Source of the DNA: Segniliparus rugosus ATCC BAA-974
GTDB lineage: Bacteria > Actinomycetota > Actinomycetes > Mycobacteriales > Mycobacteriaceae
DNA length: 64,000 nucleotides
Assembly (NCBI RefSeq): GCF_000185725.2
Contig: NZ_KI391953.1
Coordinates: 682,001 to 746,000, forward strand
Direction: 5' to 3'
In this document: piece after piece, positions 1-64,000 of the stretch
Numbering within the stretch: the first letter of the stretch is position 1
Layout of the letters: every line of letters starts with the position of its first letter
The notes under the pieces: model-generated
The model's database searches: none
The model's input: the letters and a program-made list of their open reading frames with translations, nothing else
Told to the model about the DNA's origin: nothing
Position numbers and translations under genes: made by a program

Positions 1-81
1 GTTTCCTCGTGCCACGTCGCTCGTCGGCTGGGTTTTCCGGTGTTCCCCGGAGCTTTCGCTCCAGGAAAAGATGTGCCCCGC

Positions 82-110
82 TTCACAGTCGGCAGACGCG
101 TGTGTATGAT
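82..110 (+). promoter_or_regulatory. Predicted SigA-type promoter for the repeat-protein gene
   Basis: TTCACA (82-87) and TATGAT (105-110) are separated by exactly 17 bases, which matches the housekeeping -35/-10 layout. Transcription would start near 117 and leave a leader of about 180 nt before the ATG at 297. Prediction from motif only. Confidence 0.5.
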
Positions 111-179
111 CTACATCACCACAGTGCGAAGGGCCAAAAAGCCAAAGGCAAGGGTGGTAGTGAGTGAATAAAAACAGAG

Positions 180-228
180 GATCCGCGCCAGGGCGGATCG
201 TGGTGCACGACTTGCGGAAAGTCGTGCA
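180..228 (+). promoter_or_regulatory. Two tandem hairpins in the 5' leader
   Basis: A perfect 7-bp stem (GATCCGC 180-186 with GCGGATC 193-199, loop of 6) is followed four bases later by a perfect 10-bp stem (TGCACGACTT 204-213 with AAGTCGTGCA 219-228, loop GCGGA). Neither is followed by a T-run, so they are not classical terminators. They lie between the predicted promoter and the ATG at 297 and could shape the leader RNA. The rest of 1-296 holds nothing I can assign. Confidence 0.45.
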
Positions 229-761
229 TATGTTCCCGCTCTGACGCATAGCGGCCGAAGGACCAGTGTTGTTCCTCCGGCAGATCGGAGCGCCCCATGG
301 CCAGATCCAGTCCCTTGTCCCAGCTCGCCAGCCGGTCCGCGACGGCGATGGTCGCCTTCGCCGCTGGCGTGGGCATGGCTCTCGCGGGGCCGGGAGCCCC
401 TCGGGCGCAAGCCGCGACCATCCCAGGCTTGCCGGACGTCGTCGTCTCCGGTTCGTTCGCCACGGGCCTCAAAGCTTCCAGCGTGCCCGTCGTCAACGCC
501 GGCCCGAGCTACACGATCCCCGGCCCGTTCGGGATCAGCGACACCATCAGCACGTTCCACAACACCTTCACAACGATGGACGCGACCCTCGTCCCGTCGT
601 CGAACCTCGTTCCGCTCGCCAACCTCGCCGACTCGCTGGCGCAGATCGCCGAGACCGGCCTCTCGATCGACACGCTCGGCCAGCTGGCTTCGGCGATCAC
701 CCAGATCGGCCAGTTGGCCTCCGGGCTGAACCAGCCGCTGCAGCTCACCGGCAACGCCACG

Positions 762-2088
762 CTGTTCAACAACGTCACGCAGGGCCCGAGCAACACCTTC
801 ACCGGCCCGTTCGGGTTCGGCAGCACGGCGAGCCTGTTCAAGAACACCTTCACCGGAGTCAGCGCGACGATGGTCGGCGGGGTCAACCTGGGCAAGCCCG
901 GCGAGCTCGCCGCGTCCTTGGGCCAGATCGCCCAGGGCGGCGTCACCCTTGAGAACCTCACCAAGCTGATCTCGGCGATCGGCCAGCTCACGGACACCGG
1001 CTCGGGCACAGGGATGAGCGCGACGCTCAACGCGGCGGCCACCGTCCTACACGACACGTTCGCCGGGCCGCAGCTCGGATTCACCGGGCCTGGCGGGCTC
1101 AGCGCGGCGTTGAGCAGCTTCGACAACACGTTCAACGGGCCGAACGCGCAGCTCGCCGCGTCGATGCCGATCGGGCCGAACGGCACCGCGTTGGAAAACC
1201 TCACGAATCTGGCGAACGCGCTTGGCGGCCTCGCCGACATCGCGAACGCGCTGAGCAAGATCACCTCGCCGGGCGAGCTCGTCAACCTCGGCCCGATCTT
1301 CGGCGACCTCGTCAAACTCGGCTCCGCGCTCGGCGGACCGCTCAACGTCGATCTCGCCGCGAACCTCTTCAACGACACGATCAACGGCCCGAAGCTCGGA
1401 TTCACCGGACCGGCAGGCATCAGCGCGGCGGCCACGACCTTCGGCAACACGCTGACCGGCCCTTCGCTCCACATCACCGGCTCGGTCGGTTTCGACACCC
1501 TTGGCGACGCGCTCAGCAGCTCGGGCAACGTGCTCAGCAATCTCGGCCAGGTGCTGATCAACAACTTCACCACCACGGTCACGTCCTTCAACAACACCAC
1601 GGCAGGTCCGGCTTTCGGCCTCACCGGCCCGGCTGGGACCAGCGCGGCGCTGGCCACCGGGGCTAACTCCTTCACCGGCCCCGTGCTCACCCTCACCCCG
1701 CCAAGGCACCACGGTCAGCTCCTTCAGCGACACGATCACCGGGCCAAAAGCAGACCTCGTCGGGCCCGGCGGGCTCGGGCTTTCGGTCCAAACCGGGAGC
1801 AACACGCTGCACGGGCCGTGGGTGACCACCGACAAGCCTTTGCAGGTCGCTCCACTAGTCACCGCGCTCACCAACACCGGGGAGCTGTTGACCAACCCGA
1901 GTTCGCTGGTCGGCAACCCCGGAGCCCTGCTGGCCAATCTCGGCCAGGCGCTCACCGCGCTGAGCGGTAACGGCAACGTCACGCTGCACTCCTTCAGCGA
2001 CAGCGTGGTCGGCCCGAAGCTCTCGGTTGGCGGCCCGTTCGGACTCGGCATCGGCGTCGACGTCGGCGGCGGGTCGATCACCGGCCCG
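762..2088 (+). repeat. Six of seven 99-bp (33-residue) protein repeats
   Basis: Copies begin near 762, 1044, 1365, 1584, 1720 and 1990, each about 99 bp. Invariant features are F-x-x-T, the GP pairs, TGP-x-G and the closing N-T/S-x-x-GP. A shorter, more divergent copy precedes them around 500-570. The spacing between copies varies (219-321 bp, but 136 bp between copies 5 and 6). Copies 6 and 7 are in the other frame, which is what reveals the frameshift. Confidence 0.7.
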
Positions 2089-2451
2089 AGCGCCACCTTC
2101 AACTCGCAGGGCAAGCTCGTCGGCCTCACCACAGGCGGTTTCGCGGTGAACGCCGTGAGTCTGACCCTCAACGGCCCGAGCGGCACCGTCGCGACGATCA
2201 CAACTCCGAGCTTCAGCGTCACAGGGCCGAGCGTCGCCGACGGCAAGCTCACCGCGCCCTCGGTCAGCTTCGACATCGGTTCGATCAGTTTCGGCACGTC
2301 GTCGGGCACGAGCGCCGCGAAAACAGGGACAAGCCTCAGCTTCGGCACTGCCGCTCCGTCCGCGACAGGCTCCGAGGGCTCCGGCGCAGCCGGAACTGCG
2401 GCGAAGAGCGCGGGCACGATGGGCATTGCGGCTCCTGGGCCGGCCACGACC

Positions 2452-2546
2452 GGGGCCGCCACGACCGGCGCGACCGAGTCCGCCTCGACCGGGGCCGCCA
2501 CGACCGGCACGACCGAGTCCGCCTCGACCGGGGCCGCCACGACCGG
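2452..2546 (+). repeat. 39-bp tandem repeat, 2.4 copies, in frame
   Basis: Copies at 2452-2490 and 2491-2529 differ by one base; a partial third runs 2530-2546. They encode a 13-residue unit starting GAATTG and ending ESAST in the low-complexity tail. Confidence 0.8.
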
Positions 2547-3363
2547 GTCAACGACAACGGGCTCCACTGCGGCGAAACCGACGGCCAATGACACGGCCCA
2601 GGCGGCAGGCTCCACGGCGACCAAGCCGTCTGCCGTCGAAACGGGCACGGACTCGGCCAAGAGCCTCCACTCGATGACCGACAGCGCTCTCGGCGCGGCC
2701 ACCGGCGCCGGCGCGATGGGCACGGGCACGACGACCGGCACGGCTGGAATCGGGTCCACCGGCTCCAGCGCGAGCGCTGGCACGACTGGAACCGGGACCA
2801 CGAGCGCGGGCACGACGGGCACGGCGAGCGGCACGACCGGTTCCGCCGCGACAGGCTCCGCCACGACCGGGACGGCTGGCTCCTCGGCAACGGGCACGGC
2901 CGGTTCCGCGACGACGGGCTCTGCCACGACCGGTTCCGCGACGACCGGGACGGGCTCGACCAAACCGGGCACGTCTGCGACAAGCGACGGGGCGAGTTCC
3001 GCCGGAACCAGTGGCTCCAGTTCCGGCACGGCTGGCTCCGGGTCGAGCGCAAGCGGCTCTGGGACGGCTGGCTCCGGTTCCGGCACGAGCGGCGGTTCGG
3101 GCACGGGCGGCGGTTCGAGTTCGAGCGCTTCCAGCGGGAGCAGCAGCGGCGCTGGTTCTTCCAGCGGCTCCGGGGCTTCGACAAGCGGCTCCAGCAGCGG
3201 CTCTGGTTCTTCCAGCGGCTCCCACGACAGCTCCGGCTCCTCCGGCGGCTCCCATGGCGGCTCCGGCTCGGGCGGTGGTTCCGGTTCTTCCGGAGGCGGC
3301 TCGCACGCCGGTTCCTCGGGCGGCGGCTCGCACGGCAGCGGTGGCTCGAGCCACTGAACCGAG

Positions 3364-3411
3364 CAGAAAGGTCGAGAGCAGGTCCTACCGGGCCTGCCCT
3401 CGACTTTTCTG
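3364..3411. terminator. Bidirectional hairpin terminator between convergent genes
   Basis: A 19-bp inverted repeat (3364-3382 with 3393-3411, two non-Watson-Crick positions, 10-nt loop) lies between the repeat-protein gene and gntK. The gntK stop codon sits in the loop, so the stem includes its last codons. TTTT follows on the plus side. Confidence 0.7.
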
Positions 3412-3921
3412 CGTCTTTTGCTCTCGACCCAGCCAGGAGAGGATGGCGGCTGCTTGTTCCTGCGGGCTTTGCCGCAGATCGACAACCAAGCCGGGCTCGT
3501 CGGGGCCCAGCCGCTCCAAGTCTGCGAGCTGGGAGTCTAAAAGGCTGGCGGGCATGAAGTGGGCGCGGTGCGCCATTCGCTCTGCGAGCACGTCGCACGG
3601 CCCGTCGAGATGCGCGAAGACGACTTCGCCCTCGGGGCTGCCGCCCCGCAAACGGTCCCGATAGGCGCGCTTGAGCGCGGAGCAGGACACCACTGCGTCC
3701 GCGCCGACGGCGCTCCGCTCGCGGATCCAGGCGGCGACAGCGGCGAGCCACGGCCACCGGTCCTCGTCGGCGAGGGGGATCCCCGCCGACATCTTCGCGA
3801 TATTCTCCGGCGGATGCAGCTGGTCCCCTTCGAGGAGATCCCAGCCCCGTTCCTCGGCGAGCAGCCCGGCGATCGTGCTCTTGCCGCAACCGGAGACGCC
3901 CATGACCACGACAACTGCCAT
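3385..3921 (-). CDS. gntK: Gluconokinase
   Basis: Phosphorylates D-gluconate to 6-phosphogluconate with ATP, feeding the pentose phosphate pathway; cytosolic. The protein starts MAVVVVMGVSGCGKST, a Walker A P-loop at residues ~8-16, followed by the family segments EGDQLHP, P-L-x-DEDRWPWL and SCSALKRAYRDRLR. At 178 residues it has the usual thermoresistant-gluconokinase length. I chose the ATG at 3921; a TTG at 3930 would add three residues. It lies ten bases after the gluconate permease stop and is the last gene of a tetR-gntT-gntK set, so uptake and phosphorylation are coupled. Its 3' end forms part of the terminator hairpin. Confidence 0.93.
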   Translation of the reverse strand: MAVVVVMGVSGCGKSTIAGLLAEERGWDLLEGDQLHPPENIAKMSAGIPLADEDRWPWLAAVAAWIRERSAVGADAVVSCSALKRAYRDRLRGGSPEGEVVFAHLDGPCDVLAERMAHRAHFMPASLLDSQLADLERLGPDEPGLVVDLRQSPQEQAAAILSWLGREQKTQKSRGQAR

Positions 3922-3931
3922 GCAGTCCAAC

Positions 3932-5218
3932 CTACGGCACGAGCGCGGCGAGCACGAGGACGCAGCTGAGGCCGACGAGCGAGATCAGCGTTTGCAACGC
4001 GGTCCAGGTTTTGACCGTCTGCGCGATATCCAGGTCGAAATAGCCCTTGACCAACCAAAACCCTGCGTCGTTGACGTAGGAGAAGAACACCGAGCCAGAG
4101 CCGATGGCCAAGACTAAGAGCGAGACGTGCGCGGGGGAGAGGCCGGCGGTCAGCGGCGCGAGGATGCCGGACGCGGTCACAGAGGCCACGGTCGCCGATC
4201 CGGTCGCCACCCGGATGAGCGCCGAGACCAGCCATGCGAGCAGGAGCAACGGCAAATGGCTGTCGCTCGCCGCTCGGGCGATGAAGCCGCTGACCCCCGC
4301 GTCGACGAGCACCTGTTTGTACCCGCCGCCGCTGCCGATCATCATCGTCAGGCCCGCCATCGGGGCGAGCGCGCCGTTCAAGCTCTCGGCGACCGAGGCT
4401 CGCGGCATGCCGAGCAGCGCCGCAGCGGCGAGCACGCCGAGGCCGAGCGCCACGAGCGGTGTTCCGAGCAGGTCGAACACCCCGCGCAGCGGGTGCGACG
4501 GCTCCATGGCGATCTCCGAGGCCGACCGGCACACCATGAGCGCGATCGGGACGAGGATCACGGTGATCGTCCGTCCGACGGGCAGACGGACGCGTTCGTC
4601 TTCGGCCTCGTCGGGCGCGAACAAAGCGGGGGCCGAGACCGGGACCCAGCGCGCGGCGACGGAGCCGAACACCGGGCCGCTGATGATGGCGACGGGGATC
4701 GCGCACGCGAGGCCGAGCAGAAGGGTGATCCCGAGGTTCGCGTGCACCGCCGCGACTGCGGCGAGCGCGCCGGGATGCGGCGGGACGAGGCAGTGCAATG
4801 TGGAAAGCGCGGCCAGTGCCGGGATGGCGATCCGCATCACGGGGAGCCCGGATCGGCGGGCCGCGAGGAAAATCACCGGCATGAGCAGCACCGCGCCCAC
4901 TTCGAAGAAGAGCGGCAGGCCGACGAGCAGGCCGACCGCCAGCATGGTCCACGGCAGCATGCGCGGAGAGGAACGGGCCAGCAGCGCGTCGACGACGGTG
5001 TCGGCCCCGCCGGAATCGGCCAGGAGTTTGCCGAACATCGCGCCGAGGCCGATGAGGATGCCGACGTCGGCCATGGTCGTCCCGAACCCTTTGACGAACG
5101 ATTCGACGGTCGTCGTTCCGCCGAGCCCCGCGCCGAAACCGGCGGCGAGCGCCCCTGCGGTCAAGGCGAGGAAAGGATGGAGCTTGAGCCGGGAAATGAG
5201 CACGACGACCATGGCCAT
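3932..5218 (-). CDS. gntT: Gluconate permease, GntP family
   Basis: Proton-coupled gluconate importer in the cytoplasmic membrane. The 428-residue sequence is almost entirely hydrophobic with about 12 membrane segments and carries typical GntP stretches: a Leu/Ala-rich first helix, GLGAMFGKLLADSGGAD, LPLFFEVGAVLLMPV and CLVPPHPG. The ATG at 5218 is the first good start; the frame stays open back to the upstream tetR stop but has no ATG or GTG there, so the family's extra N-terminal residues may be missing or start from a rare codon. Next to gntK, gluconate is the likely substrate. Confidence 0.9.
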   Translation of the reverse strand: MAMVVVLISRLKLHPFLALTAGALAAGFGAGLGGTTTVESFVKGFGTTMADVGILIGLGAMFGKLLADSGGADTVVDALLARSSPRMLPWTMLAVGLLVGLPLFFEVGAVLLMPVIFLAARRSGLPVMRIAIPALAALSTLHCLVPPHPGALAAVAAVHANLGITLLLGLACAIPVAIISGPVFGSVAARWVPVSAPALFAPDEAEDERVRLPVGRTITVILVPIALMVCRSASEIAMEPSHPLRGVFDLLGTPLVALGLGVLAAAALLGMPRASVAESLNGALAPMAGLTMMIGSGGGYKQVLVDAGVSGFIARAASDSHLPLLLLAWLVSALIRVATGSATVASVTASGILAPLTAGLSPAHVSLLVLAIGSGSVFFSYVNDAGFWLVKGYFDLDIAQTVKTWTALQTLISLVGLSCVLVLAALVP

Positions 5219-5278
5219 GCTGGCGAGGATGGAGAGGATCAGCGCTGTTTTGTCGATGCGACGAGCATAATCCTGGAT

Positions 5279-5911
5279 TCAGCCGCTGTCGCCGTCCTGG
5301 GCGAAGGACGCGGCGATGATCGGAAGGAAGTAGGCGCGGGCGAACGCGCGCGTGTCGTCGTCGGTGTCCATGGGCAAGACAGGGGTGGGGGAGAGCAGCA
5401 GGGTGGCGGTGATCCGGAGCATGAGCTCGACGGCCCGCTCCGCCGCTTCGATCCGCCCGGGGGAGAGTTGGAGGGCGAGGAGCGTGCGGATCACCTGGTA
5501 GCCCTCGGGGGCTTCGCCGAACGAGCCGAACGAGAATCGTTCCGGCTCGAACTCTTTGATCGCCGCGACCACCGGGTTCTGCTGGCAGGCGCGCATCCCC
5601 GAGACGAACGCCTCGACCACCCGCTCCTCCGGCGAGAGCTCCGGCGGGATGCTGGCTTCGATTTCGAAGAAGAAGTGCAGCACCTCGCGGACGACGACCG
5701 CCGAGATGATCTCGTCCTTGTCCCCGCAACGACGGTGGAGGGTCTGGCGGGAGACTTTGGCGCGGCGGGCGATGTCGGCCACCGCCGCGCGGCGGAATCC
5801 ATGCGCGACGAACTCGGCCCGCGCCGCGTCGAGAATCCTGCTCTGCTCTGGATCCTCGGTGACCGCCTGCCCGGAGAGGACCTGCGCCAGCATCGAGTCG
5901 AAGTCGACCAC
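5279..5911 (-). CDS. TetR-family regulator of the gluconate genes
   Basis: A 210-residue DNA-binding repressor. Residues ~20-65 form the TetR helix-turn-helix (ILDAARAEFVAHGFRRAAV, then DIARRAKVSRQTLHRRCGDKDEI); the rest is the helical ligand domain. I chose the GTG at 5911, which has AGGA nine bases upstream; the frame is open further but that part is low quality. It is the first gene of the minus-strand set ending in gntT and gntK, so control of gluconate uptake is a reasonable inference. The ligand is unknown. Confidence 0.8.
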   Translation of the reverse strand: MVDFDSMLAQVLSGQAVTEDPEQSRILDAARAEFVAHGFRRAAVADIARRAKVSRQTLHRRCGDKDEIISAVVVREVLHFFFEIEASIPPELSPEERVVEAFVSGMRACQQNPVVAAIKEFEPERFSFGSFGEAPEGYQVIRTLLALQLSPGRIEAAERAVELMLRITATLLLSPTPVLPMDTDDDTRAFARAYFLPIIAASFAQDGDSG

Positions 5912-6023
5912 GAATGACGATCCTACCGCCTCGCCGCCGCTGGTCGGGCCATTGCGCGACGGATTAGGATCGATGCGGCCAACGCCGGGAGCGCGGCGCG
6001 CCGACGGTTGGACAGGAGCGAGC

Positions 6024-6419
6024 GTGGCACGACAGACAGCGGTGGATCCCCAGGAGCTTCGTCGGGCTTTGGCCGCCGTGGCCGGGTGGCTGCGGGACGA
6101 ATCCTCGGCCAAGCCGGACCGCGCCGCTTTGGCCGAGGCGGTGCGGTTGACCGCGCGGACCCTCGCGTCGCTCGCCCCTGGCAGCTCCGTGGAAGTGCGG
6201 GTGGCTCCGTTCGCCGCCGTGCAATGCGTGGAAGGGCCGAGGCATACGCGGGGCACCCCGCCGAACGTCTACGAAACCGACGCCCGCACCTGGTTGCTGC
6301 TCGCAGTCGGGCTCGTCGAGCCGCAGGACGCGCACGACCGCAGCCTGGTGTCGGCCTCCGGGCATCGGGCGCGGGAAGTGGAGCGGTGGTTGCCGCTCGC
6401 GCAGCTCGCAGACGGCTGA
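6024..6419 (+). CDS. Small sterol-carrier-like (SCP_3) protein
   Basis: 131 residues, GTG start with AGGAG just upstream. It resembles the short actinobacterial 'sterol carrier family' proteins, of which I believe mycobacterial Rv0807 is one: an N-terminal helical part (PQELRRALAAVAGWLRDE), then ASLAPGSSVEVRVAPFAAVQCVEG, and a C-terminal ETDARTWLLLAVG segment. No catalytic motif is visible; lipid binding is inferred from the family name only. It is divergent from tetR across a 112-bp gap and convergent with the flavin monooxygenase gene. Confidence 0.65.
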   Translation: MARQTAVDPQELRRALAAVAGWLRDESSAKPDRAALAEAVRLTARTLASLAPGSSVEVRVAPFAAVQCVEGPRHTRGTPPNVYETDARTWLLLAVGLVEPQDAHDRSLVSASGHRAREVERWLPLAQLADG

Positions 6420-6447
6420 GGCTCGGCTCCTGGGCGCGAGGGGCGGC

Positions 6448-7821
6448 TCACCGGTGGCTCAGCGCCCGATACGTGGAGCGTTGGAACCGCCCCGAGGGCT
6501 GGAATCGGGCGAGGAGGGCTTCGAGGTCTTCGCCGGCGGCCTTCGCGACGAACGCCCGCCATCCTTCCGGCCGCTCGAAGTCGAGGACCGGGCGAGGGTC
6601 GGAGAGCAGTCCGAACGCGGCCCCCGCGACATCGGGCTGGACTTGCGCCGAGCCGAAGATCGCCCCGCTGGCCTCGGCGTAGTCGGGGTCGCCGAGGTAG
6701 AGCCGGGTGACCTCGTACGCGGCCCGGATCCGGTCGGCGTAGAACTGCTCGAACTTGGCCGCGAGCCACTCGCCGTCGAACGGGCCATCGTGCTTGGCCG
6801 CCTCGCGCACCAGGAACGCCGCTTGCAGAAGCCCGGTCTGCGCGCCTTGCCCGGCGATAGGGTCGTATGCGACGGCGGCGTCGCCGAGCGCGGCGACCGC
6901 GTGCCCGCTCGCGGTCCGCCCGACCCCCTGGCGCACGAGCGGGGTGATGGCTCCCGAGAGCCATGACCGAGGGTCGTCCTCGATCGGGCGGAGCGCCTCG
7001 GCTTCCGGCAGGTCCCAATCCAGGTAGTCGCGGTGCAGGTCGAGCAGGGTCTGATGCGCTTGGGCGAGGTTCGTCGGGGCTGCGAAGCGCCGCTCCCATT
7101 CGCTGCCCGGTTTGCCCCACGCCAGGAACGCCCAGGAAGGCCCCGCGTCTTTGTGCAGGTAAGGGCCCCACCACGCTTCGCCCTGGTCGGTGACGAAGGA
7201 GTACGCGCTGTGCTGGCCGCCGGAGGAGCCTCGGTGCGCGAAGATTTCCGGCCCGTAGCCGAGCCCGGTCAGGGTCACGGTGAACACCCGCCGTTGCGGG
7301 CGGTCGTACGCGGTGCGGCCGGGGTCGACGGGGAAGAGGCTGGCGAGCCCGTCTCGTCCGGTCGCGACCAGGACGAGGCCGTAGTCGCCCGCGAGCTCGT
7401 CCAGCCTGGCCGGGTCCACCTTCTCCACCCGGAACTCGCCGCCGATGTCGAGGAAGGAAGTGATCCGGTCGTCCGCCTTCAGGCGCGTGTCCACCGCGAC
7501 CGCGACGAATCCGGGGAACGGCGCATCGAAGGCGAGCTGCTCCGGGCGATCCGGCAGAGTCCCGTCGACCAGCCGCACGCTTTGCCCGGTGATGATCGGG
7601 GCTTTGTCCAGATAGCTGTCGAGGCCGAGCTCCCGTTCCGCCTCGATGGACCGCCCGAAGAGCGCCGCGGTGCCGGAGGCTGGCACGTCGGCGCGCAGCG
7701 AGCGCTGGTCGCGCTCGCTGACCAGGGTGGTGTCGAATCCGGCGCGCTGCAAGCCGTATGCGACGGAGGCTCCGGTCTGGCCTGCGCCGATGACGAGTGC
7801 GGTGCGAGTGGGCTGAGGCAT
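6448..7821 (-). CDS. StyA-like FAD-dependent monooxygenase (styrene/indole type)
   Basis: 457-residue flavoprotein. The N-terminus has the Rossmann motif GAGQTGASVAYGLQ (residues ~12-25). YGLVLVATGRDGL, RPQRRVF and GDAAVAYDPIAGQGAQ align well with the corresponding blocks of styrene monooxygenase StyA, including the FAD-binding GD-x8-P-x-x-GQGAN-type motif. StyA epoxidises aryl alkenes or indole using FADH2 supplied by reductase StyB. No styB-like gene lies nearby, so the flavin reductase must come from elsewhere. It sits 44 bp downstream of ectD on the same strand and may be cotranscribed with the ectoine operon, though no role there is known. Confidence 0.75.
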   Translation of the reverse strand: MPQPTRTALVIGAGQTGASVAYGLQRAGFDTTLVSERDQRSLRADVPASGTAALFGRSIEAERELGLDSYLDKAPIITGQSVRLVDGTLPDRPEQLAFDAPFPGFVAVAVDTRLKADDRITSFLDIGGEFRVEKVDPARLDELAGDYGLVLVATGRDGLASLFPVDPGRTAYDRPQRRVFTVTLTGLGYGPEIFAHRGSSGGQHSAYSFVTDQGEAWWGPYLHKDAGPSWAFLAWGKPGSEWERRFAAPTNLAQAHQTLLDLHRDYLDWDLPEAEALRPIEDDPRSWLSGAITPLVRQGVGRTASGHAVAALGDAAVAYDPIAGQGAQTGLLQAAFLVREAAKHDGPFDGEWLAAKFEQFYADRIRAAYEVTRLYLGDPDYAEASGAIFGSAQVQPDVAGAAFGLLSDPRPVLDFERPEGWRAFVAKAAGEDLEALLARFQPSGRFQRSTYRALSHR

Positions 7822-7865
7822 CCGGCGATCTTCTCACCGGATCGGTTCTGAGGGAAGGTCTGCGC

Positions 7866-8810
7866 TCAGCCTGAGCGCTTCCCCTGCGAGATCGGCTCCT
7901 GCTCCCTGATCGGCTCGGGGACGCGCGCGGCGATATGCTCTGGGCGCCGCCGCGCGGCGGCAAACGGCTCGACGGGCGCGTTCTCCACAGAGTTGAACAC
8001 CAGAAACAGGTTCGAGCGGGGGAACGGCGTGATGTTCGAGCCCGAGCCGTGCAGCAGATTCGCGTCGAACCAGAACGCCGTTCCGGCGGGGCCGGTGGAC
8101 TGGAAGATCCCCGAAGCGTCGGCGGCCTTGGCCAAAGTCTCCTGGTCGGGCACGCCGATCTCTTGGCGCACGAGCGAGCTTTGGTGGTGGTTCTCCGGCG
8201 TGCGCCCGACGCACGGGTAGAAGGTGTGGTGCGATCCCGGCATCACCATGAGCGCCCCGTTGTACGGGTAGTTCTCGGTCAGCGCGATAGAACAGGACAC
8301 CGTTCGGATCGCGGGCAATCCGTCTTCCGCGTGCCAGGTCTCGAAGTCGGAGTGCCAGTAGAACCCGGACCCGGAGAACCCCGGCATGAAGTTGATCCTG
8401 GCTTGGTGCAAGTACACGTCCGACCCGAGGAGCTGCCGCGCGAGCGGCAGGACGGTCTCGGAGCGCACCACGTCGGCGACGAGGCCGCTGCAAAGGTGCG
8501 GCGCGAACACGGACCGCACCGCCCCGCTCCCTCCTTCTCGGACGACGCGCGGATCGTCCGGGGAGAGTTCGGCGGGGAGCCGTTCCAGCTCGCGGCGCAG
8601 CCCGGCGAGCTGCTCTTCGGCGACAGACCTCGGGCGCAAGAGGAAGCCGTCGCGCTCGAACCGCTCCAGCTCATCGCGGGAGAGCGGACCTGGCTCCGGC
8701 CCGCGCGCGCTCCACACGACCGGATCGGTCCTCGGCACGGGCGCGATCGCGCGCTCCACACGGGTCGGGTACCGGTCGATCTGCGGGCGGTCAGGGGCGT
8801 AGCCCGTCAT
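7866..8810 (-). CDS. ectD: Ectoine hydroxylase
   Basis: Non-haem Fe(II)/2-oxoglutarate dioxygenase that converts ectoine to 5-hydroxyectoine, a compatible solute. The 314-residue protein contains the EctD signature around residues 150-169 (FYWHSDFETWHAEDGLP). Iron ligands are H153, D155 and H254 (in LLHGSGSN); the 2-oxoglutarate Arg is in PFPRSNLF. Its ATG overlaps the ectC stop by four bases (8807-8810), so translation is coupled. Last of the ectABCD genes. Confidence 0.96.
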   Translation of the reverse strand: MTGYAPDRPQIDRYPTRVERAIAPVPRTDPVVWSARGPEPGPLSRDELERFERDGFLLRPRSVAEEQLAGLRRELERLPAELSPDDPRVVREGGSGAVRSVFAPHLCSGLVADVVRSETVLPLARQLLGSDVYLHQARINFMPGFSGSGFYWHSDFETWHAEDGLPAIRTVSCSIALTENYPYNGALMVMPGSHHTFYPCVGRTPENHHQSSLVRQEIGVPDQETLAKAADASGIFQSTGPAGTAFWFDANLLHGSGSNITPFPRSNLFLVFNSVENAPVEPFAAARRRPEHIAARVPEPIREQEPISQGKRSG

Positions 8811-9193
8811 GAGCCCGCCGCCGCGTAGGCCCCGGACTCGTCGTGCACCTCGCGCCCGGTCACCGGCGGGTTGAAGACGCAGAGCATCCGCATCCGCTCG
8901 TCTGAGGCCAACCGGTGCCGCTCATGCCCGTCGAGCAAGTACATCGATCCTGGTCCGAGCGGATGCTCCTCGCCGGTTTCGAGGTTGGTCAGCACGCCCC
9001 GGCCTTCGATCAGCCACACCGCCTCGACGTGGTGCTTGTAGTGGAACTCGTGCACCGAGCCCGGTTCGATCGTGGTCTCGTGGAATGAGAACCCCACGCC
9101 GTCGTCGGCGAGGATGATCCGTTTCGAGCGCCAGCCGCTGTCCGCGACGTCCCGTTCGGTTCCGGTGATTTCTTCTGTGGTCCGCACGATCAC
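8807..9193 (-). CDS. ectC: L-ectoine synthase
   Basis: Cyclises N-gamma-acetyl-L-2,4-diaminobutyrate to ectoine; a cupin-fold metalloenzyme. 128 residues, matching the usual ~130. I chose the GTG at 9193, giving VIVRTTEEI, because EctC proteins begin MIVR and AGGAG lies eight bases upstream; a further upstream GTG at 9226 would add 11 unsupported residues. The cupin core reads HEFHYKHHVEAVWLIEG and GSMYLLDGHERHRL. Confidence 0.96.
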   Translation of the reverse strand: MIVRTTEEITGTERDVADSGWRSKRIILADDGVGFSFHETTIEPGSVHEFHYKHHVEAVWLIEGRGVLTNLETGEEHPLGPGSMYLLDGHERHRLASDERMRMLCVFNPPVTGREVHDESGAYAAAGS

Positions 9194-9227
9194 AGCCGTC
9201 TCCTTTCTCGTCTCGATGGCCGCCACG

Positions 9228-10502
9228 TCACGGGCGCGCCGCCGCGTCGACCGCGTCGCCCAAGATTTCGACTCCGTGCCGCAGGTCTGCGAACGAGGTC
9301 GTCAGCGGCGGAAGCAGCTTGACCACTTCGTCCGACGGTCCTGAGGACTCCACGAGCACCCCCTCGTGGAACGCGGTGCGCCGCACCTGTTCGGCCTGCT
9401 CGGGCTTCTCGAATTTGAGTCCTTGCGCCAGTCCTTTTCCTCGGGCCGAGACGCCCTCGTGCTGGTCGGCGATGGCTTCGAGGTGGGACCGCACCTCTGC
9501 GCCCTTGCGGCGGGTCGTCTCGGCGAACTCGTCGTCGGACCAGAATTCCTCCAACGCCGCCGTGGCGGTGACGAACGCGGGGTTGTGCCCTCGGAACGTC
9601 CCGTTGTGCTCGCCGGGGCACCAGAGGTCGAGTTCTCTTTTGAACAGCGTGAGCGCCATCGGGAGCCCGTAGCCGCTGATCGACTTGGACAATGTGACGA
9701 TGTCGGGGAGGATTCCGGCGTCCTCGAAGGAGAAGAAAGGCCCGGTGCGCCCGCAGCCCATCTGCACGTCGTCCACGATGAGCAGGATGTCCCGGTCGTG
9801 GCACAGGTCGGCCAGCGCGCGCAGCCATCCGGCACGGGCGACGTTGACTCCGCCCTCGCCTTGCACGGTCTCCACGATGACGGCGGCGGGACGGTTCAGC
9901 CCGCTGCCCGAGTCGTCGAGCACGCGGGCGAACCAGTGGAAGTCCTCTGCCGCTTCGCCGAGGTAGTTGTCGTAGGGCATCGGCGTGGCGTGCACGAGCG
10001 GGATGCCGGCTCCGGCGCGTTTCATCGAATTGCCGGTGACGCTCAACGATCCGAGCGTCATGCCGTGGAAGGCGTTGGTGAAGCTGATGACGGATTCGCG
10101 CCCGGTCGCCTTCCTCGCCAGCTTCAACGCGGCCTCGACCGAGTTCGTCCCTGTCGGGCCGGGGAATTGCACGACGTAGTCGAGCCCCCTCGGTTTGAGG
10201 ACGCGCGCCTCGAACGTTTCGAGGAAACGGCGTTTGGCTTCTGTGGCCATGTCGAGCGAATGCACGACGTTGTCGCCCGCGAGGTACTCCAGCAACGGGG
10301 CCTTGAGCGCGGGGTGGTTGTGTCCGTAGTTGAGCGCCCCCGCGCCGGCGAACAGGTCCAAATACTGTTTTCCAGCGGCGTCGGTGATCCAGGAGCCTTT
10401 TGCTTTGGTGAACACGGTGGGCCAGTTGCGGCAGTAGCTGCGGACTCCCGATTCGACTCGTGCGAAGGTTTCTGGCAGGACAGTTTCAGCGATAGCGGTC
10501 AC
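9228..10502 (-). CDS. ectB: L-2,4-diaminobutyrate-2-oxoglutarate transaminase
   Basis: PLP-dependent class III aminotransferase making L-2,4-diaminobutyrate from aspartate semialdehyde, the first committed ectoine step. 424 residues. PLP-site features include GTNSVEAALKLARK, FTNAFHGMTLGSLS, IVDDVQMGCGRTG with D244/D245, and Schiff-base Lys273 in LSKSISGYGLP. It lies between ectA (59-bp gap) and ectC (34-bp gap) on the same strand. Confidence 0.96.
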   Translation of the reverse strand: MTAIAETVLPETFARVESGVRSYCRNWPTVFTKAKGSWITDAAGKQYLDLFAGAGALNYGHNHPALKAPLLEYLAGDNVVHSLDMATEAKRRFLETFEARVLKPRGLDYVVQFPGPTGTNSVEAALKLARKATGRESVISFTNAFHGMTLGSLSVTGNSMKRAGAGIPLVHATPMPYDNYLGEAAEDFHWFARVLDDSGSGLNRPAAVIVETVQGEGGVNVARAGWLRALADLCHDRDILLIVDDVQMGCGRTGPFFSFEDAGILPDIVTLSKSISGYGLPMALTLFKRELDLWCPGEHNGTFRGHNPAFVTATAALEEFWSDDEFAETTRRKGAEVRSHLEAIADQHEGVSARGKGLAQGLKFEKPEQAEQVRRTAFHEGVLVESSGPSDEVVKLLPPLTTSFADLRHGVEILGDAVDAAARP

Positions 10503-10561
10503 CTGGGTTCTCTCTTCCTTTGTTTCGGTTGTCGCTTCACGGAGAAGTCAGGCCCGGAGCA

Positions 10562-11065
10562 TCAGGGCTTCGACGTGATCGGCCCGACGCGCACCAGCGG
10601 CTCCGCTTCGTGCGGAGCTGGGAAAAGCGAGGCCGGGAACCCGTCGGATATGGCGAGCGTCGTGTTGCGGCGGCGGGCGAGCGCGCCGAACATCGCGTTC
10701 GACGCGGCGTTGGACGGGGCGACGGTGGCTTCGACGACGATGTCGCGGTCGGCGCGGTCCACCAGCCAGTCCAGCATCGCTGCGCCCACTCCTTGCCCGC
10801 GCGCTTGCGCCGCGACACAGATTTGCCACACGAACAGCACGTCCGGGCGCCCAGGCGGATGGTAGCCCGTGGCGAAGCCGACCGGGCCGCTCGAGTTCTC
10901 GGCGATCGCCGAGGTCGCCGAGAAGTGATGCGCGAGCAGCACATACGCGTATCTCGTGTTCACGTCGAGAGTCTCGGAGGACGCGGCGAGCCGGTGCATC
11001 GCCGGGCCGTCCTCGGGCTGCGGCGGCCGCAGCGTCACAGAGGGAGCGGCTTTCAGTTCGCCCAT
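10562..11065 (-). CDS. ectA: L-2,4-diaminobutyrate N-gamma-acetyltransferase
   Basis: GNAT-fold acetyltransferase that acetylates diaminobutyrate with acetyl-CoA. 167 residues from the ATG at 11065 (MGELKAAPSV), which is the usual EctA length; the frame runs further upstream but that part is Arg-rich and not conserved. EctA hallmarks: LDVNTRYAYVLLAHHFSATS, FVWQICVAAQARGQGVG (acetyl-CoA loop) and EATVAPSNAASNAMF. First gene of the ectABCD operon; the region upstream holds the promoter and paired palindromes. Confidence 0.94.
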   Translation of the reverse strand: MGELKAAPSVTLRPPQPEDGPAMHRLAASSETLDVNTRYAYVLLAHHFSATSAIAENSSGPVGFATGYHPPGRPDVLFVWQICVAAQARGQGVGAAMLDWLVDRADRDIVVEATVAPSNAASNAMFGALARRRNTTLAISDGFPASLFPAPHEAEPLVRVGPITSKP

Positions 11066-11183
11066 GGCGGTCTCGTTCCTTCCACGCTCGTGTTGGCTTC
11101 CTCGTCGTGGCGCGTGCCGCGAGGAACCTTGCGGTTCGGATCTCGTTACCAACGTAACAGGAAAGTAAAAGCGGCTTGATTCG

Positions 11184-11237
11184 GGGTATGTTTTCCCTAC
11201 GTATAGGGTATTTTTGCACTAATTTCCCCATATGGGG
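11184..11237 (-). promoter_or_regulatory. AT-rich ect upstream region with two palindromes 30 bp apart
   Basis: CCCTA-cgta-TAGGG (11195-11208) and the perfect palindrome CCCCATATGGGG (11226-11237) have centres exactly 30 bp apart, about three helical turns. GGGTATGTTTT (11184-11194) and GGGTATTTTT (11206-11215) form a direct repeat. This AT-rich patch stands out in a GC-rich sequence and lies 120-170 bp upstream of ectA. It is a likely promoter/operator for osmotic control; the regulator is unknown. The rest of 11066-11337 shows nothing else. Confidence 0.5.
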
Positions 11238-11337
11238 CCGATGTGGATCCGCTGCCCTTCTTCCGACTTTAGTCGCAATCGCCCTGACGTGGCTTCGGCG
11301 CGTCGGACCGGCAGGCCCTATGGCCCCGTGCGGCCGG

Positions 11338-11964
11338 TCAGGCTTCGGCGGCGAGCGCGGCGGCGAAGCCGACCATCACCGTTCCGGTCGCGGCGTTGAC
11401 GCAGCGTCGGGCGCGAGGCCGGGCGAGCGCTTGGCGCGCGGCGTTCGCGCTGAGCGCCACGATCACCAAGACCGCCGTCCCGACCGCCACCAGCGTGAAG
11501 CAGTAGGCCAGCAGCCTCGCGGCTGGCGCGTCGCCGGACACGAACTGGGGGAGGACCGCCAGGTTGAACATCAGCACCTTCGGGTTCGTGATGTTGCAGA
11601 GGAAACCTTGTCGAGCGCTGGACCAGAGCTGTTTTCTCGGACGGCGGGACGAGCCCGCATCCTCGGCGGGGGCCAGCTCCCCCTTGATCGCGGCGCGGAT
11701 CGCGGTCGCGCCCATGTACAGCAGGTACAGGACGCCGATCACGCGCAGCGCGAGGAAAAGAGGCTGGGAACGAGTCAGCACGGCGGCCAAGCCCCACACG
11801 ACGAGCAGCCCTTGCATGGTCGCCGCAGCCGCGATGCCCGCGATGGCGGCGAAACCACGGGAACGCCCGCCCAGCGCCGTGGTTTGGATCGTGAGCAGCA
11901 TGTCCGGCCCAGGGGCGGAGGCGAGCAGGGTCGCAAACATTAAGAACCCCAGGTAGTTGCTCAT
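11338..11964 (-). CDS. LysE/RhtB-family amino acid exporter
   Basis: 208-residue inner-membrane exporter with about six hydrophobic segments. The N-terminus MSNYLGFLMFATLLASAPGPDMLL carries the PGPDML motif of the LysE/RhtB superfamily, followed by GxxxGFAAIAGIAAA and the NPKVLMF motif in the middle. I chose the ATG at 11964 because the family starts there; the open frame upstream (to 12069) is not conserved. Substrate cannot be read from sequence. Lying upstream of ectA on the same strand but 272 bp away, it is probably a separate transcript. Confidence 0.82.
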   Translation of the reverse strand: MSNYLGFLMFATLLASAPGPDMLLTIQTTALGGRSRGFAAIAGIAAAATMQGLLVVWGLAAVLTRSQPLFLALRVIGVLYLLYMGATAIRAAIKGELAPAEDAGSSRRPRKQLWSSARQGFLCNITNPKVLMFNLAVLPQFVSGDAPAARLLAYCFTLVAVGTAVLVIVALSANAARQALARPRARRCVNAATGTVMVGFAAALAAEA

Positions 11965-12229
11965 AAAATGATTGTAGCGAGCCCTCGCGGGCGCCCCGAC
12001 CATGAATGCGGCCTCGGCCTTTGGCACAATGGAAGCCGCTGCACACCAGAGCAGGGCCGGTGCGATCACCCCCTAGGTCGGGCTTTGGGACTTGTTTCGA
12101 CAGCCTGTCAGCGGCGTTATCGCGCCGCGTGTCTTGGGAACGAATGTGGTCCGCGCAAAAATCCCAGGGGGTCTTCCTCGATCGCCTGTTCCCGTCACGC
12201 TCGTCCCGGGCCACAGCACGGAAGGGGTG

Positions 12230-13663
12230 ATGCAGTCTATGGCACTCTCGACAACTGAAAAAACCGAGAAATCGTCGACGACTGAAAAAACAACAGGACG
12301 GGTTGATCCCGAGCCTGCGAGTCATATTCCGAGGTCCACGCTTCGCCGCGCGATAGCGGCCTCGGCCATGGGGAACGCCACTGAGTGGTTCGACTACGGG
12401 GTGTACGCCCTCACCGTCCCGTATATCTCGAAAGTCTTCTTCCCCGGAGACGGGGCGAGCGGGACGCTGTGGGCGCTATTGACCTTCGCCATCTCTTTCC
12501 TGGTGCGCCCGCTCGGCGGCCTGGTCTGGGGGCCGCTCGGCGACCGGCTCGGCCGCAAACAGATCCTCGCCGCCACCATCGTCATGATGTCGGGGGCGAC
12601 ATTCTGCGTGGGGCTCTTGCCGACGCACGCCGCCGTCGGAGCATGGGCCCCGGCGGCGTTGATCCTGCTGCGCATGGTCCAAGGCTTCTCCACCGGTGGC
12701 GAGTACGGCGGGGCGGCGACGTTCATGGCCGAGTACGCCCCGGACCGCAAGCGCGGCTTCTGCGGTTCCTTCCTCGAATTCGGCACGCTCGGCGGCTACG
12801 CCTTCGGGGCGCTTCTCGTGCTGCTCGTGGACCTGGGCCTTGACGACGGAGCCATGCAGACATGGGGTTGGCGGCTGCCGTACCTGATCGCCGGGCCGCT
12901 CGGCTTGGTCGGCTTGTACCTGCGGTCGAAAATGGAAGACACTCCCTGCTTCCAGGAGCTGGAGCAATCGGGCGGGAACGAATCGAATCTCGGGCATGAG
13001 CTGCACGAGCTCGCGACGGTCTACCGTCAACCGGTCGTGCTGCTCTTCGGCCTGGTCGTCGCGCTCAACGTGGCCAACTACACGCTTTTGAGCTTCATGC
13101 CCACCTATTTGGGGAGCCATATCGGCCTCACCGACACCCAGGGGCTCGTCATCATGCTGGTTGTCCAGCTCGTCATGATGGCGCTTCTTCCCATGTGCGG
13201 CGCGCTGTCGGACCGTGTCGGGCGCAAACCCATGTGGCGAGCTTCCCTGGTCGGGTTGTTCGTCCTCGCCGTGCCGATGTTCCTGGTGATGCGGCTGAGC
13301 TTCTTGGGGGCGCTGGTCGGGCTGATCGTGCTCGGCGGGTTCTTCATCCTGCAGTTGTCCACGATTTCGGCGACATTCCCGGCGATGTTCCCCACGCAAG
13401 TGCGTTTCGCGGGTTTCGCCCTCTCCTACAACGTGGCGACCTCGGTGTTCGGCGGCACCTGCCCCTTGATCAACGAGTGGCTCATCGACAAGCTCGGATC
13501 CGATCTCGTTCCGGCGGGGTATCTCATGGCGAGCTGTCTCGTCGGGCTCGTCGCGCTGCCCTTCGTGACGGAGACCGCCGGGGTCTCGTTGCGGGGGCGT
13601 GGGGTGCCCGGCGTCATCTCCAGGCCGGCGGGCCGGCGCCCCGGACGTGATCGCGCGTCCTGA
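12230..13663 (+). CDS. MFS transporter, metabolite:H+ symporter (ProP-like)
   Basis: 477 residues from the ATG at 12230, preceded by GGAAGGGG. Twelve membrane segments are evident. MHS/ProP hallmarks: [13 protein letters not shown] in helix 1, [24 protein letters not shown] (major facilitator motif), [26 protein letters not shown] and [11 protein letters not shown]. ProP proteins import proline, betaine and other osmolytes, and the closeness to ectABCD supports an osmoprotectant role; dicarboxylate or shikimate uptake is also possible in this family. The first 25 residues contain an imperfect 27-bp duplication with two A6 runs (12258-12263, 12285-12290). It is divergent from lysE across 265 bp in which I see no other gene. 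Confidence 0.82.
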
Positions 13664-13685
13664 TCGGACGTGCGAGAATGGCCGC

Positions 13686-14870
13686 ATGGCAGAGATCGTG
13701 CTCGACCACGTGGGCAAGCAGTACGCGAACGGGGCGACCGCCGTGGCGGATGTGGACCTCACCATCGCGGACGGGGAGTTCATCGTCCTGGTCGGGCCGT
13801 CCGGATGTGGGAAGTCCACGACGTTGCACATGGTGGCGGGGCTGGAGTCGATCAGCTCCGGCGAGTTGCGCATCGGCGGCAAACGGGTCAACGAGGTCGC
13901 TCCGAAGGACCGGGACATCGCGATGGTCTTCCAGTCCTACGCCCTGTACCCGCATATGTCGGTGCGGCAGAACATCGCGTTCCCGCTGACCTTGCGCAAA
14001 GTCCCCAAGGCCGAGATCGCCGCGAAGGTCGAGGACGTCGCGAAGATCCTCGACCTCGGAGCCCTCTTGGACCGCAAGCCTGGCCAGCTCTCCGGCGGGC
14101 AGCGCCAGCGCGTCGCGATGGGCCGGGCCATCGTCCGCCACCCCAAAGCGTTCCTCATGGACGAGCCGCTCTCCAACCTCGACGCGAAGCTCCGGGTGCA
14201 GATGCGGGCCGAGATCCTGCGGCTGCGACAACGGCTGCAGACCACCACGATCTACGTCACCCACGACCAGACCGAGGCGATGACCTTGGGGGACCGCGTC
14301 GTGGTCATGAAAGGCGGCGTGGTGCAGCAGATCGCCGCGCCGCAGGACCTCTACGACCGGCCGAAGAACCGGTTCGTCGCCGAGTTCATCGGCTCCCCGT
14401 CGATGAATTTCGTGCCGGGGGAGTTCGCCTCGGACGGCGTGCGCACGGCGTTCGGACTGGCCGCGCTGCCCGCCGACGCGTTCGCGAAGGCGACCGCGCG
14501 CGCCAAAGAAAAAGGATTGCAGGGCAAAAACGTGCTGCTCGGGCTGCGGCCGGAGCATTTTGAAGAAGACCAGCGCAGTGAAGAAGACCGGCGCAGTGAA
14601 GAAGACCGGCGCAGTGAAGAAGACCGGCGCAGTTCGGGCGGGGCTTCCGGCCCCGCGCAGTCCTCGGCGGTGCATTTCGAGGCTGAGGTCGACCTGGTGG
14701 AATCGGTCGGCTCGCACCGCTACGTGTACTTCTCTTCCGGCGAGCAGCAGCTCGTCGCACGAGTGCCCGCGCATTCCGCCGCGAAAGCGGGCGAGCGGTT
14801 CCCGCTGCGCTTCGACCCGGCGAAGGCGCTGGTCTTCGAGCCGGGATCCGGCGACAACCTGACCTTCTAA
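13686..14870 (+). CDS. Sugar ABC-transporter ATPase, UgpC/SugC/MsmK type
   Basis: 394-residue nucleotide-binding subunit that energises carbohydrate ABC importers. Walker A is GPSGCGKST (~36-44), Q-loop [11 protein letters not shown], signature [14 protein letters not shown], Walker [17 protein letters not shown], and switch His in THDQTEAM. The C-terminal TOBE/regulatory part follows ~residue 235. A loop there, straight after LRPEHF, is expanded by four copies of EEDRRS (first copy EEDQRS). No permease or binding-protein genes are next to it, so it may serve several importers, as MsmK-type ATPases do. It starts 22 bp after the MFS gene. Confidence 0.88.
14562..14633 (+). repeat. 18-bp tandem repeat, four copies, in frame
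   Basis: Units at 14562-14579, 14580-14597, 14598-14615 and 14616-14633. The last three are identical; the first differs at one base (Q for R). Each encodes six residues, EEDRRS. It lies inside the ABC ATPase regulatory domain. Confidence 0.92.
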
Positions 14871-15031
14871 TTCTCGGGGTCCAGGCGGCGGTCTGCTTCG
14901 TTGCCGACTCCCAGTGGCGCACCTCGAGCGCGGGAGCCCTCGTCGTCTGCTGTCTCGCGCCCATCCGTCTGAGGCTCCCGGAGAAAGCGCGCGGAGGTTT
15001 CGGGAATACGTCCGGCGGTTGCGATGTTGAG

Positions 15032-15062
15032 TTGAATGTTCAATAATGAATTGAATGTTCAA
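15032..15062 (+). promoter_or_regulatory. Paired operator TTGAATGTTCAA upstream of yceI
   Basis: Two identical 12-bp sites, 15032-15043 and 15051-15062, each an inverted repeat TTGAA-TG-TTCAA, are repeated with a 19-bp period. They end 21 bp before the yceI ATG and so would block its promoter or ribosome access. The neighbouring MarR protein is the natural candidate ligand. The rest of 14871-15083 shows no gene. Confidence 0.65.
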
Positions 15063-15083
15063 CTTATGACTGAAGGAGAATCC

Positions 15084-15611
15084 ATGACCGCGACCATTCC
15101 TGGCCTCACGCAGGGCACGTGGACCATCGACCCGGTGCATTCCGAAGTGACCGCCAGCATCCGGCACCTCGGCGTGAGCAAGGTCCGCGCCAGTTTCGCC
15201 GAGTTCTCCGGCGCGGTGACAGTGGCGGAGGACGGCGCCCCGGCGGTAGTCGCCGAGATCGCGGTCGGCTCGATCGACACCAAGAACGAGGCGCGCGACA
15301 CCCACGTCAAATCCGCCGACTTCTTCGACGTGGCCACGTACCCCACGGCGAGCTTCCGCTCCACCGGCGTCCAGAAAGACGGCGACGACTACATCGTGAG
15401 CGGGGACTTCACGCTCCATGGCGTCACCAAGCCGATCGAGCTGCGCCTGGAGTTCGGCGGCGTCGCGCAAAACCCGCAGACCGGGGGATCGGTCGCCGGG
15501 TTCTCGGCGACGACGACCATCGGGCGCAGCGACTTCGGCATCAGCGCGGCCCCTGGTCTGCTCGGGGAAAAGGTCGCCATCGAACTCGACATCGAGGCGG
15601 CGCTCGCGTAG
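15084..15611 (+). CDS. YceI-family lipid-binding protein
   Basis: 175 residues; the ATG at 15084 follows AAGGAG with good spacing, so I reject an earlier in-frame ATG at 15036 that lies inside the operator. The YceI lipocalin-like barrel is clear: GTWTIDPVHSEVTASIRHLGVSKVRA, IDTKNEARDTHVKSADFFD, YPTASFRS, GDFTLHGVTKPIEL and FSATTTIGRSDFGI. The family binds polyprenoid or amphipathic lipids and often responds to stress. There is no signal peptide, so this copy is cytosolic. Likely repressed by the MarR protein encoded convergently. Confidence 0.92.
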   Translation: MTATIPGLTQGTWTIDPVHSEVTASIRHLGVSKVRASFAEFSGAVTVAEDGAPAVVAEIAVGSIDTKNEARDTHVKSADFFDVATYPTASFRSTGVQKDGDDYIVSGDFTLHGVTKPIELRLEFGGVAQNPQTGGSVAGFSATTTIGRSDFGISAAPGLLGEKVAIELDIEAALA

Positions 15612-15624
15612 CCGCCGGAGCGCC

Positions 15625-15664
15625 GAGCGCGGCCCTGGCCGAGATCTCGGCCAGGGCTGCGCTC
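15625..15664. terminator. 40-bp inverted repeat, bidirectional terminator
   Basis: 15625-15644 pairs with 15645-15664 over 20 bp with a single G-U position and no spacer. It lies between the convergent yceI stop (15611) and marR stop (15674). No T-run follows on either side, so it may act as a transcript-end stabiliser as well. Confidence 0.7.
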
Positions 15665-15673
15665 GTCTCGGGG

Positions 15674-16150
15674 CTAGCCGAGATCTTCGAGACGCTTCAC
15701 GATGCGCGCCGCCGTCCGTCCGAACTGGCGGAACTCTTCGGGGGTAACCGCGTCCAGCACGGCGGTCCGCACTCGTTCCACGTGGCCGGGGGCGCTGGAT
15801 TTGAGCAGCTCGTACCCCTCGTCTGTGAGGATCGCTTTGGTGTACCGCCCGTCGTCCGGGTCGGCCTCCCTGCGCACCAGGCCGCGTTCCTCGACCCTGG
15901 AGATCAGGTGCGACAGCCGGGAGAGGGACGAGTTCGTGAGCATCGCGAGCTCGGAAAGCCTGCGAGCGTGGCCCTTGTCCTCGGACAGCATGGCGAGCAC
16001 GCTGTATTCGAGGTGCGAGAGCCCGCTGTCGCGCGTCAGCTGGGAGTCCAGCGCGGTCGGCAAGCGCATCGTCAGCGCGACCACGGCGAGCCAGTCTTCG
16101 AGCTCGGCGGGGCTGAGCCAACGCGGGGGCTGCTCGTCGCTGGGAACCAT
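15674..16150 (-). CDS. MarR-family winged-helix regulator
   Basis: 158 residues from the ATG at 16150 (MVPSDEQPPRW). The winged helix-turn-helix spans ~residues 45-115: LSHLEYSVLAMLSEDKG, RLSELAMLTNSSLSRLSHLI and the wing EERGLVRREADPDDGRYTKAILTDEG. It faces yceI, and the twin TTGAATGTTCAA sites upstream of yceI have the size and symmetry expected of MarR operators. No copy of that site appears in its own upstream gap (16151-16229), so strong autoregulation through it is unlikely. Confidence 0.88.
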   Translation of the reverse strand: MVPSDEQPPRWLSPAELEDWLAVVALTMRLPTALDSQLTRDSGLSHLEYSVLAMLSEDKGHARRLSELAMLTNSSLSRLSHLISRVEERGLVRREADPDDGRYTKAILTDEGYELLKSSAPGHVERVRTAVLDAVTPEEFRQFGRTAARIVKRLEDLG

Positions 16151-16229
16151 GCGCTGATCGTACCTATTTCTTCGCAACCGGCGGCGCGCCTCAGCCTTGT
16201 GGCTGGTGTGACGCGTGATGATACTGGCC

Positions 16230-17411
16230 ATGAAGGTCGCTCTCCTTTCCCGCAAATCCGAGCCGCTGCCCGGCGTCCTCGCCACCGCGAGGGTCGGCAG
16301 GGACACCGCCAAACTGCTGCGCAAGGTCAAAGAGGGCGACGTGGTCGTCATCGACGAGCCGGATTTGGACCAGGTCACGGCGGACGCGTTCGTGGAGAAG
16401 GGGGTCGCCGCGGTGGTCAACGCCGCGCCCTCCATCTCGGGGCGTTACCCCAACATGGGGCCGGAAGTGCTGGTCAGCAATAACATCACGCTGGTGGACA
16501 CGGTCGGCGACGACGTTTTCCGCAAGGTGCGCGACGGCGCGAAAGTGCGCCTGCACGAGGGCGGGGTGTACAGCGGCGACAAACTGCTGGCCGAAGGGGT
16601 CGAGCGGGACGAGGCGCAGATCGGGGAGCTTATCTCGGGCGCGAAGACCAGCCTGATCAACCACCTCGAGGCGTTCTCCGGCAACACCATCGAGTTCATC
16701 CGGGCGGAAAGCCCGCTGCTCATCGACTCGGTCGGCATCCCAGACGTGGACGTGCGGATCGAAGGCCGCCACGTCGTCGTCGTCGCGGACGGCGAGGACC
16801 ACGAGGCCGACCTGAGGGCGCTGCGTCCCTTCATCCGCGAGTTCATGCCGGTACTCGTCGGCGTCGGCAAGGGCGCGGAGGCGATCGTCCGCCAGAAGCT
16901 GCGCCCGGACCTCATCGTCGGCAACCCGGAGCTCATCTCGGCCGAAACGCTCAAGAGCGGCGCGCAGGTCATCCTGCCCGCCGAGTTCGACGGCACCGCC
17001 CCCGGCCTTGAGCGCATCCAAGACCTCGGCATCGGCGCGGTCACCTTCCCCGCGTCCCTCGAGCCGGCGGACCTCGCGCTGATCCTGGCCCACCACCACG
17101 GAGCCTCGATCATCGTCACGGCGGGCCACACCGCCTCGCTCGGCGACTTCTTCGACCCGGCGCAGCGCGGTTCGAGCCCGTCCATCTTCCTCACCCGGTT
17201 GAAGGTGGGGCAGAAGCTGGTCGACGCGAAGGCGCTCGCCTCGCTCTACGCGACCAAGCACACCGGGGGGCTCGTCGCGTTCCTGGCGATGATGCTGCTC
17301 ATCGCGGGCGTGGTGCTCTTCATCGCCTTCGGGCAGCAGTTCCACCTGGTGGCGGGCCTCGAATCGCTGTGGCGCTCGGCGGCGCAGTCGATCCAGGGCT
17401 GGCTCACGTAG
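16230..17411 (+). CDS. steA: SteA-like cytokinetic-ring protein (Rv1697 family)
   Basis: 393 residues from the ATG at 16230 (MKVALLSRKS), chosen because Rv1697-type proteins start at this point; GTG 16215 and ATG 16218 are also in frame and no start has a clear ribosome site. Conserved blocks: VVNAAPSISGRYPNMGPEVL, VRLHEGGVYSGD, HLEAFSGNTIEFIRAESPLLIDSVGIPDVDV, LVGVGKGAE, GLERIQDLGIGAVTFPAS and AGHTASLGDFFD. One membrane helix lies near residues 350-372. The fold resembles thiamin pyrophosphokinase. In corynebacteria SteA and SteB act together in septal wall cleavage. Confidence 0.9.
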   Translation: MKVALLSRKSEPLPGVLATARVGRDTAKLLRKVKEGDVVVIDEPDLDQVTADAFVEKGVAAVVNAAPSISGRYPNMGPEVLVSNNITLVDTVGDDVFRKVRDGAKVRLHEGGVYSGDKLLAEGVERDEAQIGELISGAKTSLINHLEAFSGNTIEFIRAESPLLIDSVGIPDVDVRIEGRHVVVVADGEDHEADLRALRPFIREFMPVLVGVGKGAEAIVRQKLRPDLIVGNPELISAETLKSGAQVILPAEFDGTAPGLERIQDLGIGAVTFPASLEPADLALILAHHHGASIIVTAGHTASLGDFFDPAQRGSSPSIFLTRLKVGQKLVDAKALASLYATKHTGGLVAFLAMMLLIAGVVLFIAFGQQFHLVAGLESLWRSAAQSIQGWLT

Positions 17412-17420
17412 GCGACACGC

Positions 17421-18338
17421 ATGGTCTCCTTCCGGAATTTCGCCACCTCGCTCCTCGCGGTCCTGCTCGCTGTGATCCTCGGGGCGGTGCTCGGTTCCGG
17501 TGTGCTCGTCGGATCGCCGTTGCAGCTGACCGAGAACTCGCCGAAAGCGGTCGGCGGGGCAGGAGCCCCAGCCGAGCGGTCGGACGGGGCGAAGGCACGC
17601 GAGGACGAGGCGGACGCATTCGCCCGCGCGGTCGGCGGCCGCGCGGTTGCGGGCGTCCTCACCGGCCAGAGCGTCGTCGTGATCACTGTGCCGGGAGCCG
17701 ACCAGGGCGACGTGGACGCGGTGAAGGAATACCTCGGCAAGGCGGGGGCCCAGCTCGCCGGGCAGATCGGGGTGACGGACGCGTTCGTCGGCACCGTTGA
17801 CGAGGAGAAGCTGCGCACCGTCGTCGACAACGTCATCCCGCCGGGAACCCCGCTGGACCCGAAGAACTTCGACCAGCAGAGCCGGGTCGGCGACCTGCTC
17901 GGCGCGGTCCTCTCTCAGCAAGACCAAGACAAGGTGAAGCCCGAGGAGCGGGCCAACGTGGTCAACTTGCTCCGCGTGAACGGTTACCTCTCCGTCGCCG
18001 GGGACCCCGTGCCGGCCTCCGCCGCCGTGGTCGTGACCGGAGGGGCGCTTCCCGCCGACGCGGGCGACAAGGGGCCAGCCGCGGTCCGGCTCGCCACAGC
18101 GCTGCGCGCCAGGCTCGGCGGCGTGGTGCTCGTCGGCCGCTCCGGCTCGGCGGACGGCCCTTCGCCGGTGGCGCTCGTCCGGGCGGACAAGGGGACGCAA
18201 GTGAGCACGGTGGACAACGTGGAGAGCCCGGTGGGGCACGTCGGCACGGTGCTCGCGCTCGTGGAGCAGACGCAGGGGCACGTGGGCCAGTACGGGACCG
18301 GATCCGGGGCCTCGGCGGTCGTGCCCGCTCTTCCGTGA
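17421..18338 (+). CDS. MctB/SteB-like protein (Rv1698 family)
   Basis: 305 residues, about the length of mycobacterial MctB (314). A single N-terminal membrane helix (FRNFATSLLAVLLAVILGAVLGSGVL) is followed by a coiled stretch and an external domain with GRAVAGVLTGQSVVVITVPGAD and, near the end, DNVESPVGHVGTVLALVEQTQG. In M. tuberculosis Rv1698 was reported to lower intracellular copper; in corynebacteria the orthologue SteB partners SteA at the septum. The adjacent steA gene (9-bp gap) favours the SteB role here, but both remain open. Confidence 0.88.
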   Translation: MVSFRNFATSLLAVLLAVILGAVLGSGVLVGSPLQLTENSPKAVGGAGAPAERSDGAKAREDEADAFARAVGGRAVAGVLTGQSVVVITVPGADQGDVDAVKEYLGKAGAQLAGQIGVTDAFVGTVDEEKLRTVVDNVIPPGTPLDPKNFDQQSRVGDLLGAVLSQQDQDKVKPEERANVVNLLRVNGYLSVAGDPVPASAAVVVTGGALPADAGDKGPAAVRLATALRARLGGVVLVGRSGSADGPSPVALVRADKGTQVSTVDNVESPVGHVGTVLALVEQTQGHVGQYGTGSGASAVVPALP

Positions 18339-18442
18339 GCCCGGTCCTTCTCTGAATCCACCGGACGAGCTGCGGTTTCCCGCGCCACGCGGCCCGGAAG
18401 CCCAGCGCGTCGCGCCATCGCGGGCGCTCCCTGTTACAGTGA

Positions 18443-20785
<2,343 letters not shown>

Positions 20786-20789
<4 letters not shown>

Positions 20790-21766
20790 CGAGCGACAAG
20801 CTTTCCGAGCAAGTCAAGTCGTACCTTGACCATCTGACGGTCGAACGAGGAGCCTCGAAGCATACGGTCTCCTCGTACCGGCGGGATCTGGACCGGTACA
20901 TGGATTTCCTCCGTGAGCGCTCGGCGACCGATCTCGCGCAGGTGACGAGCGCGCAGATCGCCGAATTCCTCGCCTGGTCCCGCGACCCGGAGGGGATGGG
21001 CCTGGCCCAGTCCAGCGCGGCCCGAGGCCTCTCCGCCGTGCGCGGCCTGCATAAATTCGCCGTCCTCGAAGGCATGGCGGCGCAGGACGCGGCGCACGGG
21101 GTGAAACCTCCCCAACCGGGGCGCAGGCTGCCGAAGGCGCTGCCGGTGGACCAGGTGATCGCGATCATCGAGGCCTCGGGCATGGCGGATTCCGAATCGG
21201 ACATCCCCCGTGCGCTGCGCGACGCCGCGCTGCTCGAGCTCATGTACTGCACCGGCTGCCGGGTGAGCGAAGCGGTCGGCCTCAACCTCCTCGACGTGGA
21301 CTTCCAAGCCCGCTCCGCGCGCGTCCTCGGCAAAGGCGACAAAGAACGGCTCGTCCCGCTCGGCGGCCCCGCTGTCGCCGCGCTCGACGCGTACCTCGTC
21401 CGAGGCAGGCCCGCCCTGCTCGCCGCGCGGATCCCCCGAGGATCGGCAAGCCGATCGTATTCGAGGGAGGCTCCCCCGGGCAAAGCGACGAACGCGCTCT
21501 TCCTCAACGCGCGGGGGGAGCGGTTCTCCCGGCAGAGCACATGGGCCTCGTTGCGCCACGCCGCCGCCAAAGCCGGGGTCAAGGCCGAGATCTCCCCGCA
21601 CACCTTGCGCCATTCCTGCGCGACGCACCTCTTGGAGGGCGGGGCCGATGTGCGTGTGGTGCAGGAGCTGCTCGGCCACGCGAGCGTCGTCACGACGCAG
21701 ATCTACACAATGGTTTCCGCGACGACGCTGCGCGAGGTCTACGCGACAGCACACCCGAGGGCGTGA
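20786..21766 (+). CDS. xerD: Tyrosine recombinase XerD
   Basis: Site-specific recombinase that with XerC resolves chromosome dimers at dif. 326 residues. The SAM-like core-binding domain ([24 protein letters not shown]) is followed by the catalytic domain with Arg in [10 protein letters not shown], Lys in [13 protein letters not shown], the H-x-x-R of [11 protein letters not shown], the His of [14 protein letters not shown] and its nucleophile Tyr. No ATG is available: the likely start is CTG at 20786, overlapping the nudix stop (CTGA), with GGAAGG five bases upstream; GTG at 20744 is the alternative. A ~15-residue insert ([14 protein letters not shown] region) replaces a short loop of the M. 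tuberculosis protein. Confidence 0.93.
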
Positions 21767-21802
21767 TAGCGTCGACAGCGACGATCATGGAGGGGAGCGC
21801 TG

Positions 21803-22234
21803 ATGTCGAGGGAGTTCTCAGTCGGATGGCGCGGGTTTTCCGACGAGCGGAAAGACCAGCTGAACCGACGGCTCGTCTGGGGGAGGGTTGTCGCGCCGAT
21901 CGCGGGCGGCATCGCCGCGTTGGGGACATGGTATCTGCTCGGGAGCGTCTGGCGCGACTGCGAATTCAGGATGAACGGAGGGTATGGCTTTCTCCTGCTG
22001 TTCCTTGTGGCAGCGGTGTTCGTCATGGCCGGTGTGCTCGCATGGTTTGTGCACGCGTTGGTGTGTCTGGTGCCGGCGCGAAGCGCCCCAGCGTTGGCTG
22101 TCGTGGCGGCTGTGTGCGCCGCAGGCGCGCTCATGTGGTCTGTGGTGTCTGCGGAACACAATCCTGACGGGACTGGCGTGACGCGGTGCGAGAGCGGCGT
22201 GCCGCCGTGGTGGCCGAGTTGGATACCCCTCTGA
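21803..22234 (+). CDS. Hypothetical membrane protein, first of a paralogous pair
   Basis: 143 residues; not recognised. A hydrophilic N-terminus (EFSVGWRGFSDERKDQLNRRLVW) precedes three membrane helices, an inter-helix VCLVPARSAPAL motif and a Cys followed by PPWW near the end. The downstream gene has the same plan: VW before helix 1, VCLIPARGTPAL, and C-x-x-x-PWW at the end, so the pair arose by tandem duplication. The downstream ATG overlaps this stop by one base. Confidence 0.6.
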   Translation: MSREFSVGWRGFSDERKDQLNRRLVWGRVVAPIAGGIAALGTWYLLGSVWRDCEFRMNGGYGFLLLFLVAAVFVMAGVLAWFVHALVCLVPARSAPALAVVAAVCAAGALMWSVVSAEHNPDGTGVTRCESGVPPWWPSWIPL

Positions 22235-22635
22235 TGGTCTCGTCCGAGGAGTTTTTCGCAGATCCAGACGGTGCGCCGGCAGCGCGTGGTCTTCGGTTGA
22301 AAATACGTATGGTTTGGGGGGCTTTGCTCGTGCCGCCGTTGGGAGTGTGCGCCGTCGTTGTGGCATTCCTATCGCGCACCTGCGCTGAAGCCCACGAGCC
22401 CATCATCGATCTTGCGCTGCCCTTCGTCATGTTCGGCGTGCTCGTGGCCGCCGCTTTCCTCGGCTATCTTGCGTACCTGGCGGTGTGCCTGATCCCCGCG
22501 AGAGGGACGCCGGCGTTAGGTTTTGCGGCCGCCGTGCTCGTTGCTGCTTCCGTTGCGCGGTCCATGGCGTTGCTCGGCCTCGGCTCCTCCCTGTCGGACG
22601 CGGCGCGCTGTACGGCCTGGATGCCATGGTGGTGA
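22234..22635 (+). CDS. Hypothetical membrane protein, second of a paralogous pair
   Basis: 133 residues from the ATG at 22234 (MVSSEEFFADPDG), which overlaps the previous stop as TGATG; an earlier in-frame start at 22186 would lie inside the upstream gene. It has three membrane helices and the shared motifs R-MVW, VCLIPARGTPAL and CTAWMPWW at the C-terminus. Function unknown; a small lineage-specific membrane family. Confidence 0.58.
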   Translation: MVSSEEFFADPDGAPAARGLRLKIRMVWGALLVPPLGVCAVVVAFLSRTCAEAHEPIIDLALPFVMFGVLVAAAFLGYLAYLAVCLIPARGTPALGFAAAVLVAASVARSMALLGLGSSLSDAARCTAWMPWW

Positions 22636-22942
22636 TCGAATCCGGCACGTGCTCGACGTTGCCGGGCTTTGGCTTCGGAGCGGGCGGACGGCGATGCGGC
22701 GCGAACGGAGCCTGATGAGGTCTTCGCCGCCGAGGCCGCACAGTGGATGTCTGACAGATTGCGCACGGTCTGGCCTACCCGTCTTGGCGATCAAGCAGTC
22801 GGGATGGTCTGTCTGACGGAGCTTCGGCGGATGCCGGGCTCCGATCCGAATGCGACGGGCGCGCGGGGCTCATTCGGGAGTCTGCGCGTGCTGCTGCGGG
22901 GGAGAGTCGAAACACTGACGCCTGCGGGCCGAGGTTGCCGGG
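22636..22942. other. 307-bp gap with a possible paralogue remnant
   Basis: No convincing gene. On the plus strand near 22713-22780 the reading DEVFAAEAAQWMSDRLRTVW faintly resembles the N-termini of the two preceding membrane proteins (EFF/REF ... R-x-VW), without their membrane part. It may be the stub of a third copy. Confidence 0.3.
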
Positions 22943-24634
22943 CTACGCCTTCGGGACGGCGCGCTCCAGGATCGGGGCGAGGTCCACGCCGGTCGGCAGG
23001 GCTCCGAAAGTCCAGCCGAAACCGTCCTGCGAGAAGCGGCTCGCCGCGAACGCGTCGGCGACCGCAGGATGCCCGTGGCGGATGAGGAGCGATCCCTGCA
23101 GCGCGAGGGCCAACCCGCCGACGATCCGACGTGCCCGGTGCTCGATGGCCTCGAAGCCGCCTGCCAGTTCGTCTTTGAGCGCGGCGACCGAGGAGTCGAA
23201 CCTGGTGTCCGCGCCGCGCGCCGCGTCGAACTCGGCGAAGAGCAGCGCGACGGACTCCGGTTGTTTCGCCATGGCGCGCAGCGCGTCGAGGGCGGCGACG
23301 TTGCCCGAGCCTTCCCAGATCGACAACAGCGGCACTTCTCGGTAGAACCGGGGCATCCGCGATTCTTCGGTGTAACCGTTGCCGCCGAGGCATTCGAGCG
23401 CTTCTGCCACGTGGACCGGCCCGCGTTTGCAGATGAAGTATTTGCTGACGGCGAGGCTGATGCGCAGGAGCGCTTTGGCCTGCTCGTCACCGGCGGTCGC
23501 CTTGTCCACGTGTGCGGCGAGCCAGAGCGCGGTGGTCAACGACGCCTCGGCTTCGACGGCGAGGTCGGCGAGGACGTTGCGCATGAGCGGCTGGTCCACC
23601 AGGTTCGCGCCGAACGCGCTGCGATAGGTCGCGTGGTGGGCGGCGTGCGCGGTGGCGAGGGACATCGCGGTGGACGTGGCGAGCGTGCAGTCCAGGCGGG
23701 TCATGTTGACCATCTCCACGATGGTCTTGACCCCCTTGCCCTCTTCGCCGACGAGCCAGCCGACAGCTTCGTCGTATTCCACTTCGCTTGAGGCGTTGGA
23801 CTTGTTGCCGAGTTTGTCTTTGAGCCGTTGCACCGACATGTTGTTGCGGGAGCCGTCCGGCAGGATCCTCGGCAGGTAGAAGCAGGACAACCCGCCTGGG
23901 GCTTGGGCGAGGACGAGGAGCAGGTCGGACATGGGCGCGGAGGTGAACCACTTGTGCCCGGTGATCCGGTAGCTCCCGTCCGGTTGCGGGACGGCGCTCG
24001 TGGTGTTCGCGCGCACGTCGGAGCCGCCCTGCTTCTCGGTCATCGACATCCCGGCGATGAGTCCGGCCTTCTGCGCGATCGGCCGCAGCGAGGGGTCGTA
24101 GACGCGGGAGGCGAGCTTCGGCTCGTGCGCGGCGGCGACCGCCGGGTTCGCCCGCAGCGCGGGGACGACGGCGTACGTCATGGAGATCGGGCACAGGTGC
24201 CCGGCGTCGGCCTGGCCCCAGACGATCATTTTCGCGGCGCGGGCGAGGTGCGCGCAGTGCTGTGTCTCAGTCGCCGACGGGCTGTGTTGTGTCTCAGTCG
24301 CCGACGGGCTGTGCCCCGACTCCGCCCATGCGGCTCCGTGGAGCCCGTATTCCACCGCGACTTTCATGAGTTGGTGGTAGCTCGGGTCGTACACCACCTC
24401 GTCGATCCGGTTCCCGTACCGGTCGTAGTTCTTCAGCTGGGGCGGATGCGCCTCGGCGAGGTCGCCCCACTGCTGGGCTTCGGCGCTGCCGGCGAGTTCG
24501 CCGAGGCTCTGAATCTCGGCGCGGGCCGCGTGCGCGTTCTCGCGCTGCAGGGTTTCGGCGAGGACGGGATGGTCGGCGAGGCTCCAGCCGACGAGCGGGG
24601 GCACCTGGTTGAACACCGTGTGGGTCTGTCGCAT
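22943..24634 (-). CDS. AidB-like acyl-CoA dehydrogenase
   Basis: 563-residue flavoprotein. It begins MRQTHTVFNQVPPL and contains ICPISMTYA-type, GMSMTEKQGGSDVRANTT, GHKWFTSAPMSD, GGLSCFYLPR, RLKDKLGNKSNASSEVEY and EALECLGGNGYTEESRMPRFYREVPLLSIWEGSGN, matching E. coli AidB block by block. AidB is an acyl-CoA-dehydrogenase-fold protein of the alkylation response that binds DNA; its substrate is unclear, so a beta-oxidation role cannot be excluded. A loop after WAESG is lengthened by a duplicated nine-residue unit (HSPSATETQ). Single gene, convergent with the membrane pair. Confidence 0.85.
   Translation of the reverse strand: MRQTHTVFNQVPPLVGWSLADHPVLAETLQRENAHAARAEIQSLGELAGSAEAQQWGDLAEAHPPQLKNYDRYGNRIDEVVYDPSYHQLMKVAVEYGLHGAAWAESGHSPSATETQHSPSATETQHCAHLARAAKMIVWGQADAGHLCPISMTYAVVPALRANPAVAAAHEPKLASRVYDPSLRPIAQKAGLIAGMSMTEKQGGSDVRANTTSAVPQPDGSYRITGHKWFTSAPMSDLLLVLAQAPGGLSCFYLPRILPDGSRNNMSVQRLKDKLGNKSNASSEVEYDEAVGWLVGEEGKGVKTIVEMVNMTRLDCTLATSTAMSLATAHAAHHATYRSAFGANLVDQPLMRNVLADLAVEAEASLTTALWLAAHVDKATAGDEQAKALLRISLAVSKYFICKRGPVHVAEALECLGGNGYTEESRMPRFYREVPLLSIWEGSGNVAALDALRAMAKQPESVALLFAEFDAARGADTRFDSSVAALKDELAGGFEAIEHRARRIVGGLALALQGSLLIRHGHPAVADAFAASRFSQDGFGWTFGALPTGVDLAPILERAVPKA
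24261..24314 (-). repeat. 27-bp tandem duplication, in frame
   Basis: 24261-24287 and 24288-24314 agree at 26 of 27 bases. On the coding strand they give two copies of HSPSATETQ in the AidB-like protein, at a loop where E. coli AidB has only a few residues. Confidence 0.92.
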
Positions 24635-24675
24635 GAGCGCCAGTGTAGTGGATCACAGATCGCGGGCGGGGCCGC

Positions 24676-25299
24676 TCAGTTGTCGGCGGAGATCTTCTCC
24701 AAAAGCGCGCCGAGGTCGGCGACCTCGCCGGTTTGCGTTGTTTTGATGCTTTGCGCCAGTTGCTTCGCCTTCGGGCTCAGCCCCTTCTCCAGCTCGTTCT
24801 GGGCCATCTTCACGGCGCCGTCGTGATGTTCGGCCATCAGCCCGATCCACTTCTTGTCGAACGTCGAGCCGCTCAGGTTCCGCAGCCGCTCGACGTCTTT
24901 CTCTGGGACCATGCCGTCCGAGCCGCTCGTGGGGGAGCCTTCCGCTTGCGGGGGAGTCATGTCGGGCATGTCCATCTTCCCCGAGGCGGACGGCGGCGCT
25001 CCGAATTCTTTCGCCAGCGCGCTGAGTTGGGCGATCTCCGGGGCCTGTTCGTCGCGGATTTTGGCGGCGATGGCTTTGACTTCTGCGTTCTGGCTTCGGT
25101 CCGGGACGAGTTCGGCGAGATCCAGCGCCTGCTGATGATGGTGTGCCATACCGGTGACGAAGTCGACATCTGTCTGATTATGTTGCTCGGCCTGGGCGGC
25201 GGGAGCCGCTGTGGTGTGCTCGGGGGCGGAGCAGGCGGCGGGGGAGAGCGCGAGCGCCGCCAGCGCCGCGTATCCGATATGGCGGAGGAAATTTTTCAT
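24676..25299 (-). CDS. DUF305 lipoprotein, probable metal-binding
   Basis: 207 residues from the ATG at 25299 (MKNFLRHIGY); earlier in-frame starts lack a signal. A lipoprotein signal peptide ends in a SPAAC lipobox (Cys ~24). The mature part is a duplicated helical DUF305 domain: DVDFVTGMAHHHQQALDLAEL and WIGLMAEHHDGAVKMAQNEL. Between them is a Met/Asp-rich linker (KMDMPDMTPP). His/Met-rich DUF305 proteins such as cyanobacterial CopM bind copper, so periplasmic copper binding is possible here but unproven. Divergent from fas. Confidence 0.82.
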   Translation of the reverse strand: MKNFLRHIGYAALAALALSPAACSAPEHTTAAPAAQAEQHNQTDVDFVTGMAHHHQQALDLAELVPDRSQNAEVKAIAAKIRDEQAPEIAQLSALAKEFGAPPSASGKMDMPDMTPPQAEGSPTSGSDGMVPEKDVERLRNLSGSTFDKKWIGLMAEHHDGAVKMAQNELEKGLSPKAKQLAQSIKTTQTGEVADLGALLEKISADN

Positions 25300-25467
25300 G
25301 CGAAGAATGCCTTTATGTGCGCTCGGGCATGTGGCTGCGCGGACATGCAAGACCAGATCTGGGCGGGTCCCAAGTCCACCCTAGCAACGTTGTGCCTGCC
25401 CCGACGCGCCGCCCGACCGCTCGCCGACAAATCCCTTAAGCTCGAAACAGAGAGCCGCTCGGCGACA

Positions 25468-25510
25468 CTCTATGAAGATACTCTAAGATTTCTTGGAGAT
25501 CTCTTAAGAT
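25468..25510 (+). promoter_or_regulatory. Repeated CTCT..AAGAT motif upstream of fas
   Basis: CTCTATGAAGAT (25468-25479), CTCTAAGAT (25481-25489) and CTCTTAAGAT (25501-25510) are three variants of one motif in an AT-rich patch 66-108 bp before the fas start. TAAGAT could also serve as a -10. GAGATCTC at 25496-25503 is a perfect palindrome. Mycobacterial fas is activated by FasR at sites in this position; whether these are FasR sites I cannot tell. Confidence 0.4.
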
Positions 25511-25575
25511 GTTGACGACCGAGGACACCCCGCGCTGCGCGCGAGCGGGTACCAGTGAAGTGAAGGAGCGTGCTC

Positions 25576-28500
25576 GTGACCACTCATGAAAGCGAATTGG
25601 GCCGGACGCAGTCTGGCGGGCGTGAAGCCGAGCATCGCAGTCTCGCCGAGAGGCTGAGCGGCGGCGAGCCGTACGCGATCGCGTTCGCCGGCCAGGGCGG
25701 CTCGTGGCTCGATCCGCTGGCGGAGCTGGTCCGGGGGGCCGGGCTGGAGGGGCACGCGCGGTGGCTGCTCGCGGAGGCGGCCGCGCTGGTGCGCCCGGTC
25801 GCGGACGAGCTGTCCGTCGCCCGCCCGTACGGCTTCGAGCCGCTGGAGTGGATGGAGTGGGAGGAGGCTCCGTCCGATTCCATGGTGCTGCCGCCCTCAG
25901 TGTCGAGCCCCGGTCTCTTCTTCGCCCAGGCGCTCGCCCTGCACGCGCTCACCGCGCTCGGGCTGGACTGGCGCGGCAATCGCCCGGTCGGCTTCGCGGG
26001 GCACTCCCTCGGCCTGATCGCCGTCGAGGCCGCGAAGCACGGCGGCGAACAGGACGCGCAGTTCCTCGCCCTCGCCCAGCTCGTCGGCGCGGCAGCCTCC
26101 TTGGTCGCGCGCCGCAACGGCCTGATCGGCTCGACGCAGACGCCTGCCCTGGTGTCGGTGCGCAATGTCGACCCCGAGATCTTGCGCGGCTTGCTCGCCG
26201 AGTTCCACGCGATCCACAACCACCCAGGCGACCCCGTGCTCGCGCTGCGCAACGGGCGCCGCTCGGCGACCATCTCCGGCAACCCGTTGCGACTGGTCGC
26301 CTTCCAGGCGTACGCGGACCGGATCTCGGAGAAGCAGGTCGAGGAGCGCAAGAAGAAGCTGCGCGGCGGCTCGGTGTTCGAGCCCGGTTTCGAGCCGGTG
26401 CACGCGACGGTCGGCTTCCACCACCCGCACTTGGCCCCTGCGGTGGACCTGGTCGGCGACTGGGCCGCCCGCTGCGGCCTCGACGTGGAGCTCGGCAGGT
26501 CGTTCGCGCAGCAGATCCTGGTCGATCCGGTGGACTGGGTCGAGCAGGTGGAGACGCTGGTCGACGCGGGCGCGCGGTGGATCCTCGACGCGGGCCCCGG
26601 CGACATGTTGACCCGGTTCACCAAGCCGGTGGTCCGGGGCCAGGGCGTCGGCCTGGTCTCCATCGCGACGAGAGCGGGCCAGCGCTCGCTCTTCACGAGG
26701 GGCGAGGCCCCGAAGGCCCCGAGGCCGTGGTCGGATTTCGCCCCGGAGCTGGTGCGGCTGCCGGACGGCAAGCTCGCCGCGCAGACCGCGTTCACCAAGC
26801 TGACCGGGCGTTCTCCGATGCTGTTGGCGGGGATGACCCCGACGACGGTGGACCCGGGGATCGTGGCGGCCGCGGCGAACGCGGGGCATTGGGCGGAGCT
26901 GGCGGGCGGCGGCCAGGTCACCGAGGCGATCTTCGCCGGGCACGTGGCGGGGCTGAAAGAGCTGCTCGAGCCGGGCCGCGCGGCGCAGTTCAACGCGATG
27001 TTCCTCGATCCGTATTTGTGGAAGCTGCACGTGGGGGGCAAGCGGCTCGTCCCGAAGGCGCGCGCGGCGGGGGCCCCGTTCGACGGGCTGGTCATCACGG
27101 CGGGGATCCCCGACCTCCCGGAGGCGTTGGAGCTGGTGGAGGAGCTGCGTCAGGCTGGTTTCTCGAGCGTCGCCTTCAAGCCGGGCACGGTCGCCCAGAT
27201 CAAATCGGTGGTCCGGATCGCGAAGGAGGTCGGCGGCGGGCAGAAGGTCATCGCCCATATCGAGGGCGGACGCGCAGGCGGGCACCACTCCTGGGAGGAT
27301 CTGGACGACCTGCTGCTCGCCACCTACCACGAGCTGCGCGAGCAGCCGAACTTGGTGGTCTGCGTCGGCGGCGGGATCGGCACCGCCGAGCGCGCGGCGG
27401 AGTATTTGACCGGCGAGTGGTCCGAGCGGCTCGGCTATCCGAGGATGCCGGTGGACGGGATCCTGGTCGGCACCGCCGCGATGGCGACATTGGAGGCGAC
27501 GACCTCGCCGGACGTGAAGCGGCTTCTGGTCGAGACCGCAGGCTCCTCGGAGTGGATCCCTGCGGGCGGGGAGTCCGGCGGCATGGCCTCCGGTCGCAGC
27601 CAGCTCGGCGCGGACATCCACGAGATCGACAACGCCGCCTCGCAGTGCGGCAGGCTGCTCGACGAGGTCGCGGGCGACGAGGAGGCCGTCGCCAAGCGCA
27701 AGGACGAGATCGTCGCGGCGCTGAACAAGACCGCGAAGCCGTACTTCGGCGAGGTCGCCGCGATGACCTACCGCGAGTGGCTGGAGCGCTACGTGGAGCT
27801 TTCGGACGCGGGCGACATCTCGCCGACGGGCTTGCAGTCCGAGAAGTGGCTGGACGTCACCTGGCAGGAGCGGTTCCTCGCGATGGCGCGGCGGACCGAG
27901 GCGCGGCTCGCCGACGCGGACGAGGGGGAGATCCCGACGCTCTTCCCCGACCTGGACTCGGTGGCGGACGGCCACGGAGCGATCGCCAAACTCGCCGAGG
28001 CGTACGCAGACCTCGACCAGACCGTCTTGCATCCGGCGGACGTGGCGTTCTTCACGACGCTCTGCAAGCAGATCGGCAAGCCGGTGTGCTTCGTGCCGGT
28101 CGTCGACAAGGACGTGCGCCGCTGGTGGCGCAGCGACTCGCTCTGGCAGGCGCACGACCCCCGCTATTCGGCCGACCAGGTCTGCGTGATCCCCGGCCCG
28201 GTGGCGGTCGCGGGCATCACCAGGGCGGACGAGCCGGTGGGCGAGCTTCTCGACCGGTTCGAGCGGGCCGTCGTGGAGAAGATCGTCGCCTCCGGCGCGC
28301 AGGCGAAGGATGTCGCGGCTCGCCGGGAGACCGCGTTCGACGGGGCGCTCGGCGTCTTCCTCGCGGCCCCGGACGTGCTGTGGGCCGAGCGGTTGACCAC
28401 CAACCCGGTCCACCGGCTCGGCGACCTCGAAGCCTGGCAGCAGGTGGAGCCGCACCTTTTGGAGCACCAAACCACCGGAGCCACGGTCGTCCTCACCGAG

Positions 28501-31500
28501 GCGGACCGGATCACGCTGTCCATCCCGGTGAACGGGACGTGGCTCGCGCTGCGCTTCACCGTGCCCGCCTCTGCGGCCACGGGCGGCGCGCCGGTGTTCG
28601 CGGACGCGGACGCGGCGAACGCGATGACCGGCCTGCTCCAGGTTCTCGCCGGGGGCGAGCTGCCCCAGGTCGTGGACGGCGTTGCCAAGACGGCCGCCGC
28701 CTGGTCGCCGAACCTGCCCGCGGACCACGCCGGGGTCACGGCGGTGACCCTGCCCAAGCCGCTGCAGCCCGCGACCATCCCGTATCTGGGGAAGGTGGTG
28801 CCGGACGTGCTGGTCGGCCTCTCTTGGCCGGCGGTGTTCGCGGTGCTCGGCTCGGCCCAGACCGCAAACGGCAAAGGGGTGATCGAAGGCCTCCTGGACC
28901 TGGTGCACCTGGACCACGCGGTGAAGCTCGCGGGCGAGGTCCCGTCCTGGGAGACCACGTTCGCCGTCGAAGCCCGCCTGGTCGGGGTGGCCGACACCGG
29001 GCTGGGCCGGGTCGTGGAGGTCGCCGTGGCCATCGCGGACGAGGCGAACGGCAAGCCGGTCGCCGAATTCGTCGAGCGGTTCGCGATCCGGGGCCGGGTC
29101 GGGGACGCGGATCTGGAAGACCCGATCCGCGCGGGCGGAGCCGTTTCGCCGGACGCGGTGGACACGAATCGGGCCAAGCGGCGCGAGGCGACCATCGTGG
29201 CCCCTGCCGATCTGACGGCGTTCGCGCAGGTCTCGGGCGACCACAACCCGATCCACACCAGCCTGGTCGCCGCGAAGCTCGCGGGTCTGCCGATGCCGAT
29301 CGTGCACGGCATGTGGCTCTCCGCGGCCGCGCAGCAGGTGGTCGCCGCGGTGGACATGCGCGACGGGCAGCCCGCCCCGCGCCGGATCGTCGGCTGGACC
29401 TCCCGCTTCCTCGGCATGGTGTACCCGGAGTCCCCGGTCACCGTCCGCGTGGACCGCGTCGGCGTCGATCACGGAGGGGAGCTCGTCGAGGTCTCGTGCC
29501 GGGTGGACGGCGAGCTGGTGATGGCGGCCTCCGCGCGCCTCGCAGCCCCGAAGACGGTCTACGCGTTCCCCGGCCAGGGCGTGCAGACCAAGGGCATGGG
29601 CCTGGCCGCGCGGGGCCGGTCCAAGGCGGCGAAGAAGATTTGGGACGAGTCCGACGCGTTCACCAAGGAGCAGCTGGGCTTCTCCATCCTGGGCGTGGTG
29701 CGGGACAACCCGACCTGGATCGTCGTGGACGGCGTGCGCTACGAGCATCCGGACGGCGTGCTGCATCTGACCCAGTTCACGCAGGTCGCGATGGCGGTGA
29801 CCGCGCTCGCGCAGGTCGCCGAGCTCAAGGAGACCGGGGCGTACGTCGAGGACGCGTTCCTCGCGGGCCACTCCGTGGGCGAGTACAACGCGCTGGCCGC
29901 CGTGGCGGGGACGTTCTCCCCGACCGCCGTGCTGGCGGTGGTCTACAAGCGCGGCATGACGATGAACAACTTCCTGCCCCGCGACGAACAGGGCCGCTCG
30001 AACTACCGCATGGCGGCGATCCGCCCGGTCCACCTCGGCCTGGCGGACGACGACGTGTTCGCGTGGGTCGAGGCGCTCTCGGCCAAGACCGGCGAGTTCC
30101 TGCAGATCGTGAACTACAACCTGCGCGGCACCCAGTACGCCATCGCCGGCACGGTCAAAGGCATCGACGAGCTGGAGAAGGAGTGCGCCCGCCTGCAGGA
30201 GGAGGTCGGCGGGAAGGCCTCGTTCATCCGGGTGCCGGGGATCGACGTGCCGTTCCACTCCACCCTGCTGCGCGTGGGCGTGCCGGAGTTCCGCAAGGTG
30301 CTCCAGGGCCTGATCCCGGAGGAGGTCGACCCCTCGGTGATCGTGGGCAAGTACATCCCGAACCTCGTCGCCAGGGTGTTCTCGCTGGACCGCGAGTTCG
30401 TGGAGTCGATCGCGGCGGAAGTGCCCTCCGAGCAGATCCAGGAGGTCCTGCACGACTGGACGATCTGGAGCGCGCAGCCGCGGCGGCTCGCCTCCCGCCT
30501 GGTCGTGGAGCTTCTGGCCTGGCAGTTCGCGAGCCCGGTGCGCTGGATCGAGACCCAGGACCTGCTCTTCTCCCCGGTCCTCGCGGGCGGCTTGCAGGTC
30601 GAGCGGTTCGTGGAGATCGGCATCGGCAGCGCCCCGACCGTGGCCAACATGGCCCGCAACACCCTGCGGCTGGACTTGTTCGCCGGATCGAGGGTCGAAG
30701 TCTTCAACATCGAGCGCGACTGGGCCGCGACGACCTCGACAGACGAGGGCGTCGTGGACGAGGAGCCGGAGATCGAGGAGGCGGCCCCCGCCGCCGAGGC
30801 CCCGGCTCCGGTCGAAGCGGCTGCCCCCGCGCCAGCTCCGGCGGCTCCCGCCGCGCCTTCGGGCGGCCCGAGGCCGGACGATCTGCCCTTCACGGCGGCG
30901 GACGCGTCCACGGCGCTCATCGCGCTGTCGGTGAAGCTGCGTCCGGACCAGCTCACCCCGGCCGACAGCATCGAGTCCCTCTGCGAAGGCGCCTCCTCGC
31001 GGCGCAACCAGCTCCTGCTGGACCTGGGCGCGGAGCTGAACCTCGGAGCCATCGACGGCGCGGCCGAGGCCGACCTGCCGTCCCTGAAGGGCACGGTCGC
31101 CAAGCTCGCCCGCACCTACAAGCCGTTCGGCCCGGTGCTCGCCGACGCGGTGAACGACCAGCTCCGCAAGGTCCTCGGGCCGACGGGGAAGCGGTCCAGC
31201 CACGTCATCGAGCGGGTCAAGACCGTGTGGGAGCTGGGCCAGGGCTGGGCCGACCATGTTTTGATCGCCATCGCGCTGGGCACCCGGGAGGGGTCGAGCG
31301 TGCGAGGCGAAGCCCTCGGCGGTCTCAACACCCCCAGCAACGCGGCCGAGGTCGACGCCCTGGTGGACGCGGCTGTCGCCCAGGTCGGCGCGGCCAACGG
31401 CGTGGCCGTGTCCTTGCCGAGCAAGGGCGGCTCCGGTGGCGGCACGGTGGACGTGGCCGCGCTGGCGGAGCTGACCGAGCACATCACCGGCCCGGACGGC

Positions 31501-34500
31501 GTCCTGGCCGCCACGGCCCGGTTCGTCCTGAACCAGCTCGGCCACACAGCCGAACCGGCGGCGCAAACCGAAGACCTGGACCAGGAGCTGGCCGACCTCG
31601 TCTCCGCCGAACTCGGCGACAACTGGGCGCGGACGGTCGCGCCGGTCTTCGACGAGGGCAAAGCCGTCCTGCTCGACGACGCGTGGGCCGGTCTGCGCGA
31701 GGTCCTCGCCCGCGTGTGGACCACCGGCGAGCCGGTGGAGGCCGCCCGGTTCGCGGGCGCGGGCGAGGCGGTCGCCCGGCAGGCCGACTGGTGGGCGCGC
31801 AAGGCGGCGGGGACCGCGTTGGCCGAGGCGTACGCCTCCTACGCGGCCTCGGCCAGGGACGAGGCCGCTGGGCTGTGGTCCCTCGAGACCGCCCTGGTCA
31901 CCGGCGCGGGCAAGGGCTCGATCGCGACGGCGGTCGCGGCCGAGCTGCTCGCTGGCGGCGCCACGGTGGTGGCGACCACCTCCTCGCTGACCGAGGAGCG
32001 CCTCGCGTACTACCGCGCGTTGTACGCGGAGCACGCCCGCGCGGGCGCGGCCCTGTGGGTGGTCCCGGCGAACATGGCCTCGTATCAGGACGTGGACGCG
32101 CTGGTCGAGTGGGTGACGGGCGAGCAGACGGTGAATCTCGGCGGCACGCCGAAGACGGTCAAGCCCGCCCTCAACCCGACGTTGCTGTTCCCGTTCGCGG
32201 CGCCTCGGGTGCTGGGGGATCTGGCGGACGCGGGCCCTCGGGCGGAGCTGGAGATGAAGGTGCTGCTCTGGGCCGCGCAGCGGCTGATCGGCGCGTTGGC
32301 GGCGAAGGCGGGGGAGTTCGACCTGGGCTCGCGGCTGCACGTCGTGCTCCCCGGCTCCCCGAACCGGGGCCTGTTCGGGGGCGACGGGGCGTACGGCGAG
32401 TCCAAGGCGGCGCTGGACGCGCTGGTGTCGCGGTGGCAGGCCGAGAAGTCCTGGACCCGGCGGATCACCCTCGCCCATGCCATCATCGGCTGGGTGCGCG
32501 GCACCGGCCTGATGGGCGGGAACGACGCGGTGGTGGCGGCGGTGGAGCAGCAGGGCGTGCGGACCTTCTCGACCCAGGAGATGGCCGCCGAGCTACTGGG
32601 GCTCTGCACGCCCGAGGCCCGCGCGCTGGCCGAGACGGACCCGCTGTCCGCCGACCTGACCGGCGGGCTCGCCGGGGTCCGGCTGGACATGGCCGCCCTC
32701 GCCGAAGAGGCGGCCAAGGCGGAGGAGCAGTCGGCGGACGAAGAAGACGGACAGCCGACGGTCCAAGCATTGCCGTCCCCGGCGCGGCCCGTCGCAACCC
32801 CGGAGTTCGACTGGGCGAGTCTGGACGTCGATCTGAAGGATCTGGTGGTCATCGTGGGCGCGGGCGAGGTCGGGCCGTACGGCTCGTCCCGGACGCGGTT
32901 CGAGGTCGAGGTGACGGGCGATTTGTCGGCGGCGGGCGTGCTGGAGCTGGCGTGGACGACCGGGCTGGTGAGCTGGCAGCGCGACCCTGAGCCGGGCTGG
33001 TACGACGCCGAGACCGGCGAGCTGGTCCCGGAGGAGGAGATCGCGGGGCGTTATCGCGAGAGGGTGCTCGAGCACAGCGGCATCCGGCACTTCACCCCGC
33101 AGACGCTGCGTTCCGGCGACAGCGCCGAGCGGCCTCTGCTGGCCGAGGTCTTCCTCACAGAGGACCTCACCTTCGTGGTGGCCGGCGAGGCCGAGGCGAG
33201 GGCGTTCCGCGAGGCGGACCCGGAGAAGACCGTGATCGCGCCGGTGGCCGGAAGCTCGGACTGGACGGTGACCCGCAAGGAGGGCACCCAGATCCGAGTG
33301 CCCCGGAAGGTCAAGATGACCCGCACCGCGGGCGCCCAGGTGCCCGACGGCTTCGACCCGACGGTGTGGGGCGTCCCCGCCGACATGGTCGCGGTGACCG
33401 ACCGGTTGGCGCTGTGGAACCTGGTCGCGACGGTCGACGCCTTCCTCGGCGCGGGCTTCAGCCCGGCGGAGCTGATGGCGGCGGTGCACCCGACGCTGGT
33501 GGCGAACGTGCAGGGCACCGGCATGGGCGGCATGACCTCGCTGCAGCGGATGTACTACGACTTCTTGTTCAAGGGGTCGCTGGACCAGAACGACCTCCTC
33601 CAGGAGACGTTGCCGAACATCACCCTCGACCACGTGGTGCAGTCCTACATCGGCAGCTACGGCGCGATGGTCCACCCGGTCGGCGCGTGCGCCACGGCGG
33701 CGGTGTCGGTCGAGGAGGGCGTGGACAAGATCACGCTCGGCAAGGCGCTGTTCGCGGTCGCGGGCGGCTACGACGACATCAGCCTGGAAGAGGTGCTCGG
33801 CTTCGCGGAGATGAACGCGACCGCCGACATCACCGCGCTCGAGGCGAAGGGAATCGGCACAAAACGCGTCTCCCGCCCTGGCGACCGGCGGCGGGCGGGG
33901 TTCGTGGACGCCCAGGGCGGCGGGACGATCCTGCTCGCGCGGGGCGACGTCGCGGCCCAGCTGGGCCTGCCGGTCCTGGGCGTGGTCGGCTACGCGCAGT
34001 CCTTCGGCGACGGCGTGCACACCTCCATCCCCGCCCCCGGTCTCGGCGCCCTCGCGGCGGGCCTAGGCGGGCGGGACTCGCAGTTCGCCCGTGCGCTCGC
34101 GAAGTTCGGGCTCGCCGCGGACGACGTCGCGGTGGTGTCCAAACACGACACCTCCACCCTCGCCAACGACCCGAACGAGGCCAACCTGCACGAGAAACTC
34201 GCGGCGGCGATCGGCCGAAGCCAGAGGGCCCCGCTCTTCGTGATCTCGCAGAAGAGCCTCACCGGGCACTCCAAAGGCGGCGCGGCGGCGTTCCAGACCA
34301 TCGGCCTCTGCCAAGTCCTCGCCTCCGGGCAGATCCCGGCCAACCGCAGCCTGGACTGCGTGGACGACGCCATGGCCGAGCACGAGCACCTGGTCTGGCT
34401 CAAAGAGCCCCTCGCCTTCGACGGGAGCTTCCCCCTCAAAGCCGGCGTGGTCACCTCCCTCGGCTTCGGCCACGTCTCCGGCATGATCCTCGTCGTGCAC

Positions 34501-34758
34501 CCCGCCGCGTTCCTCGCCGCGCTATCCGACGAGGAACGCGCCGACTACCTGCGCCGCGCGCAGGAGCGTCGCGTCGTCGGCCAGCGGCGCCTGCAAGAGG
34601 CCATGTGCGGCGGCGAGGCGGCCTACGCCCGACCGACGGACCGGCGCCTCGAGGGCGAAAGCCATGCGGCGCAGGAGCGTTCGGAATCGGCGCTGCTGCT
34701 GGACGGTTCGTACCGGCTCGACAGTTCCGGCCGCTACTGCCCACGGAGCTCGTCCTAA
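25576..34758 (+). CDS. fas: Type I fatty acid synthase
   Basis: Multidomain enzyme that makes C16-C18 and C24-C26 acyl-CoA primers for lipids and mycolic acids. I chose the GTG at 25576 (MTTHESEL): AAGGAG lies seven bases upstream, and the M. tuberculosis protein starts MTIHE; GTG 25570 is too close to the ribosome site. 3060 residues, close to the mycobacterial 3069. Domains in order: acetyl transferase (AGHSLG, Ser144), enoyl reductase (LLAGMTPTTVDPG from 416), dehydratase (VSGDHNPIH 1219-1227), malonyl/palmitoyl transferase (AGHSVGEY, Ser1433), acyl carrier (GASSRRNQ, Ser1807 aligned with the yeast phosphopantetheine Ser), ketoreductase (LVTGAGKGS from 2107), ketosynthase (GACATAAVS, Cys2705). 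No acpS follows it, unlike in M. tuberculosis. Confidence 0.97.
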   Translation: MTTHESELGRTQSGGREAEHRSLAERLSGGEPYAIAFAGQGGSWLDPLAELVRGAGLEGHARWLLAEAAALVRPVADELSVARPYGFEPLEWMEWEEAPSDSMVLPPSVSSPGLFFAQALALHALTALGLDWRGNRPVGFAGHSLGLIAVEAAKHGGEQDAQFLALAQLVGAAASLVARRNGLIGSTQTPALVSVRNVDPEILRGLLAEFHAIHNHPGDPVLALRNGRRSATISGNPLRLVAFQAYADRISEKQVEERKKKLRGGSVFEPGFEPVHATVGFHHPHLAPAVDLVGDWAARCGLDVELGRSFAQQILVDPVDWVEQVETLVDAGARWILDAGPGDMLTRFTKPVVRGQGVGLVSIATRAGQRSLFTRGEAPKAPRPWSDFAPELVRLPDGKLAAQTAFTKLTGRSPMLLAGMTPTTVDPGIVAAAANAGHWAELAGGGQVTEAIFAGHVAGLKELLEPGRAAQFNAMFLDPYLWKLHVGGKRLVPKARAAGAPFDGLVITAGIPDLPEALELVEELRQAGFSSVAFKPGTVAQIKSVVRIAKEVGGGQKVIAHIEGGRAGGHHSWEDLDDLLLATYHELREQPNLVVCVGGGIGTAERAAEYLTGEWSERLGYPRMPVDGILVGTAAMATLEATTSPDVKRLLVETAGSSEWIPAGGESGGMASGRSQLGADIHEIDNAASQCGRLLDEVAGDEEAVAKRKDEIVAALNKTAKPYFGEVAAMTYREWLERYVELSDAGDISPTGLQSEKWLDVTWQERFLAMARRTEARLADADEGEIPTLFPDLDSVADGHGAIAKLAEAYADLDQTVLHPADVAFFTTLCKQIGKPVCFVPVVDKDVRRWWRSDSLWQAHDPRYSADQVCVIPGPVAVAGITRADEPVGELLDRFERAVVEKIVASGAQAKDVAARRETAFDGALGVFLAAPDVLWAERLTTNPVHRLGDLEAWQQVEPHLLEHQTTGATVVLTEADRITLSIPVNGTWLALRFTVPASAATGGAPVFADADAANAMTGLLQVLAGGELPQVVDGVAKTAAAWSPNLPADHAGVTAVTLPKPLQPATIPYLGKVVPDVLVGLSWPAVFAVLGSAQTANGKGVIEGLLDLVHLDHAVKLAGEVPSWETTFAVEARLVGVADTGLGRVVEVAVAIADEANGKPVAEFVERFAIRGRVGDADLEDPIRAGGAVSPDAVDTNRAKRREATIVAPADLTAFAQVSGDHNPIHTSLVAAKLAGLPMPIVHGMWLSAAAQQVVAAVDMRDGQPAPRRIVGWTSRFLGMVYPESPVTVRVDRVGVDHGGELVEVSCRVDGELVMAASARLAAPKTVYAFPGQGVQTKGMGLAARGRSKAAKKIWDESDAFTKEQLGFSILGVVRDNPTWIVVDGVRYEHPDGVLHLTQFTQVAMAVTALAQVAELKETGAYVEDAFLAGHSVGEYNALAAVAGTFSPTAVLAVVYKRGMTMNNFLPRDEQGRSNYRMAAIRPVHLGLADDDVFAWVEALSAKTGEFLQIVNYNLRGTQYAIAGTVKGIDELEKECARLQEEVGGKASFIRVPGIDVPFHSTLLRVGVPEFRKVLQGLIPEEVDPSVIVGKYIPNLVARVFSLDREFVESIAAEVPSEQIQEVLHDWTIWSAQPRRLASRLVVELLAWQFASPVRWIETQDLLFSPVLAGGLQVERFVEIGIGSAPTVANMARNTLRLDLFAGSRVEVFNIERDWAATTSTDEGVVDEEPEIEEAAPAAEAPAPVEAAAPAPAPAAPAAPSGGPRPDDLPFTAADASTALIALSVKLRPDQLTPADSIESLCEGASSRRNQLLLDLGAELNLGAIDGAAEADLPSLKGTVAKLARTYKPFGPVLADAVNDQLRKVLGPTGKRSSHVIERVKTVWELGQGWADHVLIAIALGTREGSSVRGEALGGLNTPSNAAEVDALVDAAVAQVGAANGVAVSLPSKGGSGGGTVDVAALAELTEHITGPDGVLAATARFVLNQLGHTAEPAAQTEDLDQELADLVSAELGDNWARTVAPVFDEGKAVLLDDAWAGLREVLARVWTTGEPVEAARFAGAGEAVARQADWWARKAAGTALAEAYASYAASARDEAAGLWSLETALVTGAGKGSIATAVAAELLAGGATVVATTSSLTEERLAYYRALYAEHARAGAALWVVPANMASYQDVDALVEWVTGEQTVNLGGTPKTVKPALNPTLLFPFAAPRVLGDLADAGPRAELEMKVLLWAAQRLIGALAAKAGEFDLGSRLHVVLPGSPNRGLFGGDGAYGESKAALDALVSRWQAEKSWTRRITLAHAIIGWVRGTGLMGGNDAVVAAVEQQGVRTFSTQEMAAELLGLCTPEARALAETDPLSADLTGGLAGVRLDMAALAEEAAKAEEQSADEEDGQPTVQALPSPARPVATPEFDWASLDVDLKDLVVIVGAGEVGPYGSSRTRFEVEVTGDLSAAGVLELAWTTGLVSWQRDPEPGWYDAETGELVPEEEIAGRYRERVLEHSGIRHFTPQTLRSGDSAERPLLAEVFLTEDLTFVVAGEAEARAFREADPEKTVIAPVAGSSDWTVTRKEGTQIRVPRKVKMTRTAGAQVPDGFDPTVWGVPADMVAVTDRLALWNLVATVDAFLGAGFSPAELMAAVHPTLVANVQGTGMGGMTSLQRMYYDFLFKGSLDQNDLLQETLPNITLDHVVQSYIGSYGAMVHPVGACATAAVSVEEGVDKITLGKALFAVAGGYDDISLEEVLGFAEMNATADITALEAKGIGTKRVSRPGDRRRAGFVDAQGGGTILLARGDVAAQLGLPVLGVVGYAQSFGDGVHTSIPAPGLGALAAGLGGRDSQFARALAKFGLAADDVAVVSKHDTSTLANDPNEANLHEKLAAAIGRSQRAPLFVISQKSLTGHSKGGAAAFQTIGLCQVLASGQIPANRSLDCVDDAMAEHEHLVWLKEPLAFDGSFPLKAGVVTSLGFGHVSGMILVVHPAAFLAALSDEERADYLRRAQERRVVGQRRLQEAMCGGEAAYARPTDRRLEGESHAAQERSESALLLDGSYRLDSSGRYCPRSSS

Positions 34759-34778
34759 GAGGTGGGAGAATAGGGGGG

Positions 34779-36665
34779 ATGTTCCTCCCTCTTCTGCTCG
34801 GCCTCGCCGTGGCGGTGTCCGCCGCGGTCGGCGTCGGGCCCGATCCGTACCTCGCGGTGAAGAGCCCGTACCCAGGATCTGCGACGCTGATCCTGCAAGT
34901 GGTCGCGCAATTCGCGGCGAGCCTCGCCGGGGCGCTGTGCCTCGGCGGTCTCGTGTTCGCGCTGTGCTGCACGCGTCCGACCGCCCAGACGCGCCTGGGG
35001 CCGCGCGGCTACGCCGGATTGCGCACGGTCGAGCTGGCGAGTCCGATTTGGGCGCTGAGCGCGCTGGTCGCCATGGTGACGACTGCGACAGTCGAAGTCG
35101 GCCGCGCGCCCTCGGACTTGCTGCGCACCGAGGATCCGCTCGGCAGCCTGTTCGCGCTCCTCTCGGTCTCCGAGCGGGCGGGAGCCTGGCTCGTGGTCCT
35201 CGTGTTCGCGACCGCGGTGGCGCTCGCCTCTCGGTTCTGCCTCGCCTGGACTTCTTGCGCGGCATTGGCGTGGGCTTCGGCCATCGGGGTCGTGGCCCCG
35301 TGGGTGGTGGAGAACGCGGGCGACGGGCCGGACCACGACGTGGCGACCGGCGCGGCGGTCTGGACGAGCGTCGGTCTGGCGGTGCTCGTCGGAGTCGCGG
35401 CGCAGCTGCGCGGCACGTGGACGGAGGACCGCGAGGCGGCCCAGCGTCGGGCGCGACGGATCATCGCCGTCGCGGCGGTCGCCGTCGCGGCGGGAGCCTC
35501 GGTGCTCGGCTTCCTGCTCATCCCGCTTTCCGCCGCGACGAGCACCTGGTACGGGTGGCTCGGGCTCGTCTCGGCGGCGCTGTTCGCGCTCGCCCTGCTC
35601 GCGGCGCGCGCGAACAGGTTCGGCCTTGCCGCCGCTGCGGGGACGGTCTTGCTCGCGGCGGCGGAGGCGATGGCCATCCAGCCCGCCCCCGCGTTCGCCT
35701 GGCAGCAGTTCTCCGTCGCCGAGCTGCTGCTCGGGTTCGACTTCCCCGGGCCGCCGACCGTCTGGCGGCTGATGACGGCCTGGCGGTTCGACACGGTCTT
35801 CGGCGTGCTCGCCGTGCTCCTGGCGGCGGCGTACGGGTACGGGGCGTGGCGGCTGGGCAAACGAGGGGACGAATGGTCGAGGTGGCGGACGATCTCGTTC
35901 CTCGTCGGCTGCGTTTTGCTGCTGCTCGTGACCTCCTCAGGGGTCGGGCGCTACGCGTCGGGGCAGTTCAGCTACCACATGATCTCGCATATGGGGCTGA
36001 ACATGTTCGTCCCGGTCTTCTTGGTGCTCGGAGCCCCGGTGACTCTGCTCCTGCGCGCCGTGCCGCCCTCGGGCAAGCACATGCCGGGGCCCCGAGAATG
36101 GACCCTCGCGCTCGTGCACTCGCGGATCGTGCAGATCCTCGCGCATCCGCTGGTCGCGGTCGGCCTGTTCGTCATCTCCCTCTACGGGCTGTACTTCACC
36201 CCGATCTTCGGGGCGCTCGTCCAGTACCACTGGGGGCATCTGCTGATGACCGCCCACTTCCTGATCATCGGCTACACGTATTACTGGGCGATTGTCGGCG
36301 TGGACCCCGGAGCCCGGCGGCTGCCGCACCTCGCGCGGCTGGGGATGTTGTTCGCGGTCATGCCGTTCCACGCTTTCTTCGGGGTGGCCGTGCTGTCCTC
36401 GGACGAGATCATCGGCGGGAACTTCTACCGGTGGCTCGACCTGCCGTGGATGACCGACCTCGCAGCGGACCAGCGCATCGCGGGGGCGGTGGCGTGGACG
36501 AGCGGCGAGATCCCGATCGTGTTCGTGGTCGGAGCCCTGCTCTACCAGTGGGCGAAAGCGGACCGCCGCGCGGCGGACCGGGCCGACCGGCATTCGGTGG
36601 ACTACGACGACGCCGAGCTCACCGCGTACAACGCGATGCTGCAGAAACTGGTCGAGCGCCAATAG
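34779..36665 (+). CDS. CopD-CtaG fusion membrane protein (Rv0102 type)
   Basis: 628-residue polytopic protein. The N-terminal half (~1-330) has about eight helices resembling the CopD copper-resistance domain; the C-terminal half (~340-600) is the CtaG/caa3_CtaG cytochrome-oxidase-assembly domain with GRYASGQFSYHMISHMGLNMFVPVFLVLGAP, HPLVAVGLFVISLYGLYFTP, WGHLLMTAHFLIIGYTYYW and FHAFFGVAVLSS. The conserved His and Met residues suit copper transfer to the CuB site of the terminal oxidase. The ATG at 34779 follows GGGGGG. It lies 20 bp behind fas on the same strand. In M. tuberculosis its homologue is beside the copper ATPase ctpB, which here sits 23 kb away. Confidence 0.88.
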   Translation: MFLPLLLGLAVAVSAAVGVGPDPYLAVKSPYPGSATLILQVVAQFAASLAGALCLGGLVFALCCTRPTAQTRLGPRGYAGLRTVELASPIWALSALVAMVTTATVEVGRAPSDLLRTEDPLGSLFALLSVSERAGAWLVVLVFATAVALASRFCLAWTSCAALAWASAIGVVAPWVVENAGDGPDHDVATGAAVWTSVGLAVLVGVAAQLRGTWTEDREAAQRRARRIIAVAAVAVAAGASVLGFLLIPLSAATSTWYGWLGLVSAALFALALLAARANRFGLAAAAGTVLLAAAEAMAIQPAPAFAWQQFSVAELLLGFDFPGPPTVWRLMTAWRFDTVFGVLAVLLAAAYGYGAWRLGKRGDEWSRWRTISFLVGCVLLLLVTSSGVGRYASGQFSYHMISHMGLNMFVPVFLVLGAPVTLLLRAVPPSGKHMPGPREWTLALVHSRIVQILAHPLVAVGLFVISLYGLYFTPIFGALVQYHWGHLLMTAHFLIIGYTYYWAIVGVDPGARRLPHLARLGMLFAVMPFHAFFGVAVLSSDEIIGGNFYRWLDLPWMTDLAADQRIAGAVAWTSGEIPIVFVVGALLYQWAKADRRAADRADRHSVDYDDAELTAYNAMLQKLVERQ

Positions 36666-36812
36666 CGCCCCTAGACGTTCCTCCGCCGTCCAAGCCCCAG
36701 GAGACGATCCGGCGCGGGACGATGCGGATGACGTCGCCGCTGAGCCCGTCCGCCGTGCGCATTCTCGCGCCGCTCATGCGGGCGCTGATCGCCCCGGCGG
36801 CAGGGGAGGGCG

Positions 36813-37391
36813 CTAGGTGACCGGAGAGCCCATGCAATACACCCGTTTGGGCTCGGGGTAGACCACCGCCGTGGAGTCGACGCAGATCGAGGGATCGTCG
36901 GAGCCTTCCACCGCCTTGACCACGCGGGCGTCTTTGACGGACTCCGCCTCCTGCGCGCTGCTGGAGCAAGGGACCTCTTCGTGCAGCGGCGGCGTCGCGC
37001 TGTCCGTGTAGCAGTGGCCCTCGCGCAGGTTCTCCACGAGGCAGAGGGCTCCGACCTGGCGGCCGTCGAGTTTGACGCGATACGCGAAGTAACGCTGGCC
37101 GGGACATTCGTCCGAACCGGTGACCTTGAGCCCGACCGAGAGCGTGAGCCCGGCGGACGAGCAGTCGGCGAGCAACAGATCCCCCGCGTCCGTCCCCGCC
37201 TGCTTCGGCCGCGCCGTCAGGCAGTCGCTTGGGCGGAACCGGTCGAGCTTCTGCTCGGCGGCTGCGAGCGCCGCCTTCTCCTGTTGCTGCTCCCGCCACG
37301 CCTGGAACCCCGCAGCCGCGCCGAACAGCACGACGAACGGAACGACCCAGAGCAGAAGGCGTTTGGCGAATTCCCCTGCGCTTCGCTTCAC
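36813..37391 (-). CDS. LppU/SCO3897-like membrane-anchored protein
   Basis: 192 residues; GTG start at 37391 with AAGGAGG six bases upstream. One N-terminal membrane helix (LLLWVVPFVVLFGAAAGF) with no lipobox, a short Gln/Glu/Ala coiled part, then an extracellular domain with six to eight Cys in the order DCL, DCSS, ECPG, LCL, HCYT, PCSSS, ICV and a final YCMG. That Cys pattern resembles the actinobacterial LppU family, function unknown. It follows the nitronate monooxygenase gene by 17 bp and is probably cotranscribed. The convergent 147-bp gap to the CtaG gene shows no gene. Confidence 0.62.
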   Translation of the reverse strand: MKRSAGEFAKRLLLWVVPFVVLFGAAAGFQAWREQQQEKAALAAAEQKLDRFRPSDCLTARPKQAGTDAGDLLLADCSSAGLTLSVGLKVTGSDECPGQRYFAYRVKLDGRQVGALCLVENLREGHCYTDSATPPLHEEVPCSSSAQEAESVKDARVVKAVEGSDDPSICVDSTAVVYPEPKRVYCMGSPVT

Positions 37392-37408
37392 TCGGTCCTC
37401 CTTCCTCG

Positions 37409-38500
37409 CTACGAGCGTTCGTGCTCGGCGCGGGCCGCGACGGCGCTCTCCCACAAGGCGGACAGGATCACCGACGCGGGCCCGGTCTGGGTCTCCCGGT
37501 AGCCGACCCCGGCCCAAAGGTTGACCGCCTCCACGTCCCCGCGCTCCGCCGCCGCCTTGCGCAACGGCGTGGTGAGCCAGTGCAGCTGCGGGTACTCGTT
37601 GGGCGCGTGCGCGGTGTGCGCGTCTATGAACGCGTTGCGCAGCCCCCTGGCCGGGCGGCCGGAGAAGGCCGAGGTCACCGCCGTCTCCACGAACCGGGGA
37701 TCGGTGAGCGCCTCGCGGTGCGCGGGCCGGGTCCCTGCCTCGTTCGCCCGCAAGAAAGCGGTCCCCAGCTGCACGGCGGTCGCGCCGAGCGCCAAGAGCT
37801 CGGCGATCTGCGAGCCCCTGCTGATGCCGCCCGCCGCGATGATCGGCAACGAGGTCGCCTCGGTCGCCGCGATCACCAGGTCCGCGAGGGGCAGGTTGTC
37901 GGGTTTCTCGTGGTTGGAGAGCGTCGCGCGGTGCCCGCCCGCATCAGCGCCCTGCACGACGACCGCGTCAACGCCCAGCTGGGCGGCGGCTTCCACCGCG
38001 GCGGGGGAGGCGACGCTCGCGAGCACCGCGATCCCCGCGTTCTGCAGTTTCGTCACGGCTTCGGCGGGCGGGAGCCCGAACGTGAAGGAGACCAGCGGGA
38101 CTTCCCGGTCGATGGCGACGCTCACTTTCTGGTCGAAGAAATCGTCGTCGGGATGCGCCGGATCCTCGGAACCAGCCTCGGGCAGCGCCACCCCAGCCGC
38201 CTCGGCGGCCGGCAGCAGCCGTTCTCGGTAGGCGGCGACCGCCGCGTGGTCGACCGGGTCCGGGCTCGGGACGAAAATGTTCAGGCCGAACGGATGCACC
38301 GTGAGCTTGCGGGTCTGATCCAGCAGCGCGGCGGTCGACTCCGGGCTGAGATAGCCCGCCGCGACGAAGCCGAGGCCGCCCGCGTTGCTCACCGCCGCCG
38401 CGAGCTGCGGCGTGCTCGGACCGCCCGCCATCGGGGCGCAAATGATCGGAATCGCGAGTTCGGTCAGGATCTTTCGGCTTTGCTCAAGCTCAAGCGGCAT
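37409..38500 (-). CDS. Nitronate monooxygenase-family flavoprotein
   Basis: 363-residue FMN-dependent TIM barrel. Family blocks: [35 protein letters not shown] at the N-terminus, [47 protein letters not shown] (phosphate-binding) and NAFIDAH. Such enzymes oxidise alkyl nitronates such as propionate 3-nitronate to detoxify them. ATG start at 38500. Divergent from sthA across 133 bp. Confidence 0.88.
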
Positions 38501-38633
38501 GGCCCCTAGCCTAGCCGGTCTGATCAGAACCCCGGCCGATCCGAGGCCGAGGGCGCGGCCCCGCGCGTCCTGCCGGGCAAGAATTCACTCGCCCGCCGTG
38601 CGGCATTGGCGGAACTGGGGTATAAGTCGGAAA

Positions 38634-40055
38634 ATGAGCTCCAACGTCTCTCCTCGATACGATCTCGTCGTCATCGGCTCCGGGCCTGGCGGCCAGAAAG
38701 CCGCCATCGCCGCCGCCAAGCTCGGCAAGTCGGTCGCCATAGTGGAGCGGCAGAACATGCTGGGCGGGGTGTGCCTGAACACGGGCACGATCCCGTCCAA
38801 GACCCTGCGCGAGGCCGTGCTGTATCTGACCGGGATGAACCAGCGCGAGCTCTACGGGGCGAGCTACCGGGTCAAGGCCAACATCACCCCGGAGGACTTG
38901 TTCGCCCGCACCGCCCAAGTGATCGGGCGAGAGGTCGAGGTGGTCCGCTCGCAGCTGCTGCGCAACCGGGTGGAGATCTTCCCCGGCACGGCCAGCTTCG
39001 TGGACGAGCACACCGTGCAGATCGTGGACGACCACCGAGGCGAGCTCACGACGCTGCGCGGCGACTACTTCGTCATCGCGTCCGGCACCCGCCCCGCGCA
39101 TCTGCCGGGAGTCGACTACGACGGGGAGCGCATCCTGGACTCGGACGAGATCCTCTCCCTGCGGTCCATCCCCGCCTCCATGGTCGTCGTCGGCGCTGGC
39201 GTGATCGGCATCGAGTACGCCTCCATGTTCGCGGCTCTCGGCACGCGGGTGACGGTGGTGGAGAAGAGGGACAGCATGCTGGACTTCTGCGACCCGGAGG
39301 TGATCGAGGCGCTGCGCTTCCATCTGCGCGACCTCGCGGTCACATTCCGCTTCGGCGAGGAGGTGACCGGGATCGAGATCGGCCAGAGCGGGACGGTGAC
39401 CACGCTCGCGAGCGGCAAGCGGATCCCGGCGGAGACCGTGGTGTACTCGGCGGGCCGCCAAGGGCAGACCGAGGAGCTGGCGCTGGAGAAGGTCGGGCTC
39501 GCGGCGGACGACCGGGGCCGTATCCAGGTGGACAAGCACTTCCAAACATCGGTGGCCCATATCTACGCGGTCGGCGACGTCATCGGCTTCCCCGCCCTGG
39601 CGGCCACGTCGATGGACCAGGGGCGCCTCGCCGCGTACCACGCGTTCGGCGAGTCCGCGTCGGGCATGACCGCGCTGCAGCCGATCGGCATTTACTCGAT
39701 CCCAGAAGTCTCCTACGTCGGAGCCACCGAGACCGAGCTCACGAAAGCTTCGGTGCCGTACGAGGTCGGCGTCTCCCGCTACCGGGAGCTTGCCAGAGGC
39801 CAGATCGCGGGCGACTCGTACGGCATGCTCAAGCTCCTGGTGCACACCGAGAGCCGCAAGCTCCTCGGGGCGCATATCTTCGGCTCGCAGGCCACGGAGC
39901 TGGTGCACATCGGCCAGGCGGTCATGGGCTGCGAGGGCACGGTCGACTACCTGGTCGAGGCGGTCTTCAACTACCCGACCTTCTCAGAGGCGTACAAAGT
40001 CGCGGCGCTCGATGTCATGAACAAGATCCGTTCGCTGGAGCAGTATCAAAGCTGA
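38634..40055 (+). CDS. sthA: Soluble pyridine nucleotide transhydrogenase
   Basis: FAD enzyme that equilibrates NADPH and NADH. 473 residues from the ATG at 38634. FAD motif [18 protein letters not shown] at ~15-32; the redox-disulfide position reads [15 protein letters not shown], with Thr in place of the second Cys of dihydrolipoamide dehydrogenases, which marks SthA. NAD motif [13 protein letters not shown] and [12 protein letters not shown] follow; the dimerisation domain ends the protein. The 164-bp convergent gap to the next gene holds nothing I can assign. Confidence 0.93.
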
Positions 40056-40219
40056 GCCAACAGCGGGACGGCGTGGCGGGGCGCGCCTCGCGAGCGGGGG
40101 GGAGGGAGGAAAGCCCCTTCCCCAGCGCCTTCTCCTCCGAGGCGACCCCCACAGTCCTGCCTGCACGTTCGATTCTCTGAGAAGGCGCCCAACGCAGCAA
40201 GGAAATACGTGAGAAAATT

Positions 40220-41011
40220 TCACACGCGCAAAGCGGCGTGCCGGTCCCGCCACGCCAGAGCGTGCCCGAGCGCGGTGAGGTCGTAATCCGGGGCCGACGT
40301 GTCGCAAAGAATCAGACCGGCCCCCGCCGCCACAAGTTCGTCGGTCAGCTCCGGACCCGACCAAGAAGCCGCCCGGACGATCTCGGCAGGGTCGCGGCCG
40401 ACCGCCGCGCAATGCTCTGCGAGCACCGCGCTCTTATGCCGCAACTGCGCCACCGCGCTGAAACTGTGCCAGATGTCGGCGTGCTCGGCGACAATGCGCA
40501 GCATTTTGCGCTCCCCGCCGCCGCCGATCAGGATGGGCAGCTTGCCGACCGGCGGCGGGTTGAGCCGACCAAGGCGCGCCTTGATCCGGGCCAAGCTCTC
40601 GGCGAGCAAGTCGATCCGCGAACCCGCCGTGCCGAACTCGTAGCGGTACTCGACGTAATCCCGCTCCAACCAGCCGGCCCCGAGGCCGAGGATCAACCGC
40701 CCGCCGCTGATGTGGTCCACCGTGCGGGCCATGTCGGCCAGCAGATCCGGGTTGCGGTAGCCGGCCCCGGTGACGAGCGCGCCCAGCTCGACCCGGTCGG
40801 TCTGCTCCGCCCATGCGGCGAGCATCGACCAGCACTCGAAATGCGCACCTGTCGGATCGCCGCTCCACGGGAAGAAATGGTCGGTGTTGAACAGGACGTC
40901 CGCCCCGAGTTCTTCGGCTCGGGCCGCGACATCGCGCAGCGCCTGATAGTTGGGCGCCCTCTGCTGGCTGACCAGCAGACCGACCCGTGGCCGACGATCT
41001 GCGGCGCTCAC
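40220..41011 (-). CDS. LLM-class F420-type oxidoreductase
   Basis: 263-residue luciferase-like TIM barrel of the kind that uses coenzyme F420 in mycobacteria: VGLLVSQQRAPNYQALRDVAARAEELGADVLFNTDHFFPW, ALVTGAGYRNPDLLADMARTVDHISGGRLILGLGAGWLERDY and PILIGGGGERKML. Substrate unknown. Its ATG overlaps the stop of the upstream cutinase gene by four bases, so the two are translated together; a link to an ester- or lipid-derived substrate is only an inference. Confidence 0.85.
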   Translation of the reverse strand: MSAADRRPRVGLLVSQQRAPNYQALRDVAARAEELGADVLFNTDHFFPWSGDPTGAHFECWSMLAAWAEQTDRVELGALVTGAGYRNPDLLADMARTVDHISGGRLILGLGAGWLERDYVEYRYEFGTAGSRIDLLAESLARIKARLGRLNPPPVGKLPILIGGGGERKMLRIVAEHADIWHSFSAVAQLRHKSAVLAEHCAAVGRDPAEIVRAASWSGPELTDELVAAGAGLILCDTSAPDYDLTALGHALAWRDRHAALRV

Positions 41012-41913
41012 TCGCCGGGAGCCTCGTCGTCCGGCTCGGCCTCGTCCGGTCCGGCCTCGTCCTGGCCGTCGGAGTCCGAACCGTCCGACGCGCTCACGTT
41101 CTGGTCGGGGATCGGGGCGAAAGACGAATCGCTCGGCTTCGGCGGGGCCGGGGCGTTCTTCGGCGGGGCCGGGGCGTTCGGGAAGCCGAGCTTGCCGCGC
41201 ACGAACTCCGCCACCTCATCGGTGAGGCCGCGCTCCACGTACGAGTCGTGGTTGTGGTAGTTCGCGAGGTCGTCCGGGCTCGGCGGATGGCAGACCGGAT
41301 CAGCCTCCGCGCAGACGTCGGTGGTCCGCGCCCGGAGCCCGTCGGGCATCGGCAGGACGCCGTCGAACACGCGCTTGGCCGGGTTGCCGAAGAGCGCCAC
41401 GGCGGCGATGTGCGGGAACACGTTCGCGGGCAACGCCTTGTCGAACCCGGAATCCGCCAAGGAGACCTCGCCCATAAACGGAACCTCGACCGTTTGGGCC
41501 GGGATCGGGGACACCGTCACAAGGTCGACGACTGCCGCGCCTTGGGAGAATCCGCCGATCACAATCTTGGTGTTCGGGCACGTGCGGGCGATGTTCTGCA
41601 CGTGCTCGCTCAGATCGTTGCCGCCGTCGCCGACGCTCTGCGCGCTGTAGACCGCGGGGTAGTCCACCGCGTACACGTCGATCTTTTTGCCGGGCAGCGC
41701 GTCGGTCAGCTGGTCGGTGAAGCTCTCGCCGACATAGCCGATCCCTGGGGGCTCGTTCGTGCCTCGCGCGAACGAGACGTCGACGTCGGCGCAGGCGTCG
41801 GCTTTCGCCGGGGGCGTCTTCGGGCTTATGAGGGCGAGGCCAGTGGCCGCGAGAAGCGAGGCCGCCCACATGGCGGCTGTTTTCCTATGTCGCGGTCGTG
41901 GCGAAAGCGCCAT
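41008..41913 (-). CDS. Cutinase-like esterase (Culp), first paralogue
   Basis: Secreted serine esterase of 301 residues. Arg-rich n-region and hydrophobic core (~15-35) form a signal peptide; the mature part opens CADVDVSFARGTNEPPGIGYVGESF. Nucleophile Ser lies in GGFSQGAAVV; catalytic Asp is in CAEADPVCHPP and His in YHNHDSYV. The final ~60 residues are a Pro/Ala then Asp/Glu/Ser tail containing a 21-bp duplication. Mycobacterial Culps hydrolyse lipid or polysorbate-like esters. It follows the second cutinase by 51 bp and overlaps the LLM gene. Confidence 0.9.
   Translation of the reverse strand: MALSPRPRHRKTAAMWAASLLAATGLALISPKTPPAKADACADVDVSFARGTNEPPGIGYVGESFTDQLTDALPGKKIDVYAVDYPAVYSAQSVGDGGNDLSEHVQNIARTCPNTKIVIGGFSQGAAVVDLVTVSPIPAQTVEVPFMGEVSLADSGFDKALPANVFPHIAAVALFGNPAKRVFDGVLPMPDGLRARTTDVCAEADPVCHPPSPDDLANYHNHDSYVERGLTDEVAEFVRGKLGFPNAPAPPKNAPAPPKPSDSSFAPIPDQNVSASDGSDSDGQDEAGPDEAEPDDEAPGE
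41137..41178 (-). repeat. 21-bp perfect tandem duplication, in frame
   Basis: 41137-41157 and 41158-41178 are identical. They encode NAPAPPK twice in the proline-rich tail of the cutinase. Confidence 0.92.
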
Positions 41914-41964
41914 GGGTCCGGCTCCTTACTTACCTCATCTGATCAGTGGTGCGATCCATCGCTG

Positions 41965-42798
41965 TTACTCGGAATCCCCTTCACCGGGAGCGTCCGAATC
42001 CGGCTCGGGGGCTTCGGCTTCGGGGGCGGCAGGCGCGGCGGCTTCGGGGGCCTCGGCTTCCGGCGTTGCGGGCGGCTGCGGGGCCGGTGCGGCCTGCGCG
42101 GGCTGATCGTTGATCCGCTCGACGACGAAGTCGGCGGCCTGGCTGGTCAGTCCCCGCGAAACGTAGGAGACGTGGTTCTGGTCGAAGTCGGCTTTCTGCG
42201 TGTTGAAGTCGCCGTCCAGGTTCCAGCAGATCGGATCGCCGTCCGCGCACACGTCGGTGACTTTGCCCGCGAGGTCGGGGGTGATGAAAATCGGCTGCGG
42301 GCCGTTGAAGAACCGGTGCACGAAGTCGCCGAACAGCGCCACCGCCGCGATCCGCTCGGCCACGTCGCCGGGGAGCGGGTTCGTGAACCCGAGGACCGGG
42401 ACTCCGAGCGAGATCACCGAGTCCACGACCGCCGCGCCCTGGGAGTATCCGCCGAGGACGAACTGGGTGGCCGGGCAGCGGTTCGCCACGTCCTGCAGGT
42501 GGTTGGACAAATCCGCCCCGCCGTCGCTCGCTTTCGCGAAGTCGAAGTCGGCAGGGTAGTCGACCGCGTAGACGCTGAAGGTCTTCCCCGGAGCCTTGGC
42601 TTTCACGGCGTTCACGAACGCGTTGCCGACATTGCCGAGGCCGGGGGCGTCGTGGGTGCCGCGCGCGAAGGAGATGTCGTACTGCGCGCAGCCGGCGGGC
42701 TCGGCGTTGGCCATCGGAGTCACGGCGGGAACGGCGAACACGGGCATCAGGGAAAGCAGTCCGCCGAAGGCGCCGAGGGCAAGTTTGGAGGCGATCAT
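41965..42798 (-). CDS. Cutinase-like esterase (Culp), second paralogue
   Basis: 277 residues. Signal peptide MIASKLALGAFGGLLSLMPVF...ANA, then CAQYDISFARGTHDAPGLGNVGNAFV. The nucleophile is in GGYSQGAAVVDS, catalytic Asp in CADGDPICWN, and His in FDQNHVSYVSRGL. The ~45-residue C-terminal tail is Ala/Pro/Glu-rich. Clearly a tandem paralogue of the next gene, with the same tail style. Secreted or cell-wall esterase; substrate unknown. Confidence 0.9.
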   Translation of the reverse strand: MIASKLALGAFGGLLSLMPVFAVPAVTPMANAEPAGCAQYDISFARGTHDAPGLGNVGNAFVNAVKAKAPGKTFSVYAVDYPADFDFAKASDGGADLSNHLQDVANRCPATQFVLGGYSQGAAVVDSVISLGVPVLGFTNPLPGDVAERIAAVALFGDFVHRFFNGPQPIFITPDLAGKVTDVCADGDPICWNLDGDFNTQKADFDQNHVSYVSRGLTSQAADFVVERINDQPAQAAPAPQPPATPEAEAPEAAAPAAPEAEAPEPDSDAPGEGDSE

Positions 42799-42891
42799 GC
42801 CCCAAGTCTATATGAATAGTCGAAGCTAACTACTTCTCGCGCTGGTCGTTCGGCGTGGGCGGGCGCGGAAGCGGCCCGAGACCTCACGAAA

Positions 42892-44322
42892 TCACAAAAT
42901 AGAGCCGGGCCGGTACGCCGCGGCCTGGGGGTGCTTCGCGACGACGGCCTCCACCTCGGCGATGACCGAGCGGACCTGGGCGTCCGCCGCGCCGAGGAAC
43001 ACGTCCCGATCGGCCAGCGCCTCGTCGAGCTGCGCCTGAGAGAGCCCCAGCCGTTCGTCCCCGGCCAGCCTGCCGAGCAGGTCCGGCTCGGCCCCGCGCT
43101 CGCGGATGTCGTTCGCGAGCGCGACCGCGTGCTCCTTGATCGCCTCGTGGGCGGCCTCCCTGCCGACCCCCGCGCGCACGGCGGCCATGAGGATCCGCGT
43201 CGTGCCGAGGAAAGGCAGGTAGCGGGCGAGCTCGCGCTCGATGACCGGTTCGAAGGCGTGGAACTCGGCGAGCACGGTCAAGAAGCCTTCCAGGAGGCCG
43301 TCGATGGCGTAGAAGGCGTCTGGCAGGGCGACTCGGCGCACGACCGAGCAGAAGACGTCGCCTTCGTTCCACTGCGCCCCGGCGAGTTCCGCGGTCATCG
43401 ACGCGTAGCCGCGCAGGACGACGGCGAGCCCGTTGATGCGCTCGCTGGTGCGCGGGTTGGTCTTGTGCGGCATCGCGGAGGAGCCGACCTGGCCGGGCTG
43501 GAACCCCTCGGTGGCGAGTTCCTGGCCCGCCATCAGACGCAGCGTGAAGGCGAACGAGGACGGGGCCGAGGCGAGGTGGACCAGCGCGGACACCACGTCG
43601 TGGTCGAGCGAACGGGGATAGATCTGCCCCACGCTGACAAGGCTCTCGGTGAACCCGACGTGCTCGGCGACCCGGCGCTGGAGCAGGGCGAACTTCTCAC
43701 GGTCCCCGCCCAAAAGGTCGAGCATGTCTTGTGCGGTGCCGACCGGGCCCTGGATCCCGCGCAGCGGGTAGCGCTCGATGAGCTCGTCCAGCCGTCGCAC
43801 GGCGATGAGCAGCTCCTGCGCGCACGTGGCGAACCGCTTGCCGAGCGTGGTGGCCTGGGCGGGGACGTTGTGGCTGCGGGCGACCAGCATGGTCGGGGCG
43901 TGCTGGGCGGCGCGCTCCGCGAGCCGGGCCAGCGCGGCGACGGCGTGGTCGCGCACGTGGACCAACGAGGCGCGGATGACCGACTGCTCGACGTTCTCGG
44001 TGGCGTCCCGGCTGGTCATGCCCCGGTGGACGAGCTCATGGCCCGCCAGCGCGTTGAACTCGTCGATCCGGGCTTTCACGTCGTGGCGGGTGACGCGCTC
44101 GCGCGCCGCGATGGAGGCGAGGTCGACCTGCTCTTTGACTCGCTCGTAGTCGGCGACCGCCTCGGCGTCCCCGCCGGGCACGCCGAGTTCGATCTGCGCC
44201 TTGAGCACGGCGATCCACAGCTCGCGCTCAAGGACGACGCGATTGGCCGGGGACCAGAGGGCGACAAGCTCTTTGGTGGCGTATCGGGCGGCGAGGACGT
44301 CGGGCGTCTGCGTTGTGCTCAT
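42892..44322 (-). CDS. purB: Adenylosuccinate lyase
   Basis: Purine synthesis enzyme acting twice, on SAICAR and on adenylosuccinate. 476 residues from the ATG at 44322 (MSTTQTPDV). The fumarase/aspartase-superfamily signature GQVGSSAMPHKTNP is present, with MTSRDATENVEQ and ARSHNVPAQATTLGKRFA earlier. It is 23 bp downstream of the GDPD-like gene on the same strand. Confidence 0.96.
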   Translation of the reverse strand: MSTTQTPDVLAARYATKELVALWSPANRVVLERELWIAVLKAQIELGVPGGDAEAVADYERVKEQVDLASIAARERVTRHDVKARIDEFNALAGHELVHRGMTSRDATENVEQSVIRASLVHVRDHAVAALARLAERAAQHAPTMLVARSHNVPAQATTLGKRFATCAQELLIAVRRLDELIERYPLRGIQGPVGTAQDMLDLLGGDREKFALLQRRVAEHVGFTESLVSVGQIYPRSLDHDVVSALVHLASAPSSFAFTLRLMAGQELATEGFQPGQVGSSAMPHKTNPRTSERINGLAVVLRGYASMTAELAGAQWNEGDVFCSVVRRVALPDAFYAIDGLLEGFLTVLAEFHAFEPVIERELARYLPFLGTTRILMAAVRAGVGREAAHEAIKEHAVALANDIRERGAEPDLLGRLAGDERLGLSQAQLDEALADRDVFLGAADAQVRSVIAEVEAVVAKHPQAAAYRPGSIL

Positions 44323-44345
44323 ATGTGTGATAGTGCGCGTTCTGC

Positions 44346-45527
44346 TCAGCGTGGCGAAAGCTTGGCCGGGCGGTTGGCCCCGAGCGTGCCGAGTTCGTTG
44401 TCGAACACGTCGGGGAAAGCGGTGATGATGCCGTCGACGCATTGGTCGAGGTGGAGCTGGTTGTCCGTCCCCTGGCAGACTTTCAACTGCTGGTCCATGT
44501 CGTTGAGGTCGTTGACGACCTGGGGGAAGACCTTCAACCCTGCCTTATGGGCGCGTTCGAGGAACTGTTTGGTGACCAGCAGGGGCTTTTTCTGCCCCGG
44601 CGGGGTCTGACCTTCGGGCTGCGGCAAGGGCTGGGAGGCGAGGAAGTCCGGGGCGACCCCGTCGACGCCGAGCTTGGTGACCGCTTCGATGAGGTCGCCG
44701 TGCACCTCGTCGAGGTTCAACCCGTTGATCCAGGGGCTGCCGGGGTAGAAGGTGTCGGCGCGCACCAACGCGAGGGTGGGGACGGTGGTGAGGCCGGGGA
44801 TCTCCTCGGTGCCGACTTTGAAGCCTTTGTGCACCAAGGGGAGCGTGCGCCAGTCGTAGCTGGAGATGATGACGTTGTCGAACCGGGCCTCTTTCACGGC
44901 CTTGACGACCGCGGAGACGTACTGCTCCGGGGTGGCGGTGTTCTTCTTGTCCACCGGGTCGGTGATCAGCTCGATATCGAACCAGAGCCGTTCGACCGCC
45001 TTGTCGAAGGTCGCCCCGAGCTTGAGCAGGTCGACGAGCTTGCGGAGCTTGGTGCCGGGCTCCGCGTTCTGGCTCTGGTTGGGGTAGGCCGGGTTGGTCT
45101 TGTCGCACACGACGCCCTGCAAGACGGTTTCGTCGTTGAGGTTGTAGACGTACGATCCGACCGCGTCGGGCGGGCCGCCCTCGGCGGGGGAGCACTTCGA
45201 CTCGGAGATCTTCGTGCTCGACCACGCGATGGCGGTGCCGTTGTTGTCGAGCACCACGGGGATGTGCACGACGCTGACCCCGACGTTCTGGATCGCGTTG
45301 CGCACGGTGGGCTCGGACTCCTCAAGCCCGTAGCCGACCCCGCCCTGGTACGCGATGACGGCGGGCAGGTCGGGGGACCAATGCACGGGGATCTTCGGGG
45401 CCTCGGTCGTCGTCGGCGGAGCTTTTTTGTCGTCTTGGCACGCGCTGAGCGCGAGGCTTGCCGCTGCCACGACTGCGAACGCCTGCCCCGCGCGTCTCCC
45501 GCAGGCGATCTTCTGGAGGATGCCCAT
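44346..45527 (-). CDS. Lipoprotein with degenerate glycerophosphodiester phosphodiesterase fold
   Basis: 393 residues. Signal peptide with lipobox ALSAC (Cys ~30). The C-terminal third is GDPD-like: AHKAGLKVFPQVVNDLNDM and VDGIITAFPDVF, plus an FDIEL strand. The N-terminal catalytic strands are altered: where active enzymes have HRG...PENT this has IAYQGGVGYGLEESEPT, and the usual E-x-D metal pair is replaced by HIP in VVHIPVVLDNNGT, with W where the second catalytic His is expected. It is therefore probably inactive as a phosphodiesterase and may bind ligand instead. It lies between the hotdog protein gene and purB. Confidence 0.7.
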   Translation of the reverse strand: MGILQKIACGRRAGQAFAVVAAASLALSACQDDKKAPPTTTEAPKIPVHWSPDLPAVIAYQGGVGYGLEESEPTVRNAIQNVGVSVVHIPVVLDNNGTAIAWSSTKISESKCSPAEGGPPDAVGSYVYNLNDETVLQGVVCDKTNPAYPNQSQNAEPGTKLRKLVDLLKLGATFDKAVERLWFDIELITDPVDKKNTATPEQYVSAVVKAVKEARFDNVIISSYDWRTLPLVHKGFKVGTEEIPGLTTVPTLALVRADTFYPGSPWINGLNLDEVHGDLIEAVTKLGVDGVAPDFLASQPLPQPEGQTPPGQKKPLLVTKQFLERAHKAGLKVFPQVVNDLNDMDQQLKVCQGTDNQLHLDQCVDGIITAFPDVFDNELGTLGANRPAKLSPR

Positions 45528-45554
45528 GGCCAGAATGGTAGCGGATGGGTCCGG

Positions 45555-46088
45555 TCAGCCCCTCGGCGGTTTCGGGCTCACCCAGGTGGTGATCGTCCCG
45601 TTGACGACTTCATTGCCCTCGGCGTCGATGATGCTGATGGCGACCGGGACGTCGGTGCCCTCGGTGATCGCGGAGAAGTCGAAGTTCTCGGGCAGGCTCG
45701 CGGTCGCGCGCACGCCGCCCTTGACGATCTTCAAGTAGTTGACCGTCATGCCTTTGGGCAGCCAGCGGTGCGTCGAGGGGGTGGAGGCCTCCATCACGAG
45801 GCCCATCGCCGCTTCCGCCGCGTTGCAGGAGGCGATGGCGTGGAAGGTGCCGATGTGGTTGTGGGTGAAGAACCACGACGGCGCGGAGATCTCCGCCCGG
45901 CCCGGCTCGACCTTGCGGACGTACGGGGTGATGGTGGCGAAGTAGGGGGCCTTGAGGGCGAACGCCGCGGAGAAGGCGATCCGTCCGAGGAGGGTGCCGC
46001 CGAGCCTGAGCCACGCCTTGCCGACCAGGGTGGAGCGCAGGGCGAGTTCGTTCTTCGAGGCGACAGGCTTGGACTTGAACAGCGCCAT
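45555..46088 (-). CDS. DUF4442 hotdog-fold protein (PaaI-like thioesterase)
   Basis: 177 residues from the ATG at 46088 (MALFKSKPVAS). Hotdog features: APSWFFTHNHIGTFHAIASCNAAEAAMGLVM, where the HNHIGTFHA segment is the usual acyl-thioester pocket, then RWLPKGMTVNYLKIVKGGVRATA and NEVVNGTITTWVSPK. Likely handles acyl-CoA or a similar thioester; activity unproven. First of a minus-strand run hotdog - GDPD-like - purB - cutinases - LLM with short gaps. Confidence 0.78.
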   Translation of the reverse strand: MALFKSKPVASKNELALRSTLVGKAWLRLGGTLLGRIAFSAAFALKAPYFATITPYVRKVEPGRAEISAPSWFFTHNHIGTFHAIASCNAAEAAMGLVMEASTPSTHRWLPKGMTVNYLKIVKGGVRATASLPENFDFSAITEGTDVPVAISIIDAEGNEVVNGTITTWVSPKPPRG

Positions 46089-46241
46089 GAGGCTCCTTCG
46101 AGAATGGCCGGACATGCCGGGACGGTGGTCGGAGTACACCGACGAATATAATCTACTCGCCGGTAACTTAACGAGGACCAGCCTACCTCGCCCCGGTTCG
46201 GGGCGCGACCGGGCCGCAAGGCCGTGGCGCGACCTGCGGAC

Positions 46242-46270
46242 TTGCGAGCCCATGACGGTTCATGCATACT
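46242..46270 (+). promoter_or_regulatory. Predicted promoter of the S10 ribosomal operon
   Basis: TTGCGA (46242-46247) and CATACT (46265-46270) are spaced by 17 bases, an acceptable SigA promoter. It would give a leader of about 270 nt before rpsJ. The 461-bp gap 46089-46549 holds this promoter and the leader hairpins but no gene that I can support. Confidence 0.5.
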
Positions 46271-46361
46271 GAATAGCGCTGCTCGCAAGGGCGGCGGGAT
46301 TGCGCGCGGCCTGAGTTCCCCAAGAATTCTACCGCTGCAGATCCGGATTGGCTGACCCGAG

Positions 46362-46500
46362 GGGGCGCACGCCCCGGGGTGTCGGCCACAGAACCATGAA
46401 AGCGAAAGAGCGGCCATTTGGCGTGCGCTCGCGGCGGCGACAAGCCTCGCGGGCGTCGACTTTAGGAGAGCCCGGCTCGGCATGAGCCGAAGCCCGGGCA
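46362..46500 (+). promoter_or_regulatory. Structured leader of the S10 operon
   Basis: A compact GC hairpin GGGGCG-ca-CGCCCC lies at 46362-46375. A second, longer imperfect stem runs about 46469-46499 around TCGGC-ATGA-GCCGA with flanking GCCCGG/CCCGGGC pairing. In enterobacteria the S10 leader mediates L4 control; an equivalent here is only a suggestion. Confidence 0.35.
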
Positions 46501-46549
46501 CGTCAACCCGAACGCGGTGTTGGCGCGACGCAGGAGAAACGAGGCACTA

Positions 46550-46855
46550 GTGGCGGGACAGAAGATCCGCATCAGGCTCAAGGCGTATGACCATGAGGCT
46601 ATTGACGCTTCGGCGCGCAAGATCGTTGAGACGGTCACCCGCACCGGCGCAAGCGTCGTCGGCCCGGTCCCCTTGCCGACCGAGAAGAACGTGTTCTGCG
46701 TGATCCGTTCTCCGCACAAGTACAAAGACTCCCGCGAGCACTTCGAGATGCGCACCCACAAGCGCATGATCGACATCCTCGACCCCACGCCGAAGACGGT
46801 CGACGCGCTCATGCGTATCAACTTGCCCGCCAGCGTCGACGTGAACATTCAGTGA
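46550..46855 (+). CDS. rpsJ: 30S ribosomal protein S10
   Basis: 101 residues, GTG start at 46550 ([16 protein letters not shown]), the conserved S10 N-terminus; the open frame upstream is not S10. Contains [37 protein letters not shown]. First gene of the S10 operon; also the NusE antitermination factor. Confidence 0.97.
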
Positions 46856-46865
46856 GGCCGCTCTG

Positions 46866-47531
46866 ATGACTGCTACTACTTCCCAGAACCGCGTGGGCCT
46901 GCTGGGCGCGAAGCTCGGCATGACCCAGGTTTTCGACGAGCGCAACCGCGTCGTCCCCGTGACCGTGATCCGCACCGGGGTCAACATCGTCACCCAGATC
47001 CGCACCCCCGAGCGCGACAAGTACTCGGCCGTCCAGCTCGCCTTCGGCCAGATCGACCCCCGCAAGGTCAACAAGCCGCTGACGGGCCAGTTCGAGAAGG
47101 CCGGGGTCACCCCGCGCCGCCACCTCGCCGAGCTTCGCCTCGAAGACGTCTCCGGCTACGAGGTCGGCCAGCAGCTCGACGTCTCGGTGTTCGCCGACGG
47201 CGACCTGGTCGACGTGACCGGCACCAGCAAGGGCAAAGGCTTCGCGGGCACCATGAAGCGCCACGGCTTCAAGGGCCAAGGCGCCGCCCACGGCGCGCAC
47301 AAAGTGCACCGCCGTCCGGGCTCCATCGGCGCTTGCGCCTTCCCGGGCCGTGTCTTCAAGGGCACCCGGATGGCTGGCCGCATGGGCAACGCGAAGACGA
47401 CCACGCAGAACCTCACCGTGTTCCGGGTTGACCCGGAGGCCGGTGTGCTCCTCATCAAGGGCGCTGTCCCCGGCCGTGACGGCGGCCTGGTGTTCGTGCG
47501 CTCCGCTGTGAAGAAAGGGGTGGCGAAGTGA
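46866..47531 (+). CDS. rplC: 50S ribosomal protein L3
   Basis: 221 residues. [15 protein letters not shown] at the N-terminus, [34 protein letters not shown] in the middle and [15 protein letters not shown] near the end identify L3, which nucleates 50S assembly. Overlaps rplD by four bases. Confidence 0.98.
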
Positions 47532-48184
47532 GCCTCACCGTCACGATCCACGCCGCTGACGGCAAGAGCGCCGGCACGTTCGATCTCCCCGCCGAGATCT
47601 TCGACGCCCCGGCCAACATCTCCCTCTTGCACCAAGTGGTGACCGCGCAGCTCGCAGCCGCGCGCCAAGGCACGCACAAGGCCAAGACCAGGGGCGAAGT
47701 CTCCGGCGGCGGCAAGAAGCCGTACAAGCAGAAGGGCACCGGCCGCGCCCGCCAGGGCTCGACCCGAGCGCCGCACTTCACCGGCGGCGGCACGGTCCAC
47801 GGCCCGGTGCCGCGCGACTACTCCCAGCGCACCCCGAAGAAGATGAAGGCCGCCGCCCTGCGCGGAGCCCTCTCCGACCGGGCGCGCGGCGAGCGCATCC
47901 ACATCGTGGACGAGCTGGTCGCCGGGCAGACCCCTTCGACCAAGAAGGCTTCCGCGTTCCTCGACTCGATCTCGATCCGGCCCCGCCTCCTGGTGGTGCT
48001 CGGACGCGCCGACGAGGCGGGCCTGAAGAGCGTTCGCAACCTGCCGCACGCCCACATCCTGACCCCGGACCAGCTCAACACGTACGACGTGCTCAAGAGC
48101 GACGACATCGTGTTCAGCCTCGAGGCGCTCACGACGTTCATCGAGCACCACAAGGTCAACAAGAAGGAAGAGGTGCAGGCATGA
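47528..48184 (+). CDS. rplD: 50S ribosomal protein L4
   Basis: 218 residues, GTG start at 47528 overlapping the rplC stop. The tunnel-lining loop [41 protein letters not shown] is intact. L4 is the autoregulator of S10 operons in some bacteria. Confidence 0.98.
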
Positions 48185-48495
48185 CCATCGCGAGCATCCC
48201 GGCTGATCCGCACGACGTGCTGATCCGGCCCGTGGTGAGCGAGAAGTCGTTCGCCCTGGCCGAGCAGAAGACCTACAGCTTCGTCGTGCACCCCGACGCC
48301 AACAAGACCCAGGTCAAACTGGCCGTGGAAAAGGTCTTCGGCGTCAAGGTCGCGCGGGTGAACATCATCAACCGCAACGGCAAGCGCAAGCGCACCCGGT
48401 TCGGCATCGGCAAGCGCGCCGACACCAAGCGGGCGCTGGTCTCGCTGACCGAGGCGAGCAAGACCATCGACATCTTCACGACGGCTGGCGCATAG
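48181..48495 (+). CDS. rplW: 50S ribosomal protein L23
   Basis: 104 residues. Conserved [41 protein letters not shown] and [14 protein letters not shown]. Sits at the tunnel exit and docks SRP and trigger factor. Overlaps rplD by four bases. Confidence 0.97.
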
Positions 48496-48514
48496 GACTG
48501 AAGGACAGAGAATC

Positions 48515-49351
48515 ATGGCTATTCGTAAGCACAAGCCGACCAGCCCTGGTCGTCGCGGCTCGTCGAGCTCCGACTTCTCGGAGGTCACCCGCACCACGCC
48601 GGAGAAGTCGCTGCTGCGTCCCCTGCACAACAAGGGCGGCCGCAACGCCCACGGCCGGGTCACCGTCCGGCACCAGGGCGGCGGGCACAAGCGGGCCTAC
48701 CGGCTCATCGACTTCCGCCGCGCGGACAAAGACGGCGTGCCCGCCAAGGTCGCGCACATCGAGTACGACCCCAACCGCACTTCCCGGATCGCCCTCCTGC
48801 ACTACGCGGACGGCGAGAAGCGATACATCATCGCCCCGGCGAAGCTCAAGCAGGGCGACTTGGTCGAGACCGGCCCCCAGGCCGACATCAAGCCGGGCAA
48901 CAACCTGCCGCTGAAGAACATCCCGACCGGTACGGTGGTGCACGCCATCGAGCTGCGTCCGGGCGGCGGCGCGAAGATCGCCCGCTCGGCCGGCTCCTCG
49001 GTGCAGCTGGTCGCCAAGGACGGCCCGTACGCGCAGCTGCGCATGCCGTCCGGCGAGATCCGCAACGTCGACGCGCGCTGCCGCGCCTCGGTCGGCGAAG
49101 TCGGCAACGCCGAGCAGTCCAACATCAACTGGGGCAAGGCGGGCCGCAACCGCTGGAAGGGCATCCGCCCGACCGTCCGCGGTGTCGTCATGAACCCGGT
49201 CGACCACCCGCACGGTGGTGGTGAAGGCAAGACATCCGGCGGTCGTCACCCGGTGAGCCCGTGGGGCAAGCCGGAGGGCCGCACCCGCCGGGCCAACAAA
49301 GAGAGCGACAAGCTCATCGTGCGCCGTCGCCGCACCGGGAAGAAGCGGTAG
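48515..49351 (+). CDS. rplB: 50S ribosomal protein L2
   Basis: 278 residues. [21 protein letters not shown], the SAGSS-like [14 protein letters not shown] strand and the C-terminal [26 protein letters not shown] containing the His needed for peptidyl transfer are all present. Confidence 0.98.
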
Positions 49352-49365
49352 AAGGGAACTGAACG

Positions 49366-49647
49366 ATGCCACGTAGTTTGAAGAAAGGCCCGTTCGTCGA
49401 CGACCACCTGCTCAAGAAGGTGGACGGACAGAACGAGAAGAACACCCATCAGGTCATCAAGACCTGGTCGCGCCGTTCGACCATCCTCCCCGACTTCGTC
49501 GGGCACACCTTCGCGGTGCACGACGGGCGCAAGCACGTCCCCGTGTTCGTGAGCGAGTCGATGGTCGGGCACAAGCTGGGCGAGTTCGCGCCGACCCGCA
49601 CCTTCCGCAGCCACGTGAAAGAGGACCGAAAGGCGAAGCGCCGATGA
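49366..49647 (+). CDS. rpsS: 30S ribosomal protein S19
   Basis: 93 residues: [19 protein letters not shown], then [42 protein letters not shown]. Full length; overlaps rplV by four bases. Confidence 0.98.
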
Positions 49648-50075
49648 GCATTGAGCAAGAGAACCCCGCCGCGCACGCCTCGCTCAAGGGCGCGCGTTTC
49701 TCGGCGACCAAAGCCCGCCGGGTCATCGACCTCATCCGAGGCAAGCGGGTGGACGAGGCCCTCGCGATCCTGCGGTTCGCCCCGCAGAGCGCGAGCGAAG
49801 AGGTCTCCAAGGTCCTCGCGAGCGCCATCGCCAACGCGGAGCACAACCTCAACCTGCACCGCTCGACGCTGGTCGTCTCCAAGGCCTTCGCCGACGAGGG
49901 CCCGACCCTCAAGCGTTTCCAGCCGCGCGCCCAGGGCCGCAGCTACCGGATCCGCAAGCGGACCAGCCACATCACCATCGAGGTCGCGGCGGCGCTCGCC
50001 AACGAGCGGCCGAGCCGGGCCAAGCGAGTCGCTGGGTCGAAGAAGGCCTCTACCAAGAAGGGAGGCGAGAAGTAA
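49644..50075 (+). CDS. rplV: 50S ribosomal protein L22
   Basis: 143 residues. [22 protein letters not shown] and the beta-hairpin [24 protein letters not shown] identify L22. A Lys/Ser-rich C-terminal tail of ~25 residues extends it beyond the E. coli length, as in mycobacteria. Directly abuts rpsC. Confidence 0.97.
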
Positions 50076-50894
50076 ATGGGACAGAAAATCCATCCCCATG
50101 GCTTCCGCCTGGGCATCACCACTGACTGGCGCTCCCGTTGGTTCGCCGACAAGCAGTACAAGGACTACATCAAAGAGGACATCCAGATCCGCAAGCTGCT
50201 CATCTCGGGCATGGAGCGGGCTGGCATCGCGAAGGTCGAGATCGAGCGGACCCGCGACCGGGTGCGTGTGGACATCCACACCGCCCGCCCGGGCATCGTC
50301 ATCGGCCGCCGGGGCGCCGAGGCCGACCGCATCCGAGGCCAGCTGGAGAAGCTCACCGGCAAGCAGGTGCAGCTGAACATCCTCGAGGTGAAGAACTCCG
50401 AGACCATCGCCCAGCTCGTCGCCCAGGGCGTCGCCGAGCAGCTGTCCAACCGCGTGGCGTTCCGTCGCGCGATGCGCAAGGCGATCCAGTCCGCGATGCG
50501 CCACCCGCAGGTCAAGGGCATCAAGGTCATGTGCGGCGGCCGCCTCGGCGGCGCTGAGATGAGCCGGTCCGAGTACTACCGCGAGGGCCGGGTGCCGCTG
50601 CACACGCTGCGCGCCGACATCGATTACGGCTTCCACGAGGCCAAGACCACCTTCGGCCGCATCGGCGTGAAGGTCTGGATCTACAAGGGCGACATCGTCG
50701 GCGGACGAGTCGAGCACGCCGCTCAGCTCGCCGCCGCCGAGGAGGCCGGAGCCCGTCGGGACCGCGCCGCCCGCCCGCGCCGTTCCGGAGCTTCCGGCAC
50801 CACCGCGACGAGCACCGAGGCCGGCCGCGCCGTCGAGCCGCAGGCCGAGCCGGTCGCCGAGGCCAGCTCCAACGAATCAGGTCAGGAGGCCTGA
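50076..50894 (+). CDS. rpsC: 30S ribosomal protein S3
   Basis: 272 residues. [15 protein letters not shown]-domain [29 protein letters not shown] and [34 protein letters not shown] are present. The last ~60 residues are a low-complexity Ala/Glu/Thr/Arg tail, typical of actinobacterial S3. Confidence 0.98.
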
Positions 50895-50897
50895 GCC

Positions 50898-51314
50898 ATG
50901 CTGATTCCACGTAAAGTCAAGCACCGCAAGCAGCACCACCCGAGCCGTTCGGGCGCTGCCAAGGGCGGCACGAAGGTCACCTTCGGCGACTTCGGCATCC
51001 AGGCCCTTGAGCCCGCGTACGTCACCAACCGGCAGATCGAGTCCGCCCGTATCGCCATCAACCGGCACATCCGCCGTGGCGGCAAGGTGTGGATCAACAT
51101 CTACCCGGACCGTCCGCTCACCAAGAAGCCCGCTGAGACCCGCATGGGTTCCGGCAAGGGCTCGCCGGAGTGGTGGATCGCCAACGTGAAGCCGGGCCGG
51201 GTCCTGTTCGAGATGACCTTCCCGAACGAGGAGACCGCTCGTGAGGCGCTTCGCCGCGCACAGCACAAGCTGCCGCTGAAGACGCGCATTGTGACCCGAG
51301 AGGAGCAATTCTGA
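50898..51314 (+). CDS. rplP: 50S ribosomal protein L16
   Basis: 138 residues: [82 protein letters not shown]. Full length. Overlaps rpmC by one base. Confidence 0.98.
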
Positions 51315-51601
51315 TGGCACATCGCACGAAGGCCGCAGACCTGCGCGAACAGGGCCGCGAAGCCTTGGTCGAGCAGCTCGGCAAACTGAAAGAAGAGGCG
51401 TTGCACCTGCGCTTCCAGCTCGCCACCGGCCAGCTGGCCAAGAACAGCCGGGTGGGCGAAGTCAAGCGCGAGATCGCCCAGGTGTACACCGTGATCCGCG
51501 AGCGCGAGCTGGGCCTGTCGTCCGAGCCGGATGCGGCCCCGGTGAAAGCCAAGGCCACGAAGAAGGCGAAGACCGAGAAGACCGAGGGTGAGAAAGAATG
51601 A
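51314..51601 (+). CDS. rpmC: 50S ribosomal protein L29
   Basis: 95 residues, start in TGATG overlap with rplP. The core ([38 protein letters not shown]) is typical; the final ~28 residues are an added Lys/Glu/Ala/Thr tail, so it is longer than the usual 60-77. Confidence 0.96.
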
Positions 51602-51885
51602 CCGCGACCAAGACTGAAGCTCCGGTGTCCGGCGACCGTACCCGCCGCAAGGTCCGCTCCGGTGTCGTCGTCTCCGACAAGATGGACAAGACCATCGTGG
51701 TCGAGCTGACCGACCGCCGCCGCCACCCGCTCTACGGCAAGATCATCCGGACCACTAAGAAGGTCAAGGCCCACGACGAGCAGCAGGACGCCCACATCGG
51801 CGACACCGTGCGCATCATGGAGACCCGGCCTCTCTCCGCGACCAAGCACTGGCGCTTGGTCGAGGTTCTTGAGCGCGCGAAGTAG
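51598..51885 (+). CDS. rpsQ: 30S ribosomal protein S17
   Basis: 95 residues: [68 protein letters not shown]. Last gene of the operon here; rplN does not follow, as in mycobacteria where the spc genes are separate. A strong terminator lies ~105 bp downstream. Confidence 0.97.
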
Positions 51886-51990
51886 TTCTTCGTCCGCGAC
51901 GCAGAGCCGTCTGGGCGAGGCTCGCGCGCATGCGAGATAAGCCGCTTCCAGCGAGAGCATTGCATATCTGAATATCCTCCAATTGATTCG

Positions 51991-52029
51991 CCGAACTCCC
52001 TGGGATGTACCCTTTCCCAGGGGGTTCGG
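51991..52029 (+). terminator. Intrinsic terminator of the S10 operon
   Basis: CCGAACTCCCTGGGA (51991-52005) pairs over 15 bp with 52015-52029, with one G-U pair and a 9-nt loop; two more pairs extend it outward. TTTT follows at 52032-52035. The remaining gap 51886-52164 contains no gene. Confidence 0.85.
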
Positions 52030-52164
52030 TGTTTTCACCGGCGCTCCATGTTTCCCTCATGGAGCGCGGGCTCAGCCGCGACGCATCTGGCCGATATTCG
52101 TGCTTCAACGTGGCCGCGTTCGGAGAGATAGAGCCGGGCCTCGCTTCGGGCGTACGCTGGGCGC

Positions 52165-52809
52165 ATGGCAGAAGTCGGGGCGGAAGAAGGGCCGGTCGAC
52201 AGCAGGCGTGTCGTGTTCGCGCTGATGCGGCGGCGGATCGCCGTTGCCTCGGTCGGCGCCCTCGTTCTGGCCTGCGGGGTCGTCGGCTCTGGCTTCTGGG
52301 TGCTTTTCGAGTTCGACGAGGGTTTGCGGCCGCATCATATGTCGCCGGAGCAGGTGCGGACTTTCGAGGACCGTTTCCGAAGGCAGGGGACATATGAGGA
52401 AGACCAGCGCGAATTCCAAGCCTTCATGGCAAAGACTGCTGACGAGATCGTGCGGATCGGGGGTTCGCCATGGTCGTGGCGTCGGACGGCGGTGCTGGAG
52501 GCTTGCGATGAGGAGGGGGACCGCGAAGCGGACACCAGGGTGAGGAAGATGTCGACGGACCAAATTCTGTTCGTTGACCCTGTTCCGGACCGGTTGTGGG
52601 CGAAGGCGCTCGATATTGTGCGCGAGTCGGCGAAGCAGCGAGGGATGACGAGTTCCCGCGCGGTGTTCGATCGGCCAGGCGACCGCTCTGCCTGGTTCGG
52701 CTCCTCGAACGGGGAAACGCTCGAATTGGCCAGCGGCTTCCTTGTCGGGTCGACAGCGCGCAGGTTGGACGAGCCGCGCGATCGGCAGGTCGCGCGGACT
52801 GCGAGGTAG
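52165..52809 (+). CDS. LppA-like anchored protein
   Basis: 214 residues. An N-terminal hydrophobic segment (VASVGALVLACGVVGSGFWVLF, ~25-46) preceded by RRR contains a lipobox-like VLAC, so it is either lipidated or simply membrane-anchored. The outer domain has the order seen in mycobacterial LppA proteins: GSPWSWRRT..CDEEG, DPVPDRLWAKALDIVRESAKQRGM, FDRPGDRSAWFGSSNGETLELASG. Function of LppA is unknown. Confidence 0.6.
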   Translation: MAEVGAEEGPVDSRRVVFALMRRRIAVASVGALVLACGVVGSGFWVLFEFDEGLRPHHMSPEQVRTFEDRFRRQGTYEEDQREFQAFMAKTADEIVRIGGSPWSWRRTAVLEACDEEGDREADTRVRKMSTDQILFVDPVPDRLWAKALDIVRESAKQRGMTSSRAVFDRPGDRSAWFGSSNGETLELASGFLVGSTARRLDEPRDRQVARTAR

Positions 52810-52818
52810 GCTCGGGCG

Positions 52819-53514
52819 GTGCCTTACGCCGAAGACCCGCAGGGGAAGAAGGGGAAACGGAAGCTCTGGTCGTTTCCTTATGTCGCGGCGATCGCGGCAG
52901 TGGTCTGCACGGTCCTGTTGTGCGCGGGCGGTTGTTACCTGCTCGGCCGGTTGGGCAGCCAGTTGGACCCGAACTACACCAGGCCGGAGGAGGTGGCCGC
53001 GCACGAGGCCGCGTTGCGCGCGGGGGGACCGGCGGAGCGGGACGCGCAGCGGGTGGAGGCGGCCCTGGCCCGCGCGGCGGATTCGGCTGTGGCGGCGTAT
53101 CCGGGGTTGTCCTGGCGGTGGGGGGACGAGGCTCCTGGGGATTCGACCTGCGATCCGTACAACATGTTCCACCAGGTCAAGCCGCTGCAGATGGTGTTGC
53201 GCCACGTCCTGTTCGATGGGGAGCTGACGGACAAGGCGCGAGAGGGCGTCGTCGCCGCGCTCAAGACACAGGCGGAGGGGTTGGGGATAGCGGGGGAAGA
53301 GGGGTTCGCCGACAGCTACGGCAGGGCGTGGACGACGTTCTCGCGGGGCGCGGACAGCGCTTCGCTCCGGCTCGTCTCGGGCCGGGCGACGGTGGGCGAG
53401 CCGGACGACCTGATCGCGAAGGAGCATGCGGCGGCGGTGGTCGAGGGCCGTTCCGCGTGCTTGTTCCCGCAGCGGTATTTCACGGAGAACCACTTGCCGG
53501 TGCCGACGGAATAA
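52819..53514 (+). CDS. Hypothetical membrane-anchored protein
   Basis: 231 residues, GTG start at 52819. Basic N-terminus, one membrane helix (FPYVAAIAAVVCTVLLCAGGCYLLG), then an extracellular part with YPGLSWRWGDEAPGDSTCD and a single later Cys near the end (SACLFPQRYF). Overall plan (anchor, W-rich motif, globular alpha/beta region) loosely resembles the preceding LppA-like protein, nine bp upstream, but I cannot align them with confidence. Function unknown. Confidence 0.6.
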   Translation: MPYAEDPQGKKGKRKLWSFPYVAAIAAVVCTVLLCAGGCYLLGRLGSQLDPNYTRPEEVAAHEAALRAGGPAERDAQRVEAALARAADSAVAAYPGLSWRWGDEAPGDSTCDPYNMFHQVKPLQMVLRHVLFDGELTDKAREGVVAALKTQAEGLGIAGEEGFADSYGRAWTTFSRGADSASLRLVSGRATVGEPDDLIAKEHAAAVVEGRSACLFPQRYFTENHLPVPTE

Positions 53515-53602
53515 GCGCTCGTCCGCTCGCTTTTCCGAGCGCGGGCGGCAGGGTCCGCGCCGACGGGCAAAGGGCCATGTGACCGTCACCACGAGACAGC
53601 AG

Positions 53603-53626
53603 TCACAATGTGATACCCTGGGTATC
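53603..53626 (+). promoter_or_regulatory. Two overlapping palindromes upstream of the oxygenation operon
   Basis: TCACA-A-TGTGA (53603-53613) overlaps by two bases GATACCC-T-GGGTATC (53612-53626), both perfect. They lie 42-65 bp before the ATG at 53668, the usual place for a repressor operator. No regulator gene is adjacent, so the regulator must be encoded elsewhere. Confidence 0.6.
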
Positions 53627-53667
53627 GCTAACTTGCTAGCACTCGAAAACGGATCAGGAGAGATGTG

Positions 53668-54600
53668 ATGGGCCATCAAACGCTGGCCGGGGAACGAGCA
53701 TCGACACAAGACCCCCAGACGCGCCCCGCGGACGCCGGGCGGATCGCGCTGCACGCGCGAAACGTCGAGTTCGACTTCTCGAACTCGCCCTTGCAGTGGA
53801 TTCCCGGCGAGCTCGTGGTGTCGCACGTGCTCTCGGCGCTGCACATGATGCTGCCCGCGGGCGAAATGATGTTCGTGGACACGTTCGGCCGCGCCCTGCC
53901 CCACATCCAGGACGAGCGCTTGCGCGAGGACGTCATCGGCTTCATCGGGCAGGAGCAGATCCATGCGAACAGCCACGACCACGCGCTGCACGCGTTTTTC
54001 TCCCAGCACGGCATCGACCTGAGCGTGTTCGCGCAGTACTCGGAACAGCTGTTCGCGCAGTACAAGGAGCGGATGGACAAGCTGCCGGCGAAGCTGCAGC
54101 GGCGCATCCTTGTGGAGAGCCTCGCGATGATCGCGGGCATCGAGCATCTCACCGCCACGGCGGGGGATTGGCTGCTGAACCAGGACTTCGAGAAGTTCGG
54201 GGCCGACCCGGTCCTCACCGACCTGTTCCGCTGGCACGGAGCGGAGGAGGTCGAGCACCGTAGCGTGGCCTGGGAGGTCGCCCGCTATTTCGGAGTCGGG
54301 CGCAAGCGCCTGATCGGCTACTACCTCGCCGCGTGTTTGACCATCCCGCTCGGACTGATCTACGGCGGTTTGCTGATCGCCCGCGCCGACGCCTCGGCCC
54401 CCAATGTCGGATTCCTCCGGTGGACGCGCGAGGTGGGCCGGGCGATGAAGCGGGGCTCGCTGGTGAGCTTCGCCGTGATGGGCGAGGCGTTCAAGGCGTA
54501 CCTGCGCCCCGACTTCACGCCCGAGTCCATCGGCGACACGGCGCAAGCGGTCGCCTACCTCGCGAAGTCGCCAGCGGCGAAGGCCGCCGCCCGCGCATGA
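53668..54600 (+). CDS. PF10118-type 'metal-dependent hydrolase'; probable diiron oxygenase
   Basis: 310 residues from the ATG at 53668 (AGGAG seven bases upstream; GTG 53665 is too close). The family is annotated as metal-dependent hydrolase, but the visible metal pattern is that of a four-helix diiron protein: E66 in PAGEMMFVD, E96-x-x-H99 in GQEQIHANSHDH, E159 in AGIEHLT, and E194-x-x-H197 in GAEEVEHRSVAWEV. Intervals of 30, 63 and 35 residues match methane monooxygenase MmoX (E114, E144/H147, E209, E243/H246: 30, 65, 34). One amphipathic or membrane stretch follows (~215-235). Its stop overlaps the start of a reductase gene, which would supply electrons. Oxygenase, epoxidase or desaturase activity is an inference. 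Confidence 0.75.
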   Translation: MGHQTLAGERASTQDPQTRPADAGRIALHARNVEFDFSNSPLQWIPGELVVSHVLSALHMMLPAGEMMFVDTFGRALPHIQDERLREDVIGFIGQEQIHANSHDHALHAFFSQHGIDLSVFAQYSEQLFAQYKERMDKLPAKLQRRILVESLAMIAGIEHLTATAGDWLLNQDFEKFGADPVLTDLFRWHGAEEVEHRSVAWEVARYFGVGRKRLIGYYLAACLTIPLGLIYGGLLIARADASAPNVGFLRWTREVGRAMKRGSLVSFAVMGEAFKAYLRPDFTPESIGDTAQAVAYLAKSPAAKAAARA

Positions 54601-55724
54601 CGAGGCCGCACCCCTCGCCCCCGCCCGTCCCGAGCGGCCTCGACGACATCATGCGCCGGATGCAGCAGCGCATGCCGACGCTGTTGAAGCTACAGGACAG
54701 CGTGACGCACGGCGTGCTGCGGCTCGCGGCGATGGTCGGCGCGCCGCCGCCCGACCCGCAGCCGGTGGACCGGGCGCTCCGCCTCGTGGTGCGCGGCCGG
54801 ACCGTGGTGGCCGCCGACGAGAACGTGGTGAGCCTTCAGCTCGCCCAGCAGGACGGCGGGGAGCTGCCCAGCTGGCGCAGCGGGGCGCATCTCGACCTCA
54901 CGTTGCCGTCCGGCGCGGTGCGGCAGTACTCGTTGTGCGGCGACCCGCGCGACCGCCGCTCGTACCGGATCGCGGTGCGGCGCATCCCCGACGGCAACGG
55001 CGGCTCGGTCGAGCTGCACGACGCGGTGCGCGTGGGCGACGTCCTTGAGGTCCACGGGCCGCGCAACGCCTTCCCGCTCGCCACGGCGGGGCATCTGAAC
55101 ACCGAGCGGCGCGAGTTCCGGTTCATCGCGGGCGGCATCGGGATCACCCCGATCCTGCCGATGCTCGCGACCGCCACGGACCTCGGGCTGCCATGGACGA
55201 TGATCTATGCGGGCCGCAGCAAGGAGTCGATCCCGTTCCGGGAAGAGCTGGCCCAGTACGGGGACCGGGTCGTCATCCGGACCGACGACGAGTCCGGGCT
55301 GCCCACGGCGGCGGATTTGCTGCCGCAATTGCACTCGGATTTGGCCGTGTACTGCTGCGGGCCGGGGCCGATGCTCAAGGTCGTCCGCGAGGCCGTCGCC
55401 GGATACCCCGGCGCGGAACTGCACTTCGAGCGGTTCTCCGCGCCGCCTGTCGAGGACGGCGTGCCGTTCGAGGTGGAGCTGGCCAGCGACGGCACGACGC
55501 TCGCCGTGCCCGCCGACCGCAGCGCGTTGGAGACCATCCTCGCGGCGAGGCCGGGCATCACGTACTCCTGCAAGCAGGGCTTCTGCGGGACGTGCAAAGT
55601 GCGCGTGCTCGGCGGCGAGCCCGACCATCGCGACGCCACGTTGACCGAAGCCCAGCGGGCGAAGGGGGAGATGCTGATCTGCGTCTCCCGCGCCAATGGG
55701 GGTCGGCTGGTGCTGGACCTGTGA
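54597..55724 (+). CDS. PDR/VanB-type flavin and 2Fe-2S oxidoreductase
   Basis: 375 residues, ATG overlapping the previous stop (ATGA). After ~65 variable residues comes the ferredoxin-reductase module: LPSGAVRQYSLCGDPRDRRSYRIAV (RxYS flavin site), FIAGGIGITPILPML and YCCGPGPML (NAD ribose/nicotinamide site). A plant-type 2Fe-2S domain closes it: CKQGFCGTCKVRVLGG ... ICVSRA supplies the four Cys. It carries electrons from NAD(P)H to an oxygenase; the translationally coupled diiron-like protein is the obvious partner. Confidence 0.88.
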   Translation: MTRPHPSPPPVPSGLDDIMRRMQQRMPTLLKLQDSVTHGVLRLAAMVGAPPPDPQPVDRALRLVVRGRTVVAADENVVSLQLAQQDGGELPSWRSGAHLDLTLPSGAVRQYSLCGDPRDRRSYRIAVRRIPDGNGGSVELHDAVRVGDVLEVHGPRNAFPLATAGHLNTERREFRFIAGGIGITPILPMLATATDLGLPWTMIYAGRSKESIPFREELAQYGDRVVIRTDDESGLPTAADLLPQLHSDLAVYCCGPGPMLKVVREAVAGYPGAELHFERFSAPPVEDGVPFEVELASDGTTLAVPADRSALETILAARPGITYSCKQGFCGTCKVRVLGGEPDHRDATLTEAQRAKGEMLICVSRANGGRLVLDL

Positions 55725-55798
55725 ACCAAGGAGAACAAGAGGCAATGGCGGAACAGCCCCGACGACAGAGAACCAGAAGACGCGCGAATGGAGCGAGC

Positions 55799-57637
55799 AT
55801 GACCAACCAGACCAAGCCCGAGGCCGCGGCGGCCAAGGGCGACTTCGCCGCGATCACCGAGCACGTGGTGCGCAACGGCGACATCGACGTGACGTATTTC
55901 GTGCAGGGCAACCCCGAGGGGGAGACGATCCTGCTGGTGCACGGCTGGCCCGACTCGCACCACCTATGGGACAACGTGACGCCGCTGCTGCGAGACCGGT
56001 TCCGCCTGGTGGCGGTCGATAACCGGGGGGTCGGGAAGACGACCAACCCCAAGAGCTTCCGGGATTTCCGGCTCACCGCGATGGCCAGCGACTACGTCGC
56101 CGTCGCGAACGCGGTCAGCCCGGCGAAGCCGGTGCACGTCCTCGGCCATGACTGGGGCAGCGTCGCGGCGTGGGAGGCGATCTGCGACCCGGAGCTCGAA
56201 CACCGGTTCGCGTCGTTCACCTCGGTGTCCGGGCCGTGCTTGAGCCATATGAGCAAGTGGGTGCGCTCGCGGTTCTCCCGTCCGACCCCCAAGAACGTGG
56301 CATTGGCGCTCGGACAGGCCGGGTCAGTCCTCTACACGCTGTTCTCGATGACTCCCGGTGTGCCGAACGCGCTCCTGAAACTGACGATGACCGCGGAGCG
56401 TTGGCGCAACGGGCTCTCGCTCGGCGAGGGCGCGCCGGTCGAGCGGATCCACCTCAGCCCCACGTTCAAGCAGGACATCACCCGGACGCTGCGGGTCTAC
56501 CGCGCCAACGTGTTCCCCGCCCTCCTGCACCCGCAGGAGCGCTACACGAACGTCCCGGTCCAGGTCATCGTCGGGAAGAACGACCCGGCGGTGCGCCAGT
56601 CCTGCTACGACGACGAGCCGCTCTGGAACAAGCGGACTTGGCGGCGGGTGCTCAATGGGGGCCACTGGCTGCCGTTCTCGCATCCGGAGGCTCTCGCCGC
56701 CGCGACGGTCGAATTGATCGACGCGGTGGGCGGCGGCGAGCCCGCCCGCGCGCTGCGCCGCGCCGAGATGGGCAAGGACCGCAAGCCGTTCGAGGACCAG
56801 CTCGTGGTCATCACCGGCGGCGGCAGCGGCATCGGCAGGGAGACCGCGCGGGAGTTCGCCCGGCTCGGGGCCGAGGTCGTGCTCTCGGACATCAACCTGG
56901 TCAGCGCCAAGGAGACCGTGGTGATGATCGAGGAGGAGGGCGGAGTCGCGCACGCCTACCAGCTCAACGTCGCCGACGAGGAGGCGATCAACGCCCACGC
57001 CGAGGAGGTGCACGCCAACCACGGGGTGCCCGACGTGCTGGTCAACAACGCGGGCGTCGGGGCCGCGGGCGACTTCCTGCAGACACCCACCGAGGAGTTC
57101 AAGCGGATCATCGACATCAACCTGTACGGCGTGGTGAACGGCAGCCGGGCCTTCGGGGCCAAGATGGCCGAGCGCGGCCTCGGCGGGCATATCGTCAACC
57201 TGTCGAGCATGGCCGCGTACTCGCCGCAGAAGCAGTTCTCCGCGTACTCGACCAGCAAGTCGGCGGTCTTCATGTTCTCCGACTGCCTGCGCGCGGATCT
57301 GGCCGCGCACAACATCGGCGTGACCACGATCTGCCCCGGCGTCGTGCACACCAACATCATCGCGACGAGCAAGATCTCCGGCGTGAGCGCCGAAGAGGAG
57401 CGCCGGATGCAGGAGGTCGGCGACAAGGCGTACGCGATGCGCCGCTACGGGCCCGAGAAGGTCGCCCGGCAGATCGTGCGCTCGGTCCAGAAGAACAAGC
57501 AGGTCGTCCCGGTGACCCCGGAGGCGTACGTGCAGTACCTCAACTACCGGATGGCTCCAGGCTTGACCAGGTACTTCGCCGCCAAGGGCGGTATGCTCGA
57601 CCTGATGAAGCTGGTGCCGAAGAAGAAAGAAAGCTGA
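55799..57637 (+). CDS. ephD: EphD-type alpha/beta hydrolase - short-chain dehydrogenase fusion
   Basis: 612 residues from the ATG at 55799 (GGAG six bases upstream); ATG 55745 is an in-frame alternative adding 18 residues. Domain 1 is an epoxide-hydrolase-like alpha/beta hydrolase: oxyanion motif HGWP 48-51, nucleophile Asp118 in GHDWGS, His289 in GGHW. Domain 2 is a classical SDR: TGGGSGIG 339-346, NNAG 416-419, Ser470, Tyr483 and Lys487. Same two-domain plan as M. tuberculosis EphD (Rv2214c), reported to act on oxygenated mycolates. It could open an epoxide and then oxidise the resulting alcohol. Confidence 0.9.
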   Translation: MTNQTKPEAAAAKGDFAAITEHVVRNGDIDVTYFVQGNPEGETILLVHGWPDSHHLWDNVTPLLRDRFRLVAVDNRGVGKTTNPKSFRDFRLTAMASDYVAVANAVSPAKPVHVLGHDWGSVAAWEAICDPELEHRFASFTSVSGPCLSHMSKWVRSRFSRPTPKNVALALGQAGSVLYTLFSMTPGVPNALLKLTMTAERWRNGLSLGEGAPVERIHLSPTFKQDITRTLRVYRANVFPALLHPQERYTNVPVQVIVGKNDPAVRQSCYDDEPLWNKRTWRRVLNGGHWLPFSHPEALAAATVELIDAVGGGEPARALRRAEMGKDRKPFEDQLVVITGGGSGIGRETAREFARLGAEVVLSDINLVSAKETVVMIEEEGGVAHAYQLNVADEEAINAHAEEVHANHGVPDVLVNNAGVGAAGDFLQTPTEEFKRIIDINLYGVVNGSRAFGAKMAERGLGGHIVNLSSMAAYSPQKQFSAYSTSKSAVFMFSDCLRADLAAHNIGVTTICPGVVHTNIIATSKISGVSAEEERRMQEVGDKAYAMRRYGPEKVARQIVRSVQKNKQVVPVTPEAYVQYLNYRMAPGLTRYFAAKGGMLDLMKLVPKKKES

Positions 57638-59229
57638 TGACAGCGGTTTCCGAAGGAGCCGCCGCCTCCGGCGGCTCCTTGGTCGCCTACCAGGATTTGG
57701 AGCAGCCCGATCTTGCCGCGGTCGTCATCGGGGCGGGGTTCTCCGGCCTGGCGACCGGCAACCGGCTGCGGGAGCAGGGGGTCGAGAACTTCCTGATCCT
57801 GGAGAAGGCCGCCGGGGTCGGCGGGACGTGGTGGCAGAACACCTATCCGGGCGTCGAGGTGGACATCCCTTCGATGGTGTACTCGTTCGCCGAGGCCCCC
57901 AACCCGAACTGGTCCCGGATGTTCGCGCCCGGCAGCGAGCTGCGGCAATACGCGCAGGACTGCGCCGACCGGTTCGGGCTCAAGGACAAGCTGCGGCTGG
58001 GCACCGAGGTGCGCGCGATCGTGTTCGACGAGGTCAACGACCTCTGGCGGGTGCGGGCGGTGGACGCGGACGGCGAATTCGAGCTCACCGCCCGGTTCGT
58101 CGTCTCCTGCCACGGCGCGCTGAGCACGCCGGCCGCCCCCGCTCTCGCGGGGCTGGACTCCTTCGCGGGAAAGACGATCTTCTCGCAGGCATGGGACCAC
58201 GACTACTCGCTGCGGGGCAAGCGGGTCGCGGTGGTCGGCACCGGGGCGACGGGGATCCAGATCATCCCGGCAATCGCGGACGAGGTGGCGCGCCTGACGG
58301 TGTTCCAGCGCACCCCCTCCTACGTGAGCCCGAAGACGAACCTGCCGGTGCCCGCGCTCTTCCAGCGGGCGCTGCGGCACGCCCCCTTCCTCTCCAGGCT
58401 CATCCGGTTCGGCGGCGTGACGGCCGTCGACGTCGGGCAGACCCTCGGCGTGGTCTACCACAAGCAGTTCCCGTTCGTCGCCAAGCTCGCGGGCGCGGCC
58501 GTGCGGGCGAGCATGCGGGCCCGGATCAAGGACCCCGAGCTGCGCGAGAAGCTCATCCCCCGATACGGCTTCGCGTGCAAGCGGCCCGGCTCCTCCGCCG
58601 ACTACCTTGAGACGTTCGCCCGTCCGAACGTGGACTTGGTCGTCGCCCCCATCGCCAGGGTCGTGCCCGAGGGGGTCGAGACCGCCGACGGGACGCTGCA
58701 CCGCATCGACACGCTGGTGCTCGCCACGGGGTTCAAGGTGTTCGACCTCCCGTACACGGTGCGCGGCAGGGAAGGCCAGGACCTCGGCGAGTACTGGGAG
58801 GCCAACCGCATGCGCGCCTACCAGGGCGTCGCCGTGCCGGGGTTCCCGAACTACTTCCTCGCCCCCGGCCCGTACGGCGTGGTCGGGTTCAACTGGTTCG
58901 ACACCATCAAACTGTGCACCGGCCACGCCGCCGAGATGATCGCCGACACGCTGACCCGGCAGGCGACGCGGGTGGAAGTCGGCCAAGAGGCGTTCGACCA
59001 GTTTTTCGCGAAGGCCGTCGCCGCGACCGAGAACCTGGTGTTCAAGAGCCCGAGCTGCGCCGGGTCGCACAGCTATTACATCAACAAGGACGGCGACACC
59101 CCGTTCCTGCGGCCGTTCGCGATCGCGCACTCGAACGCGATGATGCGCTCCGCGCGCAAGGCCTACGTGCAGTCGCGCAGATACCCGGACGTGGACGGGC
59201 GCATGATCGTCTACCCCGAGTCCGTCTGA
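57637..59229 (+). CDS. Flavin-containing / Baeyer-Villiger-type monooxygenase
   Basis: 530 residues; ATG overlaps the ephD stop by one base. FAD motif GAGFSGLATG (~32-41), GGTWWQNTYPGVEVDIPS, and NADPH motif GTGATGIQ (201-208). The Baeyer-Villiger fingerprint F-x-G-x3-H-x3-W-(P/D) is present at 176-187 as FAGKTIFSQAWD, with Phe182 where His is expected. Related enzymes insert oxygen next to a ketone to give an ester, or oxygenate N or S. As last gene of the operon it would act on the ketone produced by the SDR domain. Confidence 0.88.
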   Translation: MTAVSEGAAASGGSLVAYQDLEQPDLAAVVIGAGFSGLATGNRLREQGVENFLILEKAAGVGGTWWQNTYPGVEVDIPSMVYSFAEAPNPNWSRMFAPGSELRQYAQDCADRFGLKDKLRLGTEVRAIVFDEVNDLWRVRAVDADGEFELTARFVVSCHGALSTPAAPALAGLDSFAGKTIFSQAWDHDYSLRGKRVAVVGTGATGIQIIPAIADEVARLTVFQRTPSYVSPKTNLPVPALFQRALRHAPFLSRLIRFGGVTAVDVGQTLGVVYHKQFPFVAKLAGAAVRASMRARIKDPELREKLIPRYGFACKRPGSSADYLETFARPNVDLVVAPIARVVPEGVETADGTLHRIDTLVLATGFKVFDLPYTVRGREGQDLGEYWEANRMRAYQGVAVPGFPNYFLAPGPYGVVGFNWFDTIKLCTGHAAEMIADTLTRQATRVEVGQEAFDQFFAKAVAATENLVFKSPSCAGSHSYYINKDGDTPFLRPFAIAHSNAMMRSARKAYVQSRRYPDVDGRMIVYPESV

Positions 59230-59244
59230 GCGGCCGCCGTCAGC

Positions 59245-59263
59245 CCTCCGCCGTCAGCGGAGG
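59245..59263. terminator. Hairpin between convergent monooxygenase and ATPase genes
   Basis: CCTCCGC (59245-59251) and GCGGAGG (59257-59263) form a perfect 7-bp stem with a 5-nt loop holding the ATPase stop codon. It can act in both directions. Confidence 0.55.
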
Positions 59264-61662
59264 TTCGCCCGGCGCAGCCGCAGGCTGTTGGTGACGACGA
59301 AGAACGACGAGAAGGCCATGGCCGCGCTCGCGAGCAACGGGTTCGCGAAACCCGCGACCGCGAGGGGGATCGCCGCGACGTTGTAGCCGAACGCCCAGAC
59401 GAGGTTGCCGCGCAAGGTGCGCAGGGTCGCCCTGGCGAGGGCGATGGCGTCGGGGATCGCGCCGAGGTCGTCGCGGACCACGATCACATCGGCAGCGCTG
59501 AGCGCGACGTCGGTGCCGGTGAACACCGCCATTCCCAGGTCGGCGACGGCGAGGGCGGGGCCGTCGTTGATCCCGTCGCCGACGAACGCCACCCGGAGCC
59601 CGCCGTCTTGCAGCTGGCGCAGCACGTCCGCTTTGCCCTCGGGGGCGACTTCCGCGATCACTTCGGGGATGCCGACCTGGTCGGCGACGCGCTGCGCGGC
59701 GCTCGCGTTGTCCCCGGTGAGCAGCAGCAGCCGCAGTCCGCGCGCTCGCAGCCGCGCCACCGCGTCGGCGGCGGAGTCCTGCACGGTGTCCGAAAGGCTC
59801 AGCACGGCAATCGGCTCGTCGTCGCGGCGCAGGACCACCGCGGTGGCTCCGTCCCGTTGCCGCTCGCGCACGGCTCGGGCGAGGGCTGCGGGCAGCTCGA
59901 TCCTGGCTTCGGGGCGGCTCACCGCGACCGCGAACCCGTCCACCTCGCCTCGGACCCCGGTGCCGGGGACGGCGACGAAGCCTTGGACTTCCGGAAGCTC
60001 CCCGACAAGGCCCTTGGCCCACGAGGTGATCGCGGAGCCGACCGGATGCTCGGAAGCCGCCTCCACCGCGCCCGCGAGCCGCGCGATCTCGGCCTCGGCG
60101 AAGCCCGGGGCGACGTCCACGCCGGACACCCGCATTTTGGCGGTGGTGATGACGCCGGTCTTGTCGAAGACGACGGCGTCGACGTCTCGGGTCGCCTCCA
60201 ACGCCCTCGGCCCCTTCAGGAACACCCCGAGCAGGGCTCCTCGGCCGGCCGCGACCATGAGCGCGGTGGGGACGGCGAGGCCAAGCGCGCACGGGCAGGC
60301 GATGACGAGCACCGAGATGGCGACGCCCACCGCGCGGGAGGGCGGGGCTCCCGCGATCAGCCAGCCCGCGAACGTCGCCGCCGCGATCAGCAGGACGACG
60401 GGGACGAAGAACGCCGAGACGCGGTCGGCGAGCTGGGTGGCTTTGCCCTTGCCGACCTGCGCCTCTTCGACCAGTCGCAACATGCCGGCCAGCCGAGTGT
60501 CCGAGCCGACCGCGGCGGCTTCCACCACCAGCCGCCCGGTGAGGCAGATCGTGCCGCCGACCACCGCCGAGCCAGGCTCGACCGTCACGGGGTTCGGCTC
60601 GCCGGTCATCGCGCTCATGTCCACGTCGGCGAAGCCGCTCTGGACCAGCCCGTCGGTCGCGATGGTCTCGCCGGGGCGGACGAGGAAGCTGGAGCCTTCG
60701 ACGAGTTCCTCGACGGAGGCCCGGACCTCTCTGGCTCCGGTCTCGTCCGGGACGAGGAGGGTCACCTCGCGCGCGCCAAGCGCGGCGAGCGCGCGCGTCC
60801 CCGACCCGGCGCGTTTCTTCGCCTTCGCCTCGAAATAGCGACCGGCGAGGACGAACACGGTGATGCCCGCCGCGACCTCGAGGTACACGCCGTCGCTCGC
60901 GAGGATCGTGTCGAGGACGCCGCTCGGCTCGGGGCGCGTCGGGGAGACGGCGCCCATGGGAGAGAACATGGACCACAGGGACCAGCCGAACGCGGCCCAC
61001 ACGCCGAGGGTGACCAGGGTGTCCATCGTCGCCCCGCCGTGCCGCAGCGCGGCGAGCGCCCGGCGGCGCATCGGCGCGGCGCACCAGAGGACCACCGGCA
61101 GCGCGAGCGCGGTGAGCAGCCACTGCCAGCCTGGGACGCGGAAATCCGGCTCCATGGCGAACAGGATGGACAGGTTCGCGAGCGGGAAGAACAACAGCAG
61201 CGCGACCGCGAGCCTGCGGAACAGGTCGTGCACGACTCGCTCTTCGGCCTGCTCGGCCTCTTCGGCCAGCGCGGAGGCGCGGGCGTTGGCCACGATCGGA
61301 TCGGCGGAGTATCCGGCCTTCTCGACCGTCGCCACGATTTGCTCCGTCGAGACGGTCGTCGGCGCGTCCACGACGGCCACGCCGGTCGCGAGGTTCACCT
61401 CGGCGCTCGCCCCGTCGAGCTTGCCGAGCGCCCTGCTGACCCGTGCGGAACACGCCCCGCAGGTCATGCCCGAAACGTGGTACCTGGTCCGCCGCAACGG
61501 CTCCGGCTCGGCCCCCGCAGCAGGGGAGGCGATCTCCTGCGCGGTCGGAGCCCCCCTCGAACCCCCAAGGCTCACGGGAGCGAAGCCCCCGCCCTCCAGC
61601 GCACGTCGGCCCATGCTGTTTTGGATCCCGTCTTCCTGGATCGCCGGGTTTGTTCTTGTCAC
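59254..61662 (-). CDS. Copper-type P1B ATPase (CtpA/CtpB family)
   Basis: 802 residues; GTG at 61662 overlaps the anti-sigma stop (GTGA) and has GAGGAG upstream. After a ~55-residue variable start comes one metal-binding domain with GMTCGAC (65-71). Eight membrane helices follow, with the Cu+ channel motif CPC at 456-458, actuator TGEPNPV, phosphorylated Asp500 in DKTGVIT (usually DKTGTLT), SEHPVG and GDGINDGPALAVADLG. CPC and the helix-7/8 region suit monovalent copper. In mycobacteria SigC is linked to ctpB and copper supply to the cell envelope; sigC is the next gene but one here. Confidence 0.92.
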   Translation of the reverse strand: MTRTNPAIQEDGIQNSMGRRALEGGGFAPVSLGGSRGAPTAQEIASPAAGAEPEPLRRTRYHVSGMTCGACSARVSRALGKLDGASAEVNLATGVAVVDAPTTVSTEQIVATVEKAGYSADPIVANARASALAEEAEQAEERVVHDLFRRLAVALLLFFPLANLSILFAMEPDFRVPGWQWLLTALALPVVLWCAAPMRRRALAALRHGGATMDTLVTLGVWAAFGWSLWSMFSPMGAVSPTRPEPSGVLDTILASDGVYLEVAAGITVFVLAGRYFEAKAKKRAGSGTRALAALGAREVTLLVPDETGAREVRASVEELVEGSSFLVRPGETIATDGLVQSGFADVDMSAMTGEPNPVTVEPGSAVVGGTICLTGRLVVEAAAVGSDTRLAGMLRLVEEAQVGKGKATQLADRVSAFFVPVVLLIAAATFAGWLIAGAPPSRAVGVAISVLVIACPCALGLAVPTALMVAAGRGALLGVFLKGPRALEATRDVDAVVFDKTGVITTAKMRVSGVDVAPGFAEAEIARLAGAVEAASEHPVGSAITSWAKGLVGELPEVQGFVAVPGTGVRGEVDGFAVAVSRPEARIELPAALARAVRERQRDGATAVVLRRDDEPIAVLSLSDTVQDSAADAVARLRARGLRLLLLTGDNASAAQRVADQVGIPEVIAEVAPEGKADVLRQLQDGGLRVAFVGDGINDGPALAVADLGMAVFTGTDVALSAADVIVVRDDLGAIPDAIALARATLRTLRGNLVWAFGYNVAAIPLAVAGFANPLLASAAMAFSSFFVVTNSLRLRRANLR

Positions 61663-62018
61663 TCCGCTGGCTCCTCGATGACGCGCAGATGGCTCGTCTT
61701 CCGTCCGAAACGCGCGCCTTCGGGCGCGCGCAATTCAACGGAGCCGGGCTTGCGCAGCCACCCCGACACGCGAGCGCGCCACGACAGCTGCCGTTTGGGC
61801 AGTTCCACGTGGAACACCGGCGCGAGCGGGAGGGATCCCAGCCGCAGCGCCGCCGCTTGCGCCTGCGCCTGCCGCCACCAATCGGCGCAGCTGTCGCACG
61901 CCGCCACATGCTCGTCCACCCGGATCGCCGGCACGGGCTCGCGCTCCCCGTCCAGCCGGGCCGAAAGAGCCTCTTGGCACAGGTCGCACTGGATCGAATC
62001 ACCAGGCACGCTCCGCAT
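61659..62018 (-). CDS. Zinc-finger (zf-HC2) protein, candidate anti-SigC factor
   Basis: 119 residues. The N-terminal anti-sigma zinc motif is visible: C11-x2-C14 ... LDGE ... H37-x3-C41-x2-C44 (HVAACDSCADWW). There is no membrane helix, so it is cytosolic. It is divergent from sigC across 77 bp and overlaps the copper ATPase gene by four bases, so sensor and pump are coexpressed. Anti-sigma function is inferred from the motif and neighbourhood; I know of no described anti-sigma partner for mycobacterial SigC. Confidence 0.72.
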   Translation of the reverse strand: MRSVPGDSIQCDLCQEALSARLDGEREPVPAIRVDEHVAACDSCADWWRQAQAQAAALRLGSLPLAPVFHVELPKRQLSWRARVSGWLRKPGSVELRAPEGARFGRKTSHLRVIEEPAE

Positions 62019-62078
62019 ACCTCATTTTAGCGCTCTGCGGTGCTGGTTCATTCCCGGTGCGGGGCGCAGGGCGAGGAC

Positions 62079-62088
62079 AGGATATCCT
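62079..62088 (+). promoter_or_regulatory. AGGATATCCT palindrome in the sigC/anti-sigma gap
   Basis: Perfect 10-bp palindrome seven bases before the sigC ATG. It may be an operator or a hairpin covering the ribosome site; its AGGA half is the only Shine-Dalgarno-like sequence for sigC. Confidence 0.35.
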
Positions 62089-62095
62089 CAATGCC

Positions 62096-62677
62096 ATGGC
62101 AAACGGCGATAGCGAAGATCGGGCCACCGCTTTCGCGCTCGCCGCGGCCCGAGGGGACCGCAAGGCGCTCGCCGCGTTCGTCGCCGAGACGCAGCGGGAC
62201 GTGTGGCGGTTCCTCGCGCATCTGACAGACACGACACAAGCGGACGACCTCGCCCAGGAAACCTACTTGCGAGCGATGACCAGCATCGTTCGGTTCGAAG
62301 GCCGGTCCAACGGGAAAGTGTGGCTGCTCTCCATCGCGCGCAGGGTCGCAGTCGACCAGATCCGTTCCGCGGTCGCCCGGCCAAGATTGGCTCCCGGCGC
62401 GGACCCAGGGCTCGCGCCGTCGGTGCGGCGGCGGGAGGTCGCCGAGCATTCCGCGCAGGTTGAGCTGAGCCTGGTCAAGATCCTGCTGGACGATCTGGCC
62501 CCGGAGCGGCGCGAGGCGCTCGTGCTCACCCAGATGCTCGGCCTCTCCTACGCGGAGGCAGCGGCCGTGTGCGATTGCCCGGTGGGCACCGTGCGCTCCC
62601 GGGTCGCGAGGGCGAGGGAGGATCTCATCGGGGCGGGCCGCGAGCAGCCGGGAGACGCTTCCCGTGTCCTGGGATAG
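62096..62677 (+). CDS. sigC: ECF sigma factor, SigC orthologue
   Basis: 193 residues from the ATG at 62096 (MANGDSEDRAT). Region 2 reads ALAAFVAETQRDVWRFLAHLTDTTQADDLAQETYLRAM and WLLSIARRVAVDQIRS; region 4 reads APERREALVLTQMLGLSYAEAAAVCDCPVGTVRSRVARAREDL. Both match M. tuberculosis SigC nearly residue for residue. SigC controls copper-related genes including ctpB in mycobacteria according to recent reports. The first ~40 nt upstream are shared with the divergent zinc-finger gene. Confidence 0.92.
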   Translation: MANGDSEDRATAFALAAARGDRKALAAFVAETQRDVWRFLAHLTDTTQADDLAQETYLRAMTSIVRFEGRSNGKVWLLSIARRVAVDQIRSAVARPRLAPGADPGLAPSVRRREVAEHSAQVELSLVKILLDDLAPERREALVLTQMLGLSYAEAAAVCDCPVGTVRSRVARAREDLIGAGREQPGDASRVLG

Positions 62678-64000
62678 CCTGCCCGAAGTCCAGGGCGGCC
62701 TCGCCGAGTTCATGCGGGAGCGAGGCGTCGAGGCGCGGTCGTACCTCGCGGCGCTGGAGCGCCTCGCGCAGGGCCCCGCGACCACGCAAGAGCTGATCGA
62801 CGCGTCCGCGCTGTCCAGGCACGGGGTCGAGCAGCTGCTGCGGGCCGCTGGCGCGCAGGCTCCGCCGGGCGGCGCGGGAGCGTGGTCGTTGCCGTCGGAG
62901 GCCGAGGCGCAGCGGCAGGCTTTGCTTGGACGGTCCTCGGAAGGGCCCGCCGAGACGGCGGTGCTCGACGAGACGGTGCTCGACGAGACGGTGCTCGACG
63001 AGATCAAGGACGCGCAGCGTCGCGCGCCGAAGGCGAACCGGCATCTCGACCACGTGTCCGCGACCGCGCAGACGGCGCTGGCAAGGGCGCGGTGGCTTGC
63101 AGAGCGGTTCTGGCTCGGCGGCGCGCGGATTCTTTTCGTCGGCGACCACGACCTCACCAGCCTCGCGGTGGCCAGGCTCTGCCCAGGGGCGGAGATCGCG
63201 GTCGTGGACGTCGACGAGGCGCTGGTGGAGTTCCTCGCCGCCGAGCTGTCCGCGCGGGGCGCGAAGTTCCGGGCGCGGCACGCCGACCTGCGCCATCGGT
63301 TTCCCGCCGACCTCGAAGGCTGGGCGGACCTCTTCGTCACCGACCCGCCCTACACCCCGGAGGGCGTGGCGCTGTTCTGCGCGCGGGGGGCGCAGGGCCT
63401 GCGGAGCCTCGCGCGGGGCAGGGGCGTGCTGGCGTACGGGTACGGGGAAGACCAGCCCGCCCTCGGCCTCGCCGTGCAGAAGGCGATCCTCGGCTTGGAC
63501 TGCCTCGTCGAGGAACTGGTCCCCGACTTCAACCGCTACCACGGCGCGCAGGCCATCGGCAGCGCGAGCGATTGGCACGTGCTGCGCTTCGCCCCGAGCG
63601 CGGCGAAGAAGATCGAGCGGGCGGCGCGGGAAGCCCCGAAGACGATCTACTCCCATGGCCGCCAGTCCGTCGAGTCGGGCGGGGCCGCCCCGGCTTCGAG
63701 GGACTTGCGCAAGCAGGACGCGTCGGCCCTTTTCCGCGCTTTGCTGTGGGAGGGCGGCGAGCGTGTGGAGCTGCTCGTGGACAACAACCATCCCGACTTG
63801 CGCGACGCGAAGTCGCAAGCCCGGCTCAGCGACGACGTCGCGGGGAAATGGAGCCTCCGGTTCCGCAAGTCCGTGCCGGACTCGGCGAGCGCGGTCGTCG
63901 AGGCGGTCGCCGTCGAGCGGCCGAACCCGCGCAGCCTTGTGCTGCACAGGCCGCACGGCAAGCTGAAGAACGTGCTGCGCGAAGCGCGGATCCTGGCGGA
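62664..64000 (+). CDS. BpsA-like (branched-polyamine synthase family) protein, cut by window end
   Basis: Incomplete: 445 residues are visible. The GTG at 62664 overlaps the end of sigC by 14 bases, with GGGAG upstream. An N-terminal winged-helix-like part (~1-75) is followed by the methyltransferase-fold BpsA domain: ARILFVGDHDLTSLAVARLCPGAEIAVVDVDEAL, ADLFVTDPPYTPEGVALF and LAYGYGEDQPALGLAVQKAI. In thermophiles BpsA adds aminopropyl groups to spermidine with a GDDD and DPPY motif; here GDDD reads GDHD, so the same chemistry is uncertain. A 15-bp tandem repeat (ETVLD) lies in the linker between the two parts. Confidence 0.75.
   Translation, partial: MSWDSLPEVQGGLAEFMRERGVEARSYLAALERLAQGPATTQELIDASALSRHGVEQLLRAAGAQAPPGGAGAWSLPSEAEAQRQALLGRSSEGPAETAVLDETVLDETVLDEIKDAQRRAPKANRHLDHVSATAQTALARARWLAERFWLGGARILFVGDHDLTSLAVARLCPGAEIAVVDVDEALVEFLAAELSARGAKFRARHADLRHRFPADLEGWADLFVTDPPYTPEGVALFCARGAQGLRSLARGRGVLAYGYGEDQPALGLAVQKAILGLDCLVEELVPDFNRYHGAQAIGSASDWHVLRFAPSAAKKIERAAREAPKTIYSHGRQSVESGGAAPASRDLRKQDASALFRALLWEGGERVELLVDNNHPDLRDAKSQARLSDDVAGKWSLRFRKSVPDSASAVVEAVAVERPNPRSLVLHRPHGKLKNVLREARILA
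62952..62999 (+). repeat. 15-bp tandem repeat, in frame
   Basis: GAGACGGTGCTCGAC occurs at 62970-62984 and 62985-62999, preceded by an 18-bp variant at 62952-62969. It encodes ETAVLD-ETVLD-ETVLD in the BpsA-like protein linker. Confidence 0.9.

Follow-up and report, generated by a model that had tools for sequence, protein, structure and literature searches.

An orphan Gly-Pro repeat of Segniliparus rugosus, encoded across a +1 frame break, as part of a putative envelope protein

Immediately downstream of purL in Segniliparus rugosus ATCC BAA-974, a gene spread over two reading frames encodes an orphan repeat, i.e. one without an entry in the profile libraries searched (Pfam, NCBIfam and PHROGs). 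Judging from its sequence features, this gene would encode, with a probability of about 0.5, a lineage-specific secreted envelope protein made of an ectodomain of repeats followed by a disordered tail. Positions are given relative to the window, namely the whole stretch of 64,000 nucleotides analysed (C1:682001-746000, where C1 stands for contig 1), and those elsewhere in the contig carry the prefix C1.

Seven GP-x5-GP-x-G modules are present in the protein, against a maximum of two when the mature repeat region was shuffled 5000 times, and a third GP (GP-x5-GP-x15-GP) occurs in five of the seven, against a maximum of one in 5000 shuffles. As located by motif count and profile match, all on the forward strand, copies 1 to 5 occupy positions 471-590, 753-872, 1035-1154, 1356-1475 and 1575-1694 in the first frame, while copies 6 and 7 lie at 1711-1830 and 1981-2100 in the second, the spacing from copy to copy being 94, 94, 107, 73, 45 and 90 residues. 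The initial annotation had described seven copies of a 33-residue unit alternating with Leu/Ala-rich spacers; the number of copies stands and the spacers, rich in Leu, Ala and Ile, are present by inspection, but the length of the unit does not hold, the conserved module extending over about 40 residues. Each module is itself a doubled F-x-N/D-T-x-x-GP-x-L half-motif, the two halves being about 24 residues apart (hhalign, E 1.9e-7), a score reached by none of 2000 column permutations. Pairwise identity among the copies ranges from 25 to 53% at the amino acid level and from 42 to 68% at the DNA level, which indicates an old and diverged repeat rather than a fresh tandem array. Besides, the spacers following modules 1 and 2, DSLAQIAETGLSIDTLGQLASAITQIGQLASG and ASLGQIAQGGVTLENLTKLISAIGQLTDTG respectively, are similar to one another and thus point to a long repeat of about 94 residues in the early copies.

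On either side of the repeat region, the protein carries features compatible with export. The N terminus, MARSS...AMVAFAAGVGMALAGPGAPRAQA, read by eye from the translation, resembles a signal peptide over residues 1-39 (297-413, forward strand), with a basic n-region, a hydrophobic core and a putative AQA|A cleavage site. At the other end, a tail of 349 residues (2308-3354, forward strand) matches the low-complexity segment of about 350 residues noticed at first; it comprises 90 Ser, 90 Gly, 70 Thr and 60 Ala, i.e. 310 of the 349 residues or 89%, and terminates in ...GGSHGSGGSSH before the stop codon. The tail end lacks an LPXTG-like motif or a hydrophobic anchor and therefore does not qualify as a sortase substrate. 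The mature part is of low charge and devoid of cysteine (19 Lys and Arg, 36 Asp and Glu and 0 Cys in 980 residues). By inspection, a secreted or envelope location, as initially proposed, would fit both the signal-like N terminus and this composition. PMT-type glycosyltransferases are encoded in the genome, one of them two genes upstream of the repeat gene, and their presence, together with general knowledge of mycolate actinobacteria, suggests that the tail may be mannosylated.

The single continuous frame assumed over 297-3357 in the initial annotation gives way to two, a break having been missed. As retrieved from the list of open reading frames and their translations, the first open frame (297-1970, forward strand) counts 557 residues and is genuinely coding up to about 1694-1710, after which it runs through out-of-frame Arg/His-rich residues until the stop at 1970; the second (1558-3357, forward strand, stop at 3357), shifted by +1, is coding from about 1711 and holds copies 6 and 7, a degenerate GP stretch and the tail. 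Third-position GC in the first frame stays at 0.85-0.97 as far as about 1650; over the next 500 bases or so, it is 0.79-0.93 in the second frame, the switch occurring at about 1650-1800. The last module of the first frame, copy 5, reaches to 1694, and copy 6, the first module of the second frame, opens at 1711, so that the change of frame takes place in between, at 1695-1711 on the forward strand. As assembled, normal translation would make only the 557-residue product, lacking modules 6 and 7 and the tail, and because of this break an intact protein is unproven; the two halves were joined solely for repeat counting and searches. Plain ORF calling at this locus would return two truncated genes instead of one repeat protein.

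Regarding the origin of the break, a sequencing error in the assembly, the gene being intact in the organism, has roughly even odds; it concerns the break only and is compatible with the envelope-protein reading. There is a single lesion, across which the coding signal runs on, and a stretch of 100 N, found within 474 kb, indicates a scaffolded assembly. The published draft of S. rugosus (3,567,567 bases in 30 scaffolds) was obtained from 13x 454 data only, an indel-prone method (PMC3368418); the present assembly, of 3.59 Mb in two contigs, differs from that version, and the descent of the window from those data is an assumption. Against such an error, few indels are seen locally in comparison with the sister genome, S. 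rotundus: over some 35,000 alignable amino acids, i.e. about 105 kb of coding sequence, candidate frame changes number two on the side of the window and three on the other, so that the assembly appears fairly clean, though not free of them.

The same low count would suit a real frame change in the strain, with the full protein lost and the locus decaying as a pseudogene, which is possible but clearly less probable. The two frames are unambiguous and the adjoining purL is without frame changes. The lesion stands alone in 3 kb and both halves retain a clean repeat as well as third-position GC of coding type, which speaks against a pseudogene and implies that decay, if any, is recent. Programmed +1 frameshifting, by which one message would yield products of two lengths, ranks last among the explanations of the break and is very unlikely: the frames do overlap openly over 1558-1970, and the repeat continues with its modules on both sides, but a recognised slippery motif is absent by inspection, no Rfam match was obtained, and there is no homologue to reveal a conserved slippery site. 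More improbable still is the composite picture of an undescribed repeat fold (doubled F-x-N-T-x-x-GP) serving as a surface rod unique to one Segniliparus species, helping to set it apart from S. rotundus and made in two lengths by +1 frameshifting.

Membership of a known family, namely PPE-MPTR, PE-PGRS or collagen-like proteins, is the least credible alternative of all. Repeats rich in Gly, Asn and Pro, in an actinobacterium with mycolates, would suit it, but no Pfam, NCBIfam or PHROGs model of these families matched at E <= 1, the spacing is GP-x5-GP-x15-GP, and the place of a PE or PPE domain is taken by an N terminus resembling a signal peptide. It had been noted at first that the repeat was unrecognised and differed from MPTR, PGRS and collagen repeats, and this view is borne out accordingly. 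The sole Pfam match up to E = 1 was Myco_19_kDa (E 0.68, under its cut-off), and NCBIfam and PHROGs gave none for the repeat protein. PPE-MPTR proteins, with their PPE domain and NxGxGNxG-type pentapeptide repeats, had no Pfam match at E <= 1 in either half, nor was there a match to PE-PGRS proteins, in which a PE domain is followed by GGA/GGN repeats. These mycobacterial proteins, which belong to the envelope of mycolate actinobacteria and are repetitive and rich in Gly and Asn, are comparable to the present one, which differs by its lack of a PE/PPE domain, its repeat spacing and its putative Sec-type N terminus. Regular Gly-Pro pairs are shared with collagen-like bacterial surface proteins, whereas the pairs are here set 7, 17 and about 94 residues apart, without the Gly-X-Y triplet periodicity.

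The search for relatives was extended to 401 genomes of the family (two profile searches) and 396 genomes of the phylum (one profile search), and none was found. Stray profile matches at E 8e-4 to 0.01 per genome are at about chance level for 400 genomes; the seven loci read among them were known enzyme types, spacer-only matches or Arg/His-rich, probably non-coding frames, and no GP module was visible by eye in any of the seven. Two seeded scans of genome contigs, which detect close relatives only, a tblastn search of plasmids and phages and a single-protein scan of viral contigs likewise returned no relative. In the PDB, matches to Gingipain R2 (E 0.22) and, over a spacer only, to a designed coiled coil (E 4e-4) are read as helix-like composition and not as kinship. 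A short and diverged repeat being a weak query, very distant relatives may exist.

Structure prediction with AlphaFold2 reached a pLDDT of 36 from the single sequence and of 41 from a pseudo-alignment of the repeats, which is very low confidence. In the latter model, the GP modules contain short strands and the spacers are helical; this pattern gives a mere hint of the beta-solenoid expected at first, and a Foldseek search with the model gave no match at E <= 0.001.

From these elements, a tentative role can be put forward for the putative envelope protein. The pre-protein would be exported by Sec; short strands, with turns at each Gly-Pro pair, would make up the GP modules and amphipathic helices the spacers, the whole forming an elongated repeat ectodomain; the disordered and probably O-mannosylated tail could act as a flexible stalk, either holding the ectodomain in the mycolate envelope or spacing it from the envelope, without a sortase anchor. 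Surface proteins with a signal peptide, a repeat-rod ectodomain and a long Ser/Thr-rich low-complexity stalk constitute a general type. The repeat protein would share with it all three elements and departs from it by the absence of a sortase motif and of any sequence relation to profiled repeats, binding being only putative. As to function, contact is envisaged through adhesion, matrix or shielding, putative adhesion being the likeliest guess. Counted in favour of an envelope protein are the signal-like N terminus, the low-charge, cysteine-free mature part, the half-motif duplication, the persistence of the module and of third-position GC of coding type on both sides of the break and, at very low confidence, the strands and helices of the pseudo-alignment model, as well as the PMT-type enzymes and two further Ser/Gly/Thr-rich, signal-like ORFs in the genome; counted against it are the frame break, the lack of a homologue and of an anchor motif, the poor pLDDT of both models and a fold search without a match at E <= 0.001.

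These two ORFs are adjacent paralogues of 817 and 722 codons on the reverse strand (C1:927342-929792 and C1:930869-933034, respectively). Each has a signal-like N terminus followed by several hundred Ser/Gly/Thr low-complexity residues, features shared with the repeat protein, from which they differ in having no GP modules and in ending with a Gly/Ala-rich domain; the latter is 93% alike between the two and found no match in 30 relatives, sister species included.

The repeat gene was at first thought to belong to a genus-specific family, and neither term is supported. Segniliparus has two described species (PMC3368418), and the other genome searched, that of S. rotundus, has no copy, while the gene is single copy in its own genome. 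In S. rotundus, merely 31 bp separate the end of the purL match from the point where conservation resumes; in S. rugosus, purL ends about 35 bases ahead of the window start and conservation resumes at 6010, after a 6-kb block. Besides the repeat gene, this block contains three genes on the opposite strand, namely a convergent neighbour encoding a P-loop kinase (3385-3930, AAA_33 and SKI matches), a GntP gluconate permease (3932-5218, PF02447, E 3.3e-118) and a TetR-type regulator (5279-5956, PF00440, E 4e-12). The kinase is presumably a gluconokinase, in view of its GntP neighbour and of what is known of the family. With a GC content of 0.69-0.70, near the 0.68-0.70 of its flanks, the block does not stand out in composition as recently acquired foreign DNA, and either a gain in one species or a loss in the other would account for it. 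S. rugosus outlasts S. rotundus in macrophages and mice and is the more virulent of the two sister species (PMC3612032); that it also has the block, which S. rotundus lacks, is a co-occurrence only. No match to the permease was obtained in the genome of S. rotundus, and the gluconate kinase/permease/TetR cluster (3385-5956) may set the two species apart in metabolism.

Ahead of the repeat gene, a consensus scan, with one match against 0.1 expected, located a promoter-like TTCACA-17-TATGAT at 82-110 on the forward strand, which is a consensus match only. A terminator-like scan reported a 7-bp GC-rich inverted repeat at 180-199, assigned to the reverse strand, in the leader that separates purL from the repeat gene; this inverted repeat had no match in Rfam and could be a purL terminator or a leader element. 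Further upstream, the PMT-type enzyme mentioned above is a YkcB-type PMT_2 glycosyltransferase; its gene, about 2.4-4.4 kb ahead of the window (L014:5633-7585), is flanked by a ykcC-like gene on one side and purL on the other. About 108 bp separate its flanking matches in the sister genome, where its best match (53%) lies elsewhere. A partial YkcB-like match is also found at C1:2017986-2019029, less than 10 bases from the end of contig 1 (2019037), and the contig may thus break inside a glycosyltransferase gene.

Follow-up and report, generated by a model that had tools for sequence, protein, structure and literature searches.

A predicted diiron oxygenase, its presumed reductase and an EphD-type fusion in a candidate lipid-oxidising operon of Segniliparus rugosus

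Among fusions of the EphD type, hydrolysis of fatty or mycolic epoxides is known only for mycobacterial EphD, which acts on 9,10-cis-epoxystearic acid as a hydrolase and also alters epoxymycolates (PMC7998700). The AurF-like enzyme DnfA works with DnfB, an FNR/2Fe-2S reductase (PMC9478400), and halogenases of the CylC type carry the motif ExxQExxH (PMC12871659). We compared such systems with a four-gene operon, denoted g1-g4, in a window of 64,000 nucleotides (the whole stretch of DNA analysed) from Segniliparus rugosus. Segniliparus is a lung-associated actinobacterium. The features of the locus are:

53612..53626, no strand: perfect palindrome GATACCCTGGGTATC, candidate operator or control site, about 40 bp 5' of the g1 ATG
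53668-54600, + strand: g1, predicted diiron oxygenase; ATG start, with GTG at 53665 as alternative start
54597-55724, + strand: g2, FAD/2Fe-2S reductase, 375 aa
55799-57637, + strand: g3, epoxide hydrolase-SDR fusion, 612 aa
57637-59229, + strand: g4, Baeyer-Villiger-like monooxygenase, 530 aa

The four coupled genes on one strand, as read in a preliminary description of the sequence, were all confirmed: g1 and g2 share an ATGA overlap, g2 and g3 are separated by 74 bp, and g3 and g4 share a TGATG overlap. GC3 is even across the genes (0.91-0.95). The span given in that description, 53603-59229, ends correctly with g4, while its start lies 65 bp before g1 in non-coding DNA. Exact matches to GATACCYNRGGTATC were limited to a single site in the 3.59 Mb genome, with zero for a reversed-pattern control, and three sites loosely like the palindrome were found in 2.09 Mb of loci. 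The palindrome is not conserved upstream of orthologous operons, which speaks against a shared operator, and its role as an operator or control site is only a suggestion. Scans for sigma-70 promoters and terminators gave no result above chance.

The g1 protein (310 aa) is a member of PF10118, scoring 200 bits against a Pfam cut-off of 33 bits. Its ligand columns, E66, E96xxH99, E159 and H190xxE193E194xxH197, do not vary among 34 sequences, nor among 49, and the order E, ExxH, E, HxxxExxH supplies three His and four carboxylates (E66, E96, H99, E159, H190, E194 and H197). The AlphaFold2 model (pLDDT 92, pTM 0.88) is an all-helical, ferritin-like four-helix bundle, in which the ligands sit in the four bundle helices (58-79, 83-112, 141-171 and 181-207). 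A hydrophobic helix follows at about 212-240, with a 19-residue hydropathy of 2.07 at residue 220. Structural neighbours of the model include R2, R2lox, AurF, CmlI, MMO hydroxylase and acyl-ACP desaturase, and nearly all top PDB fold matches are dimetal carboxylate bundles with Z scores of 11-13. Because such scores are unexceptional among helical proteins, the argument is carried by the ligands. The diiron ligands noticed at first reading are thus borne out as seven AurF-type ligands invariant in relatives. PF10118 is labelled "predicted metal-dependent hydrolase" in Pfam. We rejected this assignment on the basis of the ferritin-like bundle of the model, the redox-type diiron ligands and the reductase that is nearly always paired in the clade. 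Literature searches returned only unrelated matter for PF10118 and nothing for COG3687 or the operon, and no member of the family turned up whose function had been tested.

AurF matched the g1 model with a Z score of 11.8 and an identity of 16-17%, the highest identity among the best 50 matches listed. The best E-value from Foldseek was 0.037; against a viral library, it returned mainly ribonucleotide reductase-like bundles, none of them significant, and neither single nor profile searches against sequences of solved structures gave a meaningful match. When g1 was aligned with the AurF family (PF11583) using hhalign, both motifs were in register, with a probability of 2.8% and a P of 0.016 that are not significant: of five shuffled controls, one outscored the real pair, and controls reached a P of 0.004. 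Considering that profile-profile homology is not significant, the link between g1 and AurF rests on fold and motif. In the alignment, 23 AurF-family proteins share the arrangement E...DE114xxH117...E166...H194xxE197E198xxH201, and the ligand order of g1 is the same as that of DnfA and the AurF family. With these seven ligands plus Gln95, at a Gln position known from CylC-type halogenases, g1 could itself oxygenate nitrogen or halogenate its substrate, as AurF/CmlI/DnfA and CylC/NocO respectively do. We regard this as highly improbable. In place of ExxQExxH, g1 has F92-I-G-Q95-E96-Q-I-H99, with an invariant Phe92 where Glu is required, and in place of HxxDExxH it has H190-G-A-E193-E194-V-E-H197, with an invariant Glu for Asp; both substitutions speak against a halogenase. 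Moreover, the enzymes encoded beside g1 are oxygen-chemistry enzymes, and no EphD-type operon setting is described for CylC-type halogenases or AurF in the literature searched.

The g2 protein contains FAD_binding_6, NAD_binding_1 and Fer2 domains, as expected from its first description as a flavin/2Fe-2S reductase, and is a ferredoxin-type reductase with FAD, NAD(P)H and [2Fe-2S] sites. Its motifs are RQYSL at 109, GGIGITP at 179 and CKQGFCGTC at 325, with the fourth Cys in ICVSR at 361. Among relatives, all 40 neighbourhoods read have a reductase gene next to the PF10118 gene, as do 77 of 80 named loci, and this association exceeds chance. The S. rugosus genome carries three g1-g2 pairs, and in seven loci a wax ester synthase/DGAT and an alpha/beta hydrolase are found near the pair. 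In all likelihood, g1 is a diiron oxygenase whose dedicated reductase, and presumed electron donor, is g2.

The g3 protein combines an N-terminal epoxide hydrolase (about 1-325) with a C-terminal SDR (about 330-600), matching alpha/beta hydrolase and adh_short in Pfam and NF004514 at 812 bits (cut-off 455 bits). It matches the NCBIfam equivalog PRK05855 for the hydrolase-SDR architecture, a model that covers EphD. The hydrolase half retains HGWP at 48, the Asp nucleophile in GHDWGS at 116, the lid Tyr in VYRAN at 233, the acid in GKNDP at 259 and the His in GGHW at 287, and its best PDB match is an epoxide hydrolase (7e-19); the SDR half retains TGGGSGIG at 339, NNAG, the Ser in LSSM at 468 and YSTSK at 483. 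The NF004514 match and the catalytic residues of both halves uphold the reading of g3 as an epoxide hydrolase-SDR fusion. A second EphD-type fusion, 51% identical to g3, lies at C2:183605-185329 in the same genome. EphD-type fusions adjoin a g1-g2 pair in 17 of 30 cases examined. Among the 80 named g1-g2 loci, 20 have an EphD-type fusion and 13 the hydrolase alone, and most have no EphD-type neighbour. Of the recognised partners, only the reductase is more frequent than EphD-type hydrolases.

The g4 protein is an FMO-like, class B flavin monooxygenase homologous to CHMO/PAMO-type enzymes; its best PDB matches are CHMOs, with Thermocrispum CHMO at 8e-74. The BVMO1 definition comprises [GA]GxWx4[FY]P[GM]x3D and two Rossmann GxGxx[GA] motifs, and the BVMO2 fingerprint can be degenerate (PMC9044951). 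In g4, GGTWWQNTYPGVEVD at 62 matches BVMO1, and the Rossmann motifs are GAGFSG at 32 and GTGATG at 201. The BVMO2 region, FAGKTIFSQAWD, is degenerate and departs from FxGx3Hx3W[PD] by having Phe for His. Among 30 homologues, this column holds Leu, Arg or Ala in the 13 closest to g4 and His in the next 16, and the g4 clade keeps the catalytic Asp and Arg despite the lost His. While the Rossmann motifs, BVMO1 and the Asp/Arg pair agree with the Baeyer-Villiger type proposed for g4 at the outset, the oxygen insertion step is weakened since g4 and its closest relatives are without the fingerprint His.

The preliminary description made its reading depend on the four genes being found together in other genomes, and they are: nine genomes from one further genus (g10) contain all four families together, with the order 3-1-2-4. 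The order is 1-2-3-4 in S. rugosus, 1-2-3 in most Nocardia loci and 3-1-2 in Gordonia and Saccharopolyspora. Because order differs between genera, it does not encode the order of reactions, and the suggestion that it does is rejected. The g4 family is present in only some of the lineages having the g1-g3 set, Streptomyces commonly carries the g1-g2 pair, and the operon was not found in S. rotundus.

Taken together, these data give roughly even chances that the operon is a lipid-oxidising module, in which a diiron oxygenase and its reductase are followed by EphD-type opening and oxidation, with g4 as an optional late step. NAD(P)H would supply electrons, relayed to g1 by the FAD and 2Fe-2S centres in g2, and g1 would use them with O2 to turn a C=C bond of an acyl lipid into an epoxide, or else to hydroxylate a C-H; the lipid would be long-chain and probably unsaturated. 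Ring opening by the epoxide hydrolase half of g3 would then yield a vicinal diol, one hydroxyl of which its SDR half would oxidise to give a hydroxyketone. Next to this ketone g4, in some lineages, may insert oxygen, so that the chain is cleaved. An acyl-lipid substrate is suggested by the WS/DGAT and lipase-like neighbours and by the hydrophobic helix in g1. Instead of epoxidation, g1 could catalyse hydroxylation, desaturation or nitrogen oxidation.

Subterminal oxidation, modelled on the route suggested for long-chain alkanes in Thalassolituus, would use the same proteins differently: g1 would hydroxylate a saturated chain (alkane or fatty acid), the SDR of g3 would form a ketone, g4 an ester, and a hydrolase would cleave it, so that the epoxide hydrolase half is not key. 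A second family of g1-g2 clusters, with a BVMO and an SDR and without an EphD-type fusion (L071, L074-L077, L081, L082 and L084-L086), agrees with this, as does the induction of a BVMO plus an esterase by n-C28 alkane (PMC6304351). However, the nucleophile in the g3 hydrolase is the Asp of epoxide hydrolases and not the Ser of esterases, the operon has no Ser esterase, and the prevalence of EphD-type partners argues the other way; we consider subterminal oxidation unlikely. Another possibility is that the module oxidises and opens olefins or terpenes from outside the cell and not one of its own lipids. Catabolic or detoxifying roles are frequent among epoxide hydrolases and BVMOs, and a patchy distribution, including the absence from S. 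rotundus, fits an accessory function. Against this, acyl lipids are indicated by the hydrophobic helix of g1 and by WS/DGAT and lipase-like neighbours, and we hold detoxification or xenobiotic use to be quite improbable.

A mycolic acid substrate, as first suggested, would have the operon add oxygen functions to meromycolate chains. When EphD is overexpressed in M. smegmatis, the epoxymycolates change (PMC7998700), and the many cis double bonds of Segniliparus mycolates (PMC3375245) are possible substrates. However, all 65 Segniliparus mycolates contain three oxygens, with no oxygenated meromycolate by NMR, and both species have non-oxygenated alpha-mycolates only (PMC3375245), although operon-inducing conditions may not have applied. 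Oxygenated mycolates, the mark of a mycolate-modifying system, are thus absent from Segniliparus in the literature (PMC3375245). Moreover, S. rotundus is without the operon, and genes 3-1-2 in Saccharopolyspora and g1-g2 in Streptomyces occur in mycolate-free genera. Owing to the non-oxygenated mycolates, the S. rotundus absence and the Saccharopolyspora genes, the mycolate reading is weakly supported, and we hold it to be very doubtful; general catabolism or remodelling of unsaturated lipids is favoured over it.

A bolder version of the lipid-oxidising module, which we put forward tentatively and think somewhat unlikely as a whole, is that PF10118 is a further seven-ligand branch of the AurF/CylC type and that EphD-type fusions receive their epoxide from g1-g2. 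Together with g4 and its missing His, this would amount to a way of cleaving unsaturated lipids oxidatively that has not been described before, through epoxide, diol, hydroxyketone and oxygen insertion to two fragments. If true, a widespread family labelled as a hydrolase would in reality consist of oxygenases whose active site is unusual, and g1-g2 would be a concrete candidate source of epoxide for the EphD-type enzymes that it adjoins (17 of 30 loci). Strict motif-based mining would miss the Baeyer-Villiger-like clade of g4, which lacks the fingerprint His.

Among known systems, the mymA operon of M. tuberculosis (Rv3083-Rv3089) resembles g1-g4 in having a BVMO, an SDR and an alpha/beta hydrolase with lipid genes, and is tied to mycolate and envelope lipids. 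It differs in that the esterase and dehydrogenases are encoded separately, and we know of no PF10118 protein or 2Fe-2S reductase in it. Type I BVMOs (CHMO, PAMO, MymA and EthA) share two Rossmann motifs, the BVMO1 motif and the Asp/Arg catalytic dyad with g4, whereas the BVMO2 His is replaced by Phe, Leu, Arg or Ala in g4 and its 13 closest homologues. AurF, CmlI and DnfA (PF11583) have the four-helix bundle and the E / (x)ExxH / E / HxxEExxH ligands in common with g1, and DnfA-DnfB parallels g1-g2 in its partner reductase with FAD, NAD and 2Fe-2S domains. However, they show no significant sequence or profile similarity to g1, the second-sphere Asp135 of AurF corresponds to Gln95 in g1, and they have other gene neighbours, with known members acting on nitrogen. 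The CylC/NocO halogenases share QExxH, with its otherwise unusual Gln, and their HxxDExxH is near the HxxEExxH of g1; CylC acts on an acyl chain, as is proposed for g1, while g1 is adjoined by a reductase gene of its own. EphD of M. tuberculosis (Rv2214c; MSMEG_4280 in M. smegmatis) is an epoxide hydrolase-SDR fusion like g3, whereas g3 lies in an operon with diiron oxygenase and reductase genes.

The preliminary description placed four tightly coupled genes at 53603-59229, which the open reading frames and junctions bear out: by sequence reading, genes 1 and 2 share an ATGA overlap, 74 bp separate genes 2 and 3, and genes 3 and 4 share a TGATG overlap. Codon-position GC is high and uniform across the four genes (GC3 0.91-0.95). 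The window corresponds to C1:682001-746000 in a genome of 3.59 Mb.

Features of the operon and its 5' flank (genes 1-4 from the ORF listing and sequence reading)
52165-52809 and 52819-53514, LppA-family proteins (PF16708), side by side
53612-53626, perfect palindrome GATACCCTGGGTATC, 5' of gene 1, unique in the genome
53668-54600, gene 1, PF10118 protein
54597-55724, gene 2, reductase
55799-57637, gene 3, EphD-type epoxide hydrolase-SDR fusion
57637-59229, gene 4, BVMO-like flavin monooxygenase

The two LppA-like proteins on the 5' side and a heavy-metal P-type ATPase on the 3' side, on the opposite strand, lie outside the module. The Pfam description of PF16708, 'lipoprotein confined to pathogenic Mycobacterium', is too narrow, because two members sit in Segniliparus. 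No TetR-type regulator adjoins the operon within the window; in Streptomyces, such regulators adjoin the gene 1-gene 2 pair.

Gene 1 is labelled 'predicted metal-dependent hydrolase' in Pfam (PF10118). Across 34 relatives, and likewise across 49, there is no variation at residues E66, Q95, E96, H99, E159, H190, E193, E194 and H197. A confident AlphaFold2 model built from the 49-sequence alignment (pLDDT 92, pTM 0.88) places them on four long helices. The model matched R2 subunits, R2lox, AurF, CmlI, methane monooxygenase hydroxylase and acyl-ACP desaturase in the PDB. While Foldseek E-values were weak (best 0.037) and Z scores of 11-13 are not exceptional for helical bundles, nearly all matches are dimetal carboxylate proteins. 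The ligand order is that of 23 aligned AurF-family proteins from the class, namely E83, (D/E)E114xxH117, E166 and H194xxE197E198xxH201, and seven ligands of DnfA match those of gene 1 (PMC9478400). Furthermore, gene 1 has Gln before the ExxH Glu, as do CylC-type halogenases, where AurF has Asp135 (PMC12101540), although it matches neither halogenase motif, ExxQExxH or HxxDExxH, exactly (PMC12871659). Profile homology between gene 1 and AurF was not significant. Based on the ligand pattern, fold matches and Gln, gene 1 is therefore predicted to act like an AurF/CylC-type diiron enzyme, while being placed in neither family; its predicted fold contradicts the Pfam label 'hydrolase'. Residues 220-238, within a 29-residue helix of the model, form a hydrophobic stretch that most relatives keep and that suggests membrane or lipid contact.

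Gene 2 carries FAD, NAD and plant-type 2Fe-2S motifs. A gene 1-like gene adjoins the reductase in 40/40 neighbourhoods of its closest relatives and, when the search began from gene 1, the reductase was directly downstream in 77 of the 80 named loci. Clearly, the two form one system. The 3.6 Mb S. rugosus genome holds about 15 PF10118 genes on C1 and C2, three of them in such pairs. They include a tandem of four (C2:1295663-1299322), a gene near an SDR and an FMO-like gene (C2:1310613) and an apparently split copy (C2:1027988-1028763). Five AurF-family (PF11583) proteins are also encoded, two in tandem (C1:124779, C1:199747, C1:1065453, C1:1066706 and C2:148284).

Nine genomes, all from a single further genus (g10), also have the four families clustered, so their association recurs outside Segniliparus and the refuting condition of the preliminary description, that other genomes lack the combination, does not apply. 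The order there is 3-1-2-4, and it is 1-2-3 in most Nocardia loci and 3-1-2 in Gordonia and Saccharopolyspora; the proposal that gene order follows reaction order is thus unsupported. In a second cluster type, the pair is accompanied by a BVMO plus an SDR, and the EphD-type fusion is absent. In genome G080 (locus L199, 6606-6910), the gene 1 orthologue has lost residues 43-217, the whole metal site, and appears to be a naturally broken oxygenase; genes 2, 4 and 3 remain, gene 3 being divergent.

The best NCBIfam model for gene 3 is the SDR-fusion equivalog NF004514 (812 bits), and catalytic residues of both halves were found. Its architecture is shared with mycobacterial EphD, which hydrolyses 9,10-cis-epoxystearic acid and alters epoxymycolates; for most epoxide hydrolases of mycobacteria, the native substrate is reported as not known (PMC7998700). 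We searched 151 family genomes for homologues and read the best 30 loci; in 17 of them a gene 1-gene 2 pair lies on the same strand, no more than 1.5 kb away. The closest relative is in Mycobacterium sp. D16Q13 (identity 78-83% for gene 3, 63% for gene 1, 66% for gene 2). Locus L087 of this organism (3681-14372) is densely packed: a TetR-like gene lies upstream of a gene 1-like gene, a BVMO, two SDRs, genes 1 and 2, an EphD-type fusion and a further BVMO. A second S. rugosus fusion (C2:183605-185329), 51% identical to gene 3, is possibly the true EphD orthologue. The S. rotundus fusion (L234) shows 47% identity, with no pair within 1.5 kb.

The nearest solved relatives of gene 4 are cyclohexanone monooxygenases. 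Type I BVMOs are marked by BVMO1 and FxGx3Hx3W[PD] (PMC9044951). Gene 4 keeps BVMO1 and the Arg; its second motif reads FAGKTIFSQAWD, with Phe for His. The 13 homologues ranking next carry Leu, Arg or Ala at this position, and the 16 ranked below them carry His. Eleven of the 14 His-less proteins, gene 4 included, adjoin the gene 1-gene 2 pair or its remnant; the other three, all of genus g15, have no adjoining pair. Since the fingerprint may be degenerate (PMC9044951), activity of gene 4 is possible, but the Baeyer-Villiger step is tentative.

In the simplest chemistry using every part of the operon, gene 1 would carry out diiron oxygenation with electrons supplied by gene 2, the first half of gene 3 would open the ring, its second half would oxidise one hydroxyl, and gene 4 might optionally insert oxygen. 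Epoxidation, the nature of the substrate and the part played by gene 4 are inferences. A lipid substrate is likely, considering that EphD acts on fatty epoxides, that gene 1 has its hydrophobic helix, and that a wax ester synthase/DGAT and an alpha/beta hydrolase lie near the pair in seven loci, including L094 of Nocardia brasiliensis. Mycolic acid, raised in the preliminary description, is not favoured, because Streptomyces and Saccharopolyspora, genera without mycolates, carry the pair or genes 3-1-2, and the S. rotundus genome has no close gene 4 and no EphD-type fusion linked to the pair. The mycolates of both Segniliparus species, with three oxygens only, likewise argue against it (PMC3375245).

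The operon is a real, recurrent actinobacterial oxidation module, in which the first enzyme is mislabelled and the fourth unusual. As gene 1 has gene 2, the AurF-like DnfA also has an FNR/2Fe-2S partner.
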